From Eutreptiella sp. 'Long Island Sound 2002' (lineage: Eukaryota; Euglenozoa; Euglenophyceae; Eutreptiales; Eutreptiaceae): a stretch of DNA of 64,000 nt. The notes below the pieces were generated by a model. The model was not told the origin of the DNA. It saw nothing but the letters and a program-made list of their open reading frames with translations, and searched no databases. The position numbers and the translations under genes were made by a program. Position 1 is the stretch's first letter, and every line of letters starts with the position of its first letter. The DNA is taken from the NCBI GenBank assembly GCA_964036045.1, contig OZ038388.1:29099759-29163758 (forward strand), in the 5' to 3' direction. This document shows, piece after piece, positions 1 to 64,000 of the stretch.

Positions 1-534
1 TCGCAGAATTCAGACAGGAATGACAGACAGGTACATGGTGCCAAGGGGGGAAAGGGTAATTCGACTCCCTCCGGTGGGAACAAAAATACCGGAGGCCCTG
101 GCGGGTTCCAAGGCAAAGGGAATCGGACTCCATCCGGCTCCGGTGGACAGCCAAACGGCCAGACAAGTCCCAATGTCAACGCCGGAGGCGGAAATCGAAA
201 TCCAGGCCAAACCCCTCAATCCGGTACAAACAAAGGAAATGCTCCAGGATCACAGGGTAAGGGTAAGGGAAATCCTTCAGGAACCCCCTTCTCTGGTAAG
301 GGCAGAGGGCGTGGCGACGGTGGTGGCCCATCATCCGGCGGCCGTGGCCGTGGACGTGGAAAAGGAAACCATCGTGTGGATCAGGTCTCAGGTGCAGATC
401 AGGTGTCTGATGCGGATCGAGATTACGTCGAAAATGCTCTGAATCCAGCGGATGATCCGTTCCAAGATGAATGGATCGACGAAACAGGCTGTGTTCACAA
501 TGTTAACGCAGCCGCTGGAGGTCAGAACGCCTAG
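1..534 (+). CDS. 3' part of a Gly/Asn/Lys/Arg-rich low-complexity protein (partial)
   Basis: The frame is open from the first base of the window and closes at a TAG at 532-534, giving 177 codons with no internal ATG in the frame, so the start lies outside the window. The middle is rich in Gly, Asn, Gln, Pro and Lys. A short Arg-Gly run (GRGRGKG, about codons 115-122) follows, and the C-terminus is acidic, with motifs such as DYVENALNP and DEWIDETG. This composition resembles RNA-binding RGG-like tails or the C-terminal part of a retroelement gag. I recognise no folded domain. The competing ATG-initiated frame at 20-442 has no protein-like pattern. Function unknown; the coding call rests on length, composition and the sharp acidic end. 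Confidence 0.45.
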   Translation, partial: SQNSDRNDRQVHGAKGGKGNSTPSGGNKNTGGPGGFQGKGNRTPSGSGGQPNGQTSPNVNAGGGNRNPGQTPQSGTNKGNAPGSQGKGKGNPSGTPFSGKGRGRGDGGGPSSGGRGRGRGKGNHRVDQVSGADQVSDADRDYVENALNPADDPFQDEWIDETGCVHNVNAAAGGQNA

Positions 535-1021
535 GGGAGCCACGAAAATCGTCCCTCCCCAGGCGATTTCAGGCATGATCCCCAAATTCCTGATCGACCA
601 TTACTTGATGATATTTCCTATATATTTCTGATATGCCGGATTTGATTCCGCGGTCCATTTCCCGTAAATCCGCCGCATTCCGCTATTTTAGCTGGAATCG
701 CCATTTGCCGCTGACGCGCGCTCGCGGGGCAGATCGGCCAGACAATTTTACATAAATGGATTACTTAAATTCATTCGGACAGTTTTGGACACTCAGATGT
801 ATTTAGAATAATTCCCCTCAATTTTCTTCATAGACTGGGATTTTCTGCCGGACCACAATCAGCATGGATCTTGCTTCTGTTGTCGCTGCTCTCGCCTCCG
901 TTGGTGTCCGAGTGTCCGGTTCTACCCCCAATAACAACATCCAGGGAGACTCCTCGCGTGCCTGCCCCACTGGTCTTGCCGGCCCCGAGCCCTCCGGCAC
1001 CCACAACGACCCAGGGCAGCA
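535..1021. other. Non-coding stretch
   Basis: No convincing gene. An ATG frame starts at 864 and is ordinary for about 50 codons, then runs into the G-rich tract. Nothing else is recognisable. Confidence 0.4.
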
Positions 1022-1272
1022 CTTTCAGGGGGGAGGGGAGGGAGGGGAGGGGGGAGGGTTGGGGGGCTTGGGGGGTTTGAGGGGGAATTGGGGGGGCCCC
1101 GGGATGGGAGGAGGGTGCGGGGGGGGGGGGGGGGGCGGGGGAGGAGGATGTTGGAAAAGCTGGAGGGGCGCAGGGGGGAGAGGGGTGGGGGGGCTTGGGG
1201 GGGTTGGAGGGGAGGTTTGGGAGGGCCCGTGGGGGGGGAGCGTAGGGGGGAGTAAAGGGGTAAAAGGGGGGA
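1022..1272 (+). repeat. Strand-asymmetric G-rich low-complexity tract
   Basis: About 250 bases made almost entirely of G runs of 3 to 14 separated by A, T or short mixed spacers, with very few C on the plus strand. The minus strand reads as Pro-rich in every frame, but this is a by-product of composition. Many overlapping GGG runs could form G-quadruplexes. Such a tract is also prone to consensus error in long-read assemblies, so exact lengths are uncertain. Confidence 0.85.
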
Positions 1273-2549
1273 ACACTGGGGCGTCTGATGTACGACGGGC
1301 ATCAACTCAATTGGTATTTGAATCATGAATCATTCACAGGCCCACGCACGACAGGCAAGGGAACGAAACAAATCAATAGCAGGAGGATTGAGCAAGTAAA
1401 ATGTGCGAATCCAGTACATCATTTTCAAGGATCCACTAGCATTTGTTCACACTTGGGTTAAACGGGAGAAACATATGGGGAGTCAGAATCAGGCTGATGA
1501 CGACAACGCTAACTGACACTTATAAGCACGTGGGGGTAAACCATAAAAACTGGCCGGTAACCTGGAAACAAAACTCGCTGGCTAGGATTCGGCCCAGAGG
1601 GTGCCGTAGCTTGGTTATCGCCCCCCTGTAGGGGGACCCTCTGGCACTCGAGGTTCCCGGGGTGTGACCACACAGGATCCGCACATCTGTGGCGTCACGT
1701 ACCGTCCCCTAGCCTCGGTAGCTGCCTTACCTGCACTAATTGGCCAGCGCCGTTCCCCAGGTCCCTTCTGACCTCTTTTTAAGGTCAGGAACAAGGTTCA
1801 CGCCCACTTACAACGTGGGTTGGGTCTGTATAATTCTCTTGAACCCATTTGGGTTCAAAATTCGAGTTCCCTTAACCGCACCCACGCAACTAAGAAGCAA
1901 ACGACGCAAACGCACTGTAGCTGTGGTGTCTTTGTAGCCTGTATCAGCCATTACTCTCAAGGTTGGACAAAGGAAAAGGGTTCGGTCCGGTCAAACCAGT
2001 CAAATCAGACGAAATGGGGTAGATCTGAATAATACTCTTGAGGCTAAAAAATAGCGTGTTGTAACAACACCTGCGGTAACAGAAACCAGTACCTGTACCT
2101 GCAATCTGTCTCACCTGGTGAAACCAGATGGAAAGTAAGCAAGGGGTTCCGGTCAAGATCAGGTCAAATGAGACGAAATAGGGTGCCCTTTGGCTCCAAA
2201 AAATGAACAAACACCCCAATAGCGCCAAAGAGAAAGTCACAGGGCTAGACAAGCGCGTATCAGGTAGGAGGTCAGTAGGAGGTCAAACAGAATTCACCGC
2301 GCAGAGAAAGGAACAGAATGCAATGGAGCCTGGCCTTTCAATATTATATCTGGGTCCGGGAACCGGTATCAAGGGTAAAATTTGCCAAGCAAACAGCAGT
2401 CTGCTGACCCCCCCGCCGTAGAAGAAAATCGCGGAGCCTGCAATGCGTGGGTTCAGATCTCAGTCTTGGTCCGGCGATGCGCTCTGCCACTACACACGCC
2501 ATCATCTCACTGCCCAAACCACTTCACAATGCAAGCACTAGAAAACCTT
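1273..2549. other. Intergenic stretch with small repeats
   Basis: No supported gene. A perfect 8-bp hairpin, TTGAACCC/GGGTTCAA with a 4-base loop, lies at 1839-1858. An imperfect direct repeat centred on TCAAAT(C/G)AGACGAAAT occurs near 2000 and near 2165. The window downstream of the SET-gene stop (2550) on the minus strand holds its presumed 3' untranslated region. Confidence 0.4.
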
Positions 2550-5101
2550 CTAGCGCTTCCAATTAGGGTTACCGGAACCCTCCCGCGAGCCCCCCCACTG
2601 ATCCTCCAACCCAATGGCGGTCTCATCGGGGAGATAGACCACCCATGCAACTTGGGTGGTTCCCCCCTTTTCGGTTTCCCGCTCCACCTGCCGAAAGTTC
2701 CTACCCCCTGCAAGCCGCTTCTGATTGACGTTCGGGACCCAGAAGGCTTCAAAACTGCTGAGTCGGCCCTTGGAGTCGGGCGGACAGAAGGTGAAAGGGG
2801 GGGTGCACTGGTCGGAGTCGACCAGAGCGAGGGGGAGATAGGGGACGGCCTTTTCTGGTGGCAGGAGCCACTGCGTGGGATTGCCCTTGCTGAGCATCTC
2901 CTCCACCTCAGCCTTCGCCTTCTGAACGGGGACAGACCTCTTCATCTGCCATTCCCCCCCCCAAACAACAAACTTGGACAGAGTTGTCCAACAAAAACTT
3001 GGATCCCGAACGTCAAACTGCTGCCTCAAACCTGCTCCCTGCACCGGCAACGACCCCCTACGAATGAACTCTTTAAAAAAATTTGCCGTTGCAAACGTGC
3101 AACGGTACGGACCCCCATCGACACGAGCCCTCTTTGCCTTGGGCTCGTCAGGCTCAACGCCGCAGGGGGGGCTGACGGTCGAGCTCTTTCCCCAATGCTC
3201 GATCCGCGACTGCAGATCAGGCATTTTAGCCAGCGCCCTGTCCACCACCACCTGACAGATCCGCCTGATCCTCGGCGAATCCAAGCCTCCAGCTTCCCAG
3301 ACCAGCAGAAACCAGCTGGACTTGCCCCTCGAATCCTTGCTGCACTCGGCAATGACCGAGATGCAGTGGCCCATCCCTCCCCCAGTCCCTCCACCGCCGT
3401 CGACGAGCTTAATGGCATGACCATTAACCCTGCAAAGGACATGCCCATACACCCTGTCCTTCACCCTCTCGTACACGGACTTGTCCTGGGTCTTGATCGT
3501 TTTTTTGCCAGGCGGAGCTACCAGGTGCTCCGCCCGCCCTTCTGCCCAATCCAGCGTCGCCCCCCACCGGCTGTCGACACCCACAGCCCTCTCTGCCCGG
3601 ACAAAAAATGTCTTCTGGCGGATACCACGCGCTGCAGCTTGGTATTCCGCATCATACCCCCTGAGGTCGATTCCGACCTGCAGCCACTGACCCGTCTGGC
3701 CGTACACGTCCCTCCTATTCTGCACCGAAATCACCTCCCACTTACCACCCACAAACACCATTTCTACGACACCCCCAGGAGCAGCCCCCTCGAACTCGTA
3801 ACAAAACCAGGGAGGGTAAACGCCTGCAAGTCGCGACCCAGCCGTGATGAAGTCGCCCCCCAAAGAATTCTGGTCACCCCAGACCGTGGTCAACGGCCTG
3901 ACGAACCTCCCCGTCCGCCAGTCCATCTTGAAACAACAGGTCCGGCTTTCAACCTGTGTCAAGTTCGGCCCCCCCATCTCGGACCACAGCAGACGCACCC
4001 TGTCCCCCTTCCTGACAATAAACTGCCCCCAATCAACATGGGTCACGGTGGCCTGGCTGGGGTAGGTCATCTTCGAAGAAAAATACTGGCGACCCACCAG
4101 GGACCCGTCATCAGCATACAGTTGCCCTGCAGGCAAGGCAGAGGCGCTGGGAAGAATGTTCTGGGTGGTTAGAACTGGCTGGTTGGAACCTTCTGCAGCA
4201 GGTTCATCAGGGTCAGCAGCATCAGCAGGTGGAGGCGAAGGGGGCAACGGGTAATTTACGCCATAGAACATGGCCAGCTCGGTACCCGCCTTCACCTCCC
4301 GCCGGGTCCAAACCCTGGGGGTACCGTCATCCAGGTGGATGATCACGTCGCAATCCTCCTGGCGAGGGCGAGCGTTGATACGGCTAAAAATATTCCCCCT
4401 TTTACCCCCGTCCACCGGAATTCCCCTCCCAGTCTTTGAATCTGCCCCCCCGCCCTTGATGCACAAAACCTTATCCCCCCTACCCGTCAGGCAATCCGGT
4501 GCCGTCCCTTCAATCCTTTCCCCCTTGTACTCCCCCAGGCAGGTGTCCGCCGCAATATCCACCTTCGTTTTCACCCCCCGGCCTTCCCCAATCGTGGACT
4601 CCACGATCTGGAGGTGCTTCCCCATAACAAAATGCGGCCGCTCCACCACCGCCCGTTGCCCCTCCTCGTCCCCCGCCCCCGTGTCCGTGGCTCGGCGTTT
4701 TTGACCCCTCGTTGTTACCCCCTCCGGTTGCTTGGCCTCCGCCGCCCCCGTGTCCCTCAGTCGGCGTTTCGTTGTGCTTCGGCTCCTCGTTGTGACCCCC
4801 TCCGGTTGCTTGGCAGCCCCCCCGCCCCCCGCTTCTGCCCCCTTCCGCCCATCCTCCGCCTCCGCAGTCTCGGTGTCCTTCTCCTTCCCCTTCTCCTCCT
4901 CCGTTTTCTTTGCCTCCTCCTCCTCCTCCTCCTCCACCACCAACACGTCGGTCGGGGTTGGGGTGACCACCGGCGACTGGGGACCGGGGCTGGGCGAGCC
5001 TTCTCCAAGAAGCTGGCGTTCAGGACTTGGGCTTGGGCTTCGCTCCTTCTCATAAGCCCACTTCTCCGCGGGCTCCTCTCCCCTTTCCCTCTTGCCGAGA
5101 A
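2550..5101 (-). CDS. Terminal exon: divergent SET domain plus long unknown C-terminal region
   Basis: Last exon of the seven-exon minus-strand gene, 850 codons including the TAG stop. It starts after an acceptor read as TTGTATTCAG on the minus strand, and joining to exon 6 is in phase 1. First come Ser/Pro and acidic stretches with a poly-Glu run, and two copies of an AKQPEGVTTR unit followed by basic KRR motifs. A SET-like domain follows (roughly bases 4613-4250): GEGRGVKTK at its start, GNIFSRINA where NHS-type residues are usual, then VKAGTELAMFYG at the usual end. SET domains transfer methyl groups to lysine. Here the Asn-His pair is replaced by Arg-Ile-Asn and the DYG Asp by Phe, so activity is doubtful. 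The remaining 550 residues match nothing I know and contain a KAKRARVDGG nuclear-signal-like patch. The 596-codon plus-strand frame opposite is a shadow. Confidence 0.72.
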
Positions 5102-5184
5102 CTGAATACAAACAGCAAGGATCAGAGTTAAATTCTCAAGAAGCACAGCAGCAGAAGAAAACACTTACGCATGCAATTACATAC
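5102..5184 (-). other. Intron 6 of the J/Ulp1/SET gene (83 nt)
   Basis: Minus strand reads GTATGT at the donor (5184) and CTGTTTGTATTCAG at the acceptor (5102). Splicing leaves phase 1 and continues both flanking frames without a stop. An alternative GTAAGT donor at 5168 would retain a TAA, so 5184 is preferred. Confidence 0.75.
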
Positions 5185-5361
5185 CAAGGGCTCTCACATC
5201 CCCTCGGTGCAGGTCCCAGGACGCCTTCCTCTTCTTCTCCCGCTGCGGCTTCTCCCTGTGCCCCGCCGTCCTCCACCAATCCTCCCCCTCGTCCGACTCG
5301 AACCCGGCCAGCAGCTCGGCCACCGCTTCCTTCGTCGTCGCCGACACTGGACCCGCAGAAC
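5185..5361 (-). CDS. Exon 6: basic/acidic linker exon
   Basis: An exon of 177 nt, 59 codons, phase 1 at both ends. The acceptor reads CACCTATAG and the donor G|GTATGT on the minus strand. It encodes a stretch with AVAELLAGFESDEGEDWW followed by a Lys/Arg-rich EKPQREKKRKASW segment. No domain is recognised. An in-frame ATG just upstream (5375-5377) could also be a start, so this could be the first exon of a separate SET gene. The symmetric phase shared with the upstream exons argues for one long gene. Confidence 0.6.
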
Positions 5362-5399
5362 CTATAGGTGCAGGCATATGGTTTCGTTTATGAGGGTCT

Positions 5400-5817
5400 T
5401 TGTGAATCAGTAATTAGGGGGTAGCCTATCAAGGTTGATCATCAGTGGTGTTGTGCAATCAGTGGCAGACCTGCTTCTGCCCCTTCACCCTCCGCTTCTG
5501 CTCCTTCTTCGCCCTCCTCCGCTGCTTCCTCCACTTCGGCTTCAGCTGCACCTGGATCAGAGGATGTGCGTTCTATTGCAAGGACCAGCCTAGCAATGTC
5601 GTGCATCAGGGGCGGTAAATCAATAGTCAGGGGGTAGCCTATCAAGTTCGTGCATCAGAGGCCCCCGGTAAATCTATAATCAGGGGGTAGCCTATCAAGT
5701 TCGTGCATCAGAGGCCGCTGGCAAATCAATAGTCAGGGGGTAGCCTATCAAGTTCGTGCATCAGAGGCCCTTGTTGACTCCATAATCAGGGGGTAGCCTA
5801 TCAAGTTCGTGCATCAG
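5400..5817 (+). repeat. 53-bp minisatellite array, segment A
   Basis: Tandem units of about 53 bp containing TCAGGGGGTAGCCTATCAAG and TTCGTGCATCAGAGGCC. This segment lies in the introns flanking exon 5; the unit at 5400-5440 is degenerate. Confidence 0.85.
5471..5551 (-). CDS. Exon 5: Glu/Ala-rich exon
   Basis: An exon of 81 nt (27 codons) coding Glu, Ala and Gly only, with a charge pattern expected of a helix or disordered acidic linker. Minus-strand acceptor CCTCTGATCCAG, donor GCAG|GTCTGC, phase 1 both sides. A nearby acceptor six bases downstream keeps the same phase. Flanked on both sides by 53-bp minisatellite units. Composition resembles exon 2 (8222-8419). Confidence 0.5.
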
Positions 5818-6340
5818 AAGTGCCTTTGGAACTGTTGATGTGTTGACCAGGATCGCGGTGGTGGTAATGGGTGGTGACTGTGGGACTCCTCAGATGGCGG
5901 GTGCGAGAGGGGCTAAGATGGGTCGGGGTGTGTTGATTGGGCAATGGCCTGTGCCGCCCGAGGGGTGAAGCACCTGCAGCGGCTTTCTTCTCCGCCTCCA
6001 GCTTGGCTGCCTCGTCTGCAGCGGCTTTCTTCTCGGCCTCCAGCTTGGCTGCCTCGTCTGCAGCGGCTTTGTTCTCGGCCTCCAGCTTGGCTGCCTTGTC
6101 TGCAGCGGCTTTCTTCTCGGCCTCCAGCTTGGCTGCCTCGTCTGCAGCGGCTTTCTTCTCGGCCTCCAGCTTGGCTGCCTTGTCTGCAGCGGCTTTCTTC
6201 TCGGCCTCCAGCTTGGCTGCCTTGTCTGCAGCAAGAGGAACAGATGGATGGGGCAGGGGGTTGCATGGATGATGGCACAGCAAGCGGAGGAGGAGGGCGG
6301 ACGGGGGTCGGGGAGTATACAACGCAGAGGGTAAACCAAT
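5818..6340. repeat. Segmental duplication containing coiled-coil exon, copy 1
   Basis: Begins GAAGTGCCTTTGGAACTG and ends GCAGAGGGTAAACC. It carries exon 4 with its flanking intron sequence. It differs from copy 2 (6851-7332) by a few substitutions and one 42-nt exon unit. Confidence 0.9.
5974..6225 (-). CDS. Exon 4: coiled-coil exon, six 14-residue repeats
   Basis: An exon of 252 nt = exactly six copies of a 42-nt unit encoding DKAAKLEAEKKAAA or close variants (D/E and K/N changes). This Lys/Ala/Glu pattern predicts a long alpha helix or coiled coil. Minus-strand acceptor TTCCTCTTGCTGCAG, donor GCAG|GTGCTT, phase 1 at both ends. It lies in a block duplicated at 6851-7332, whose exon has five units. 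It could equally be read as part of a longer unspliced frame, but that frame quickly becomes satellite sequence. Confidence 0.6.
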
Positions 6341-6850
6341 AGTCAGGGGGTAGCCTATCAAGTTCGTGCATCAGAGGCCCTTGGTAAATCAATAGTCAGA
6401 GGGTAGCCTATCAAGTTCGTGCATCAGAGGCCCCCGGTAAATCAATAGTCAGGGGGTTGCCTATCAAGTTTGTGCATCAGAGGCCCTGGGTAAACCAATA
6501 GTCAGGGGGTGGCCTATCAAGCTCGTGCATCAGAGGCCCCCGGTAAATCAATAGTTACGGGCAGGCCTATCAAGTTCGTGCATCAGAGGCCCTGGGTAAA
6601 CCAATAGTCAGGGGGTAGCCTATCAAGTTCGTGCATCAGAGGCCCCTGGCAAATCAATAGTCAGGGGGTAGCCTATCAAGTTCGTGCATCAGAGGCCCCT
6701 GGCAAATCAATAGTCAGGGGGTAGCCTATCAAGTTCGTGCATCAGAGGCCCCCGGTAAGTCAATAGTCAGGGGGTAGCCTATCAAGTTCGTGCATCAGAG
6801 GCCCCCGGTAAGTCAATAGTCAGGGGGTAGCCTATCAAGTTCGTGCATCA
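6339..6850 (+). repeat. 53-bp minisatellite array, segment B
   Basis: About ten head-to-tail copies of the 53-bp unit. Adjacent GTAGCC positions at 6615, 6668, 6721 and 6774 fix the period at exactly 53. It lies in the intron between the two coiled-coil exons. Confidence 0.9.
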
Positions 6851-7332
6851 GAAGTGCCTTTGGAACTGTTGATGTGTTGACCAGGATCGCGGTGGTGGTA
6901 ATGGGTGGTGACTGTGGGACTCGTCAGATGGCGGGTGCGAGAGGGGCTAAGATGGGTCGGGGTGTGTTGATTGGGCAATGGCCTGTGCCGCCCGAGGGGT
7001 GAAGCACCTGCAGCGGCTTTCTTCTCCGCCTCCAGCTTGGCTGCCTCGTCTGCAGCGGCTTTCTTCTCCGCCTCCAGCTTGGCTGCCTTGTCTGCAGCGG
7101 CTTTGTTCTCGGCCTCCAGCTTGGCTGCCTCGTCTGCAGCGGCTTTCTTCTCGGCCTCCAGCTTGGCTGCCTTGTCTGCAGCGGCTTTCTTCTCGGCCTC
7201 CAGCTTGGCTGCCTTGTCTGCAGCACGAGGAACAGATGGATGGGACAGGGGGTTGCATGGGTGATGGCACAGCAAGCGGAGGAGGAGGGCGGACGGGGGT
7301 CGGGAAGTATACGACGCAGAGGGTAAACCAAT
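6851..7332. repeat. Segmental duplication containing coiled-coil exon, copy 2
   Basis: Second copy of the block at 5818-6340, carrying exon 3 with five instead of six 14-codon units. Separated from copy 1 by minisatellite segment B. Confidence 0.9.
7008..7217 (-). CDS. Exon 3: coiled-coil exon, five 14-residue repeats
   Basis: An exon of 210 nt = five 42-nt units encoding DKAAKLEAEKKAAA-type repeats, a duplicate of exon 4 with one unit fewer. Minus-strand acceptor CCTCGTGCTGCAG, donor GCAG|GTGCTT, phase 1 both sides, so inclusion or skipping never breaks the frame. The flanking intron sequence is duplicated together with the exon. Confidence 0.6.
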
Positions 7333-7797
7333 AGTCAGGGGGTAGCCTATCAAGTTCGTGCATCAGAGGCCGTTGGCAAATCAATAGTCAGGGGGTAGCC
7401 TATCAAGTTCGTGCATCAGAGGCCCTTGGTAAATCAATAGTCAGGGGGTAGCCTATCAAGTTCGTGCATCAGAGGCCCCCGGTAAATCAATAGTCAGGGG
7501 GTGGTTTATCAAGTTCGTGCATCAGAGGCCCTGGGTAAACCAATAGTCAGGGGGTGGCCTATCAAGTTCGTGCATCAGAGGCCCCCGCTAAATCAATAGT
7601 TACGGGCAGGCCTATCAAGTTCGTGCATCAGAGGCCCTGGGTAAACCAATAGTCAGGGGGTAGCCTATCAAGTTCGTGCAGCAGAGGCCGCTGGCAAATC
7701 AATAGTCAGGGGGTAGCCTATCAAGTTCGTGCATCAGAGGCCCCCGGTAAATCAATAGTCAGGGGGTAGCCTATCAAGTTCGTGCATCAGAGGCCCT
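7325..7797 (+). repeat. 53-bp minisatellite array, segment C
   Basis: About nine copies of the same 53-bp unit in plus orientation, in the intron between exons 2 and 3, ending at the inversion point near 7813. Confidence 0.9.
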
Positions 7798-7813
7798 GGG
7801 TAAACCAATAATC

Positions 7814-8160
7814 AGGGCCTCTGATGCACGAACTTGATAGGCTACCCCCTGACTATTGATTTGCCAGCGGCCTCTGATGCACCAACTTGATAGGCTACCC
7901 CCTGACTATTGATTTGCCAGGGGCCTCTGATGCACGAACTTGATAGGCTACCCCTTGACTATCGATTTGCCAGGGGCCTCTGATGCACGAACTTGATAGG
8001 CCACCCCCTGACTATTGACTTACCAAGGGCCTCTGATGCACGAACTTGATAGGCCACCCCCTGACTATTGACTTACCAAGGGCCTCTGATGCACGAACTT
8101 GATAGGCTACCCCCTGACTATTGATTTACCGGGGGCCTCTGGTGCACGAACTTGATAGGC
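7814..8160 (-). repeat. 53-bp minisatellite array, segment D (inverted)
   Basis: Same unit in reverse orientation, read as ATGCACGAACTTGATAGGCT on the plus strand, about six and a half copies. Together with segment C it makes a large inverted repeat with a spacer of about 16 bases. Confidence 0.9.
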
Positions 8161-8221
8161 TCCCATGGTGAGGCGTAGTAATGTAGTGTCGCAATGTAGT
8201 GTCGTGCAATTCCTGGCAAAC

Positions 8222-8419
8222 CTGCAGGGAGTTCTTGTGGCAATTCCTGCTCCGTCTCTTCTCCTCTTGCTTCCTCTCCGGCTGGTGCTGGTGCTCCTTC
8301 TGCCGCTTCTCCTCCCGCTTCTTCCGCAGCGGCGACTTCCTCCGCTGCTCCTCCTTCCGCTGCCTCCACACCTTCCACGTTGCCTGCTTCCGGCTCTCTT
8401 GGCTCCTCCGTCTTTGGCA
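8222..8419 (-). CDS. Exon 2: Glu/Ala-rich linker exon
   Basis: An exon of 198 nt (66 codons), rich in Glu, Ala and Gly with an APAPAGEEARGEE segment and an ELPQELPA end. Minus-strand acceptor GTCGCCTACAG, donor CTGCAG|GTTTGC, phase 1 at both ends. It joins the protease exon to the coiled-coil exons. The alternative unspliced reading of the upstream exon through this region gives an Arg/Ser-rich frame without structure. Confidence 0.6.
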
Positions 8420-8492
8420 CTGTAGGCGACGATGGGAGGACTGCTGCTGGCATGCATCGGCGAGACGCTCGCCCAACAGTGATATATCATAC
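8420..8492 (-). other. Intron 1 of the J/Ulp1/SET gene (73 nt)
   Basis: Minus-strand donor GTATGATATATC at 8492 and acceptor CGTCGCCTACAG ending at 8420. Phase 1; joins the protease exon to the Glu/Ala-rich exon in frame. The unspliced frame continues into Arg/Ser-rich sequence and satellite. Confidence 0.65.
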
Positions 8493-10530
8493 CTTCCTCT
8501 TCTGCCATCTTCACTTGTTCCTCACGACGGGCAGGCATTGTGGATACTGAAGAAGGGGTTCTAGAATCCGGGAAGAGCGCATGATCGGGAACTACATCCG
8601 TATGCAGCAGACGTACTGTTCTGTGCCAATTACGTAAAATATTCCTAAGGTCTAAGTCGCTTAGTTCTAGCGATAGAGGTGACAAATCAACCTCGCTACC
8701 GCGTAAAACAAGGGAAACGACCCACTCTGGACCACAGCACGCAAACACTGCACACGACCAACCATCTGGCTGATGTACACAGTGACATTTCTTAAGGTTC
8801 GGGTCGGTAGAGAATGGCCATGGCTGGTGCTGATTATGCACCTGCCAATGCCGCTTAAGGAGGTCCCACAGAACGGTTCCACGCTGTTGCCGTTGGGCAG
8901 AATCCGGACACAGAGAATCCAGAATCCACACTTCAGGGGACGAGAGCAGATGAAGAAAAATTGCCACCCACCAGTGCCCCTGCTCGCCACAGAACAAAAT
9001 AAACCAATCGAGGGCAAAGAGGTTTTCCTTCTGTGGCAAGCACTTTTTGCGCCAAAGGGTAACAGACCACACCCTTCGCTGGAGGCCGAGTTTCCGATGG
9101 AGGAGCAAATTCATGAGTTGCACTCGAATTTCAATCAAATTATCTCCGATCCAACGATCACCCCCCAATTGTCCCGTTATTTCACGGTTTGTCAACAAAA
9201 TGCCTAGGACTCTGATGCCACCTACCCCAGATGCAGGGCCCTCGGCAGGAGATGGGGTGTCGTCGGCATCAATATATTCCGGGTGAGGAGGTGAGGAGGT
9301 TGAAGTTGGCTCAGGGCTAATGGGTCCGTGCAGCGCAGTGGTGCCGGGGTTAGCAGCTTGCATGGGCTCCGGAGATTCCACGTCGGCCATTGATGGCCAC
9401 CAAACGTGTTCACGCGGCCCAAGAGCAGGGTCATCCCCTAAATCTTCCCCCCGTGGTGCAACGAGGCCGTTCAATTGAGCCTCGTACAGCCGTCGGCTAT
9501 CCCCACAAAGGATGTCTTTCGCCCCATTGATTCTCTGAATGACACTGATGTCAAACCTCTGAGCCCACAGCCCCAGTTTCCGATACCATTTTTTAACGAC
9601 GGCCTCATCGGCCCCACGCGGCAGACCTAGCAGTTCATGAGCCCACGGACGGCTCATGTCAAGCTGCTCCAAAACGGGCTGGCGGGCATCGTGGGTATCC
9701 TCCCACCCTACTTGTGCCTGCACTCGGGCCCAAAGATCGTCCTTGTTTCGCAAGGAGAGGAAAGAGATTGCTGTCTGGGTGAGCTCGCCCCGCTCTTCGG
9801 CCTCCTCGAGGAAAAAATCCTGCACCTTTTTTCGAAAAGGAGAGTCCCCTAAGGATGCGACCCACGTTTCCAATTTTTGGATACAGGCACGGAGTTCTAT
9901 TTTCTCCGTGCACTTGTGGATCTGTCTCTTTACCTCATCCCAATCTTGGGACAGATCTATATCACCAATACTAGACGGCCCCGATGAAGCCGTCGAAGAT
10001 TGAGAAGGTTGTGAGGTTTATTGGCTTGACGTAGGCGTCAAAGTAAGAGGGGTAGAAGGGGTGGGGAGCTCTGGTGAAGAGGACGTTTGGGAGGTGAACT
10101 CGCCTAGATCCGGCATGTCCAGATTTGGGGGTGTTTGCGAAATCCCTTCGTCTTCCGCGTCGTCCACCATCACCTCTGCTTCTGGGTCAGGTATGGCCTC
10201 GGCTGCAACCGGTTGGTCTGACGGCTGGGATGGGTTAGGCTTCGGGTCAGGCTTTGGGTCAGGCTTCGCGCTTTGGGACTCAGGTTTGGGTGTGGAGATG
10301 GGCGCAGAGGTTAGTACTTGGTGCCCACCCTCGGGCGTGAGTGTTTGTACCTCGGCTTGCGAGGCAAAGGAAACGCTCCGCTTCTTATGCTTTTGTGGGC
10401 CAGGCACGCTCCCCATTAAATCCATCAGCGATGGCCCTTCCGCTGCCCTGGCTGCAGCATATGCCGTTGCCTTGGCCTTCTTTTCATCGGAGATTGGTGT
10501 CTTCGGTGGCATTCTAGAAGTGCGCGTCAT
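8493..10530 (-). CDS. Exon 1: J-like domain and Ulp1/C48-type cysteine protease, with one in-frame TAA
   Basis: The frame starts at ATG 10530 and runs to a donor G|GTATGA at 8492 (phase 1). The first 170 codons are Pro/Ser/Lys-rich, with repeated KPDPKPDP. They end at a TAA (10018-10020), after which the same frame continues open. A J-like domain lies at about 9642-9469: HELLGLPRGADEAVVKKWYR is followed by a helix like that of DnaJ proteins, but the HPD tripeptide that stimulates Hsp70 is absent (QRF instead). A Ulp1/C48-like protease fold follows, with His in GHWWVAIF (8976), Asp in VWILDSL (8919) and the QPDGWSCAVF signature with catalytic Cys (8754). C48 enzymes cut SUMO-type modifiers and are common in transposons as well as hosts. 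The first ATG after the TAA is at 9657, inside the conserved region. A weak 60-nt phase-2 intron could remove the TAA. Confidence 0.7.
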
Positions 10531-10660
10531 GATCCAGGCGATTGGGGTTGAAAGCCGGTGCGTGCATCACAACTGAGGGCTTGGGTTGTCACACACGGAA
10601 TGCAAAACGTGTCAACCTGTACCAACTCCCTTCAAGCGGAAGTCCACACCCTCCTTCTCA

Positions 10661-10666
10661 ATATGT

Positions 10667-10698
<32 letters not shown>

Positions 10699-10718
10699 GT
10701 ATGTATGTATGTATACAG

Positions 10719-10752
<34 letters not shown>

Positions 10753-10766
10753 CTGTATATATCTAT

Positions 10767-10812
<46 letters not shown>

Positions 10813-10960
10813 GTATATATATATACATATATACATATATATATATATATAGATGTACATAAATGTGTTTGTATATATATGTATATATTTCACTTGGAGG
10901 GAGTAAATATTCAGTAGGAGGGAGTGGATTTTCACTCGGAGGGAGTATACATACATACAT

Positions 10961-11011
<51 letters not shown>

Positions 11012-11293
11012 TACATAGATGTACATACATGTATTTGTATATAGGGAGTAGAAATTGAGTAGGAGGGAGTGGATATTCGCTTGGAGGGAGTGGATTTTCA
11101 CTCGGAGGGAGTGGAAACTGAGCAGGAGGGAGGTGAAATTGAGTAGGAAGGAGTGGATATTCACTTGGCGGGAGTTGAAATTGAGGGGAAGGGAGTGTAT
11201 TTTCACTTGGAGGGAGTATACAGCAATATATATATATGTATATATGTATATATATCTACATACATACATACATACATACATCTACATATATAT

Positions 11294-11351
<58 letters not shown>

Positions 11352-11655
11352 ACATATATAGATATATATATATATATATACATATATATACATATATATA
11401 CATATGTATATATATGTATGTATGTATGTATGTGTGTGTGTGGATGTGTGTGTATGTATGCGTATATATATATATATATATATATCTACATATCTACATC
11501 TATATATATATATATACATATAAATATATATATAGATGTACATACATGTATTTGTATATATATATGTATATATTTCACTTGGAGGGAGTAGAAATTGAGT
11601 AGAAGGGAGTGGATATTCACTTGGAGGGAGTTGAAATTGAGGGGGAGGGAGTCGA
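10661..11655. repeat. TA/CA microsatellite field with interspersed GGAGGGAGT repeats
   Basis: Runs of (CA)n, (TA)n, (TG)n and (TATG)n at 10663-10880, 10945-11045 and 11220-11572. Between and after them are clusters of a 20- to 26-bp unit of the form GGAGGGAGTGGATTTTCACT (about 10895-10950, 11045-11220 and 11575-11655). The long ORFs here (Tyr/Ile repeats) are composition artefacts. The field lies just 5' of the J/Ulp1/SET gene. 11656-11779 shows nothing recognisable. Confidence 0.9.
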
Positions 11656-11779
11656 TTTGCGCACAGCGCTAAATGCGTTCAAAACAGCGAAGTAAAGGGC
11701 AACGCTCGCCAATCACACATCTGTCAGTAGTTAATAATAAGTGACAGAGTGATCAGAAGGTGAAATTCGAACTAATTAG

Positions 11780-13272
11780 AACAACAACATAACATTCATG
11801 CCTTTCTGTCAGTTGCGGTGGTTTTTTCAGTTATGCGTGTCGCTTGTTCGTGCGCAGTCTTTCGCAGTCTGCTAGGGCCGCAGTCTGCATACTGTCACCG
11901 GTGCACGTTGCTGCTGGCGCGCGCGCGTGCCCGTCAAATGGCATCTGGCGGATTTGCGATTTCGATTTCTGGCACGACAAATCGATCTGAAATCATGGAA
12001 TCATTTGTTTGAAAAATCTGTATGTACTGTACAATCGATCGAATAATCCCGCCTGTTGACTTTTGGCGATTTTAGCAAACATGCAGCAGTGGCGACAGTT
12101 CTCTCCCTTATAGAGTACGGGATATGAGGTTTGAGACATGAGTCATGAGGTACGGGATACCCGGTACGGGATATGCGGTATGTTGTACACATTGTGAGGT
12201 ATGGGTGATGTGTTTGGAAATATGGATTATGGGAATCGCGGTGTCAAATGTGGTGTCACAGTACAGTTTAGGAGGGGTATATTTCACTCATGGAGTACGG
12301 GATATGATGTTTGAGTCATGAGTCATTAGGAGGAGTAACTGTCACTCATAGAGTACAGTTCTCTCGCTTATAGAGTACGGGATATGAGGTTTGAGACATG
12401 AGTCATGAGGTACGGGATACCCGGTACGGGATATGCGGTATGTTGTACACAGTGTGAGGTATGAGTGATGTGTTTCGAAACATAGATTATGGGAATCGCG
12501 GTGTCAAATGTCATGTCAGAGTACAGTTTAGCAGGGTTATATTTCACTCATAGAGTACGGGATATGAGGTTTGAGACATGAGTAATGAGGTACGGGATAC
12601 GAGGTACGGGATATGCGGTTTGTTGTACACATTGTGAGGCATGGGTGATGTGTTTGGAAATATGGATTATGCGAATCGCGGTGTGAAATGCGGTGTCAGA
12701 GTACAGTTTAGGGGGGGTAAATTTCATTCATAGAATACGGGATATGATGTTTGATAGAGTACGGGATATGAGGTTTGCGGCATGAGTCATGAGGTACGGG
12801 ATACCAGGTACGTGATATGCGGTATGTTGTACACAGTGTGAGGTATGGGTGATGTGTTTGGAAATATTGATTAGGCGAATTGCGGTGTCAAATGTGGTGT
12901 CAGAGTACAATTTAGGAGGGGTAAATTTCACTCATAGAGTACGGGATATGATGTTTGAATGAGGTACGGGATACGAGGTACGGGATATGCGGTATGTTGT
13001 ACACAGTGTGAGGTATGGGTGATGTGTTTGGAAATATGGATTATGCGAATCGCGGTGTCAAATGTGGTGTCAGAGTACAGTTTAGGAGGGGTAAGTTTCA
13101 CTCATAGAGTACGGGATATGATGTTGGAGACATGAGTCAGGTGGCACGGGATATGAGGTACGGGTCATGAGGTGTGTTGTATTGAATATGTGAAATGCGG
13201 TGCGGTGTGAGATATGGTGCTATGGTGATTTGGTGATATGGCCCGCGCTTCAAGCGCGGGCATTCGCACTAG
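11780..13272 (+). mobile_element. Helitron-like unit 1 (5' end unclear)
   Basis: Ends with hairpin arms GCCCGCGCTT/AAGCGCGGGC at 13241-13261, then ATTCGCA and CTAG at 13269-13272, the arrangement seen at Helitron 3' ends. Its body has several copies of the roughly 170-bp satellite. The 5' limit is not determined. No coding capacity. Confidence 0.6.
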
Positions 13273-14156
13273 TTAATATATTTAATTGTGGTATGGACGT
13301 TTCTTCGTTCGTTCGTCGTCGTCGTCCTTCGTCATACCCAAAAAATCCTCCCAATTGTGCACGCTGCTGCTCGCGCGCGCGCGTGCCCGTCAAATGGCGG
13401 CTGGCGGATTTGCGATTTCGATTTCTGGCACGAGAAATCGATCTGAAATCATGGATTCATGTAAATCGATCTGAAATCATGGAATCATGTGTTTTAAAAA
13501 TCTGTATGTACTGCACAATCGATTATCCGGGTATCTGCACGAATAATCCCGCCTGTTGACTTTTGGCGATTTTAGCCAACAGGCAGCAGTGGGGCTCTCG
13601 CTTTTAGAGTACGGAATATGAGGTTTGAGACATGAGTCATGAGGTACGGGATACGAGGTACGGGATATGCGGTATGTTGTACACAGTGTGAGGTATGGGT
13701 GATGTGTTTGGAAATATGGAATATGCGAATCGCGGTGTCAAATGTGGTGTCAGAGTACAGTTTAGGAGGGGTAAATTTCACTCTTAGATTACGGGATATG
13801 ATGTTTGATAGAGTACGGGATATGAGGTTTGAGACATGAGTCATGAGGTACGGGATACGAGGTACGGGATATGCGGTATGTGGTACACAGTGTGAGGTAT
13901 GGGTGATGTCTTTGGAAATATGGATTATGCGAATTGCGGTGTCAAATGTGGTGTCAGGGTACAGTTTAGGAGGGGTAAATTTCACTCATAGAGTACGGGA
14001 TATGAGGTTTGAGACATGAGTCATGTGGCACGGGATATGAGGTACGGGACATGAGGTGTGTTGTATTGGGTATGTGAGATGCGGTGCAGTGTGAGATATG
14101 GTGCTATGGTGATATGGTGATATGGCCCGCGCTTCAAGCGCGGGCATTCGCACTAG
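13273..14156 (+). mobile_element. Helitron-like unit 2
   Basis: Starts directly after the previous CTAG with TTAATATATTTAATTG, then (GTC)n, an AATCCTCCCAATTGTGCACG block, a GC-alternating tract, satellite copies, and a tail hairpin at 14125-14145 with CTAG at 14153-14156. Non-coding. Confidence 0.65.
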
Positions 14157-15672
14157 TTATATTTAATTGTGCTATGGTTCGTTCGTTCGTTCGTCGTCGT
14201 CGTCGTCGTCGTCGTTCAACATACCCAAAAAATCCTCCCAATTGTGCACGCTGCTGCTGGCGCGCGCGCGTGCTGCCTGTGGAAATTTTGGATTTGCGAA
14301 TGCAATTTGGATTTGCGTTTTGGAATTGCAAATGCGATGTCTGGGAATTTTAGAATTGCAAATGTACTTTTGCTTTTTGAATAGTGATACTGTGCGCAGC
14401 ATTTAGGGTTTTGCTGCAGGCGGTAACGGATCCGGCCGGTCCGCAAACCGCCCGGTCAAGCGTTCTGATGCACTTGATGGGTAGTGATGCAGTCCAATGA
14501 TGACAATGACTGATGATGCATGCTATGGCGGGCAACACGTCACTCAGTGAAGATTTTTAGATTTAGATTTTCATTTGGTTAGAATGAACAATCAAGAAAA
14601 AACAAACATGTAACACAAGTTGAAAACCATTCTTTCTACCTCTTTTGTAACAGTGACCGTAATCGAAATGTTGAGCTTCTTGAATGCCAAAAAAGTGCTG
14701 AAGACCCTTCGGAATGAGAAGAAGGAGACAGATGATCAGGTGTTGTTTCGAGTTGTGTTGTTCGCAGCTTGAGCCGGCGACTTCCCGTCGTTTTGACCGG
14801 AAAGCGATCGTCGTGGTTTGATACTGCCTTTGTGATGTGCGGCCGCAGGTATCGAACAAACAGTGTGTTCTCGTTAATATATTTAATCATGGTATGGCTC
14901 GTTCGTTCGTTCGTCGTCGTCGTCGTCGTCGTTCGTCATACCCAAAAAATCCTCCCAATTGTGCACGCTGCTGCTGGCGCGCGCGCGTGCCAGTCAAATG
15001 GCATCTGGCGGATTTGCGATTTCGATTTCTGGCACGAGAAATCGATCTGAAATCATGGAATCACGTGTTTTGAAAATCTGTATGTACTGTACAATCGATT
15101 ATCCGGGTATGTGCACGAATAATCCCGCCTTTTCACTTTTGGCGATTTTAGCCAACAGTTCTCTCGCTTATAGAGTACGGGATATGAGGTTTGAGACATG
15201 AGTCATGAGGTACGGGATACGAGGTACGGGATATGCGGTATGTTGTACACAGTGTCAGGTATGGGTGATGTGTTTGGAAATATGGATTATGCGAATCGCG
15301 GTGTCAAATGTGGTGTCAGAGTACAGTTTAGGAGGGGTAAATTTCACTCATAGAGTACGGGATATGATGTTTGAGTGAGGTACGGGATGCGAGGTACGGG
15401 ATATGCGGTATGTTGTACACAGTTTGAGGTATGGGTGATGTGTTTGGAATCGCGGTGTCAAATGTGCTGTCAGAGTACATTTTTGGAGGGGTAAGTTTCA
15501 CTCATAGAGTACGTGATATGATGTTTGAGACATGAGTCAGGTGGCACGGGATATGAGGTACGGGACATGAGGTGTGTTGTATTGCGTATGTGAAATGCGG
15601 TGCGGTGTGAGATATGGCGCTATGGTGATATGGTGATATGGCCCGCGCTTCAAGCGCGGGCATTCGTACTAG
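14157..15672 (+). mobile_element. Helitron-like unit 3, composite
   Basis: The 5' part runs to about 14275, then about 595 bases of unrelated sequence (to about 14870), then a second 5'-type start at 14871 and a normal body. Tail hairpin 15641-15661, CTAG 15669-15672. The middle sequence has no recognised gene. Confidence 0.6.
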
Positions 15673-16488
15673 TTCTATTTAATTGTGCTATGGTTCGTCG
15701 TCGTCGTCGTCGTCGTTCGTCATACCCAAAAAATCCTCCCAATTGTGCACGCTGCTGCTGGCGCGCGCGCGTGCCCGTCAAATGGCATCTGGCGGATTTG
15801 CGATTTCGATTTCTGGCACGAGAAATCGATCTGCAATCATGGAATCATGTGTTTTGAAAACCTGTATGTACTGCACAATCGATTATCCGGGTATCTGCAC
15901 GAAGAATCCCGCCTGTTGACTTTTGGCGATTTTAGCCAACAGGCAGCAGTGGCCCTCTCGCTTATAGAGTACGGGATATGAGGTTTGAGACATGAGTCAT
16001 GAGGTACGGGATACGAGGTGCGGGATATGCGGTATGTTGTACACAGTGTGAGGCATGGGTGATGTGTTTGGAAATATGGATTATGCGAATCGCGGTGTCA
16101 AATGTGGTGTCAGAGTACAGCTTAGGAGGAGTATATTTCACTCATAGAGTACGGGATATGATGTTTGAGTGAGGTACGGGATACGAGGTACAGGATATGC
16201 GGTATGTATGTTGTACACAGTGTGAGGTATGGGTGATGTGTTTGGAAATATGGATTATGCGAATCGCGGTGTCAATCGTGATGTCAGAGTACAGTTTAGG
16301 AGGGGTAAGTTTCACTCGTAGAGTACGGGATATGATGTTTGAGACATGAGTCAGATGGCACGGGATATATGAGGTACGCGACATGAGATGTGTTGTATTG
16401 GATATGTGAAATGCGGTGCGGTGTGAGATATGGTGCTATGGTGACATGGTGACATGGCCCGCGCTTCAAGCGCGTGCATTCGCACTAC
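15673..16488 (+). mobile_element. Helitron-like unit 4, mutated tail
   Basis: Same plan as unit 2. The tail hairpin (16457-16477) has a mismatch and the terminal tetranucleotide is CTAC (16485-16488) instead of CTAG. Confidence 0.6.
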
Positions 16489-17367
16489 TTAATATATTTA
16501 ATTGTGGTAAGGTTCGTTCGTTCGTTCGTCGTCGTCGTTCGTCATACCCAAAAAATCCTCCCAATTGTGCACACTGCTGCTGGCGCGCGCGCGTGCCCGT
16601 CAAATGGCATTTGGCGGATTTGCGATTTCGATTTCTGGCACGAGAAATCGATCTGAAATCATGGATTCATGTAAATCGATCTGAAATCATGGAATCATGT
16701 GTTTCAAAAAACCTGTATGTACTGCACAATCGATTATCCGGGTATCTGCACGAAATATCCCGCCTGTTGACTTTTGGCGATTTTAGCCAACAGGCAGCAG
16801 TGGCGCTCTCGCTTATAGAGTACGGGATATGAGGTTTGAGACATGAGTCATGAGGTACGGGATACGAGGTACGGGATATGCGGTATGTTGTACACATTGT
16901 GTGGCATGGGTGATGTGTTTGGAAATATGGATTATGCGAATCGCGGTGTCAAATGTGGTGTCAGAGTACAGTTTAGGAGGGGTAAATTTCACTCATAGAG
17001 TACGGCATATGATGTTTGATAGAGTACGGGATATGAGGTTTGAGACATGAGTAATGAGGTACGGGATACGAGGTACGGGATATGCGGTATGTTGTACACA
17101 GTGTGAGGTATGGGTGATGTGTTTGGAAATATGGATTATGCGAATTGCGGTGTCAAATGTGCTGTCAGAGTACAGTTTAGGAGGGGTAAGTTTCACTCAT
17201 AGAGTACGGGATATGAGGTTTGAGACATGAGTCATGTGGCACGGGATATGAGGTACGGGACATGAGGTGTGCTGTATTGGGTATTTGAAATGCGGTGCGG
17301 TGTGAGATATGGTGCTATGGTGATATGGTGATATGGCCCGCGCTTCAAGCGCGGGCATTCGCACTAG
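16489..17367 (+). mobile_element. Helitron-like unit 5
   Basis: 5' TTAATATATTTAATTG, (GTC)n, body, satellite copies, tail hairpin 17336-17356 and CTAG 17364-17367. No coding capacity. Confidence 0.65.
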
Positions 17368-18370
17368 TTATATTTAATTGTGGTAAGCTTCCTTCGTTGT
17401 CGTCGTTTGCCGTCGTCGTTGTCGTCGTTCGTCATACCCAAAAAATCCTCCCAATTGTGCACGCTGCTGCTGGCGTGCGCGCGTGCCCGTCAACTGACAT
17501 CTGGCGGATTTGCGATTTCGATTTCTGGCACGACAAATCGATCTGAAATCATGGGATCACGTGTTTTAAAAATCTGTATGTACTATACAATCGATTATCC
17601 AGGTATCCGCACGAATCATCCCGCCTGTTGAATTTTGGCGATTTTAGCCAACAGGCAGCAGTGGCGACAGTTCTCTCGCTTATAGAGTACGGGATATGAG
17701 GTTTGAGCCATGAGTCAAGAGGTACGGGATACGAGGTACGGGATATGCGGTATGTTGTACACAGTGTGAGGTATGGGTGATGTGTTTGAAAATATGGATT
17801 ATGCGAATCGCGGTGTCAAATGTGGTGTCAGAGTACAGTTTAGGAGGGGTAAATTTCACTCATAGAGTACAGGATATGATGTTTGAGTGAGGTACGGGAT
17901 ACCAGGTACGGGATATGCGGTATGTTGTACACAGTGTGAGGTATGGGTGATGTGTTTGGAAATATGGAATATGCGAATCGCGGTGTCAAATGTGGTGTCA
18001 GAGTACAGTTTAGGAGGGGTAAATTTCACTCATAGAGTACGGGATATGATGTTTGAGTGAGGTACGGGATACGAGGTACGGGATATGCGGTATGTTGTAC
18101 ACAGTGTGAGGTATGGGTGATGTGTTTGGAAATATGGATTATGCGAATCGCGGTGTCAAATGTGGTGTCAGAGTACAGTTTAGGAGGGGTAAATTTCACT
18201 CATAGAGTACGGGATATGATGTTTGAGACATGAGTCAGGTGGCACGGGATATGAGGTACGGGACATGAGGTGTGTTGTATTGGGTATGTGAAATGCAGTG
18301 CGGTGTGAGATATGGTGGTATGGTGATATGGTGATATGGCCCGCGCTTCAGGCGCGGGCATTCGTACTAG
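17368..18370 (+). mobile_element. Helitron-like unit 6
   Basis: Same plan; contains three regular satellite copies spaced 170 bp (17753, 17923, 18093). Tail hairpin 18339-18359 and CTAG 18367-18370. The next unit begins TCTTAATATATTTAATTG. Confidence 0.65.
17690..18220 (+). repeat. About 170-bp satellite inside Helitron-like units (best block)
   Basis: Tandem copies marked by TATGTTGTACACAGTGTGAG and by GAGTACGGGATATG, spaced 170 bp here. The same satellite recurs with irregular spacing throughout 12100-19200. Confidence 0.85.
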
Positions 18371-19225
18371 TCTTAATATATTTAATTGTGGTAAGGTTCG
18401 TTCGTTGTCGTCGTTTGTCGTCGTCGTTCGTCATACCCAAAAAATCTTCCCAATTGTGCACGCTGCTGCTGGCGCGCGCGCGTGCCTGTCAAATGGCATC
18501 TGGCGGATTTGCGATTTCGATTTCTGGCACGAGAAATCGATCTGAAATCATGGAATCATTTGTTCCAAAAATCTGTATGTACTGTACAATCGATCGAATA
18601 ATCCCGCCTGTTCACTTTTGGCGATTTCAGCCAACAGGCAGCAGTGGCGACAGGTCTCTCGCTTATAGAGTACGGGATATGAGGTTTGAGACATGAGTCA
18701 TGAGGTATGCGATACGCGGTACGGGATATGCGGTATGTTGTACACATTGTGAGGTATGGGTGATGTGTTTGGAAATATGGATTATGGGAATCCGGGTGTC
18801 AAATGTGGTGTCAGAGTACAGTTTAGGAGGGGTATATTTCACTCATGGAGTACGGGATATGATGTTTGAGACATGAGTCATTAGGAGGGGTAAATGTCAC
18901 TCATAGAGTACAGTTCTCTCGCTTATAGAGTACGGGATATGAGGTTTGAGACATGAGTCATGAGGTACGGGATACCCGGTACGGGATATGCGGTATGTTG
19001 TACACAGTGTGAGGTATGGGTGATGTGTTTCATAATATGGATTATGCGAATTGCGGTGTCAAATGTGTTGTCAGACTACAGTTTAGGAGGGGTAAATTTC
19101 ACTCATAGAGTACGGGATATGATGTTTGAGACATGAGTCATGTGGCACGGGATATGAGGTACGGGACATGAGGTGTGTTGTATTGGGTTTGCGAAATGCG
19201 GTGGGGTGTGAGATATGGTGCTATG

Positions 19226-19807
19226 TGTAATAGGCCGGCCTGGGCAACTAGGACAGGGCTGCAGGAGCCCTGTCGCGATCGCGCATTTGCGCATCGCAGG
19301 CGCAAATGCCAGCGTGGAATCAGAACAGAGAAATAAAGAGAGATGCTCTGTGTTACGTTATTTTGTGGTTGCTTATTTATTATTAATTCTGTGCTTGGCA
19401 TTCTTTTGGTTGTTGTAGATATGTTGCATGGAGGGGTGCCAAAGTCCCCAAACTGCCCACGCTCGTGACGCCGGCAGTGACCGCTCAGGCAAGCAAGGGA
19501 CTCCGTGCTGAACAACGACAATGGAGATCAAAACTGCTTGGTGCTTCTGAAGGTGCAGGGTTTGCGTGCGGGATGTGTAGATCAGTGCATGCACAGCGCA
19601 AAGTACAAGAAGTGCAGAACAAGCAGGATCCAAGGAGTGCAGAACAAGCAAGGAAAAGCAGCAACCACTAAGGGGAACAACGTCAAAGGTTTTGAGAGTT
19701 TGAGGTGTGCTACAGGAAAAAGAGGTTACAAGAGTTTGAATAAACAAGGAGAACCGGTTTTGCAGAAATCGCAGGAGTTTTGGGTTACCTCCGCCGAATG
19801 CCTTACA
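19226..19807 (+). repeat. LTR 1 of tandem element (582 bp)
   Basis: Starts TGTAATAGGCCGG and ends GAATGCCTTACA; the termini form a short inverted repeat TGTAA/TTACA. Confidence 0.9.
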
Positions 19808-21076
19808 AAACTCTCAGCTAAGTACGAATGCCCCGAAGCTCTCCAACTGCAGCGGTGAGGCAGCCGCGCGAGTGCACAGTGCAGCGAGCGAGCAGCAGGG
19901 CAAAGCCAGCTGAGTTGGGGGACGCGTGCAAGAGGTACAGCACGAAAATTGGTACGATACCAGCGCTGCGCTACAGCGCTGAGAGAGACCCGAAGTATGA
20001 GCGCCGCGTTGAGCGCTGAGAGGGAACCGAAGTATCAGCGTTGCGCTACAGCGCCGATGGAAGCACAAGGAGACTCGCACAGCACCAGCGATGCGCTACA
20101 GCGCTGACAGGGAACCGAAGTACCAGCGCTGCGCTACAGCGCTGAGAGGGAACCGAAGTACCAGCGGCGCTACAGTGCTGAGAGAGACCTGAAGTACCAG
20201 CGGCGCTACAGCGCTGAGAGAGACCTGAAGTACCAGCGCTGCGCTACAGCGCTGAAAGAGGACTGAAGTACCAGCGCTGATGGATGCGTGAACCGTAGCA
20301 GGAGGCCACGCTCGTGAGCAAAGTGCAGCGCCAGCGTTCCGGCGAATACCGCCTCGAGGCTTGTCTACGCCGTCTGCAGGGGCAAGGGTAGCGACACAGC
20401 AGCCGGATTAATGCAGCTCGGATGAGCGGATGACCACCTCCTCTTCGGGCGAGATTACGCATTCTAAATGAGGCAGATGACAAAATGAGTTTGTCACGGA
20501 GGCGCTGACAGCCTCGGTGACGTTGGTTTTTGATATATATGCATCGAGTGTAAATGCACCTTTGCCCTGGTTTGTCTTGGTGGAGCCTCTTTTGTTGTAT
20601 AGTAAAGGCACCAGGACAACAGGGCAAAGGTGCTACGGACGGCGGGGTGTGAGACTGCTGGGCGGGTGGTAGGCTGCAGTGTGTGTGTGTGATTGCCTAG
20701 TTGAGGCCCCACCCACTGGCGGGCGAGTGCATGGCTGGTGGGGTGCTGTGTGTGGTTGTGGGTACGCGTAAGGGTCAGCCTCTACGACAGGGGTGGTGGG
20801 GGAAACGGTCCAAGTAGGACGTATGCAAGGGGTGTGGTCGAGCAAGAGTAGCTCCCTTCTAGCCCCAATAAGTATCCCCCAGAAGCCGGACGCCTTTGGT
20901 GCCCAGGCCAGCAAAGACTCCACCATCAAGACTGCAGCTCTGCAAGCAAGCATGCAGCCGCAGCCCGCCCCCACGCCCGAAGTTATGCCTTTTGTAGGTT
21001 TTGTTGCCCAGGCCAGCCATTGGTTTTGGCTTCATATCAGACACTCCACGCTGCGTGTAGTGTCTTAGGAGGGGAG

Positions 21077-22552
21077 TGTAATAGGCCGGCCTGGGCAACT
21101 AGGACAGGGCTGCAGGAGCCCTGTCGCGATCGCGCATTCGCGCATCGCAGGCGCAAATGCCAGCGTGGAATCAGAACAGAGAAATAAAGAGAGAAGCTCT
21201 GTGTTACGTTATTTTGTGGTTGCTTATTTATTATTAATTCTGTGCTTGGCATTCTTTTGGTTGTTGTAGATATGTTGCATGGAGGGGTGCCAAAGTCCCC
21301 AAACTGCCCACGCTCGTGACGCCGGCAGTGATTGCTCAGGCAAGCAAGGGACTCCGTGCTCAACAACGACAATGGAGATCAAAACTGCTTGGTGCTTCTG
21401 AAGGTGCAGGGTTTGCGTGCCGGATGTGTAGATCAGTGCATGCACAGCGCAAAGTACAAGAAGTGCAGAACAAGCAGGATCCAAGGAGTGCAGAACAAGC
21501 AAGGAAAAGCAGCAACCACTAAGGGGAACAAACGTCAAAGGTTTTGAGAGTTTGAGGTGTGCTACAGGAAAAAGAGGTTACAAGAGTTTGAATAAACAAG
21601 GAGATGCCAGCGTGGAATCAGAACAGAGAAATAAAGAGAGAAGCTCTGTGTTACGTTATTTTGTGGTTGCTTATTTATTATTAATTCTGTGCTTGGCATT
21701 CTTTTGGTTGTTGTAGATATGTTGCATGGAGGGGTGCCAAAGTCCCCAAACTGCCCACGCTCGTGACGCCGGCAGTGACCGCTCAGGCAAGCAAGGGACT
21801 CCGTGCTCAACAACGACAATGGAGATCAAAACTGGTTGGTGCTTCTGAAGGTGCAGGGTTTGCGTGCGGGATGTGTAGGTCAGTGCATGCACAGCGCAAA
21901 GTACAAGAAGTGCAGAACAAGCAGGATCCAAGGAGTGCAGAACAAGCAAGGAAAAGCAGCAACCACTAAGGGGAACAAACGTCAAAGGTTTTGACAGTTT
22001 GAGGTGTGCTACAGGAAAAAGAGGTTACAAGAGTTTGAATAAACAAGGAGATGCCAGCGTGGAATCAGAACAGAGAAATAAAGAGAGAAGCTCTGTGTTA
22101 CGTTATTTTGTGGTTGCTTATTTATTATTAATTCTGTGCTTGGCATTCTTTTGGTTGTTGTAGATATGTTGCATGGAGGGGTGCCAAAGTCCCCAAACTG
22201 CCCACGCTCGTGACGCCGGCAGTGACCGCTCAGGCAAGCAAGGGAGTCCGTGCTGAACAACGACAATGGAGATCAAAACTGCTTGGTGCTTCTGAAGGTG
22301 CAGGGTTTGCGTGCGGGATGTGTAGATCAGTGCATGCACAGCGCAAAGTACAAGAAGTGCGGAACAAGCAGGATCCAAGGAGTGCAGAACAAGCAAGGAA
22401 AAGCAGCAACCACTAAGGGGAACAAACGTCAAAGGTTTTGAGAGTTTGAGGTGTGCTACAGGAAAAAGAGGTTACAAGAGTTTGAATAAACAAGGAGAAC
22501 GGGTTTTGGAGAAATCGCAAGAGATTGGGTTACCTCCGCCGAATGCCTTACA
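21077..22552 (+). repeat. LTR 2 of tandem element, enlarged to 1476 bp
   Basis: Same ends as LTR 1, but a 447-bp internal segment beginning ATGCCAGCGTGGAATC is present three times in tandem (further copies start near 21603 and 22050). 1476 equals 582 plus twice 447. This LTR is shared by both internal regions. Confidence 0.9.
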
Positions 22553-23821
22553 AAACTCTCAGCTAAGTCCGAATGCCCCGAAGGTCTCCAACTGCAGCGG
22601 TGAGGCAGCCCCGCGAGTGCACAGTGCAGCAAGCGAGCAGCAGGGCAAAGCCAGCTGAGTTGGGGGACGCGTGCAAGAAGTACAGCACGAAAATTGGTAC
22701 GATACCATCGCTGCGCTACAGCGCTGAGAGAGACCCGAAGTATGAGCGCCGCGTTGAGCGCTGAGAGGGAACCGAAGTATCAGCGTTGCGCTACAGCGCG
22801 GATGGAAGCACAAGGAGACTCGCACAGCACCAGCGATGCGCTACAGCGCTGAGAGGGAACCGAAGTACCAGCGCTGCGCTACAGCGCTGAGAGGGAACCG
22901 AAGTACCAGCGGCGCTACAGTGCTGAGAGAGACCTGAAGTACCAGCGGCGCTACAGCGCTGAGAGAGACCTGAAGTACCAGCGCTGCGCTACAGCGCTGA
23001 AAGAGGACTGAAGTACCAGCGCTGATGGATGCGTGAACCGTAGCAGGAGGCCACGCTCGTGAGCAAAGTGCAGCGCCAGCGTTCCGGCGAATACCGCCTC
23101 GAGGCTTGTCTACGCCGTCTGCAGGGGCAAGGGTAGCGACATAGCAGCCGGATTAATGCAGCTCGGATGAGCGGATGACCACCTCCTCTTCGGGCGAGGT
23201 TACGCATTCTAAATGAGGCAGATGACAAAATGAGTTTGTCACGGAGGCGCTGACAGCCTCGGTGACGTTGGTTTTTGATATATATGCATCGAGTGTAAAT
23301 GCACCTTTGCCCTGGTTTGTCTTGGTGGAGCCTCTTTTGTTGTATAGTAAAGGCACCAGGACAACAGGGCAAAGGTGCTACGGACGGCGGGGTGTGAGAC
23401 TGCTGGGCGGGTGGTAGGCTGCAGTGTGTGTGTGTGATTGCCTAGTTGAGGCCCCACCCACTGGCGGGCGAGTGCATGGCTGGTGGGGTGCTGTGTGTGG
23501 TTGTGGGTACGCGTAAGGGTCAGCCTCTACGACAGGGGTGGTGGGGGAAACGGTCCAGGTAGGACGTATGCAAGGGCTGTGGTCGAGCAAGAGTAGCTCC
23601 CTTCTAGCCCCAATAAGTATCCCCCAGAAGCCGGACGCCTTTGGTGCCCAGGCCAGCAAAGACTCCACCATCAAGACTGCAGCTCTGCAAGCAAGCATGC
23701 AGCCGCAGCCCGCCCCCACGCGCCAAGTTATGCCTTTTGTAGGTTTTGTTGCCAAGGCCAGCCATTGGTTTTGCCTTCATATCAGACACTCCACGCTGCG
23801 TGTAGTGTCTTAGGAGGGGAG

Positions 23822-24404
23822 TGTAATAGGCCGGCCTGGGCAACTAGGACAGGGCTGCAGGAGCCCTGTCGCGATCGCGCATTCGCACATCGCAGGCGCA
23901 AATGCCAGCGTGGAATCAGAACAGAGAAATAAACAGAGAAGCTCTGTGTTACGTTATTTTGTGGTTGCTTATTTATTATTAATTCTGTGCTTGGCATTCT
24001 TTTGGTTGTTGTAGATATGTTGCATGGAGGGGTGCCAAAGTCCCCAAACTGCCCACGCTCGTGACGCCGGCAGTGACCGCTCAGGCAAGCAAGGGACTCC
24101 GTGCTGAACAACGACAATGGAGATCAAAACTGCTTGGTGCTTCTGAAGGTGCAGGGTTTGCGTGCGGGATGTGTAGATCGGTGCATGCACAGCGCAAAGT
24201 ACAAGAAGTGCAGAACAAGCAGGATCCAAGGAGTGCAAAACAAGCAAGGAAAAGCAGCAACCACTAAGGGGAACAAACGTCAAAGGTTTTGAGAGTTTGA
24301 GGTGTGCTACAGGAAAAAGAGGTTACAAGAGTTTGAAGAAACAAGGAGAAGGGGTTTCGGAGAAATCGCAAGAGTTTTGGGTTACCTCCGCCGAATGCCT
24401 TACA
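23822..24404 (+). repeat. LTR 3 of tandem element (583 bp)
   Basis: Same start and end as LTR 1, single internal segment, followed directly by the CTATG duplication. Confidence 0.9.
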
Positions 24405-24969
24405 CTATGGTGATATGGTGATATGGCCCGCGCTTCAAGCGCGGGCATTCGCACTAGTTTCTATTAATTTCAGACTGGTCGTCGTCGTCGTCGTGTCCAG
24501 GCGCGGGCCTGGCGGCGGCGCGCGTGTGCGCATCGCAGAAAAGAATTTATTCTACCAGGCGGCATTTTTTTTTCTAATTACACAGATGTACGCGCATTTT
24601 TGAGGCGCATCGATCCGTGTGCAGTACGGTTGCATCTTCGCCGATTCTGGCTGTTCAGTTGGCCCAGCGGGCGCTAACCGCCTGTAACTGCTTTCAGAAC
24701 CACCCGTTAACGCTATCGGTCGATGTTATCGGAAGCGCCAGTGCCGGCGCTGCACAGCACGGCACATGTGTCAGTCAATTTTTGCACTTCTCCCGAGGTT
24801 TCCACATGTCCCCGAGCGGTGTAGAGCGAACTTTCTCCGGCATTGCATCACTGGTGCAATACTCCCCTGTCCGGTGCACTCATTGCTCTTTGCAGCTACT
24901 CATGTCTGCAAGCAGCTTGAACCCCTTCGACTGTAGCCCCTACAGTGAAGTGGAGTGTCTGTGGCATCC

Positions 24970-25507
24970 CATGGACTACCCTTTGTCACGGCACCACAGT
25001 CGCCATCCCCGGCATCCACTCGGTCGCCGTCTCCGGCGCCACAGTTGCCGTCCCCGGCATCGCCCGCAAGGTTGCCATCCCTGGCAGCATCCTCGGCGGA
25101 TGTTCTTGTGGTGGCTGATACCCCTTCGCCACAGCGGGCGCCCTCACCGGTGCCTTCTGTGGAGGAGAGCTGGAGGCCTCCCAAGGATACCAACGGGAAC
25201 TTGCGCAATTTGCTGCAGTCTCTGCGCAATCCAACCGAGGCATCACATGCCACAGCTCCTCCGGATGTCTCCCCTGCGGCCCCACCGAACCCTTTAGAGG
25301 GGGACCCCTGGGCACCTCTTCGGGCCTGGGCGGCACTTCCCCGCAACCCCGATACCTTCGACCGCGAAGTATTGGAAAGGGCTCGTGCATACCGCGAAGC
25401 CCTTCGTGCAGCCGAAGCCCAACGCCGACCACCTCCTCCCGAGCGACGCCTCACAAAGGCTAAACCTCGGGGACCCCGAGGCCAAAACGCAGTTCAGAGG
25501 GTTCGCA
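24970..25507 (+). pseudogene. Foreign Pro/Ala-rich coding fragment inside the Helitron
   Basis: A comparison with the copy at 46274-47635 shows that about 187 bp of helicase sequence there is replaced here by about 538 bp. The insert carries an open frame rich in Ser, Pro and Ala (repeats such as PSPAPQLPSP). It then gives a helical, charged segment with LERARAYREALRAAEAQRR and a basic RPPPPERRLTKAKPRGPRG tail, ending at TAA 25513-25515 just after the resumption of Helitron sequence. It looks like a captured piece of a host or transposon gene. Source unknown. Confidence 0.5.
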
Positions 25508-25943
25508 ACCAATAATACTCATCCGCAACTTGAATCGTGCTGCTGGCCTTATGAATGGCACCCGATTGAGTGTTACTTCTTGTCTTCGCTACACAATCCA
25601 AGCAACGGTGCTAACAGGATCACACAAAGGAAACTCCGTTTGCATACCCCGAATTAATCTCACTGTATCCGATGATGATGATCTCCCTATCAAATTCATT
25701 CGCCGCCAATTTCCTGTAAAGTTAGCCTTCTGTATGACCATTAACAAAAGCCAAGGTCAAACGTTTTCCAAAGTGGGTCTCTTACTGGCAACCCGACCGT
25801 TGTCACATGGTCAAGTTTATGTTGCTCTATCGCGCTGCGGAAATTCAAGCGCTATCAAAGTATGGACAGCAGCGGACTTGCAGGTTGACGCAAACAACTA
25901 TGGAGTCATTGAAAACATCGTTTGGCCGGAAATATTGGACTGA
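25508..25943 (+). pseudogene. Helitron helicase (Pif1-like) C-terminal fragment
   Basis: The frame contains NLNRAAGLMNGTRL, PVKLAFCMTINKSQGQ and HGQVYVALSRC, the characteristic end of Pif1-like helicases of Helitrons (motifs V and VI with the Ser-Gln-Gly and Ala-Leu-Ser-Arg residues). It stops at TGA 25941-25943. The N-terminal helicase motifs with the Walker A site and the Rep domain are missing, and the upstream sequence has been replaced by the insert at 24970-25507. It therefore cannot encode an active enzyme. In Helitrons this protein unwinds DNA during rolling-circle transposition. Confidence 0.85.
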
Positions 25944-26383
25944 GATCTTCCACAGCTCACAACGTACATGCCATCCAACTTCAACGTCTCAGACCGTGAG
26001 TGATGGGCCGACAACAAGATCAATGCGGAGCCTCTGCCATCCCTACCCATGGGACCAGTGCGAACCCTGATAGGATCACCGCGTAGGCTGGATACCCAAC
26101 TGTGAGGACGCGGCCCTATCACTCTATCAATTTTGTTTGCAACCCGCGCATTTGCGCGGGCCGATTGCTAGTACGGCTTAGGACTACGCGTAGGACTAAA
26201 GGATCTGCCCACATCTGGCGCATGCGCTTGAATTAACTGAAAATGGGGGGAAAACGGAATTGATTTTCTGATTTAATTTGATTGATTGCTGTGGCTGAAC
26301 AGCGTATTTTTATAAATGCCAGCATCAAGCGCATTTGTTCTCCTATTTTTCAGACACAGAAGACACATATTATTGTCACACAG

Positions 26384-27625
26384 ATGTCAGACACATCATC
26401 TGAGATCAACTACAGTCCCCTTACCTTGTCCCCAGCACCATCGGAGGCCCTCGAAGAAGACCCATATGAAGCGTGCTCCGATGAGGAAGATAGCGATGAT
26501 GAAGATGACAGCATGAAGTTTCTGGAGATGGGTGCCACTTGGGAGCCGGTTGTAAATGCGTTTGCCGGCTCTAGTCACCAAGAAGCTTGTGACCGCATGG
26601 AGGATTGGGCGGATGAGAACGGCTATGTTCTCAGTCGTCGTGGCGATAAAAACAAAGGCCAAGCATATTTTTATTGCGCCAAAGTAGGCCGCCAAAAACA
26701 GCACAATGGCAACGCAGCCCAATCCGGGGTCCTTCCCGAGGATAGTAGGACGGTGCCAACATATGCACCGGAGTCAAAGGAGGATTGTTGTCCCTTCAAC
26801 GTGTACATTTCTCGCCGGAAGGATGGCATGCGCAAGGTGTGGTCCGTGAGTCACAAAGGACTCCGCCTAGACCATAACCATCCACCGCAAACGGCCAAGC
26901 AAAAAAAATTCCTTGGTCCGGTGAATTTGTCCCGTGAGGATGCCGATATGATCATGAACTTGGGACAAGCCTTCATGCCCCCCCGCAATGTGGTACATTT
27001 CATGCGGAACCGCGGTGTCGAGATCACCGCAAAACAGGTGCAGAATATTTATGACGCCAAAGGGTACTCCTCAGCGCTGGATGCGCATGAGTTGGTCAAC
27101 CGCCTTGAGGAAAAGGGCGAACATGGTCGGTACACCCATGTGGTGAAGGATGACATTGGGAAACTATCCCATGTCTTCTGGATGAGCGTCGAGCAAATTG
27201 CTATTGCTTGGCGCTTCCCGTTTCTAATCCTCCGTGATAATACCTATCAAAGTAATAGGTATAACCTGAACATTGGCCTCTTCGTGGGGGTCAACAACTG
27301 TGGGCAGTCAGTGCTCATGGGCCAAGCCATTGTCGTGGGCGAAAAAACTCGCGACTTTGAGTACCAGTTTACCCACTGGTTGGCGGCCGTGGGCATCGCG
27401 CCCGTGGTCATGTTCACGGATGCATGTGTGAAGGCTTCGGGGGCCGTTGCCACCGTTTTCCCCAACGCCAAGCACTTCTGGTGTTACTGGCACATTGCCA
27501 AGAACGTGGCCAAGAACCTGAAAGGCGTTCTTGGCCACGACACTTTCACTAAATTGGTCCGCCTCATGGCCCGCGCACACCGCCAAGTCTCCATTGTTGT
27601 CTTTGAGCACATGTGGAATGTTTAA
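26384..27625 (+). CDS. MULE transposase, N-terminal and DDE part (ends at in-frame TAA)
   Basis: Starts at ATG 26384 (MSDTSSE), 414 sense codons incl. end at TAA 27623-27625. An acidic N-terminus is followed by a FAR1/WRKY-GCM1-like zinc-binding domain (DCCPFNV about 26784, LDHNHPP about 26870). Then comes the MULE catalytic domain, with the first Asp in LRDNTYQSNRY (about 27235), the second in MFTDACVKA (about 27419) and the FPNAKHFWCYWHIAKNV block typical of Mutator-like and FAR1 proteins. A FEHMWNV motif lies right before the stop. The same frame continues after the TAA with the rest of the protein, so the stop looks like a nonsense change in an otherwise intact gene. No terminal inverted repeats were identified. 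Confidence 0.85.
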   Translation: MSDTSSEINYSPLTLSPAPSEALEEDPYEACSDEEDSDDEDDSMKFLEMGATWEPVVNAFAGSSHQEACDRMEDWADENGYVLSRRGDKNKGQAYFYCAKVGRQKQHNGNAAQSGVLPEDSRTVPTYAPESKEDCCPFNVYISRRKDGMRKVWSVSHKGLRLDHNHPPQTAKQKKFLGPVNLSREDADMIMNLGQAFMPPRNVVHFMRNRGVEITAKQVQNIYDAKGYSSALDAHELVNRLEEKGEHGRYTHVVKDDIGKLSHVFWMSVEQIAIAWRFPFLILRDNTYQSNRYNLNIGLFVGVNNCGQSVLMGQAIVVGEKTRDFEYQFTHWLAAVGIAPVVMFTDACVKASGAVATVFPNAKHFWCYWHIAKNVAKNLKGVLGHDTFTKLVRLMARAHRQVSIVVFEHMWNV

Positions 27626-29317
27626 ATTCTTGGGGACCCAATCTTTTCAAGTGGACATACATATTTGGGTGCTACGTGGGGGGGGGACAAGGTGCGACGC
27701 TGGGCACGCTGTTTTCAGGTGGGTGTGTTCACACGTGGGATTGTGTCCACACAACGGGTGGAGGGCATCCATAGGTGGGCAAAGGAGGGCCGCCTAACCA
27801 AGCGGAAAAAGCTGAACGACGTTTTTGACGCACTCATGGTCATTGTGGGGGAGGTGATTTTGAAATGGGACACAGGTGTGACAACGGGCTCCTTTCGCTC
27901 CCGGCATGAGACGGCCCAGCAAATTTTTCCAATGCCGTATGAGGCAATGAAGGACCGGCTGACCACATGGGGAAGGGATGAGGCAGCCCATCAGATGGTC
28001 CTTTCCTTTGGGTACGACATGAAGAGGCTGCCGGACCACGCATACGAGGCTCTGGCCCCTCCCACCTTGGACAACTGTCCTGACCCCACAAAGGGGGTGG
28101 AGGATCTTTTGGAGTACGATCTCCCCCCCAGAATGGTGACCCCCGCGCCTAATGCAGCCATCTTTGAAGTTTCCAGACAGGGAACCAATGTAGCTCACTA
28201 TGTTCAACTCTCGGGGCCGGTCCGGACCTCCGTTGGATCTATCACCTACACCTTGTACCGTGACCTGGTGTGCACTTGTGCATTTCCTACCATGCTTGGG
28301 ATGCCCTGTAGGCATTTTTGGCGGGTATTGCGAGACGACGCATTCGCCGCTTTCCACTTGGGCCTTGTGCATTCCCAATATTTCTTGGAGGACCCTCCCA
28401 TGCATGAGGAGTTGGAGCTTATGTCCCGGAACGTGGTTGGGAAGCTTTACTACAACCATGAGCGTGTCGGTCCTTGTCCCGTGGAGGCACCGAGTGTGGA
28501 AGGCATCGTTCCCGAGGGGGAGGGTGAGGCGGCACTACTAGTGCACCAAGGGGAGGTCCAAAGAATAAGGAACCGGTTCCAATTGAGTGCCTTGGCTAGG
28601 GAGTTTGTGGATGTGGCGCTTGTTTCGCAAGAACGCTTTGAAGATGCTAGATTTACTTTGCGGACGTGGATTGACACGCAAAGGAAACCATTGGGTGACC
28701 TTAAAGCGGACAATCCAGCAAAGGCACCCACCAAAGCACAAAAACGAAAGGCATCGGAGATGGCTACCGGCGGAAAGAAGAAAAAGAAAAACACCGCGGA
28801 GCCCGACGTCCCACCCCCCTCCGTACCCCCACCACAAGTGTACGTCACCCCCCCGTTTGTACCCCCCTTCGTCCCCGCTTACCCCCCAATGCCTTTTGCT
28901 AACCAACCGATTCATCAAGAGGGGAGTGATGATGTAGTTATGCTTCGCAGGGTGCCCCCCCCTTCCCCATTTACACCCTCCCTTCCGGCTCCACCACCCT
29001 CCGGTATTGCCCTTTTGTCTCAGGGTGTGCACTCCTCCCAAGCTACGTCTAGCACCCAATCATTGCAACCCCCAACCCTCCCCTACTTTCAAGCCACCCC
29101 AAGTAGTCAAATTCCCATCCCGCATCCATACTTATACACGCAAGGCTCACAAGTCCCATTGTCCATGGGCATGCAATGTTGGCCCCACCCCGGGTTTGTG
29201 CCAACAACGGATGCCGCATACTTTCCCTTGGATCAAATTCTGAACCCTTCACCACCGGCGCCCAAGAAAGGGGGCGGTAAAGGCAAGGGCAAGGGCAGAG
29301 GCAAGGCAAAGAAGTAA
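27626..29317 (+). CDS. MULE transposase, C-terminal part with SWIM zinc finger
   Basis: Continues the frame of 26384-27622 directly after the TAA, with no ATG near its start. RGIVSTQRVEGIHRW corresponds to the conserved block after the catalytic domain of FAR1-like MULEs. A SWIM finger follows at about 28268-28320: VCTCAFPTMLGMPCRHFW has the CxC...CxH ligands. The remainder is Pro-rich and ends in a Gly/Lys-rich basic tail (GKGKGKGRGKAKK), stop TAA 29315-29317. It is probably one protein of about 977 residues with the previous part; it could be made only if the TAA is bypassed. Confidence 0.8.
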   Translation: MLGDPIFSSGHTYLGATWGGDKVRRWARCFQVGVFTRGIVSTQRVEGIHRWAKEGRLTKRKKLNDVFDALMVIVGEVILKWDTGVTTGSFRSRHETAQQIFPMPYEAMKDRLTTWGRDEAAHQMVLSFGYDMKRLPDHAYEALAPPTLDNCPDPTKGVEDLLEYDLPPRMVTPAPNAAIFEVSRQGTNVAHYVQLSGPVRTSVGSITYTLYRDLVCTCAFPTMLGMPCRHFWRVLRDDAFAAFHLGLVHSQYFLEDPPMHEELELMSRNVVGKLYYNHERVGPCPVEAPSVEGIVPEGEGEAALLVHQGEVQRIRNRFQLSALAREFVDVALVSQERFEDARFTLRTWIDTQRKPLGDLKADNPAKAPTKAQKRKASEMATGGKKKKKNTAEPDVPPPSVPPPQVYVTPPFVPPFVPAYPPMPFANQPIHQEGSDDVVMLRRVPPPSPFTPSLPAPPPSGIALLSQGVHSSQATSSTQSLQPPTLPYFQATPSSQIPIPHPYLYTQGSQVPLSMGMQCWPHPGFVPTTDAAYFPLDQILNPSPPAPKKGGGKGKGKGRGKAKK

Positions 29318-29347
29318 TGGAATGCAATCTGAGTGACATCGTGCGAA

Positions 29348-29650
29348 GACAAGGGGCGCGCTCCCTCGGTTCGACGTGTCCTTGGAACGTGGGTCGTTGG
29401 GGTCATGCATGGGGTTAGAGGGCACATGGGGGCCCGTACTGCTCCCCTCCCCCCCCTGAAATGGATTGAATATGGCCCTGCTTGAGGGCCCATGACAAGG
29501 GGCGCGCTCCCTCGGTTCATCGTGTCCTTGGCACGTGGGTCGTTGGGGTCAAGCATGGGGTTAGAGGGCACATGGGGGCCCGTACTGCTCCCCTCTCCCC
29601 CCTGGAATGGATTGAATAAGGCCCCGCTCGGGAGCCCACCACAAGGGGCA
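29348..29650 (+). repeat. 146-bp direct repeat, two full copies
   Basis: Units start with GACAAGGGGCGCGCTCC at 29348 and 29494, and a third partial start is at 29640. Lies between the convergent MULE and the gene at 29668-32131. Confidence 0.85.
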
Positions 29651-29667
29651 CGTGGCACCCATTCCCC

Positions 29668-30986
29668 TTATCCCACCGTCAACTTCCTCTTCTTACCCAC
29701 GCGTGCCTTTGGTTGCTTGTGTGCAACCCCCTTACGCCCCTCGCCCCCCGACACCCATTGGGCCAACCACACCCTTTGTTGCACCCTGCCGGTGCGCTTG
29801 GCCTCCGTCCTAACCTTCTCCCATCTCCCCTCGGACACGAACTTTTGGATTTCCCCAAAACGTCCCCCCAGAGTAGGGCACAACACACCCAAACGGCACG
29901 CGCAACGACTCCTCACCCGCAAGCGCCAACGCAAGGTACCCCACCCAAGACAATGTCACGAGGGGAGGCTCATCCGTCCGGGCCTCCACCATGGCCGTCA
30001 CCTCGTCGCACACGGCGCCCAGCTTGCCGGAGGGCCGCTGGCCCGGCCTACGCGCCATGCCCCCCCCCCATGCAGCCAACATGGCAACATCCCCCCACAT
30101 CTCGGCAACGGTCATGAACTCCACGCCCGCGCCGACTCCAGGGAGGTCCTCAAGGGGGACGTAATGTCCTCCCTTGATCCAATGCGCCACAATGCGTGCC
30201 AAAAGCAACGCACATTGCGCAACCCCCCTATTTCCGTCCCTCCGCACTGAAAGCTTTGTCTCCCGCTTAGGAGGGGACACCCAAAAGTGGACCGGGGGCA
30301 TTTCGGTGCACCCCGGGACCCCCTCAAACATAGTGCCGAGGTGGGCACATATGTACTCCACCTTGGCATACCCCGCACCCTCACGTCCCCCAAGTCCCCC
30401 TTGTCCCAAAAGTTTTTGCGCACCGCCCAGGCCCAATGGGTGCGCAAGGGGCAGGAGGAGCTCGCAGGGCACCTCCCACTGCACCTCCTCGTTTGCCCAT
30501 GCGGGCAAACCCCGCTCTTCTCTGTCCTCCGCGACCTTGACGGTCGCGAAGTCAGAAATCCCGAAAAAAAATGTTTCGGGTTGGTCCCCCTCCCCCACCC
30601 CCGGAACATTGCGGAATGTTCCTGCCGCTTTTTGGTGTTCTTTTTGGCGTCCCAAAAAGAACTAATAGTAACTTGAGGGCAATACCATTCCCCCATGAAG
30701 GTATTGCCCTCCTCGTCACCCACAACCACCGCCGGGGGGTCCCATGTGGGGGGCAATGCGCCACCCTCGCGAACCCCGCGGCGCCACCTCGCGAAGGGGG
30801 GTCCCTGGCAGACCTGGCGCACGATGTACGTGTCGCGCGGGCCTGTGCTTTGGGGCCGGGGAACCACGGCCTGCAAGACCTTGACGTTGGCGTCGAAGGT
30901 CTCCCCCACACTGAACTGCACGAGCTCGCGGTCCTTGGGGTCGGCGATGGCCAGCACCTCGTCCTTCTGCATGGTGCTGACCAATG
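29668..30986 (-). pseudogene. Last exon of unknown gene, broken by two frameshifts
   Basis: Read on the minus strand, the acceptor CTTTTATCAG (30987) leads in phase 1 into LVSTMQKDEVLAIADPKDRE. The frame is open and protein-like down to about 30640, where it must shift into another frame carrying KVEYICAHLGTMFEGVPG and HWIKGGHYVPLEDLPGVG. Near 29860 it shifts back to a frame with GEIQKFVSEGRWEKVRTEAK and a basic KKRKLTVG end, TAA at 29668. Both shifts fall close to homopolymers (T and A runs; GGGGGG), so sequencing error or mutation could explain them. An ATG at 30972 could be an alternative start. About 440 residues in total, no domain recognised; the C-terminus has a nuclear-signal-like basic patch. 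It converges with the MULE and could be either cargo of that element or a host gene. Confidence 0.55.
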
Positions 30987-31021
30987 CTGATAAAAGGATA
31001 CATGCAGTAAAGTGTGCCAAC

Positions 31022-31485
31022 GACAAGAGGCGCGCTCCAAAACCCCACTCCGAGGTTGTGTCACCTAACCCAAACAAAACCTAAACCCGCTTCTATACAC
31101 ATATGGGCTCGTAATGGGCCATTGCTAAGGCCTCAAAGACGAGAGGCGCGCTCCCAAACCCCACTGCGAGGTTGTGTCACCTAACCCAAACAAAACCTAA
31201 ACCCGCTTCTATATGCATATGGGCCCGTAATGGGCCATTGCTAACGCCTCAAAGACGAGAGGCGCGCTCCCAAACCCCACTCCAAGCTTGTGTCACCTAA
31301 CCCAAACAAAACCCAAACACGCTTCTATGCACATATGGGCCCGTAATGGGCCATTGCTAACGCCTCAAAGACGAGAGGCGCACTCCCAAACCCCACTCCA
31401 AGCTTGTGTCACCTAACCCAAACAAAACCCAAACACGCTTCTATGCGCATATGGGCCTGTAATGGGCCATTGTCACGGCACGGCA
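31022..31485 (+). repeat. 116-bp minisatellite, four copies, inside an intron
   Basis: Units begin GACAAGAGGCGCGCTCC or GACGAGAGGCGCGCTCC at 31022, 31138, 31254 and 31370. It lies wholly within the 522-nt intron 30987-31508 of the minus-strand gene and shares its opening motif with the 146-bp repeat at 29348. Confidence 0.9.
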
Positions 31486-31508
31486 AAGAGGATGGGGAAG
31501 GCACATAC

Positions 31509-31598
31509 CTGACTCCTTACGTTTCGCTTCCTCCTCACGGTCCTTGGCTTCCTTTCGCTCCTTCATCCTCCGAATGAGCTCCTCCGCACCCTTTCTCC
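31509..31598 (-). CDS. Internal exon of unknown gene: Lys/Glu-rich helix
   Basis: An exon of 90 nt, phase 1 at both ends, encoding GRKGAEELIRRMKERKEAKD and further Glu/Lys residues, expected to be a long charged helix. Minus-strand acceptor TTGGTTTGTTTAG, donor TCAG|GTATGT. Downstream intron holds the 116-bp minisatellite. Confidence 0.65.
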
Positions 31599-31714
31599 CT
31601 AAACAAACCAACCAACAAATGTACAATGTGCGGGAGGGAAGAGGGGCAAACAAGAAAAAATGCACAATGAACACAAAAAGGACAAGCAAACAAGTGACGC
31701 CACCACGGGGATAC

Positions 31715-31807
31715 CTCGCTCGCTTGGCGTCTTGGGTGCACCCTCGGCACCTGGCTCTGGCGAACGGCGTCTCCCCTCCCAGTCCTTCTTCCTTTGCTCC
31801 ATTGTTG
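31715..31807 (-). CDS. Internal exon of unknown gene: Arg/Pro/Glu-rich
   Basis: An exon of 93 nt, phase 1 at both ends, encoding ATMEQRKKDWEGRRRSPEPG and a further acidic, Pro-containing stretch. Minus-strand acceptor CCCTTGTTTACAG, donor GCGAG|GTATCC. Introns on either side are 78 and 116 nt. Confidence 0.6.
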
Positions 31808-31885
31808 CTGTAAACAAGGGTTGACGGTGAAGGAACGGAGCCATGTAACACGTGCCATGGTGCAATGGTGCGTAGCGCTGCATAC

Positions 31886-32131
31886 CACGTTCCGCCTCGG
31901 TTCGTGGTTCCGGGGAGTGCTTTGGCGTGCCCCGCGGAGTTGGACTTGCACTTGGACTATGAGTACGAGCAATGTCAGCCAAGCGCTCAATCTCAATCTC
32001 CTCTTGCCATTGCGCGTGTGGGTCGTCTGGTTGGGGTCGTTGCGCGTGAAGTTGGTGACGTTGTCGGTCGCCAAGGCTGTCATACCAATTGACATGCCAC
32101 GATTGGGCCCCATCAAAGGCGACCTCATCCA
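31886..32131 (-). pseudogene. Exon of unknown gene, 5' end cut by a retrotransposon LTR
   Basis: The minus-strand frame reads LDEVAFDGAQSWHVNWYDSL near the break, then a Gln/His/Arg stretch, WQEEIEIERLADIARTHSPS and a Ser/Pro-rich end at donor CGTG|GTATGC (phase 1). At 32131 the sequence changes abruptly to the 3' LTR of the chromovirus (32132-33277). Upstream exons are not visible in the 136 bases beyond the far LTR. No target-site duplication was found, so the junction may have been rearranged. Confidence 0.5.
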
Positions 32132-32833
32132 GAAAGATGTCCTTGAATTATGCCCTAGATATTTTGATGTATTCCTGCAGGTTTTGTAGTTGAAAACCCA
32201 AACCAAAGCAGCAAGGAGAGCAAGGACAGGATGTGGATCGAATCAATGATTGTTTTTGGAATCCAGTGTAACACAGAAGGGCTGCAGATAGACAAAGCAG
32301 GTTTATACACAAAGATTCAATCACAAATGGATAATACAAAAGATTTTATATGAAAATTGGTCTGACTCTTGCCTCAGAGGTTGCAATGGGCACTTCATGT
32401 GCACTCTTTTGGGTGAAATGGTGCTGGTTAGGACTGAGGGGCATAGATGTCAGGACCACACAGAAAATGACTTGGCCAAGCAACTGAAGTCAGAAACAGT
32501 TACAAAGTAGGACCACAATAAGTGGTAGAAACAATTGAGTATAGGGGTCTTGGGGTGGGAGACCACTAGGCTTAACCTCCAAGGCGTAAGGCATGTAATG
32601 CCTGTTTTATTTCGGTATATCCTCCATGAAGGAAGGTACCTCCGCTCAGTTGAGTGGTAGGGGTGAACTTCATGGGGGGCTAGGGTCACAACCCTAGTTA
32701 CTTTGAGAAAGTGTACTTTAGGCAACTAAAGAGGGATAAAAACACTTAAGTTTGTCTTAGCATCAACAAAGGGTTTTAAGGGGGGCTTAGCCTGGATCAA
32801 GCCCTCCAAGAAAGACATGGCAGTGACTTTTTC

Positions 32834-32847
32834 TTACTCATCCTCCT
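32834..32847 (-). CDS. LTR-encoded small protein, exon 2 (3' LTR copy)
   Basis: Minus-strand acceptor TTCTTTGTGTTGCAG ends at 32848; 14 nt complete the frame as EEDE then TAA (32834-32836). Intron 32848-32954, 107 nt. Confidence 0.55.
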
Positions 32848-32954
32848 CTGCAACACAAAGAATAGGTAGGATGGAGGTAGGATAGGGAAGCACGCATTTT
32901 GCATGAAAATGACGTGAAACGCACAACCAAATCGAAATGTTTGCAACCACATAC

Positions 32955-33219
32955 CATCCGGGTGGGACCACCAATATTCCCTGGGAGTCCATGCATCCGT
33001 CTCGTACGCCTTTTCCGGCAACTCGATTTCCTTGCCTCCCTTCCCAATTTTTCCCTTCCATGGCTTCTTAAATCCTTGGGGGGGCAGCACATGAGGTTCG
33101 TGGGGCGGCGATGGGGGTATTTGGATGGGTGCGCTGATTGGGTGGGGACCCGGAGCCTGGTCTGCGTCCTCGGGGTCCTTCCAGTCCCAAGCAGCAGTGG
33201 CAGTGGCTTTGGCAGACAT
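32955..33219 (-). CDS. LTR-encoded small protein, exon 1 (3' LTR copy)
   Basis: ATG at 33219, 58 bases inside the LTR. It encodes MSAKATATAAWDWKDPEDAD, then a Pro/His-rich stretch, a basic KKPWKGKIGKGGKEIE segment and a Trp/Tyr-rich end (REYWWSHPD). Donor G|GTATGT at 32954, phase 1. Splicing to exon 2 (32834-32847) adds EEDE and a TAA, giving 92 residues. The other LTR (45815-46079) keeps the same ATG, donor, acceptor and stop, with changes mostly at replaceable residues. No known family. Unspliced, the frame runs on about 50 codons with hydrophobic residues. Purpose unknown; an accessory protein or a captured host exon are options. Confidence 0.6.
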
Positions 33220-33277
33220 AGTTTTGCGAAATTAAGAGCTACAGAGCGCTAGGAAATGCACATCCCTTAACCTGGCA

Positions 33278-35999
33278 GGCATCCTTAGATTCAACCACAG
33301 CATTGTAATGTTCTGACACATCCACACTTTTGTGCCAAGGAAGCAAATGTATTCAAGCAATGGATTTTGCAAAAATTCATGTTTGAACGACAAATTTTTG
33401 GCACCGCGGCCGTTTCAGATCCAGTGGGCCGTTTCAGATCCAGTGCGGTAGCGTAAATGCGGTTTTGGCCGCAGAATGCGCCACAAAATCATAGGTGCTA
33501 GTTAGCTAAGCTAGTAGGACCAAGGACAAAGGCTCAAATATTCCTTAAATTACCTCAGAAAATGCATTAACCTTACCAAAAACATCCTCATCACTTCATA
33601 GAAGCCTATCACACTGTAGGTACCCTTGAAAAACAGTGTAATGTACCGTGAATGATGTCCCTTCGATGGGGCATTCCTCAAAAGTCGCCGGCGTGCGACG
33701 AAGACCTTTGGAAAAAGTTTGGGGGTAGTGGGGTTTGAACCCAGGACTCCCTCCCTAGAGCACATGTGTCTGCCCACTAGGGTACAGTCGAACGCTCTAA
33801 TGCGGACGGCTATCGCTGTATAAACAGCGTTTTAGTATACGTCCTGACCAAGGGCCAGGGCGGAGCAATACTCCCAATGGAGGACACAAACCCCCAGGAG
33901 CTGGAAAAAATAGAAAATGTAACCAGCAGGGAGTGATTCCTGCGGTTTAGCGGAAGGGGTTGCGATTTAGCAAGTGAAATCGTTAAAAATCGACGAAACC
34001 ACGCGGGAAATCGTCATTTTTACACATAACTCAAAGTCGCAGACAAGCGCAAAGGAAGCGGACTCCAGGAAAAGGGTTGCGCAAGCGTAAACGGCTTTTG
34101 GAAAAGAAGGTGTGAGCCGTAATTTTTAAAGTTTTAAAGGAAATTTTTGCACAGTTGCATCAAAATTTTTATAAACTTCAGAGTCAAGTATTCAAATTCA
34201 GCCCACACCACAGAGCAGGTCAACAACCCATCTCTCAGGTATGTCAGTGTCACCTCACACTCACGCATTGAGTTCGTGTTGGTTGTTTCGTCAAAACGTT
34301 GGGGTTGTCAACGCTGTGCTCGTTGGGGGGTCGGTTGTTCTTCTCTCGTGCTCTGCACAGGTGAAAAGAGGAATGAAAGGTATGTGATGCGAATGGAGCG
34401 CGCAGCGCGCACGTAGGGTTATAATATGCGCTGTGCTCGCGATGCATGTGCCTAATCGAGGCATCCACACGCTGTGACGCTTTACCTGTATCCCAAATTC
34501 ACCCTTGTTTTCCTTTTCACAGGTAAGTAAAGAAAGCGTTTGTTCGTGTGCGGCCGCGGCGTTAAAGTAGGGTTGCTTAAAACGCTTAGGCTTGTTTTGT
34601 GTTCGTTTCAATTCGGCATTCACACGATGCATGGTGAGTAAGGTAGGTTAGCCCAGGAGGAGCTCACCTCCTGGTTGACTCAGTGGTTCAGCCTCCCGTC
34701 CCTGCGTGCACATGATGCATTCAAGGGTAGGCCACGCGAATTGCGCACGGTAAACCTTGTTTAGGTTACCCAGAGGCTCCTCGGTACGTCCTTTAAGAGA
34801 ACCTGAGGAGTCTGTTAGAGCTTGCTTGCTTGACAGGGGAGCTGATCCGTCAGCGTGTTTGCGGACAGTGTATTATAGGTCACACTGAGAAGGGTATAAT
34901 ACCTGGAGTGTGGCTTGGTTCCTCCGCCGCAAACACCCCTTCATTTGCCTCTGTTGTACAGGTGGGAGAGGTTAAGGGTGATTGGTGCACGCAGCAGCTG
35001 CCTTCGGCGGCTATCCATTTTTCTGCCCCAGCAAAACAGGGGCGCTGATCACAAATCAAATCACTGTGCCTCAGCCAGTAGTGGCCAGGGCAGTCCGACC
35101 TCAACGACATCTGCGCTGTGCACGCAACGAGAGCACCCCTTCCCTCCAAGCCCTAGCAGGGGAAACGCGTTGTGGCGTCCCCTGTTAGGCCACAGCTGCT
35201 TAGGAGCGCTGTGTTCTCTTGTCTTCTTCACAGGAGGGCCATTAGGGCCTGAGTGATCTTCGACAGCAGCACCCAGTAGTGTGTGTAGGGGTTAGGGTCA
35301 GCAGGCCTGGCAGGAGGTGAGTGCAAGTGATGAGTGCTCACCCTGCCTTCGAAGGCCGGTGCTGGCGTTAGTGAGTGTAGTGTAGTGGTGTCTCCTGTCC
35401 CGCGTGCTTTTCCTCGTGGGCAGGGGAGTGCGTTAGCTTTTGGCCTGTAGCAAAAATGGGCGTTTTGTATGCCCTTAGCACACTTGGCCACCCCTCCCCT
35501 CTAGTAGGTAGGGCTTTTGCCGTCTTACCCCAAGGATAGGCGCCAGCACAGAAATTGGGCGCCATAGGAGTGGTAATAGTACCTGATTAGGACCTTCGGT
35601 CCGACGTCAGCTAAGCCCGGTCTTCGGGAGCCACGCTGGGGAGAGAAGTGAGACACACACAGACATACGTAGCACACATAGGGGTATGGTAAACCCAGTA
35701 AGGAAGGGTAGAACCCCATGGGTCTGGACCAGTCAGGGGTCCTAACTGTGGGCTCGCTTCTCCCCAAGGAGGGAAGACACACCTTGCCTCATAACACCTT
35801 GCTTGTCATTCCCCCCTGGTGTAGTAAGCCACCGTTCTTCGTTGGCTCACCAAGGTCATTACATTAGGGCAGTACCCATGCAACACATGGTCAACAAGGC
35901 ACACACTCGCTGGGAGGCTGCAATCATGATAAGCGGTCACCTGGCTCACGCTGGAAACCATAGGCATGGGTCTGCAGGGCACAGACTGACACAGGGAGA
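33278..35999 (-). other. 3' non-coding region of the chromovirus
   Basis: 2.7 kb between the pol stop and the 3' LTR with no convincing gene on either strand. It contains a doubled GCCGTTTCAGATCCAGTG (about 33404-33440) and the tRNA-like segment at 33721-33793. A purine tract (minus strand AGGGGGGAA at about 35810-35818) could be an internal second-strand start. Confidence 0.5.
33721..33793 (-). tRNA. tRNA-like segment (pseudo-tRNA or SINE head)
   Basis: The minus strand has TACCCTAGTGGGC (A-box-like) and, about 40 bases on, GGGTTCAAACCCC (good B box and T-loop). The T stem has four of five pairs and the 3' acceptor strand TACCCCC has no clear partner at the 5' end, so a functional tRNA is unlikely. 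A polymerase III promoter or tRNA-derived repeat is more likely. Confidence 0.4.
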
Positions 36000-38633
36000 T
36001 TAGTTTCGCTTCTTACGCTGGGACATAGTCTCAGCATGGGTTAGGAGCTGCCCCTCGTTCTTCTCAACGAGGTAAGTGCGGAAGATGGGGTTGATACTCC
36101 CATCTGGTTGTATGAAGGCTGACATAGGTTCCCAGGTCGCCTCAGACAACCCATAGCCATCCCACAGGGTAAGGAATTTCCAACCCTGTTTATACTCGTG
36201 GCGAGCAATACCTGCAACCACGTAGTAACCATCGACTGCCATCTCATCGGCAGTCATCTCTTCGAGTTCGTCTGCCTCCTCTGGACTGGCAGCGTTCTCT
36301 AGGTCTATACGTTCCATCTCACTGTCGCTAAGGCGCCACTCATCCCAAGACAAGTCGTCAGGGGAGTGATAGTGCCTCAACTGCTTAGGTGCACATAGCA
36401 GTTCACCACCTAGACGTGGACTGCACCTGACATGGATCCTGGATCCATCTATCCTGATGATACGATAGGGTCCAAAGTAAGGGTCCTGTAGGCAGTTACG
36501 TGGCCAGGAGGGTAGGCGTGAATGGTGTACCAAATCAAGGTCACCAACCTTGAAGCTGGCAGGTCGCCGTAGGCGGTTCCGTCGGCTCTGTTCACGGTCA
36601 CGAATGTGCCTCAGGTTAGTACCAGCCTGATTAGCCAGAGACTGCTTGTGTTCCAGCCAATCTCCCACAGGGCTCTTGAAGTCCTCAGGAAAGGGGGTTT
36701 TGAAGAACCAAGCAGGTCGTCCTCCATGGAACAGTTCGTGGGGGGTGAAACCCGTAGAAGAGCTCCGCTGTGAGTTCATGGACAGCACTGCCCAGGGCAC
36801 TAGGCGTACCCAGTCCTTGGTGCGCTCCTGTCTTATCAGGATTCTTAAGTTTTGCTCCACCACACGGTTCTGTCTCTCACAGAGAGGGTTAGACGTGTGG
36901 GTATAGGGCACACCTGTGGTTACCTCCACGTTGAGGGTATTTAGCACTCGTTTGTACCAGCCCGTGTCACTGCGGATGCGTACATCTTCATCAGAGTGCA
37001 CCTGCTTAGGTGCTCCATAGGGTTCGAACCATTGTTCGACCAACATTTTCACAGTATGCTCACTTGTGATTTTCTTATTACAAGGGAACACTCGGGTGAA
37101 GCGAGATAGACCACAGGTGGCCACGAGGCAACTATCATAGCCGCCAAAGCGTGGTAGGCCGTGGATGAAATCCACGTAGAGAAGAGAGTTAGCACAATAG
37201 GGTACGAGTAAGCTGGAGATCAGGCCCCTATCCCTACTGTCGCTCTGCTTGCTGGCATGACAGCCACAAGCATCCACAATGGTCTGCATACGCGACCTCA
37301 GTTCAGTCAGGGTTAGACTAGAGTAGAAACACTCACGGAAGAAGTCCACTGAGCGATTAGCGCCAGTGTCACCAGAACTGAGATGGGACCACTGTAGGCA
37401 GCCATCCAGTCGTGCTTCAGGCACAACAATTCGGTCCTCGTAGAAGAGGTACTGATTGTTTTTATACCACTGGTGCCCGTCAATGACACGGGGTTCGAGA
37501 CCAGTGCTGAGGGTTTGGAGTATTTCTTCATACTCTGACTGATAGTCGGTTAGACTCCAACCCTCCAGGATTCCAGCAGTGTGCATGGACAGGTCAAGCT
37601 GGACATCCATACGCTGGAAAGCCTCTTTGGCGAGCGCCTCAGAGCTCTCACCAATAAGCGCATCGAAGTTGTTGCGCGATATATAGTCAGACAGTTCATT
37701 CTTAATCCCGGGGATATGATGCACTGTCAGCCTGAACTGGCTCAGGTAAGTCCACCACCGTTTTAGCTTTGCTTTTTCTTGTTGTGGGCCCTTCTGAAAA
37801 GACTTCACAGGCTCCTGGTCACACAGCCAGACAATAGGGTTAGATCCCAGGAGTCGGGATTGTGACGATAGCACCAACATACCGGCCAGGAGTTCCTGGT
37901 CATAGGTGCTGTAGTTGGAACGCGCTTGGTTCCATTTCCAGTTCCAGTGTCCTAGTGGTACCAGTCGCCACTCACTGGTAGGATAGTCATGTTTCAACGA
38001 ACCATCACGGTTCAGTCCAGTAGTACGATAATAGCAGTGGGTTAGTTCAGCGGGGTTAAGCTCCTGCCATTGATAGATCGTACCTCCCCCCCCTACATCA
38101 CTGGCATCAGTGATCAGGACTATCTCGCCCTCAGGGCGGGGCACTCCCAGGCAGTTGGAGGAGGCAATCTTCTTCTTCAACTCCTGGAAACACTCTTCCT
38201 CTCTGGAGGTCCACCTCCAGGGAGTAGTTCTCTTGATCAGGTCAGTGAGGGGTGCAGAGGAGTAAGTAAAATTGTGGATGTGACGCCGATAGAAATTACT
38301 GGCGCCCACAAAACTCCTCACATCGTGTAGACCCGTCTTAGGGTCATCGCGAATCTGCATGTCCTGTAGGGGCTGCATCTTAGACGCGGCTGGTTTCCAC
38401 CAGCCATACCCCACGTCGAAACCCAAATACACCATCTCTTCTTTCATAAACTCACATTTTTCGAGTTTGATTCGGAGATGGTTTTCTTGACAGACAATGA
38501 AAAATTCACGGAGGAGAAGGACATGGTCCTCCTTGGTATTAGTACCCAAACTCACGTCCTCGATGTGAGCCTCCATTTCTGCACCCCGAGAAATCAACTC
38601 TTGTACTAGAGGCCTGCGCCTCAGTATGTACAA
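36000..38633 (-). CDS. pol: Chromovirus pol, second part: end of RT, RNase H, integrase, chromodomain
   Basis: 877 codons in the frame -1 relative to the preceding pol part, entered at an AAATTTTG run. The RT catalytic block reads HIEDVSLG, so the first Asp of the usual Y-x-D-D is Glu. RNase H has ITDASDVGG and a TYDQELLAG block. Integrase has the catalytic Asp in LLYVDFIHG, Asp in VHSDEDVR and Glu in PLCERQNRVVEQN; the N-terminal zinc site is partly kept (CGCH). A chromodomain is at the C-terminus (YYVVAGIA, FLTLWDGYGLSEATWEP), which in chromoviruses directs integration to marked chromatin. Stop TAA 36000-36002. The frame break and the Asp-to-Glu change suggest this copy is inactive or needs a -1 shift. 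Confidence 0.88.
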   Translation of the reverse strand: MYILRRRPLVQELISRGAEMEAHIEDVSLGTNTKEDHVLLLREFFIVCQENHLRIKLEKCEFMKEEMVYLGFDVGYGWWKPAASKMQPLQDMQIRDDPKTGLHDVRSFVGASNFYRRHIHNFTYSSAPLTDLIKRTTPWRWTSREEECFQELKKKIASSNCLGVPRPEGEIVLITDASDVGGGGTIYQWQELNPAELTHCYYRTTGLNRDGSLKHDYPTSEWRLVPLGHWNWKWNQARSNYSTYDQELLAGMLVLSSQSRLLGSNPIVWLCDQEPVKSFQKGPQQEKAKLKRWWTYLSQFRLTVHHIPGIKNELSDYISRNNFDALIGESSEALAKEAFQRMDVQLDLSMHTAGILEGWSLTDYQSEYEEILQTLSTGLEPRVIDGHQWYKNNQYLFYEDRIVVPEARLDGCLQWSHLSSGDTGANRSVDFFRECFYSSLTLTELRSRMQTIVDACGCHASKQSDSRDRGLISSLLVPYCANSLLYVDFIHGLPRFGGYDSCLVATCGLSRFTRVFPCNKKITSEHTVKMLVEQWFEPYGAPKQVHSDEDVRIRSDTGWYKRVLNTLNVEVTTGVPYTHTSNPLCERQNRVVEQNLRILIRQERTKDWVRLVPWAVLSMNSQRSSSTGFTPHELFHGGRPAWFFKTPFPEDFKSPVGDWLEHKQSLANQAGTNLRHIRDREQSRRNRLRRPASFKVGDLDLVHHSRLPSWPRNCLQDPYFGPYRIIRIDGSRIHVRCSPRLGGELLCAPKQLRHYHSPDDLSWDEWRLSDSEMERIDLENAASPEEADELEEMTADEMAVDGYYVVAGIARHEYKQGWKFLTLWDGYGLSEATWEPMSAFIQPDGSINPIFRTYLVEKNEGQLLTHAETMSQRKKRN

Positions 38634-40801
38634 AATTTGTTCATAAGCTCCTGGAAGAGCGCTGGGGCATTAGCCACCCCGAAAGGCATAACCTTCCACT
38701 TGAAGACAGGACCCTTAGGGGTTATAAAGGCCAACAGCTCCTGAGCTGCGGCGGTTAGGTCCACCTGCCAGAAACCAGAGCGTTTGTCCATTTTGGTCTT
38801 ATACCTGCATTTGGCAATACGCTCCAGGGTGTTTTCCATGTTAGGAATACTCCCTGAGTGGTTCTGGGTTTTCTTGTTGACCTCACCATAGTCTACAACA
38901 AGACGTAGGGCAGTCGACCCTGGTTTGGCAACAAGGAAACAGGGACTGCAGTGATGGGGATAGTCCCCGTGTTTATACTCTTCAACGAGGCCAGCATCAA
39001 TGCATTCTTGGATCTGGCGCTCCATTTCTTCAACCTGTTCCTGTGGAGCGGGATAGGGACGACGCCTCACTCGCGTCTTTTCAAATTCTGGTTTCAATTT
39101 CAGGTCCATCTGGACCAGTTTTTTACAAGAAAGGGGAGGCGGCAAGGCGCCGAACACCTCCTCATAGGTTATCAGCAGTTTCTTCAGGCGGGGGTCAAGG
39201 TTAAGACTCTCGAGTTTCTGAAGGAAATCCTCCTCAGCATGGAGGTTGCTTTTTCCATGTTCTTTCTTTTTATGCCGATCAGCAGTTTCGGCTGGCACAG
39301 TACCATCGTCCCACTCAGGAGGACATTGCTGCCCATAGTGTAGAGAATACACTAGAGGTATCTCAGGATCAGGCAGCGTATAGGACTCATCGTCCTCCTC
39401 AGACCAGATGGAGTATTTCCAGGTCTGTCTGAGGTATTGCAGCCGCTCTTGGCGTTCAATACCTTCGGCCTTCAGGTACAACAGCCGCCGGAGTTCTTGA
39501 GTGTCATGCTCAGACAATGGCATGTTATTAGCAGCAGGCCGCGCCAGAGCATCAGCACTCCGGGCCACGGGTTCACCTGTGTGCACAGGCTGCATGTGTA
39601 GCACTGGCTTCCCAACAGGGGAAGCGGGTTCAGAGGTTGACTCTAGATCTACTTCCTCTAGCAACAGCTGGGCTAGGAAAGCACTATGTTTTAGGTCAAC
39701 ACAGCTGGGATCAACAGAGGGAATAGTGCTGGCGATCTCAGACAGTTGGTCGTCAGCATCCTCTTTTACAGCTGCAGGTTCCAGATAGTCATCAGGAGAC
39801 TCACACCCTGTAAGTGTGGCCGATAGGTGCTCAGGAGATCGATTTTTGAGATCATAAAGGGTCAGGCCACGATTTTTGGCCATGACCTCTTTTAGTAGCA
39901 CCTGGTCTAGGTCACACAGGGGTACAGGATTGAGAGATCCATCGACGATGGACAGGAAACTGGCCCACTCAGGGGCCTGCATAGCTGTGTCTGAGTCCTC
40001 AGGCACATAGATGGGGCCGTCGGGGAGTTGCACTCTTCCCACGGTCATTCGATCTAGCATACGGCGCCAGTAAGCATGTTCACCAGAGCAACCCCAGTCA
40101 GGGGTGCACATAACAACCCTTCCTCCCTCATAAGCGATTTTGGTTAGAACCTTCGCGAGCAGGGAGAAGGGAGGGTTAGCATACGCTAGGCCCATTGCTT
40201 TCCAGAAGAAACGGAAAGCATTGTTCAGTTGTTTCGAGCAGTACAACTGCATGATGTGCTGTTGTTGGCTCGCAAACAACTCCACCTGGATCTCATCCAG
40301 GTTTACCTGAAGGGCCGCCAGTCCATTTTCAAGAACGTGACGGGCCAGTTGGTAGTTTTCAGTACGATAGTTCGTCTTGGCTGCGTAGCGCAGCCCAGAC
40401 TCTTTTCGTCCTGACAGCTCCAAAGGAACGGAGAATAGCCCACTGCCAAAGTCGCAGTGCAAAGAATAGGGACGCTGTAGGGACAGCATTTTCACCTGGG
40501 GGTTTCTTCGTAGAAAGTCGGTGCCAATGACGATGTCAAAGGCGTCAGTGTCCAACACTCTGCAGTGTTGGGTCACGGTTTCGTTGCCCAGACATATAGT
40601 CACATCGACCCCCCCCAAAGAATGGATGGTACGCCCATCCCCTACTCTTATGTCCACGGTCTTAGTTTTCTTGAAAGTTTTAAGCAGGCGCCAGGCCACT
40701 ACGGAAAGTGCTGCACCGGTATCAAGCACCGCTCCAAAAACCTGATCCCAGATTTTCACGAGGATCCAGAAAACCAAGTCCTCCTCTTCGGAGCCGCCCC
40801 C
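38621..40801 (-). CDS. pol: Chromovirus pol, first part: protease, methyltransferase-like domain, RT
   Basis: Open directly after the TAG at 40802-40804 in the same frame as gag. The aspartic protease has VFGAVLDTGAALSVV (about 40735). A domain at about 40290-40000 carries YANPPFSLLAKVLTKI and VVMCTPDW, resembling the NPPF site of adenine-methyltransferase-like domains known from DIRS-type elements. RT follows with LRLVVDYGEVNKK, KMDKRSGFWQVDL and FKWKVMPFGVANAPALFQEL, up to TGA 38621-38623, where the frame must shift by one to reach the rest of RT. Confidence 0.88.
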   Translation of the reverse strand, partial: GGGSEEEDLVFWILVKIWDQVFGAVLDTGAALSVVAWRLLKTFKKTKTVDIRVGDGRTIHSLGGVDVTICLGNETVTQHCRVLDTDAFDIVIGTDFLRRNPQVKMLSLQRPYSLHCDFGSGLFSVPLELSGRKESGLRYAAKTNYRTENYQLARHVLENGLAALQVNLDEIQVELFASQQQHIMQLYCSKQLNNAFRFFWKAMGLAYANPPFSLLAKVLTKIAYEGGRVVMCTPDWGCSGEHAYWRRMLDRMTVGRVQLPDGPIYVPEDSDTAMQAPEWASFLSIVDGSLNPVPLCDLDQVLLKEVMAKNRGLTLYDLKNRSPEHLSATLTGCESPDDYLEPAAVKEDADDQLSEIASTIPSVDPSCVDLKHSAFLAQLLLEEVDLESTSEPASPVGKPVLHMQPVHTGEPVARSADALARPAANNMPLSEHDTQELRRLLYLKAEGIERQERLQYLRQTWKYSIWSEEDDESYTLPDPEIPLVYSLHYGQQCPPEWDDGTVPAETADRHKKKEHGKSNLHAEEDFLQKLESLNLDPRLKKLLITYEEVFGALPPPLSCKKLVQMDLKLKPEFEKTRVRRRPYPAPQEQVEEMERQIQECIDAGLVEEYKHGDYPHHCSPCFLVAKPGSTALRLVVDYGEVNKKTQNHSGSIPNMENTLERIAKCRYKTKMDKRSGFWQVDLTAAAQELLAFITPKGPVFKWKVMPFGVANAPALFQELMNKFCTY

Positions 40802-41476
40802 CTATTCCTCATCAGGGAACTTCACATCCACCCCTGCAGCCATGAGGGACTTGGCCATCCAGGCCAAGCGCCTCTTCTTTGAATTATTCCCCTCAGGGGT
40901 AGCGTTATCCCCTTGGGGGCGTTTCTTGGAGTCACCTGCGGCAGGAGCGGGTGTAGCAGCAGGAGTGGGTGTTGCAACGGGCGCTGATGAGCGCCTCTGG
41001 GGGTTAGGGGGTCCAGTTTTGCCACCCCCCTTGCCACCTCCTTTACCTTTATCCCCATTCGGGGGATTTCTGTCGGGCGTCTGGGTCTTCTGGCGTTCCG
41101 CCTCTTGACGCTTGAGTTTATCACTCTCGCGTTTCTTGATGTGGCATTCGTCCTCGTAGTGACGACGTTTGCCACAGTAACCACAGGTGATGGTACACCT
41201 GAAGTGGTCCTGATGGGTCACAGTTTTCCCATCTTTGGTATGCTGCTGACGTTTCATCTGCAGCATACAGCCACTGCGGAGATCGCAGTCAGAGGCATGA
41301 CAAGGTCCCCCCTTGTCATTCCCAGGTCTGCAGTAGAACAAGGGGGGTGTGCCTGCATCAGGTTGAACCTCGTTCATGGCACGTAGGTTGCCCCTCCCTT
41401 TACCACCTCCCTGGTTGGTGTTAGTGGGATTTTTATGCCCCTTCCCTTCGCCACGTTCGGGGGTAGGGGTACCACC
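40802..41476 (-). CDS. gag: Chromovirus nucleocapsid segment with CCHC zinc knuckle
   Basis: Continues the gag frame immediately after a TGA (41477-41479) and ends at a TAG (40802-40804); open throughout, first ATG at 41377. It contains CGYCGKRRHYEDEC, a CX2CX4HX4C retroviral-type zinc knuckle, an additional Cys/His cluster before it, then Lys/Gly- and Pro/Ala-rich tracts and an SKKRRLAWMAK basic patch. Nucleocapsid domains bind the genomic RNA. No start signal of its own is obvious, which fits production by stop readthrough from gag. Confidence 0.82.
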   Translation of the reverse strand, partial: GGTPTPERGEGKGHKNPTNTNQGGGKGRGNLRAMNEVQPDAGTPPLFYCRPGNDKGGPCHASDCDLRSGCMLQMKRQQHTKDGKTVTHQDHFRCTITCGYCGKRRHYEDECHIKKRESDKLKRQEAERQKTQTPDRNPPNGDKGKGGGKGGGKTGPPNPQRRSSAPVATPTPAATPAPAAGDSKKRPQGDNATPEGNNSKKRRLAWMAKSLMAAGVDVKFPDEE

Positions 41477-42778
41477 TCATCCCAAATGCTTCTTGAGGAA
41501 TTTCTCCATGTGGGAGTCATTCTCTCTCTCAAGAGCTAGCTCAATCAAGAGATCCACCAGTTCATCGTACGAGTGGGTCGTGCTCTTCCTCTCAGAGGTG
41601 GAGCGGCAATCATCCCACGTACGCTGGGGGATCTTACTCATGAGCCACAGGTGGGGCTCAGTGGCTCCGTAGGAGCCCAAGTTCATCCTCGAAAACAAGT
41701 ACTCCAAGTTGCACACATACTCAGAAATTCGCGCAGCGGATGGAAACTCAGGGAGCATAGGTAGCTCCTCGATCTGTGTGCGTACGCTGAAGTCAGTCTC
41801 ATAGACTGGGAATGTTTTCTCCAACCTCAGGAGTACCTCTGCCCAGGTAGAACAGGTTTTCACAATCTGTTTTACCTGTTTTTGCAAAAACTTCTTTTTG
41901 CATGAGCGTTTTAGCAGTGAACATTTGGTGGCCACATCCACATGGGATTGGCGAGTCAACAAAAGGAACTCTGCAAATTCTTCTGCCCATTTGGGCAGAT
42001 TTTTGGGGTCGAACTCCGGCAGTTCCAGCTGGATGTTCGCCTGGGCAATAGGTCTGCCCGTCTTCCCACCCCCCGGAGTTAGGCCTGAAGGTGACACGCC
42101 GGCAAGAGGTGCCAGGGCTGACAGGCCTCTTCTCTCAATCTCTGTGACAGGCACGTCCTGTAGATCAGCCATAGGCACTGTCCTGGCACGGGGGTGAAAG
42201 GGGCTGGGGCAGGTGACCTTAGGCAACAGCCTTGAGACCCTTGATCTCTTGAGATCTTCGGCCAGGGTACTCAGTCCTGGAGAGAGAGAGGGCAACTCTG
42301 GCTTGGGTAAGGGTTCTGCAATACCCAGTTTAGCCTTAATGGCCTCCGATAGGGCCGTCACATCTGGATCTTCTGATCCAGACAGGAGTTTGGCCAACAG
42401 CTCGGCCGTATGATCCAGGGCACCGTAGGTTGGCCTTGGATGATGTTGTTCTTCGACTCGAGTAGGGCCCACTTCGGGAGCCCTTGGGGTTGGACAACAT
42501 GGTCTTGGATACTCAGGTCTTAGTCGTCTTGGCAGGGATGCAGTGGACGGAGGACCAGAGTGTGCGTAGGACCCTAGGTCTGTACGTGGTCTTGATCCAT
42601 GTACAGCCAATGGCTCCTCTCCATCTTCCCCACGGATGGATTTGTAGTACTCCTCATGTAGGATGTACTCATCCATCTTCTTACTCAGTTCCTCATACTC
42701 CTCAGGTCCTTCAATCGCTGTGGATGATGAAGCCGGACAATTGGATCTGGATACTGAGGCAGCTACACGTCTGTGGAG
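41477..42778 (-). CDS. gag: Chromovirus gag, main part
   Basis: Minus-strand frame with a predicted helical matrix/capsid region (PEFDPKNLPKWAEEFAEFLL, TWAEVLLRLEKTF, RISEYVCNLEYLFSRM), typical of Ty3/gypsy capsid. Ends at TGA 41477-41479. On its 5' side the coding sequence meets the inserted LTR element at 42778. The ATG at 42838 lies inside that insert, so the frame only appears complete. The authentic N-terminus resumes at 44689. Confidence 0.82.
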   Translation of the reverse strand, partial: LHRRVAASVSRSNCPASSSTAIEGPEEYEELSKKMDEYILHEEYYKSIRGEDGEEPLAVHGSRPRTDLGSYAHSGPPSTASLPRRLRPEYPRPCCPTPRAPEVGPTRVEEQHHPRPTYGALDHTAELLAKLLSGSEDPDVTALSEAIKAKLGIAEPLPKPELPSLSPGLSTLAEDLKRSRVSRLLPKVTCPSPFHPRARTVPMADLQDVPVTEIERRGLSALAPLAGVSPSGLTPGGGKTGRPIAQANIQLELPEFDPKNLPKWAEEFAEFLLLTRQSHVDVATKCSLLKRSCKKKFLQKQVKQIVKTCSTWAEVLLRLEKTFPVYETDFSVRTQIEELPMLPEFPSAARISEYVCNLEYLFSRMNLGSYGATEPHLWLMSKIPQRTWDDCRSTSERKSTTHSYDELVDLLIELALERENDSHMEKFLKKHLG

Positions 42779-43376
42779 TGAAGCAGGGCCAGGGTACCGG
42801 GGATTGCGTCTACGGAAAGTTGGGTCCTTGGTTTCCATCTGTGGGTTTTCCAAACGCCCCAAAAGTACCGGCGCCGCAAAAGAACCTCAGTTTCACCACT
42901 GCAAAAACCCGAAAGTCCTGCTGCTCATGATTTTTGAAGCCGATGATCTCGAATTACGCTGCCAGAGTTTCGCTTAATCCTGCTTGGGGACGGATCAACA
43001 GAAAAGCAAATCGATAGAGCACACGGCAGTAGCGACAGAACACGTTGCACCATACTGCTCCATCAGACTGTCATTGCGCTGAACTCGTATTGCCAGCTAC
43101 GAAAAGTTCTAGGACTTTTGCCAAGTCCTGCTGCTCCATGACACAATCCGAGCTGTGTGCAAAAAAAACAATAATGCATAATAATAATAATAATGCATAA
43201 TGCACGCTATATTTCACGCAATACTTCGTACAATCTCGATTCAGTGTCCTGATCACGACACGCAAGCGCTGGAGCGTGCGCCTATATTCTGCTGTGCGCG
43301 CGTGTTCTTCGACGCTGTCGGGGCGGCTCTGAGTAGCCATCGAGGCAGGACAGACCAAGGGTCTGATTCTGCGTCA
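42779..43376 (-). repeat. 3' LTR of the small element in gag
   Basis: 598 bp, TG...CA ends. Contains (TAA)n near 43180 and an 89-codon frame (ATG 43340, stop 43071) with a Leu/Ile-rich segment that is also open in the other LTR; coding status doubtful. Confidence 0.85.
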
Positions 43377-44090
43377 CCCCCCTCTCAGGAACGAACTGCA
43401 GGGTCCGCAGGTCGCTCCGAACTCCCTACCGGCCGACCTGACACCCACATGCCATCGTATACACCTCACAGCACCGACCATGGTGCCGCTCTCGCTCCTC
43501 AAGGCTGTCGGTTACCTTGCGGCGTGGTGTGTGGTCATTGCGGAATGTCAGCCGTGGGAGGCTGCACACATACTGTATATTGCGACAGGTGAACAAAAGC
43601 GCAGTATATAATATAATAAAAAAACTTGGATCATGGAACAGACTGAACTCTAGTCCGCACGCGCTGCAGACCAAAGTTAATTAAAATCCCAGACACAGGT
43701 TTAGCCACGAGGATGCGTCGGCAACGTCGGTGACAGCTCTCGGAGGATCGAGGCGCTGCTGGTGGCTTCAGGGTCGATGTCCGCCTTCGGTTGCATCCAG
43801 GCCCCATCGGTTCGCGGGAATCAACCAGGCCCGGCTGGCTCCACGGCGGGCGCCGTTTCCTTGGTCAGGTCCTACCTCACGCGCTGAACCGTGCTCCAGG
43901 CGAAAATCCACGAACCCGCACGCTGGTCACACTGTGCCGCCAAAAGTCCTCTCAGCGCCAACCGGCGTCGCAGTTGAAGTTGTCGGCGCACCATGATGGA
44001 CCCAACGGCCATCTTCTGGCGTCCAAGGGTGCCGTTCCGGACGATCTTCAGTCAGTTGAGCACGGAAATGGCAATATACTAGAACTTTTC

Positions 44091-44688
44091 TGAAGCAGGG
44101 CCAGGGTACCGGGGATTGCGTCTACGGGAAATTGGGTCCTTCGTTTTCATCTGTGGGTTTTCCAAACGCCCCAAAAGTACCGCCGCCGCAAAAGAACCTC
44201 AGTTTCACCACTGCAAAAACCCGAAAGTCCTGCTGTTCATGATTTTTGAAGCCGATGATCTCGAATTACGCTGCCAGAGTTTCGCTTAATCCTGCTTGGG
44301 GACGCATCAACAGAAAAGCAAATCGACAGAGCACACGGCAGTAGCGACAGAACACGTTGCACCATACTGCTCCATCAGACTGTCATTGCGCTGAACTCGT
44401 ATTGCCAGCTACGAAAAGTTCTAGGACTTTTGCCAAGTCCTGCTGCTCCATGACACAATCCGAGCTGTGTGCAAATAAAACAATAATGCATAATAATAAT
44501 AATAATGCATAATGCACGCTATATTTCACGCAATACTTCGTACAATCTCGATTCAGTGTCCTGATCACGACACGCAAGCGCTGGAGCGTGCGCCTGTATT
44601 CTGCTGTGCGCGCGTGTTCTTCGACGCTGTCGGGGCGGCTCTGAGTAGCCATCGAGGCAGGACAGACCAAGGGTCTGATTCTGCGTCA
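44091..44688 (-). repeat. 5' LTR of the small element in gag
   Basis: 598 bp, same ends as the copy at 42779-43376. Confidence 0.85.
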
Positions 44689-44908
44689 GGAGGTGACTGA
44701 AGCTGTCTCCACCGTGTGCTGCTAAGGCCTCGGTGGTAAGGCCTTTACTTTCTTCCGCCCTTCTGCGTTCTGGATCTCCTTGGGACCCAGATGCGCCACT
44801 GAGATGATGTGGAGCTCGGTAAGGTGGTTCACTCATTGGGTGGGCCATGCTGCCCATTTGCACTTGGACAGTTCGGATGGGCCAGGTCCTGACGCTTGGC
44901 GTGGACAT
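44689..44908 (-). CDS. gag: Chromovirus gag, N-terminal part
   Basis: ATG at 44908 (MSTPSVRTWP), about 80 bases downstream of the 5' LTR. The frame is rich in Met/Pro/Gln at first, then charged (PERRRAEESKGLTTEALAAH), and reaches DSFSHL at the insertion point. It lies in the same frame as the main gag part (41477-42778) once the inserted element is removed. This gives the element a normal leader-to-gag layout. Confidence 0.75.
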
Positions 44909-44970
44909 GATGAACTTGTTGTTGAGCTTTTGTGCTGCACTTCTTCTCAGGGTCGTTTCAAAAGGTCACA

Positions 44971-44990
44971 AGGGACTGTCTCTGCTACCG
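44971..44990 (-). other. Primer-binding site, initiator tRNA-Met type
   Basis: The minus strand reads CGGTAGCAGAGAC directly after the 5' LTR. GGTAGCAGAG is complementary to the 3' end of animal-type initiator Met tRNA (CTCTGCTACC). Its position fixes the LTR boundary and the direction of the element. Confidence 0.7.
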
Positions 44991-45692
44991 GAAAGATGTC
45001 CTTGAATTATGCCCTAGATATTTTGATGTATTCCTGCAGGTTTTGTAGTTGAAAACCCAAACCAAAGCAGCAAGTAGAGCAAGGACAGGATGTGGATCGA
45101 ATCAATGATTGGTTTTGGAATCCAGTGTAACACAGAAGGGCTGCAGATAGACAAAGCAGGTTTATACACAAAGATTCAATCACAAATGGATAATACAAAA
45201 GATTTTATATGAAAATTGGTCTGACTCTTGCCTCAGAGGTTGCAATAGGCACTTCATGTGCACTCTTTTGGGTGAAATGGTGCTGGTTAGGACTGAGGGG
45301 CATAGATGTCAGGACCACACAGAAAATGACTTGGCCAAGCAACTGAAGTCAGAAACAGTTACAAAGTAGGACCACAATAAGTGGTAGAAACAATTGAGTA
45401 TAGGGGTCTTGGGGTGGGAGACCACTAGGCTTAACCTCCAAGGCCTAAAGCATGTAATGCCTTTTTTATTTCGGTATATCCTCCATGAAGGAAGGTACCT
45501 CCGCTCAGTTGAGTGGTAGGGGTGAACTTCATGGGGGGCTAGGGTCACAACCCTAGTTACTTTGAGAAAGTGTACTTTAGGCAGCTAAAGAGGGATAAAA
45601 ACACTTAAGTTTGTTTTAGCATCAACAAAGGGTTTTAAGGGGGGCTTAGCCTGGATCAAGCCCTCCAAGAAAGACATGGCAGTGACTTTTTC

Positions 45693-45706
45693 TTACTCAT
45701 CATCTT
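45693..45706 (-). CDS. LTR-encoded small protein, exon 2 (5' LTR copy)
   Basis: Acceptor TTCTTTGTGTTGCAG ends at 45707. Codes EDDE then TAA (45693-45695); the acidic end is kept although two codons differ from the other LTR. Confidence 0.55.
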
Positions 45707-45814
45707 CTGCAACACAAAGAATAGGTAGGATGGAGGTAGGATAGGGAAGGCACGCATTTTGCATGAAAATGACGTGAAACGCACAACCAAATCGAAATGT
45801 TTGCAACCACATAC

Positions 45815-46079
45815 CATCCGGGTGGGACCACCAATATTCCGTGGGAGTCCATGCATCCGTCTCGTACGCCTCCTCCGGCAACTCGATTTCCTTGCCTCCC
45901 TTCCCAATTTTTCCCTTCCATGGCTTCTTAAATCCTTTGGGGGGCAGCACATGAGGGTCGTGGGGCGGCGATGGGGGTACTTGGATGGGTGCGCTGATTG
46001 GGTGGGGACCCGGAGCCTGGTCTGCGTCCTCGGGGTCCTTCCAGTCCCAAGGAGCAGTGGCAGTGGCTTTGGCAGACAT
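45815..46079 (-). CDS. LTR-encoded small protein, exon 1 (5' LTR copy)
   Basis: ATG at 46079. The frame is the same as 32955-33219 with about six residue changes (for example Glu to Asp and Lys to Glu in the second half). Donor G|GTATGT kept. As part of the 5' LTR it could be transcribed from the element's own promoter only if transcription starts upstream of it. Confidence 0.6.
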
Positions 46080-46273
46080 AGTTTTGCGAAATTAAGAGCT
46101 ACAGAGCGCTAGGAAATGCACATCCCTTAACCTGGCACGCGATGCATCTGTCCGCCCTGTCAGAAATGTACTGTGATAAAACAAAAAGGTTTTCAGTTCT
46201 GTCAAAATTTGATGTGGATGCGCGTGCGCAATGTGGGCAGATCCTTTAGTCCTACGCGTAGTCCTAAGCCGTA

Positions 46274-47635
46274 CTAGCAATCGGCCCGCGCAAATGCGCG
46301 GGTTGCAAACAAAATTTATAGAGTGATAGGGCCGCGTCCTCACAGTTGGGTATCCAGCCTACGCGGTGATCCTATCAGGGTTTGCACTGGTCCCATGGGT
46401 AGGGATGGCAGAGGCTCCGCATTGATCTTGTTGTCGGCCCATCACTCAGAGTATGAGACGTTGAAGTTGGATGGCATGTACGGTGTGAACTGTGGAAGAT
46501 CTCAGTCCAATATTTCCGGCCAAACGATGTTTTCAATGACTCCATAGTTGTTTGCGTCAACCTGCAAGTCCGCTGCTGTCCATACTTTGATAGCGCTTGA
46601 ATTTCCGCAGCGCGATAGAGCAACATAAACTTGACCATGTGAAAACGGTCGGGTTGCCAATAAGAGACCCACTTTGGAAAACCTCTGACCTTGGCTTTTG
46701 TTAATGGTCATACAGAAGGCTAACTTTACAGGAAATCGGCGACGAATGAATTTGATAGGGGGATCATCATCATCAAATACAGTGAGATTAATCCGGGGTA
46801 TGCAAACGGAGTTTCCCTTCTGTGTTCCTGTTAGCACCGTTGCTTGGATTGTGTAGCGAAGACACGAAGTAACACTCAATCGGGTGCCATTCATAAGGCC
46901 AGCAGCACGATTCAAGTTGCGGATGAGTATTATTGGTGCTCCAACCTTAAGATTGAGGCGATGTTGTGGCATTCCTGATGGGAGTAACGTGTTTACGAAG
47001 TCGTTTGGGTAAATGTTGGATTCGGCTTCAGAATCTTCGCCAAAAAAGTCAGCTGACTCATAAACATGTAAATCACGGGGACCCCAGGGATGATGCCTGT
47101 TTGACGGGGGGCAAACGAGAGGTCGTGGATGCCATAGACACCGCACTTCACTGTAGGGCCTACGGTCGGGAATGAAGCGACTTGCACACATGAATACCTA
47201 CGTGGAGCGATGAGTGCACCGGACAAGGTATTGCACCAGTGATGCAATGCCCGCAGGAAGTTCGCTCCAAGCCACTCGGAGACATAGAGAAAACCCCAGG
47301 GGATTTGCAGAAATTGATTGACGCATGTGCCATGCTGTGAAGCGCCGGCGCTGGCGCTTCTGATAACATTGACGGATAGCGTTAACAGGTGGTTCTGGCA
47401 GTAGTTACAGGCGGTTAGCGCCCGCTCGGCCAACTGAACGGCCAGAATCGGCGAAGATGCAACCGTACTGCACACGGATCGATGCGCCTCAAAAATGCGC
47501 ATACATCTGTGTAATTAAAAAAAAATGCCGCCTTGTAGCATAAATTATTTTCTGCGAGGCGCACACGCGCGCCACCGCCAGGCCCGCGCCTGGACACGAC
47601 GACGACGACGACGACCAGTCTGAAAATAATAGAAA
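46274..47635 (-). mobile_element. Helitron relic, minus strand
   Basis: Minus-strand 3' end: hairpin CCCGCGCA/TGCGCGGG at 46285-46302 and CTAG at 46274-46277. The 5' side abuts the CTAG (47636-47639) and hairpin (47647-47667) of a unit of the array family, exactly as at 24426-24470. It lacks the foreign insert of the other copy but is likewise deleted for Rep and most helicase motifs. Confidence 0.65.
46502..47191 (-). pseudogene. Helitron helicase (Pif1-like) C-terminal fragment
   Basis: Contains LPSGMPQHRLNLKVGAPIIL, MNGTRLSVTSCL, AFCMTINKSQGQ and HGQVYVALSRC, the last third of a Helitron helicase, ending at TGA 46502-46504. The preceding 5' segment (46993-47502) lies in another frame, so the gene is broken. 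The order matches the copy at 25508-25943, with about 187 bp here that the other copy has lost. Confidence 0.85.
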
Positions 47636-47680
47636 CTAGTGCGAATGCCCGCGCTTGAAGCGCGGGCCATATCACCATAT
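47636..47680 (-). mobile_element. Tail of an array-type Helitron unit
   Basis: Inverted copy of the hairpin and CTAG end of the 11780-24457 family. Cut 13 bases beyond the hairpin by the LTR starting at 47681. Confidence 0.7.
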
Positions 47681-50571
47681 TGAGACGGTACCCAGAACCC
47701 CATGGCTAGGTTACGGCATACAACCAGTCTCCGGTCCACTAACCCCATGTACGGAAGGGAAGACCGGTCTCCGGTCCACTAACCCCATGTACGGAAGGCG
47801 CCCGTTGACACCCGGTGCGAGCCCGGCGGGAGCGTGTTCCGTGCCGTAAAGCCCCGCATCGGCAACCGATGCACCGCCAGCGGAGATTTGTGTATCAGAA
47901 TATCAGGAATCAACAGGGTTTTATTTTCATATTGTTTCCGTCAATTTTTACGCTTCCGTTCTGATACTCACTGTTTTGACTGCTGGCGGTTGGATGGCGA
48001 CTTTACCGTAACCGCCAGTTTAACTGTTTATAATGAAAATTTTAACGCTATCTGTGACGAAGGCTCCAAAGTCTTCAGGAACTGCATGGATGCTTCCGCA
48101 ATTTTCACATTCTACACTCGCAACCTTAATCCGAATTTTCAGGATGTCGAAATCGGATTTTCGACTTCGACATTCCCGCACTTGATTTGACCTCTTTCGA
48201 GTGGACCTACGTGCTTCCCTATGCACGAATCAACTTTCCTTTTATCCTGCCCTCCATTTGTCTTAAAGATATGGGCAAAACAAAGTTGATTCGTGAGGCC
48301 ACTTGTGAAGGTCATATCTCGTGTTGCTTGCGAAGAATGACAATAAGGAAACGTGGGATGTATTCACAATACTCCCGACGTAATTTAGGAAGCATCATAT
48401 GCCTTGCGTCTCCACACGTGCGCGCTAGTGTAATGGATCATGGTCAAGAGGGTAGAGTTTGCGTTGTAACTCTATGGCCATGATATTGCGTGCGTTAAGA
48501 TAACTTTCGAGTGTAGCGCGCGAGTGTTGGTGTTGCATAGGAACTCTCCTTGAGTTCCTATGAGCGATTGACACCAAGTTATGCCCTTGGAGGGGCATGA
48601 CATATCGTGGGGGGAGCTACCTTTTTGGGCAATATGGAGTATGTGCCTTGTGTTGTGTTGCGTGCCCATTTGGCGGGTCCATCGCTCCAAGCCAAACCCG
48701 CCAATGGACCTCATATTGTGCAAGCCCCTTCTCCATACTCCCTACGATCAATTACAAGCCTAACCTTCGTGAAGGGAAGCTTGTGTGGTGATCCCGAAGC
48801 GATGCGTTGGGAGCAAGGTGTGTGTTTTGCAATTTTCCATATTTTCATGTGCCCACTTGGGAAGTAGCGCTCGTAACCTTTCAAAGCGCCCCAAGTGGAG
48901 CACATATGTGGAATCGGAGGTTATTGGTGTCAAGTCATTGTGCTTAGAAGGATTAGTTGATTGCACGATCCAAGCCGAAGATATTATAATATAATTGTGC
49001 ACCTTTCAAGGCACTTTTGTGTATCTTTGTGCCAATTTTGCCGTTTTTGGCTCGTCATGATGTCAAGTGGCGACCGTGTATCTCAGCGTTGCGCTCAATT
49101 GACATCATGACCCAAGTATGTTATGAGGAGACATACTTCGGTGCCCAACATATCTTGGACCCGGCGATTAACTCCTCTTGGGCTTGGCATACCGTGGCCG
49201 CCATGTTGGCGATTTGGGACTATCTCAAACCATGGGCTCACTTGGCGACCCTGCCATTCCCAAAACCGGAGGAGTTGGGCGACACCCAAAAGATATGTTG
49301 GACACATATGACTTGCTACCAATCCTATGGCACACTCCGGTCCAAGTCGGGCATGTGCCTCATTTGCCCCAACCATGAGTGTGCGCATTTTTGGCCATTT
49401 TGAGCAATTTTTCACTTTTGCTGCCCGCCGTGCACTATGTTCAGCCCACCCGTGCACGCCGGACGCATGGACCAATGGACCATATATGACATGGGTGTTA
49501 TGTATATTGGTCCCCATGGTTCACACACCACGTGGGCGAAGCGGAGCATCCTTCGTTAAGGCGCTAGCCCAAAGTGAGTGTGGACAATTTTGCCATTTTT
49601 GCATTTGTGGACCCAATTGTGATCATCACCACGCCCAGTGGCACGGAGATCTTTGAGAGCCAAGGGCATGGGAGTCTCTGTTGGACTCCCGGTGGATGGC
49701 GTATGGAATGGCGGATCGGATCTCCAAGCCGGCGTGGAGATATTCTATTGGGAGCACCCCGAATTTTGGCTCATTTCGAGCAGCCAAAATGACCCCATTT
49801 TGGGACCCCAATTTCCCCCTTCCGTGTGGTCAATTGGCTGCCCCGTTCCTCTATGCCCACAGGGATCCCTGACCTAATACCAGGTTGTGCACTCAGATAT
49901 GAGTCCTAGGTCCTGCCTCCTAACCTGTGAGCCATTGGCCTCGCCCTGGCCGGGCAAGCCACGCGTGGGAATGACGCCAATTTTGGTGATTTTGGCATCA
50001 TGACCCCACTTGACGAATCCGTGTTGCCCTGATGCCGGGACCTCAGAGGGAACCAGGTTGGGTGAGGGCTCCGTAGAGTGCGTACTCGAAGGGCATAGGG
50101 TCAGTTGCCTCGTCCCTACCTCTGGCGGGTCCAGACGAGGGGTCAATTTTGGAGTTTTTCAAGCTAATATCAGTTTGGGCTGAAACAGCCCATTTTCAGC
50201 TACCAACTCCTGAGTGAAAATGGCGGGGCCATATCTCTGGCTCAGAGAGGAGTTGGGACCGGCCGTTAAGGGAGCATAGGGAGCCACTGTCGGTTGGCCT
50301 TGAAGCCCCTTGGTTCCCAGGACAGGAACTCGCCTGTGGCTAGGCGGGACACTTCCCCTATTGGCAGGGTTTCAGGGTCCGGACTGAGCAGGGCATGGGT
50401 TGTGTTTGAGCCCCCGCCCCTGCCAGCCACTGAGAGGGTCGGACCTGGGATTGGGATATGAGTTAGGACTGAGTGTCTATTGTCCTGAGATGCCCTTACC
50501 CCAGTCCAGTCTTAACCCCATGTGTACATATCCTGATGTGTTGCTGTACATACTTTCGTTCCCTTGTTGCA
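47681..50571 (+). repeat. 5' LTR of the giant chromovirus (3' limit tentative)
   Basis: The start is fixed by comparison with 61924. Identity can be followed to 49757 where the window ends in the other copy. The end at TTGTTGCA (50571) is proposed because TGGCAAGGATCCTG, a possible primer site, follows three bases later. The LTR holds several perfect hairpins (see findings). Short ORFs such as 47834-48190 are not maintained identically in the two LTRs and are not called. Confidence 0.6.
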
Positions 50572-51132
50572 GAGTGGCAAGGATCCTGAAACGCTTTGTC
50601 ACATGACATGAGCGCATTGATGCCCCTGTGAGCGTAGTGCTTTGCCTGCCTGCTCACTTGCGCGTGTCCACCGCAGCGTCCCGTGGCCGGCCCCCCACGG
50701 GAACGCGTTAAAAGCGTTTCACCGCCGCGGAGTTACCCAGCCCTTGCGTGCCACTCGGGGCCACCAACCCCGAGCAGCGTGGCGCAGCTCGCAGCTCGCA
50801 GCGCAGCGCAGCGGCTCGCAGCGCAGCGCAGCGGCTCGCAGCGCCATCCAGCGACAGCGCCGAGTTCGTCACGGAGCCCGCAGCGCCGTCCAGAGCATCG
50901 CCCTGACCGCGCAGCGACCGTGAAAGAGGTGCACAGACCAGGACTCCTGCATCAGCGAGTCCCATCGGCCGACCAGCAAGGCCGCGTCAACCACCTCCAC
51001 AACCACCGGCTGACCAGCACCAGCCGCACTCCCAATCCAGTGCTGCAGCACCCGCCTCAACAACCACCACCAGTTCGTTGAGTGGAACGAGTGCATACCA
51101 AGGACCTCAAGACCAACTACGCCCCCGCTGCC
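50572..51132 (+). other. Leader of the giant chromovirus
   Basis: Candidate primer site at 50575-50588 (no tRNA identified). A GCAGCGCAGCGGCTC-type short tandem repeat lies at about 50781-50845. No gene. Confidence 0.4.
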
Positions 51133-52548
51133 ATGGTAAACTGGCAAGAAGCAGGCAGGACGTGGCCGCAGCCCCACCCCCATGCAGTGCGCCTACTGCG
51201 TGGGTTGGTTTGGGACCAGCACTACCGCCACATCCACCCCCAGTGCGAAGGCGGCATGCCCGGGAGCTTCGAGCTCCGCACGGACATCGCCCCCGACCGC
51301 CTGCAGGCCGTGGATGACTGGCTGCGGGCGGAAGGGTTTGCCTTCCGCTTCCAGCAGAGGCGCTGGAGGACCTGGACCCGGCCGGACAGGCCCGGCGAAG
51401 GGCTGCGCCCCGACGGGATTGAGGAGGACGAGGAGCCCAACGTGTACCCGTCGGGCGCCTTCATCAATGTCTCCATGTGGGACATGATCGAGAAGAACTT
51501 CCCGGAACCGGGGAGCGAGCGCAGGCTGCAGGGCAGCAGCAGCGCGTCTCCGGGGAAGAAGAAGCGGTCCGCCGGGGACAGGAAGCGGGACCGGAGATGG
51601 CGGGAGTACCAGGAGTCCCTGGCCGCCGAAGCCGCCCAGGGCGCCAAGGGCGGAACCCCAGCCCCCAGTCCCCAACGGGCCAATGGCGGTCACCACCCCG
51701 GCTCCACCACCCTTGGCGACTACATCCAAGTCGCCAAGCAGACCAAGGCCAAGCCCCGTCCGCTGCTCCTGAGGCTCCAGCAGGCCCCAGCAGGCCCCAG
51801 CAGCGACGTGGAGTCGGCCCACCGCGGGAGGATGCCGGCCGACCAGGCCAGCTCTAGCAGCAGCGCCGCTCCCGCCAAAAGGGACGTGGCGCGCACCTGT
51901 GAGCGCGTCTGTGGGGTGCCCTGCAACCTTCGGGTTGCCCGGCAACGGGCCACGCAGCAGAACGCCGCCGTGGAGGGCGCCGTCGGCATCGCCCATGAGG
52001 AGGCCACCGAGTGGGGCAGAGGCATGGACTACCACGCCTCAAAAGTGGCAGCCATCGCGGCCGGTCTCACGGCTGCGGCCGCCCATGAGGCAGTGGCTGC
52101 CCGGATCAGGGCAACCGACGAGGAAGCCCGCCGGACGCAGGAGGCCTTTGCCTGCAGGGAGGCCGAGGTGAGGGCGCTGGAAGAGGCGCTTGCCCAGGGG
52201 AGGGCAAAGAAGGAGGCGGAGGGAAGAGCCCACGCCGATGCGACGGCAAAGGCCCAGGCGGACGCCGCCAAGAAGGATGCCATCGAGGCCGCGCGACGGA
52301 AGGTCGCTGAGGAGAAGGCCAAGACGGAGGCGGAGCTGGCGGCGTTCGAAGCGCAGAAGGCGCGGCTGCAGCAGGCCCGGGAAGCCGAGGCGGCTCGTGC
52401 TTGGGAGGAAGCAGAAGTGCGGGCTGCCGCAGCCACCGCCGCCGCAATGGAGGAGGCAGAGGCCAAACTCCGCCGCGAGACTCCCCCGGGAGGATCACGA
52501 GGGGAGCCCTTCGAAAGCTTTTCGAAGGGGACGCCTCCTCCAAGATGA
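51133..52548 (+). CDS. Extra ORF upstream of gag: unknown N-terminus, Ala-rich coiled coil
   Basis: The first ATG in a frame opened by a TGA at 51079-51081 is at 51133 (MVNWQEAGRTWP); 471 codons. The first 160 residues are folded-looking (WDQHYRHIHPQCEGG, DDWLRAEGFAFRFQQRRWR, SGAFINVSMWDMIEKNFP), then basic and low-complexity. From about 51900 it is an Ala/Glu/Arg-rich helix of over 150 residues (EEARRTQEAFACREAEVRAL and similar), surely a coiled coil. It contains a CERVCGVPC cysteine cluster. No known family. Its TGA (52546-52548) overlaps the gag ATG as ATGA. Being inside a young element and intact, it is probably expressed; a structural or RNA-binding role is only a guess. Confidence 0.7.
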   Translation: MVNWQEAGRTWPQPHPHAVRLLRGLVWDQHYRHIHPQCEGGMPGSFELRTDIAPDRLQAVDDWLRAEGFAFRFQQRRWRTWTRPDRPGEGLRPDGIEEDEEPNVYPSGAFINVSMWDMIEKNFPEPGSERRLQGSSSASPGKKKRSAGDRKRDRRWREYQESLAAEAAQGAKGGTPAPSPQRANGGHHPGSTTLGDYIQVAKQTKAKPRPLLLRLQQAPAGPSSDVESAHRGRMPADQASSSSSAAPAKRDVARTCERVCGVPCNLRVARQRATQQNAAVEGAVGIAHEEATEWGRGMDYHASKVAAIAAGLTAAAAHEAVAARIRATDEEARRTQEAFACREAEVRALEEALAQGRAKKEAEGRAHADATAKAQADAAKKDAIEAARRKVAEEKAKTEAELAAFEAQKARLQQAREAEAARAWEEAEVRAAAATAAAMEEAEAKLRRETPPGGSRGEPFESFSKGTPPPR

Positions 52549-55193
52549 CGCTGGATGAGGCGGACACGGGCAGCAGTGGGAGCAGTGGCCCCACCGCCCA
52601 TCGACGGAGGAAGGGCAAGGGGAAGACCCCCGAGAGGCCGCGGAGGCCAGCAGGTGGACACCCCCACGACAGTGACCCCTTCTTCACCGCCAGTGACGGG
52701 GATGAACGAGGCCGCCGACATCGCCAAGTGGTGGCTTGGACGGGCGGAGGCGGCGGAGACGTCCCCATGGAACCGGAAGGTGAGGATGAGGATCTCCCTC
52801 CTCCCTACCGGAGCTCGGAGTCTTCCGAGACCGAGACGCCCAAGTGGGGCGGCATGGACGAGGATGACGACATGCACTTCGGCATCACGAAGAGGCGCCC
52901 ATCCTCGGACCCACCGAGGCGACCCGGCGGAGGCCCACCGGGACCCCCTGGCGGAGGACCATCAGGACCCCCTGGAGGACGCCCACCAAGTGGACCCCCT
53001 GGAGGCGGACCACCGGGCGGGGGAGGACCTCCTGGACCGGGCGGACCCGGCGGAGGCCCTCCTGGAGGACCCCCTGGGGACCCCGACGACCCACCAGGGA
53101 ACGGCGACCCGGATACCGCCTGGCGGTGGATTGTCTACCTCCGCAGGAGGGTCTTTTCCCTCGAGTGCGAGGTAGACACGGGCAAGGGCGAGATGACTCG
53201 CATCTGCAAGGTCGCCGCGCGGGCGCAGACAGAGCTGGACATCGCCAGGGCCGAGATCAGACAGCTGAACACGGTCATCAGCGGCCTGCAGCAGAGGCTG
53301 GACGCGCTGGAGGCCCGTGGGAGCGTCGGCAGCGACAACCCACCCCTGGAGTCTGGCTCGTCGGACGACGGCTGGGGACCCGGACCAGGTCCAGGCCGAC
53401 CCCACGCCCCCGGCGGAGCCCCCAGGAGTCGCCCCGGCGCCAGCGCCCCCTCTCTCACCGCCCCCTCTCACCACAGCGCGGGCCGCCGCAACGAGCGCGT
53501 GCCGCCCGGCAGTGGCAGTGAGGATTGGCGTGATGAGTGCCTCAGCGCGGAGTACCGCAACCGCCGTGCTCCACCGCGGACACCAGTACGCCCCCGGCGC
53601 CCCGCACCAGCCCTGGAGCTAATCCCAATGGCTGGTGGACGTTATGGTGGACTCAGGGATGAGGTGCCCAGAGGGGACGTGGAATGGGATGTCGGTGAAG
53701 GTGAGGACCTGGATCTGGACCTGGAGGAGTTCGACATCAGCCCAACGCGTGGTCTACGACGGGAGGCCGCTGAACGCAGCCGCCGGCGCCGTGATGAGAA
53801 TGGGTACATGGAAGGAGTACGGCGTGAACATCTAGGTTCAGCGTACATGGAGGAACCGCGGCGTAGCCACAGGGATTCCATGGAGGAGATGGACGTGGCG
53901 GCCGTCGGAGTCCGTGGGCGAGGCCGATGGGAACCTCGGTCGACCTCGCGGCCGGCGTTCATGGTCTCTAAGGCCGCGGATGCCGCCGTGTGGGAAGACT
54001 TGAAGGACATCAAGCCCCCCATGTACGATGGCAACCCCCTCAACCTCGACCGCTTCTTGGAGAAGCTGGACGATTGGGGGCTGACCGTCACTGAAGACCT
54101 GCCTCCCGCGGATGCGGAGAGATATGTCTTCAGACGGTTCAGGTACCGCCTGCCGGAAGTGCTCGGAGAGCTATACTTCGTGGCGACCAAGGAGGGGAGA
54201 ATCAAGACCCTCAAGGAAGCCAAGGAGTGGCTCAACGAGCAGGAGCGGGTGGACGCTCCGCAGGTGGCGGCCAAGCGCTGGAAGTCCATCAAGCTTGAGC
54301 ATGATGGACGGGACATCCGCCTACGAGATTGGCGAGACTTCCGAGGGAAATACACCCTCTTCCGCCGCAACGTGGAGGACTGGAACGAGGGTGACGAGCA
54401 GGCTCGCCTGCTCTCCATGCTGACGGAAGCATGGATCAAGAGGGTCACCAAGGAGGAATCCCAGCGGGCCAAGTCCAACCACACGGTCAAGATGATGCTC
54501 CCCAAAGAGTATCATACGAACGTGGTGGCTTGGGCGAAGAAGAACGTGGCCCGGGATGTCAAACGGCACTCCCTGCGGAACGCTCTCCTCATCACCGTCT
54601 CGGGCGATCGCGAGAAGACCGCGATGTGGCGCCTTGACGAGTGTGAGTTGAGCGGCCAGACCATCCGTCTGCAGGCCCTCCCGGCGCGGATGAGCTGCGA
54701 CGAGATCCTGGAGTGGGTTGGAGAGGAGGTGCTCAAGGAGTACCGGAACCTCCACCACACCCGCGGGTTGAGGCCCGGCGACCGCGACGTCAACTACGTT
54801 GGCGAGGGACCTGGCGGGGAAGCTGCCATGGACCCAGCGGGAGCCGGCGGCGATGAGACTCTCGTCGACGATGACGACGACGATGAGCCCGCCGAAGTGG
54901 CCGTGTGTGCCTTCGTGGCCAAGAACCTGAGCGCGGGGAGCAAGCCGGGAAACTGGAAGCCCCTGCAGCAGGGTTGGAGGAAGCAGGAGAAGAGGGACCC
55001 TCGCCGCATTGGCGACCCTCCGCTGTCCTTTGGGGAGTTCATACGAGCTCACCCTCAGGGCTGTTTCGTGTGTTATGGGAGGAAGCGAGGCTTCAACCAT
55101 GACCACCGAGCATGCCCCATCCACAAGGCCGACACGGAGGCTTACAAGAAGGCGCACGGGTCGAAGAAGCGTGCGCCCGCGGGTATCCGGTAA
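52545..55193 (+). CDS. gag: Chromovirus gag with collagen-like Gly-Pro-Pro stretch
   Basis: ATG 52545 (MTLDEADTGSS), 882 codons to TAA 55191-55193. The frame is open upstream to 52401 without an ATG. In order: acidic/Ser-rich start; Gly-Pro-Pro repeats (about 52920-53100); a helical heptad segment (DIARAEIRQLNTVISGLQQR); a disordered Arg-rich region; then the capsid-like region from about 53985 (IKPPMYDGNPLNLDRFLEKL, DWRDFRGKYTLFRRNVEDW). A Cys/His cluster GCFVCYGRKRGFNHDHRAC (about 55060) is in the nucleocapsid position but does not match the usual CCHC spacing. The same frame continues beyond the TAA into a Lys/Asn/Gln-rich tail. Confidence 0.82.
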   Translation: MTLDEADTGSSGSSGPTAHRRRKGKGKTPERPRRPAGGHPHDSDPFFTASDGDERGRRHRQVVAWTGGGGGDVPMEPEGEDEDLPPPYRSSESSETETPKWGGMDEDDDMHFGITKRRPSSDPPRRPGGGPPGPPGGGPSGPPGGRPPSGPPGGGPPGGGGPPGPGGPGGGPPGGPPGDPDDPPGNGDPDTAWRWIVYLRRRVFSLECEVDTGKGEMTRICKVAARAQTELDIARAEIRQLNTVISGLQQRLDALEARGSVGSDNPPLESGSSDDGWGPGPGPGRPHAPGGAPRSRPGASAPSLTAPSHHSAGRRNERVPPGSGSEDWRDECLSAEYRNRRAPPRTPVRPRRPAPALELIPMAGGRYGGLRDEVPRGDVEWDVGEGEDLDLDLEEFDISPTRGLRREAAERSRRRRDENGYMEGVRREHLGSAYMEEPRRSHRDSMEEMDVAAVGVRGRGRWEPRSTSRPAFMVSKAADAAVWEDLKDIKPPMYDGNPLNLDRFLEKLDDWGLTVTEDLPPADAERYVFRRFRYRLPEVLGELYFVATKEGRIKTLKEAKEWLNEQERVDAPQVAAKRWKSIKLEHDGRDIRLRDWRDFRGKYTLFRRNVEDWNEGDEQARLLSMLTEAWIKRVTKEESQRAKSNHTVKMMLPKEYHTNVVAWAKKNVARDVKRHSLRNALLITVSGDREKTAMWRLDECELSGQTIRLQALPARMSCDEILEWVGEEVLKEYRNLHHTRGLRPGDRDVNYVGEGPGGEAAMDPAGAGGDETLVDDDDDDEPAEVAVCAFVAKNLSAGSKPGNWKPLQQGWRKQEKRDPRRIGDPPLSFGEFIRAHPQGCFVCYGRKRGFNHDHRACPIHKADTEAYKKAHGSKKRAPAGIR

Positions 55194-55443
55194 GCCCAGG
55201 TGGAGGTGGACAGGGACGAGCTCTCCAAGCTGGTGTCGCAGGGGACCGAGTTGGCCAAGGAGATCCAGGAGATCAAGAGGAACTGGGTCCCCAGGTCGGA
55301 CAACAAGAACAAGGAGAACAACCAGAATGACCAGAACAAGGACAAGGACAAGAACAAGGGTAAGAAAGGGGGAAGGAAGAAGGGCGTCAACGAGGTTGAT
55401 GCGGAGGAGAACACCCCTTCCTCCACAACCGACGCCCCCTAGC
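55194..55443 (+). CDS. Gag-pol linker frame between TAA and TAG
   Basis: The 82 sense codons in the gag frame between TAA (55191-55193) and TAG (55441-55443) are protein-like: VDRDELSKLVSQGTELAKEI, then an Asn/Lys/Asp/Gln-rich hydrophilic stretch and a basic GKKGGRKKGV patch. It resembles a nucleocapsid tail. A consensus donor CG|GTAAGC (55190) and acceptor CCCCTGCAG (55456) bracket most of it. Removing those 267 nt also joins gag to pol in frame. Confidence 0.6.
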
Positions 55444-58400
55444 GGAGCCCCTGCAGCCAAGGGCCCCAGCTAGGGCGGTCGCAGGATGGTGACGTGGGAA
55501 GCGCCGAACCATCCCAGTCGGGAGTCGATAAGCACAAAGGGACTGCCGCGGGCGGAAGGCCCGGTCCGGCACCCAGTTGCGGAGGCGGGGTGAGGGCAAG
55601 TGAAGGCACGAACCCTTGCACCCGTCCGTCCTTCGCGACCAAGAATGTGTTTGATGTACTACAGGATCTATCCGAGAGTATCGGAGGATCACCCGGACCG
55701 CAGCTCGATGCTGCAGATGGGCAGCCTGAGCCCATTTTCCACGACCTGCACCAGTCGCTTGTTGAGCTTCTGGAACGGCCGGAGATCCTGAGGTTGCACG
55801 CCGTGCGCCGTGTCGGTCGCGAGCGGCAGTTGCATCTTAAGGTCCGTGCCTTATGCGGGGAAGTGGAAAAGGTTTTCGACGTGTTGGTCGACACGGGAGC
55901 TCAAGTCAGCTTGGTCAAGGCTGGCCTACTTCCACCAGAGTGTCTGACCGACAGTCGGAAACCTGTCAGGCTGAAGGTGGCGAACGGCCAGTACATGGTG
56001 GGAGGCACGAAGGAAGCGGCCATTGGGCTGCAGTTCGTGAACCATCGTGAGCTGAGCCGCCCAGACCTCGGCAAGGAAATCCTCCTGCACGGTTGCTTCT
56101 ACGAGGCCGAGATGGACTGGGACATGATCGTCGGGTACGACTTCATGATGGAGACGGACTCCGGCGTCCCCCCGGCCCGGGCCTCCATGACCCTGTACCA
56201 GGACGACCAACTCTCGTGGCTTTCGTCACCTGAGCACCATGTGGAATGCCAATGGATCCACCCCGAACGCAATCAGCTCGAAGTGGCCGCGCTGGACACT
56301 GAGCCAACTGGTCCTGCAAACCAGGAGTACGGCGTAAGGCCGGAAGTGGCGAGCCGAGTTGTCGCGGACTTGGGAGCTTCGGATCTGGCCCTGGATGCGT
56401 TCTCTTCAGGAACCTCCGCCCATCTGCGGGTGTGTGAGAAGTACTGGAGCGCACAGGAGTCTGCGTGGAAGAAGCACTGGGGTCCGCATCAGGGATTGAT
56501 GTGGATCCATTGCCCCCGTTGGGACATTCCAAGAGCGATAGCGAAGATTCGCAAGGACCGCTCCAAGGCAGTGCTGGTTGTTCCTATGGGATGCACCGAG
56601 GAGGAAAGTACCCGACATTGGGTAGCCTCATTGACCAACATGACCTTAAACAAGGTGGTCCTACCGGCTGGAGAGAGTGTCTATCAGGACGCTAAGGGAC
56701 AGCCCATGCCACCCCAGAGATGGCCAACGGAATTCCACTATGTGGATGGGGGCCTTGATCAGGCCGACACCACGGACTTCGTGTGTGTCAACCGCATCAT
56801 AGCGGAGCCTTGGAGGCAATGCTTTCCGGTTCCCCCTGTTGACATCGAAGAAACGGAATCGGAAGAGCCCCTCACTGAAGAGGAGTGGGATCTGGTTCAG
56901 GGGTATATGGATCAGCCCTTTCACGACTGGGGAAACCAGCGTGAGGGCAAAGGCCAGGACAAAGCCTGGTGGGAAGTGGACTCGATCGTCTCTGGTTCCT
57001 ATGACGGGAACACCTTCGTGCAGAGGGTGCTGGACCACCTATCCAGCCAGGACGAGCCAATCGGGGGTGACCCACCCACCTACGGCGATCTATTCCGAGG
57101 CAAGACCAGAGATGGCCCTTTGGGCCACCTGGGAAGACCGCCTGAGCCGAAAACGAGCGGAGTAGCTACCCCTCAAGTAAGCTCCGTGGTTCAAGTGCCC
57201 GGAAAAGCCAAGGCGGAGTCCGATGACTGCCCCAAGATCCAGGCATTGAGGGCCAGGCTGAAGCAGAAGTATGGTGATACCTTCTTCAGCGGTAAGCCTG
57301 TGTTTCCCCCACCGGTGCGTGGACCGTATGGCGAGGCCAAGATACGACTGAAGCAGGACCCCCGTGTGTATCGGCACCGGGAGTTTGCCCTGAGGGGCGA
57401 GAGGAAAGAGGCCATGGAGAAGATCCTCCGTGACTTCATCCAGAGAGGCTGGCTTGAGCCGTGCCACTCCGAGTGGGCCTCTCCCTGCTTCGTCGTTCCC
57501 AAGAAGGTTGCCGGTGAGTGGCGGCTCGTGGTCGACTACCGCGGCCTGAACGCCCAAACGCAGCACGACAGCTATACGCTGCCCCTCATTGAGGACATGC
57601 TGCAAAAACAACACCGGCGGAGGATCTTCACGGTGATTGACCTGAAACATGGTTATCATCAGATGCCTCTCGCCGAGGAGTCCCGTGCCTGCACAGCCAT
57701 GAGCACCCCACTTGGACCTCTCCAGTGGAAGGTGATGCCCATGGGCGTTACCAACGGCAATGCGGCTTTTCAGCGGATGCTGGAGAACCTGCTTGAGCCG
57801 GTGCGCGACTGTGCGGACCCCTTCGTGGACGACGTGATCATCGCGTCCGGGTACCCCAGTATGAGCTACGAGGAGCTCCTGGAGGCACACGAGAGGGACG
57901 TCACTCGAGTGCTGGACCTTCTGGTTCGGCACAAACTCACGGGCAGCAGTGACAAGGCCACCATTGCGGTAAGCGAGGTGGTCTTCGCTGGCCACGTAGT
58001 CGGGAACGGGCAGCGGAAGCCCATACCTGGCAAGGTGGCTGCGATTGAGCACTGGGAAAAGCCCAAGACGGTCTCTGAGCTACGGGCGTATCTGGGGTTC
58101 TGCAATTACTACTCGGGGTATATCAAAATGTATGCCGAGTATGCAGCCCCCATGACGACCATGCTCAAGGGCAACCGAGAGGAGACCAAGAAGGGGTCCA
58201 AGAAGGCTCTGGTCTGGACACCTGAGTCCGACCGTGCCTTTGAGGGGATGAAGCAGGCGCTGCTATCCGCAGTGGGTCTGCACCTCGTGGATCCCGACCG
58301 AGGGTTCGTCCTGCGCACCGACGCTTCCGACTACGCCATTGGCGCTGTGTTGGAGCAAGTGCTTGACAACGGGAGGCACGTGCCCGTGGCCTTCTGGAGC

Positions 58401-60425
58401 CGAGTCCTGGCGGAAGGCCAGAGACGGACGTGGACGCCCCGTGAAAAGGAGGCGTATGCCATCGTCATGGCTCTCAGGAAATGGGCTGGGTACATAGCCC
58501 TCCATCCCGTCACCGTCTGCACCGACCATCAGAGTCTGCAGTCGTGGCACAAGGAGCACGTGGACACCCCCTCAGGTCCCGCCTCCCGACGGGCAAGATG
58601 GCATGAGACCTTGGCCAAGTTCGACCTCACGGTTGTGTATATTCCTGGAAAGGATAACACCGTGGCGGACTGTCTCAGTAGGTGGGCCTATCCCGCCAGC
58701 AAGGGCATGACGGATATCTCTGCCCATGGCGATGAGGCTGAGACCGCTGAAGCCAAGAGGATCATCGAAATGGAGCGCCTGATGGAGGAGGAGGGTGCTA
58801 AATGCTTCGTCGTCATGGCTGCAGATGCCCCCCTCGCGTCAAGGGTGAGCAGAGCGGTCAGAGTACTCGCCCTTGATGGAGCTGAGTCGGACAAGCACCT
58901 CTTCCCAGAGTCTTGCCTCCAGGAGGACTGGACCGACGACTACGCCAAGTCTGAGGCCTTTGCGGCCGAGTATAGGGCTGTGACCGACCCTGATGACGGG
59001 CACAAGTGGCCAAAGGGGCTGACTGAGGAAGATGGCAAGCTCTACCGGAATGGTAAGCTGCTAGTACCAGAGTCCCGGGTGCTCGAGCTGTGTGAAGCTT
59101 GGCACGACCACATGCTGCACCCAGGGGTCAAGAAGCAAGCTCTTGACATGCAGCGTCGGTTCGAGATCGACCATATCGTTCTCTACACCGCCATCACGAA
59201 GGTCAGGAAGGGTTGCTCGGTCTGTCAGACCTGCAATCCCGATAACCGGAACGTCAAGGGGGAAGCCCAATGGACCCCGGTTCCTGACCAGCCCATGGAG
59301 AGCGTGGCCATGGACGTCTTCTCCATGCCCGAAGTGCACATTGGCAAGGAGACCTTTGACTGTGTGGTTCTTTGCGTGGATCGCCACAGTGGCTACGTAG
59401 TAGCCGTTCCGGCACGCAAAAAGGGGTTGCTTACCAAGGAAGTGGCAGTCATGATGATTCGTCATTGGCTGACCGTCTTTGACATCCCCCGCACCATTTG
59501 CAGTGACCGAGGGCCCCAGTTTACTGGTGGCTGGTTCAAGGCTATGTGCTCCCTCATGGGGATACGACATGCCAAGAGCGTCGCCTATCTCAGCCGGTCT
59601 AACGGCCGTGCTGAAGTGGCTGGACGGCAGCTGTTCGAGAAGCTGCGCAAGATCCACATCACCAATCCACGTCGGAACTGGTTTGAGGAGATGTGGCCTG
59701 CGCTGAAGGCCCATCATGACACCCCCACTCCGGGCGGTTTGTCCCCTCACCAGATTCTGTTCGGCAGAAACCCCCTGTGTAGGGGACTTCCCTTGTCTGG
59801 TGATGGCATGGCTATGCATGCCAAGGAATTCTTCGCGCGGCAAGAGCAAACGGCGCGGGACATCCGCCAGCAGCTCGAGAAGGAGCATGCTGAGCGTCAG
59901 AAGTCCGCCCCGAGCTCGACAGCGCAGAGGTTCAGGGTGGGAGACCCGGTGTGGGTGATCAGACCCCGCCCTATGGGCACCCACCGCACCAAAACCTGGT
60001 TCACACCCGGCGAGGTGGTCCGCAAGATTGGTGAGGACACCTACCGCATCAAGGTAGGTCACGGACAGTTCCGGGAGCGCCACGAGAGTCAACTCCGTGT
60101 GCGGGAACCCGACCTCCGTGGCCAGCATGTGTCCCTGAGCTACGCCGCACATGAGGCCGATTCGGACGACGACTATGCTGAGCAGGACGACTATACAGTC
60201 GAAAAGATCCTGGCTCAGCGTCCGAAAGCCTCGGCACCCGGAGGTCTGGAGTTCAAGGTTCGTTGGCGAGGCTATGGGCCGTCCCACGACACCTGGGAGC
60301 CCGTCTCCTCGTTCGTGCCGCGGGTCAATACTCCCTTCATGGAGTACATCCGCAAGCACAAGACCAAGATCCATGTTTCGGACTTGGCAGCACTCACCCG
60401 GGCGATTGCAGCCGGGGGTGCCTGA
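55444..60425 (+). CDS. pol: Chromovirus pol: protease, methyltransferase-like domain, RT, RNase H, integrase, chromodomain
   Basis: The frame opens directly after TAG 55441-55443 in the gag frame and closes at TGA 60423-60425, uninterrupted for 1,660 codons. Protease: VFDVLVDTGAQVSLV (about 55890). A domain at about 56346-56700 (LALDAFSSG, HCPRWDIPRAIAKI, AVLVVP) resembles the methyltransferase-like domain of the other chromovirus but has lost the NPPF site. RT: WRLVVDYRGLNAQTQ, IDLKHGYHQMPL, WKVMPMGVTNGNAAFQ and PFVDDVIIA (about 57822). RNase H: LRTDASDYAIGAVLEQ and CTDHQSLQSW. Integrase: HDHMLHPG and CSVCQTC zinc site, then catalytic Asp in AMDVFSMP, Asp in CSDRGPQF and Glu in GRAEVAGR. Chromodomain at about 60190-60320 (YTVEKILAQRP, FKVRWRGYGPSHDTWEP). 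All catalytic residues checked are present, so the enzyme set looks functional. Confidence 0.92.
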
Positions 60426-61912
60426 TCAGCGCCCTGAGCTCTCCCCTGATGTGTTTTCAGCGCTTGTGAGGTCGACGGATCGTCCCTTACTTGCTTGCTC
60501 TCTTCCATCTTTCGGTGACCTGCCATTAGAGTGGCCATATACCCCCCCCTGCTGTATCCAGAGGAGGATGGCCCCTCTCTTCTTCTATTTGTCACTCCCC
60601 CCCCTGCTGAATCCTTGGGAAAACAGGTAGGGCGACTGACCTTCATAATTCTGAGCTCTTGGGGCCTTGAAGCCCATACGACGTTGCGCAACGGATGCCG
60701 CTGTCATCGGCATTGCGAATTTTTGGTGTGTGGTCTGGTTCCATGGCACTCGCGGAATCCAGACCAGTCGACGTGTGTCTCGAGACTATATATGGCCTGA
60801 ACTCAGGCGTTTTCTTGCCTACCCTCCTGCATATGCCTTATCCTGACCGTGGCGTGGTTTGGCGCTCTGTCCAGAGTGTGTTTACGTGCCTTTTAACCTG
60901 TTTGTTGCTTATTTTTCTACTCCCCAGGATATGTGCATTTGTATGTTGAATCTTGTCGGCCCATCACTGAGATGTGGGCTGTTTTTCCCCCGAGGGGATG
61001 CGAATCGTATACGAAGGCGCCTTGAGTCGCCGTGTACATGTTCTTACAGCCTGGTCCAGCCTGGACCAGTACCTGAGTACAGATTCTACTGTTTGAGTGC
61101 TCGTGATACCGTGTTGCCCTATTCGCTGTGATGTGGAGATCCTGATGGCGCCAGGCGGGAAGCCCAGTTGCCTGACTACACTCCCAGCGGTCCGCCACTG
61201 TCAGTCCCAGTGTGAGCCTACCGATTCGCAGACGCACTTGCAGTCGGATGGCGGCCTCCGGTGCTCCTGACCTCGGTCAGTCTGCCTGGGAAACTGGTGG
61301 TTTGAGGAGTCGACGCCTCCGCCCACACTGCATGAGGACTCCCTCATGTATGGCCTTCGTGGTAATAGGGCGAGGGAAAAGACGGCCTTGATGCCCGATC
61401 CCTTCAGGAGGAGCTCCCTTAAGATTTCTTAAGGAGTTCGGCTGTGGCACTCTGGACTCGCGTCGTATGGATATGGACATGGTGCGCCCGAGGAAGGATC
61501 CGTGGGGACTCTCCCCAGTCGGCGGGCCTTGGGAAGCTTGGGGTAGCCTGATGGATCTTTGTGGTCGCTCTCGACCTGTGGGACCACCTCGGTCGTCGCG
61601 TGACGCCTATGTTGGCTGTGTATGCCACTGCCACTGTGGTGGTGACCGTAGCAGCCGGCACCCGGTGCGCCTGGTATGGGTTAACGGGTCCTTTGGATGC
61701 CCAACAATCGCCGCCAGGAACCGGGACTTGATACTTGATACTATACATGTGCTACGAGCTTTTACAGCATCATACCTATCTTACTGTGGGATTTGAACAG
61801 CCTAACCCGAATCAGCCTGAAGTGAGGATGTGACACCCCCCTTCAGGAAATGGTCCTGGGTACCCGCTGCCATGCGTGGGTGTTATCGAGCCCCCCCCCC
61901 AGGGTTTGCTCT
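60426..61912 (+). other. 3' non-coding region of the giant chromovirus
   Basis: About 1.5 kb without a supported gene on either strand, between pol and the polypurine tract. Confidence 0.6.
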
Positions 61913-61923
61913 AAGGAGGGGGG
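61913..61923 (+). other. Polypurine tract
   Basis: AAGGAGGGGGG directly before the TG of the 3' LTR, the usual plus-strand priming site. Confidence 0.8.
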
Positions 61924-64000
61924 TGAAGCGGTACCCAGAACCCCATGGCTAGGTTACGGCATACAACCAGTCTCCGGTCCACTAACCCCATGTACGGAAG
62001 GGAAGACCGGTCTCCGGTCCACTAACGCCATGTACGGAAGGCGCCCGTTGACACCCGGTGCGAGCCCGGCGGGAGCGTGTTCCGTGCCGTAAAGCCCCGC
62101 ATCGGCAACCGATGCACCGCCAGCGGAGATTTGTGTATCAGAATATCAGGAATCAACAGGGTTTTATTTTCATATTGTTTCCGTCAATTTTTACGCTTCC
62201 GTTCTGATACTCACTGTTTTGACTGCTGGCGGTTGGATGGCGACTTTACCGTAACCGCCAGTTTAACTGTTTATAATGGAAATTTTAACGCTATCCGTGA
62301 CGAAGGCTCCAAAGTCTTCAGGAACTGCATGGATGCTTCCGCAATTTTCACATCCTACACTCGCAACCTTAATCCGAATTTTTCAGGATGTTGCAATCGG
62401 ATTTTCGACTTCGACATTCCCGCACTTGATTTGACCTCTTTCGAGTGGACCTACGTGCTTCCTTATGCACGAATCAACTTTCCTTTTATCCTGCCCTCCA
62501 TTTGTCTTAAAGATATGGGCAAAACAAAGTTGATTCGTGAGGCCACTTGTGAAGGTCATATCTCGTGTTGCTTGCGAAGAATGACAATAAGGAAACGTGG
62601 GATGTATTCACAATACTCCCGACGTAATTTAGGAAGCATCATATGCCTTGCGTCTCCACACGTGCGTGCTAGTGTAATGGATCATGGTCAAGAGGGTAGA
62701 GTTTGCGTTGTAACTCTATGGCCATGATATTGCGTGCGTTAAGATAACTTTCGAGTGTAGCGCGCGAGTGTTGGTGTTGCATAGGAACTCTCCTTGAGTT
62801 CCTATGAGCGATTGACACCAAGTTATGCCCTTGGAGGGGCATGACATATCGTGGGGGGAGCTACCTTTTTGGGCAATATGGAGTATGTGCCTTGTGTTGT
62901 GTTGCGTGCCCATTTGGCGGGTCCATCGCTCCAAGCCAAACCCGCCAATGGACCTCATATTGTGCAAGCCCCTTCTCCATACTCCCTACGATCAATTACA
63001 AGCCTAACCTTCGTGAAGGGAAGCTTGTGTGGTGATCCCGAAGCGATGCGTTGGGAGCAAGGTGTGTGTTTTGCAATTTTCCATATTTTCATGTGCCCAC
63101 TTGGGAAGTAGCGCTCGTAACCTTTCAAAGCGCCCCAAGTGGAGCACATATGTGGAATCGAAGGTTATTGGTGTCAAGTCATTGTGCTTAGAAGGATTAG
63201 TTGATTGCACGATCCAAGCCGAAGATGTTATAATATAATTGTGCACCTTTCAAGGCACTTTTGTGTATCTTTGTGCCAATTTTGCCGTTTTTGGCTCGTC
63301 ATGATGTCAAGTGGCGACCGTGTATCTCAGCGTTGCGCTCAATTGACATCATGACCCAAGTATGTTATGAGGGGACATACTTCGGTGCCCAACATATCTT
63401 GGACCCGGCGATTAACTCCTCTTGGGCTTGGCATACCGTGGCCGCCATGTTGGCAATTTGGGACTATCCCAAACCATGGGCTCACTTGGCGACCCTGCCA
63501 TTCCCAAAACCGGAGGAGTTGGGCGACGCCCAAAAGATATGTTGGACACATATGACTTGATACCAATCCTATGGCACACTCCGGTCCAAGTCGGGCATGT
63601 GCCTCATTTGCCCCAACCATGAGTGTGCGCATTTTTGGCCATTTTGAGCAATTTTTCACTTTTGCTGCCCGCCGCGCACTATGTTCAGCCCACCCGTGCA
63701 CGCCGGACGCATGGACCAATGGACCATATATGACATGGGTGTTATGTATATTGGTCCCCATGGTTCACACACCACGTGGGCGAAGCGGAGCATTCTTCGT
63801 TGAGGCGCTAGCCCAAAGTGAGTGTGGACAATTTTGCCATTTTTGCATTTGTGGACCCAATTGTGATCATCACCACGCCCAGTGGCACGGAGATCTTTGA
63901 GAGCCAAGGGCATGGGAGTCTCTGTTGGACTCCCGGTGGATGGCGTATGGAATGGCGGATCCGATCTCCAAGCCGGCGTGGAGATATTCTATTGGGAGCA
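61924..64000 (+). repeat. 3' LTR of the giant chromovirus (cut by window end)
   Basis: Matches 47681-49757 at a constant offset of 14243 apart from small differences. The 3' end is outside the window. Confidence 0.88.

Follow-up and report, generated by a model that had tools for sequence, protein, structure and literature searches.

The window analysed here, a stretch of 64,000 nt, carries on its minus strand (10530-2550) a claimed seven-exon gene that would join a J-like domain, a Ulp1-type (C48) protease, a coiled coil and a SET domain in one protein. Is this a fused chromatin regulator of the host, or does it belong to something else? The region almost certainly belongs to a Mutator-like DNA transposon (MULE) that recurs in the genome, and represents the 5' part of one of its copies; the second guess of the original prediction, cargo of an unknown large element, proved right in that the element found is a MULE. 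The best overall explanation is quite probably a MULE with C48-like and SET-like cargo, whose use may be anti-silencing.

Structure and Termini of the Transposon

The element spans some 17-18 kb, with one copy measuring 18.2 kb, and is repeated through the genome. The following features mark it in the window.

11901..11909, no strand: 9-bp target-site duplication AACGTGCAC (gene orientation), flanking both ends of the window copy
11832..11900, minus strand: 5' terminal inverted repeat (TIR); identical at 63 of 69 positions to the TIR that closes the window copy on the opposite side
10881..11656, no strand: subterminal 21-bp minisatellite blocks and AT microsatellites
5613..8161, no strand: 53-bp tandem arrays around the cassettes (5613-5818, 6330-6852 and 7322-7817; inverted at 7813-8161)
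1..1030, no strand: one end of a nested gag-only LTR element of 3.88 kb, inserted in the transposon

Outside the window, C11:29090968-29099758 contains the remainder of the LTR element together with the transposase gene and the 3' TIR, and the partner target-site duplication lies at about C11:29090959-29090967 (positions worked out by hand). Because the other end of the element falls outside, no TIRs were detected when the 64-kb window was searched alone. Scans of the window for tRNA genes and Rfam families found nothing. The same left terminus was present in 9 of 11 copies, namely those with the left end read, and the TIRs were identical at 63-67 of 69 positions in all five measured copies. 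A 9-bp target-site duplication flanked six of the seven copies with both ends read (those on C5, C6, C10, C15 and C24 and the window copy), while the C7 copy had a 10-bp match at the target site instead. The C10 copy carried a similar minisatellite array near its other end. The downstream transposase, P0019, matched PF10551 with an E-value of 7.1e-17 and 62.1 bits (cut-off 27.6). TIRs are typical of MULEs, if not universal. The target-site duplication of MULEs is described as typically 9 bp in the portion of PMC2528002 consulted, and the transposase domain, the 9-bp duplications and the TIRs place the element among the MULEs. The window copy is damaged: the LTR element has inserted into it, its C48-like gene carries a stop, and its transposase ORF has lost 181 bp through a deletion.

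The many copies and their recognisable domains would also suit a non-mobile host gene family of lineage-specific chromatin regulators amplified by segmental duplication. Against such a family stand the sharp identical ends with unrelated flanks, the TIRs with their 9-bp duplications, and the MULE transposase inside the same repeated unit; this reading is extremely improbable and is already contradicted by the termini. A viral origin was rejected: viral contigs were scanned twice, and tblastn showed no relative among the 59 and 147 pattern matches obtained.

Genome-Wide Copies and Gene Order

In the same genome, at least 53, 85 and 39 places were scored for the SET-like gene, the C48-like gene and the transposase among 8269, 1121 and 5844 candidates, respectively. 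With at least 53 SET-like and at least 85 C48-like places, the similarity of these sequences is more than chance. The C48-like gene lay upstream on the same strand in 32 of the 33 SET/C48 pairs within 60 kb among the matches listed, the sole exception being on C26, and the transposase lay downstream on the same strand in all 21 SET/transposase pairs among these matches. In full copies, the J-like/C48-like protease gene, the coiled-coil cassettes, the SET-like gene and the MULE transposase follow one another in a single direction, framed by the TIRs. A partner place was among the matches listed for 32 of 85 C48-like and 21 of 53 SET-like places. The predicted occurrence of C48-type and SET-type modules together in a fixed order is thus a recurrent one across the genome, among the matches listed. 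More than half of the rows listed had no stop inside the match, with 57 of 85, 38 of 58 and 28 of 40 rows for the C48-like gene, the SET-like gene (some rows being partial or split by frameshifts) and the transposase, respectively.

Probably Separate Cargo Genes

The exons of the claimed gene and the alternative first exon of its SET-like half are as follows.

10530-8493, minus strand: claimed exon 1, the J-like and C48-like gene (2038 nt); TAA at 10018-10020 interrupts the window copy
8419-8222, minus strand: claimed exon 2, E/A-rich frame (198 nt)
7217-7008, minus strand: claimed exon 3, coiled-coil repeat ADKAAKLEAEKKAA in 42-bp units (210 nt)
6225-5974, minus strand: claimed exon 4, which repeats the cassette of exon 3 (252 nt)
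5551-5471, minus strand: claimed exon 5, E/A-rich (81 nt)
5361-5185, minus strand: claimed exon 6 (177 nt)
5185-5377, minus strand: first exon of the SET-like gene, beginning either at an ATG of its own (5377) or, as claimed exon 6, spliced in at 5361
5101-2550, minus strand: claimed exon 7, the main exon of the SET-like gene (2552 nt), open in the window copy

All seven exons sit at the predicted positions with the predicted lengths, phases and borders. They total 5508 nt, or 1835 codons plus a stop, with GT-AG borders and every junction in phase 1, and this regularity favours one seven-exon gene encoding a fused J/C48/coiled-coil/SET protein, of which the window copy would be a decayed version. 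The single frame of about 1,835 codons was not found in the window copy, where codon 171 of exon 1 is an in-frame TAA. The same site reads CAA in all eight other fetched copies that hold it (three fetched copies do not), as decay of a fused gene would have it. Eight borders were compared between copies, namely the donor of exon 1, the acceptor and donor of exons 2, 5 and 6 and the acceptor of exon 7, and GT/AG is kept at each of them wherever a fetched copy has the site. Such conservation would also fit a fused gene, but with copies this similar (mostly 93-98% identity) it cannot prove splicing. The phase and length arithmetic is weaker support than it appears. Exons 3 and 4 repeat a single cassette, built of 42-bp units, and for this reason stay in phase together; other copies have cassettes that differ in unit number yet use the same 42-bp unit, which again counts for the fused gene. 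Two rows of the genome searches had open frames longer than 2,400 aa; however, the one at C1:60499407, from the SET-like search, has 5,000 withheld bases upstream of it that may read as open, and the one at C1:123706439, from the C48-like search, has a stop inside the match.

Database relatives of the C48-like and SET-like halves were separate proteins in searches whose length limits excluded fused ones. Because of these limits, the complete spliced sequence, its stop written as X, was used as the query of a separate full-length search, and no relative was found among 7990 scored candidates of 1009-3211 aa; its sole match was an unrelated bacterial discoidin-domain protein. Database protein P0015 starts at the ATG corresponding to the start of exon 1, and P0006 goes through claimed exon 2 in another frame. 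For the SET-like half, an in-frame ATG of its own lies at window position 5377, and in the window a stop in the same frame precedes it by 39 nt; this ATG is kept in all 12 compared copies and gives a two-exon gene of 914 aa. The C48-like half is an open ORF of 807 aa in all four other copies checked. The stop in exon 1, the lack of a fused relative in that search and the separate database relatives go against the predicted fusion, which we regard as unlikely. Judged from their reading frames, two separate cargo genes are the simplest reading, and they likely encode a SUMO-protease-like and a SET-methyltransferase-like protein.

Domains of the Cargo Proteins

Three domains of the original prediction were recognised in part.

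9472..9651, minus strand: J-like domain without the HPD motif (PF00226, 17.9 bits, cut-off 27.8)
8653..9234, minus strand: C48/Ulp1-like protease domain, aligning to yeast Ulp1 (PDB 1euv) with an E-value of 0.035
8974-8976, 8917-8919, 8770-8772 and 8752-8754, minus strand: catalytic codons for H, D, Q and C, respectively
4260..4583, minus strand: SET-like domain (PF00856 1-105 of 105, E 2.3e-4)

The H, D, Q and C positions, the catalytic set of C48 (Ulp1) peptidases, all aligned with those of 1euv in order, and the window copy keeps the set. The C48 similarity stands on this alignment but not on Pfam, since no C48 match was obtained for any of 13 members at E-values up to 10, nor for the trimmed piece. 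A nine-sequence profile search did not list Ulp1. An unrelated lectin ranked above Ulp1 in the untrimmed search, and unrelated beta-galactosidases came close behind it in the trimmed one (E 0.11-0.12). HPD is the signature motif of J domains, and in the window and the aligned relatives its place is taken by AQRFD or a near variant. A weak J-like similarity below the cut-off is what is left of the predicted J domain, and recruitment of Hsp70 is unlikely because the HPD motif is missing.

The SET prediction held as a similarity over the full PF00856 profile, but the trimmed piece scored 22.0 bits, just below the cut-off of 22.4 (P0005, 22.3 bits), and the NHS motif, the cofactor motif of SET methyltransferases, is replaced by NAR. 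The C-terminal ELAMFYG is kept; RINARP occurs in five of six SET-like rows and RINTRP in P0002. In a profile search with the SET-like domain, 17 of the 18 rows were SET proteins (E 0.13-1.8), and the long C-terminal part had no Pfam match. Searches of three proteins against PHROGs and NCBIfam gave nothing credible, and AlphaFold models were uninformative, with mean pLDDT values of 31.5 and 26.4.

Selection and Possible Function of the Cargo

Pooled pN/pS among close copies was 0.79, 0.86 and 0.83. Four more divergent C48 copies were also compared; in the 18 pairs that include one or more of them, dN/dS was 0.52-1.02, and it was below 1 in 17 of these pairs, the divergent copies having been chosen for having no stops. 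Of five sections examined among these divergent copies, the protease domain gave the highest pooled ratio (0.90), and a catalytic residue is gone from two of the four copies (L038, D to Y; L039, H to Q). The signal of selection on the cargo is weak. Ratios near 0.8 in close copies and 0.90 in the protease domain, weak domain scores, the lost catalytic residues and the missing NHS and HPD motifs would agree with C48-like and SET-like genes that are passengers, captured as fragments and without a function for the element. However, dispersed copies share the gene order and most are stop-free among the matches listed, dN/dS falls below 1 in nearly all divergent-C48 pairs, albeit in copies picked as stop-free, and H-D-Q-C is intact in the window copy; we consider a passenger origin improbable.

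Transposition would be of the cut-and-paste type, driven by the MULE transposase, and probably took place recently. The C48-like protease could strip a SUMO-, NEDD8- or ubiquitin-type modifier off chromatin factors of the host or off proteins that the element itself encodes, and the SET-like protein might change or read chromatin at the element. Jointly they may counter host silencing, like VANC in the VANDAL MULEs of Arabidopsis. By this analogy an anti-silencing role of the cargo is conceivable, and we propose it tentatively.

Residues of about 100-166 of transposase P0019 form a candidate ubiquitin-like stretch ending in RLRGG and followed by VAWN. This stretch had no Pfam match; as a separate piece, all three of its PDB matches were ubiquitin-like, but weak (E 0.38-0.49). 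The whole transposase protein gave no ubiquitin-like PDB match, and the C12 copy gave one among five. A home-made HMM scored the stretch at 2.7 bits, reached by 7 of 2000 shuffles, and scored elongin B and SUMO1 at 20.3 and 40.0, respectively; run on the whole protein, it did not list P0019. The ubiquitin-like leader is suggestive only. The C48-like protease might cut after RLRGG and so set free an active transposase, with the SET-like protein opening or marking the element's chromatin; one MULE would then be a self-contained kit of modifier, protease and chromatin protein, an arrangement we think rather doubtful. If real, the leader would offer a novel means of controlling when transposase is released; no MULE transposase with such a leader was found in the literature consulted, which comprised titles and abstract openings of mostly non-subscription papers.

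Comparison with Known Systems

Such cargo may help a transposon to escape silencing, and one family with C48, SET, its own transposase and many open copies makes the anti-silencing question testable. For annotation, many of the C48-like (at least 85) and SET-like (at least 53) ORFs here are likely transposon cargo and not host regulators.

Ulp1 genes are carried by plant MULEs (PMC13317346, PMC2528002), and their function there is called unknown in the part of a review consulted (PMC13317346). KAONASHI/KI-MULE, KIU and some VANDAL elements likewise combine a MULE transposase and a C48/Ulp1-type protease gene in one repeated element. VANDAL elements also have tandem repeats in non-coding parts, and their VANC protein is described as an anti-silencing factor that binds tandem repeats (excerpts of PMC10398659). 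KI-MULEs are described as non-TIR elements with Ulp1 opposite to mudrA, whereas TIRs are present here; a direct Ulp1/mudrA orientation is reported from melon and rice (both from excerpts of PMC2528002 and PMC13317346). The present element works like the Ulp1-MULEs of the KI-MULE/KIU type, but since it has TIRs and not the non-TIR ends of that type, it is not filed in that group. Compared with plant Ulp1-MULEs it adds a J-like N-terminus and a SET-like gene. Yeast Ulp1 shares the aligned H, D, Q and C positions, but at an E-value of only 0.035, and the C48-like protein differs in its J-like N-terminus and in having no Pfam C48 match. KMT5A/SETD8, SUV39H2 and LegAS4 contain the SET domains that best match the SET-like domain, which differs in having NAR for NHS and the long C-terminal part.

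HarbingerS and Phytophthora MuDR families, the latter of the same superfamily, are likewise DNA transposons with a SET-domain gene; compared by description only, they have oomycete hosts, and no C48 gene is mentioned in the sections consulted (PMC12730594, citing Repbase Reports 2014). Fungal TET/JBP-carrying elements such as Kyakuja and Zisupton also encode an epigenetic enzyme with a proposed role in silencing escape; as described in those sections, they act on DNA methylation and the lineages named belong to other superfamilies (PMC12730594). No transposon with both C48 and SET genes was found in the titles and abstract openings, mostly non-subscription, that were consulted. Ulp1-MULEs and SET-carrying MuDR elements have each been published already, and what is new here is the C48 and SET pair in one element.

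The element and its copies

The exons of the original prediction lie in a Mutator-like DNA transposon (MULE) with the gene order J-like/C48-like, coiled-coil cassettes, SET-like and transposase. This is a real, repeated MULE family carrying two unusual cargo genes, and it has probably spread recently. The 2.28-Gb, 2205-contig genome was searched, in which the window occupies G000:C11:29099759-29163758. The flanks of 10 further copies, named here by contig (C4 on its upstream side only), were compared together with that flank of the window copy which lies outside the window.

C10:26562985-26581217: C10 copy, 18,233 bp
about C11:29090968-29111658 (coordinates derived by hand): window copy, nested LTR element included; 9-bp target-site duplication AACGTGCAC
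window 1-1030 plus about C11:29096910-29099758: nested LTR element; its gag-like ORF is 1021 aa long

Nine of 11 copies have the C48 exon upstream of the SET exon and colinear with it; the exceptions are C4, with C48 listed 20.65 kb upstream, and C1, where the stretch includes 5,000 N. On the left, nine ends were read, and all begin at the same base with CGGTGAC. On the right, all eight ends that were read mirror the left end. In five copies the terminal inverted repeats (TIRs) were measured, and 63-67 of 69 positions are identical. Target-site duplications of 9 bp were found in six of the seven copies read at both ends (CCAAACGAG, CATTTCTCC, CCCCTGGAT, AGGGGTGAC, AACGTGCAC and GCTAGGGCC), and the C7 copy had a 10-bp match at its two ends. 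The copy at G000:C6:3847344-3868729 (L013, L014), with the duplication GCTAGGGCC, sits inside a TIR resembling its own, so the family inserts into itself or a close relative. Six of the 10 downstream flanks (window, C6, C7, C10, C15 and C1) included the transposase region and extended to the right end; those of C24 and C5 reached it with large internal deletions, and those of C13 and C17 stopped matching in a 53-bp array, with transposase listed further downstream.

The C10 copy encodes the transposase P0019 as an ORF of 1201 aa, which follows the SET gene downstream on that gene's strand; its residues 547-642 match a MULE domain (E 7.1e-17). The window copy is damaged, because 181 bp of its transposase ORF are missing and its C48-like gene contains a stop; open copies are present elsewhere in the genome. 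Its nested LTR element measures 3.88 kb, with 418-bp direct repeats 99.5% alike and no pol-sized ORF seen.

Separate genes or one fused gene

The original prediction joined J-like, Ulp1-type protease, coiled-coil and SET modules in one gene of seven exons, all on the minus strand of the window:

10530-8493: exon 1
8419-8222: exon 2
7217-7008: exon 3
6225-5974: exon 4
5551-5471: exon 5
5361-5185: exon 6
5101-2550: exon 7

Rebuilt from the window, these exons total 5508 nt with GT-AG at every border. The single open frame failed, codon 171 being TAA in the window copy. This stop is peculiar to that copy, because all eight other fetched copies holding the site have CAA; three fetched copies are without the site. 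Exons 3 and 4 form a duplicate cassette of 42-bp units, each coding ADKAAKLEAEKKAA. Copies differ in their number of coiled-coil cassettes, the window copy having two and C10 three, and 53-bp tandem repeats lie in several blocks between the cassettes at window 5613-8161, one block being inverted (7813-8161).

C10, C7, C17 and C15 each have an open C48-like ORF of 807 aa, which in the window copy is cut to 170 aa. For the SET-like gene, an ATG lies at window 5377 in the frame of exon 6, preceded in that frame by a TAA at 5416; this ATG was found in 12 of 12 compared copies, the window among them, and reading from it gives two exons and 914 aa. A fused J/C48/SET protein is unsupported for the window copy and unneeded for the others. 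Intact copies may possibly carry a seven-exon fused gene. Open frames of more than 2,400 aa occur in two genome rows, one with 5,000 N upstream. No fused relative of the 1,835-residue spliced protein was found among 7990 candidates scored.

Protein searches covered 5.8 billion proteins, with 7988 (SET exon) and 7996 (C48 exon) candidates scored at E up to 1. The SET exon had five relatives (84-93% identity; clusters of 160, 7, 1, 2 and 1 sequences) and the C48 exon twelve (85-98% identity; biggest cluster 95), all in nameless ENA records; no more distant relatives of either were found among these candidates. The SET-type and C48-type relatives are separate proteins of 372-772 aa.

Gene order and selection

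At least 58 SET matches were listed, 38 of them uninterrupted by a stop and some partial or frameshifted, with at least 40 for transposase (28 without a stop) and at least 85 for C48 (57 without a stop, counted solely downstream of the window's TAA). Fragments were merged or dropped (5 SET, 1 transposase), leaving 53 SET, 39 transposase and 85 C48 places. Among the matches listed, 32 of 33 SET/C48 pairs up to 60 kb apart and 21 of 21 SET/transposase pairs were arranged in the order and on the strand of the element (25 and 18 of them, respectively, within 6 kb); a listed partner was present for 32 of the 85 C48 places and 21 of the 53 SET places.

Pooled over close copies, pN/pS was 0.79 for C48, 0.86 for SET and 0.83 for transposase. 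Four more divergent C48 copies, picked for having no stops, were added, and the 18 pairs holding at least one of them gave dN/dS of 0.52-1.02. In this comparison, the sections of the C48 exon had pooled pN/pS values of 0.52, 0.80, 0.62, 0.90 (protease domain) and 0.70. These ratios hint at function, least of all for the protease domain.

Domain identities

The SET-like stretch scored 17.4 bits against PF00856 as a whole exon (E 0.0061) and 22.0 bits when trimmed (E 2.3e-4), just below the cut-off of 22.4; four scanned database relatives scored 14.5-22.3 bits. With a six-sequence SET-like profile, 17 of 18 rows were SET proteins (LegAS4, SUV39H2, KMT5A; E 0.13-1.8). At the position of the SET motif NHS, the domain reads NAR, and P0002, a database SET-type relative, reads NTR. 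Residues ~302-861 of the SET-like protein (window:2553-5135:-) form a long C-terminal part that matched nothing in Pfam at E up to 10.

In none of 13 members did the C48-like stretch match Pfam, but its alignment with yeast Ulp1 (1euv) has H, D, Q and C all in place (E 0.035 trimmed, 0.21 untrimmed). Against this identity, an unrelated lectin outranked Ulp1 in the untrimmed search (E 0.011), beta-galactosidases came close behind it in the trimmed one (E 0.11-0.12), and Ulp1 was absent from the matches of a nine-sequence C48-like profile. The J-like stretch scored 17.9 bits and is without HPD.

Transposase residues ~100-166 align end to end with residues 2-76 of ubiquitin and end in RLRGG. This score was reached by 23 of 1000 shuffles of the transposase, and the NEDD8 score by 185 of 1000. 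PDB matches were ubiquitin-like in 3 of 3 cases for this piece (E 0.38-0.49), 1 of 5 for the C12 copy and 0 of 6 for the whole protein. The stretch had no Pfam match, and P0019 was not listed by an HMM built from six ubiquitin-like sequences. The isolated segment scored 2.7 bits against the ubiquitin-like HMM, reached by 7 of 2000 shuffles (elongin B 20.3, SUMO1 40.0), and in comparisons with single sequences the score was reached by between 2 (ubiquitin) and 457 (RAD23A) of 2000 shuffles; the shuffles overstate the likeness, because the segment was picked by eye. A ubiquitin-like leader on the transposase is kept as an idea only.

Other elements in and around the window

12095-19174: satellite-like arrays with repeat units of 170-260 bp, directly outside the transposon's left end
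26282-29317 (+): second MULE transposase, visibly unlike that of the main element, in two adjoining ORFs, the first matching PF10551 (E 1.6e-18)
36000-42886 (-): second gypsy-type element, spread over several ORFs, two of which hold the matches to protease, RT, RNase H and integrase
46505-47197 (-): Pif1-type helicase piece (PF21530, E 2.7e-18), perhaps the end of a Helitron
55443-60425 (+): gypsy-type pol ORF of 1660 aa with reverse transcriptase, RNase H, integrase and a C-terminal chromodomain

Proposed role against silencing

The C48-like protease would take SUMO-type modifiers off, and the SET-like protein would act on chromatin. Tandem repeats lie close to each end of the element, and 53-bp arrays separate its genes. 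From these repeats and three precedents, we infer that the cargo genes may be an anti-silencing kit. MULEs with Ulp1 genes, whose function is described as unknown, occur in Arabidopsis, grapevine, melon and rice (PMC13317346; PMC2528002); anti-silencing VANC proteins of VANDAL MULEs bind tandem repeats in the non-coding parts of the elements (PMC10398659); and SET genes are present in HarbingerS and in MuDR families of Phytophthora (PMC12730594).
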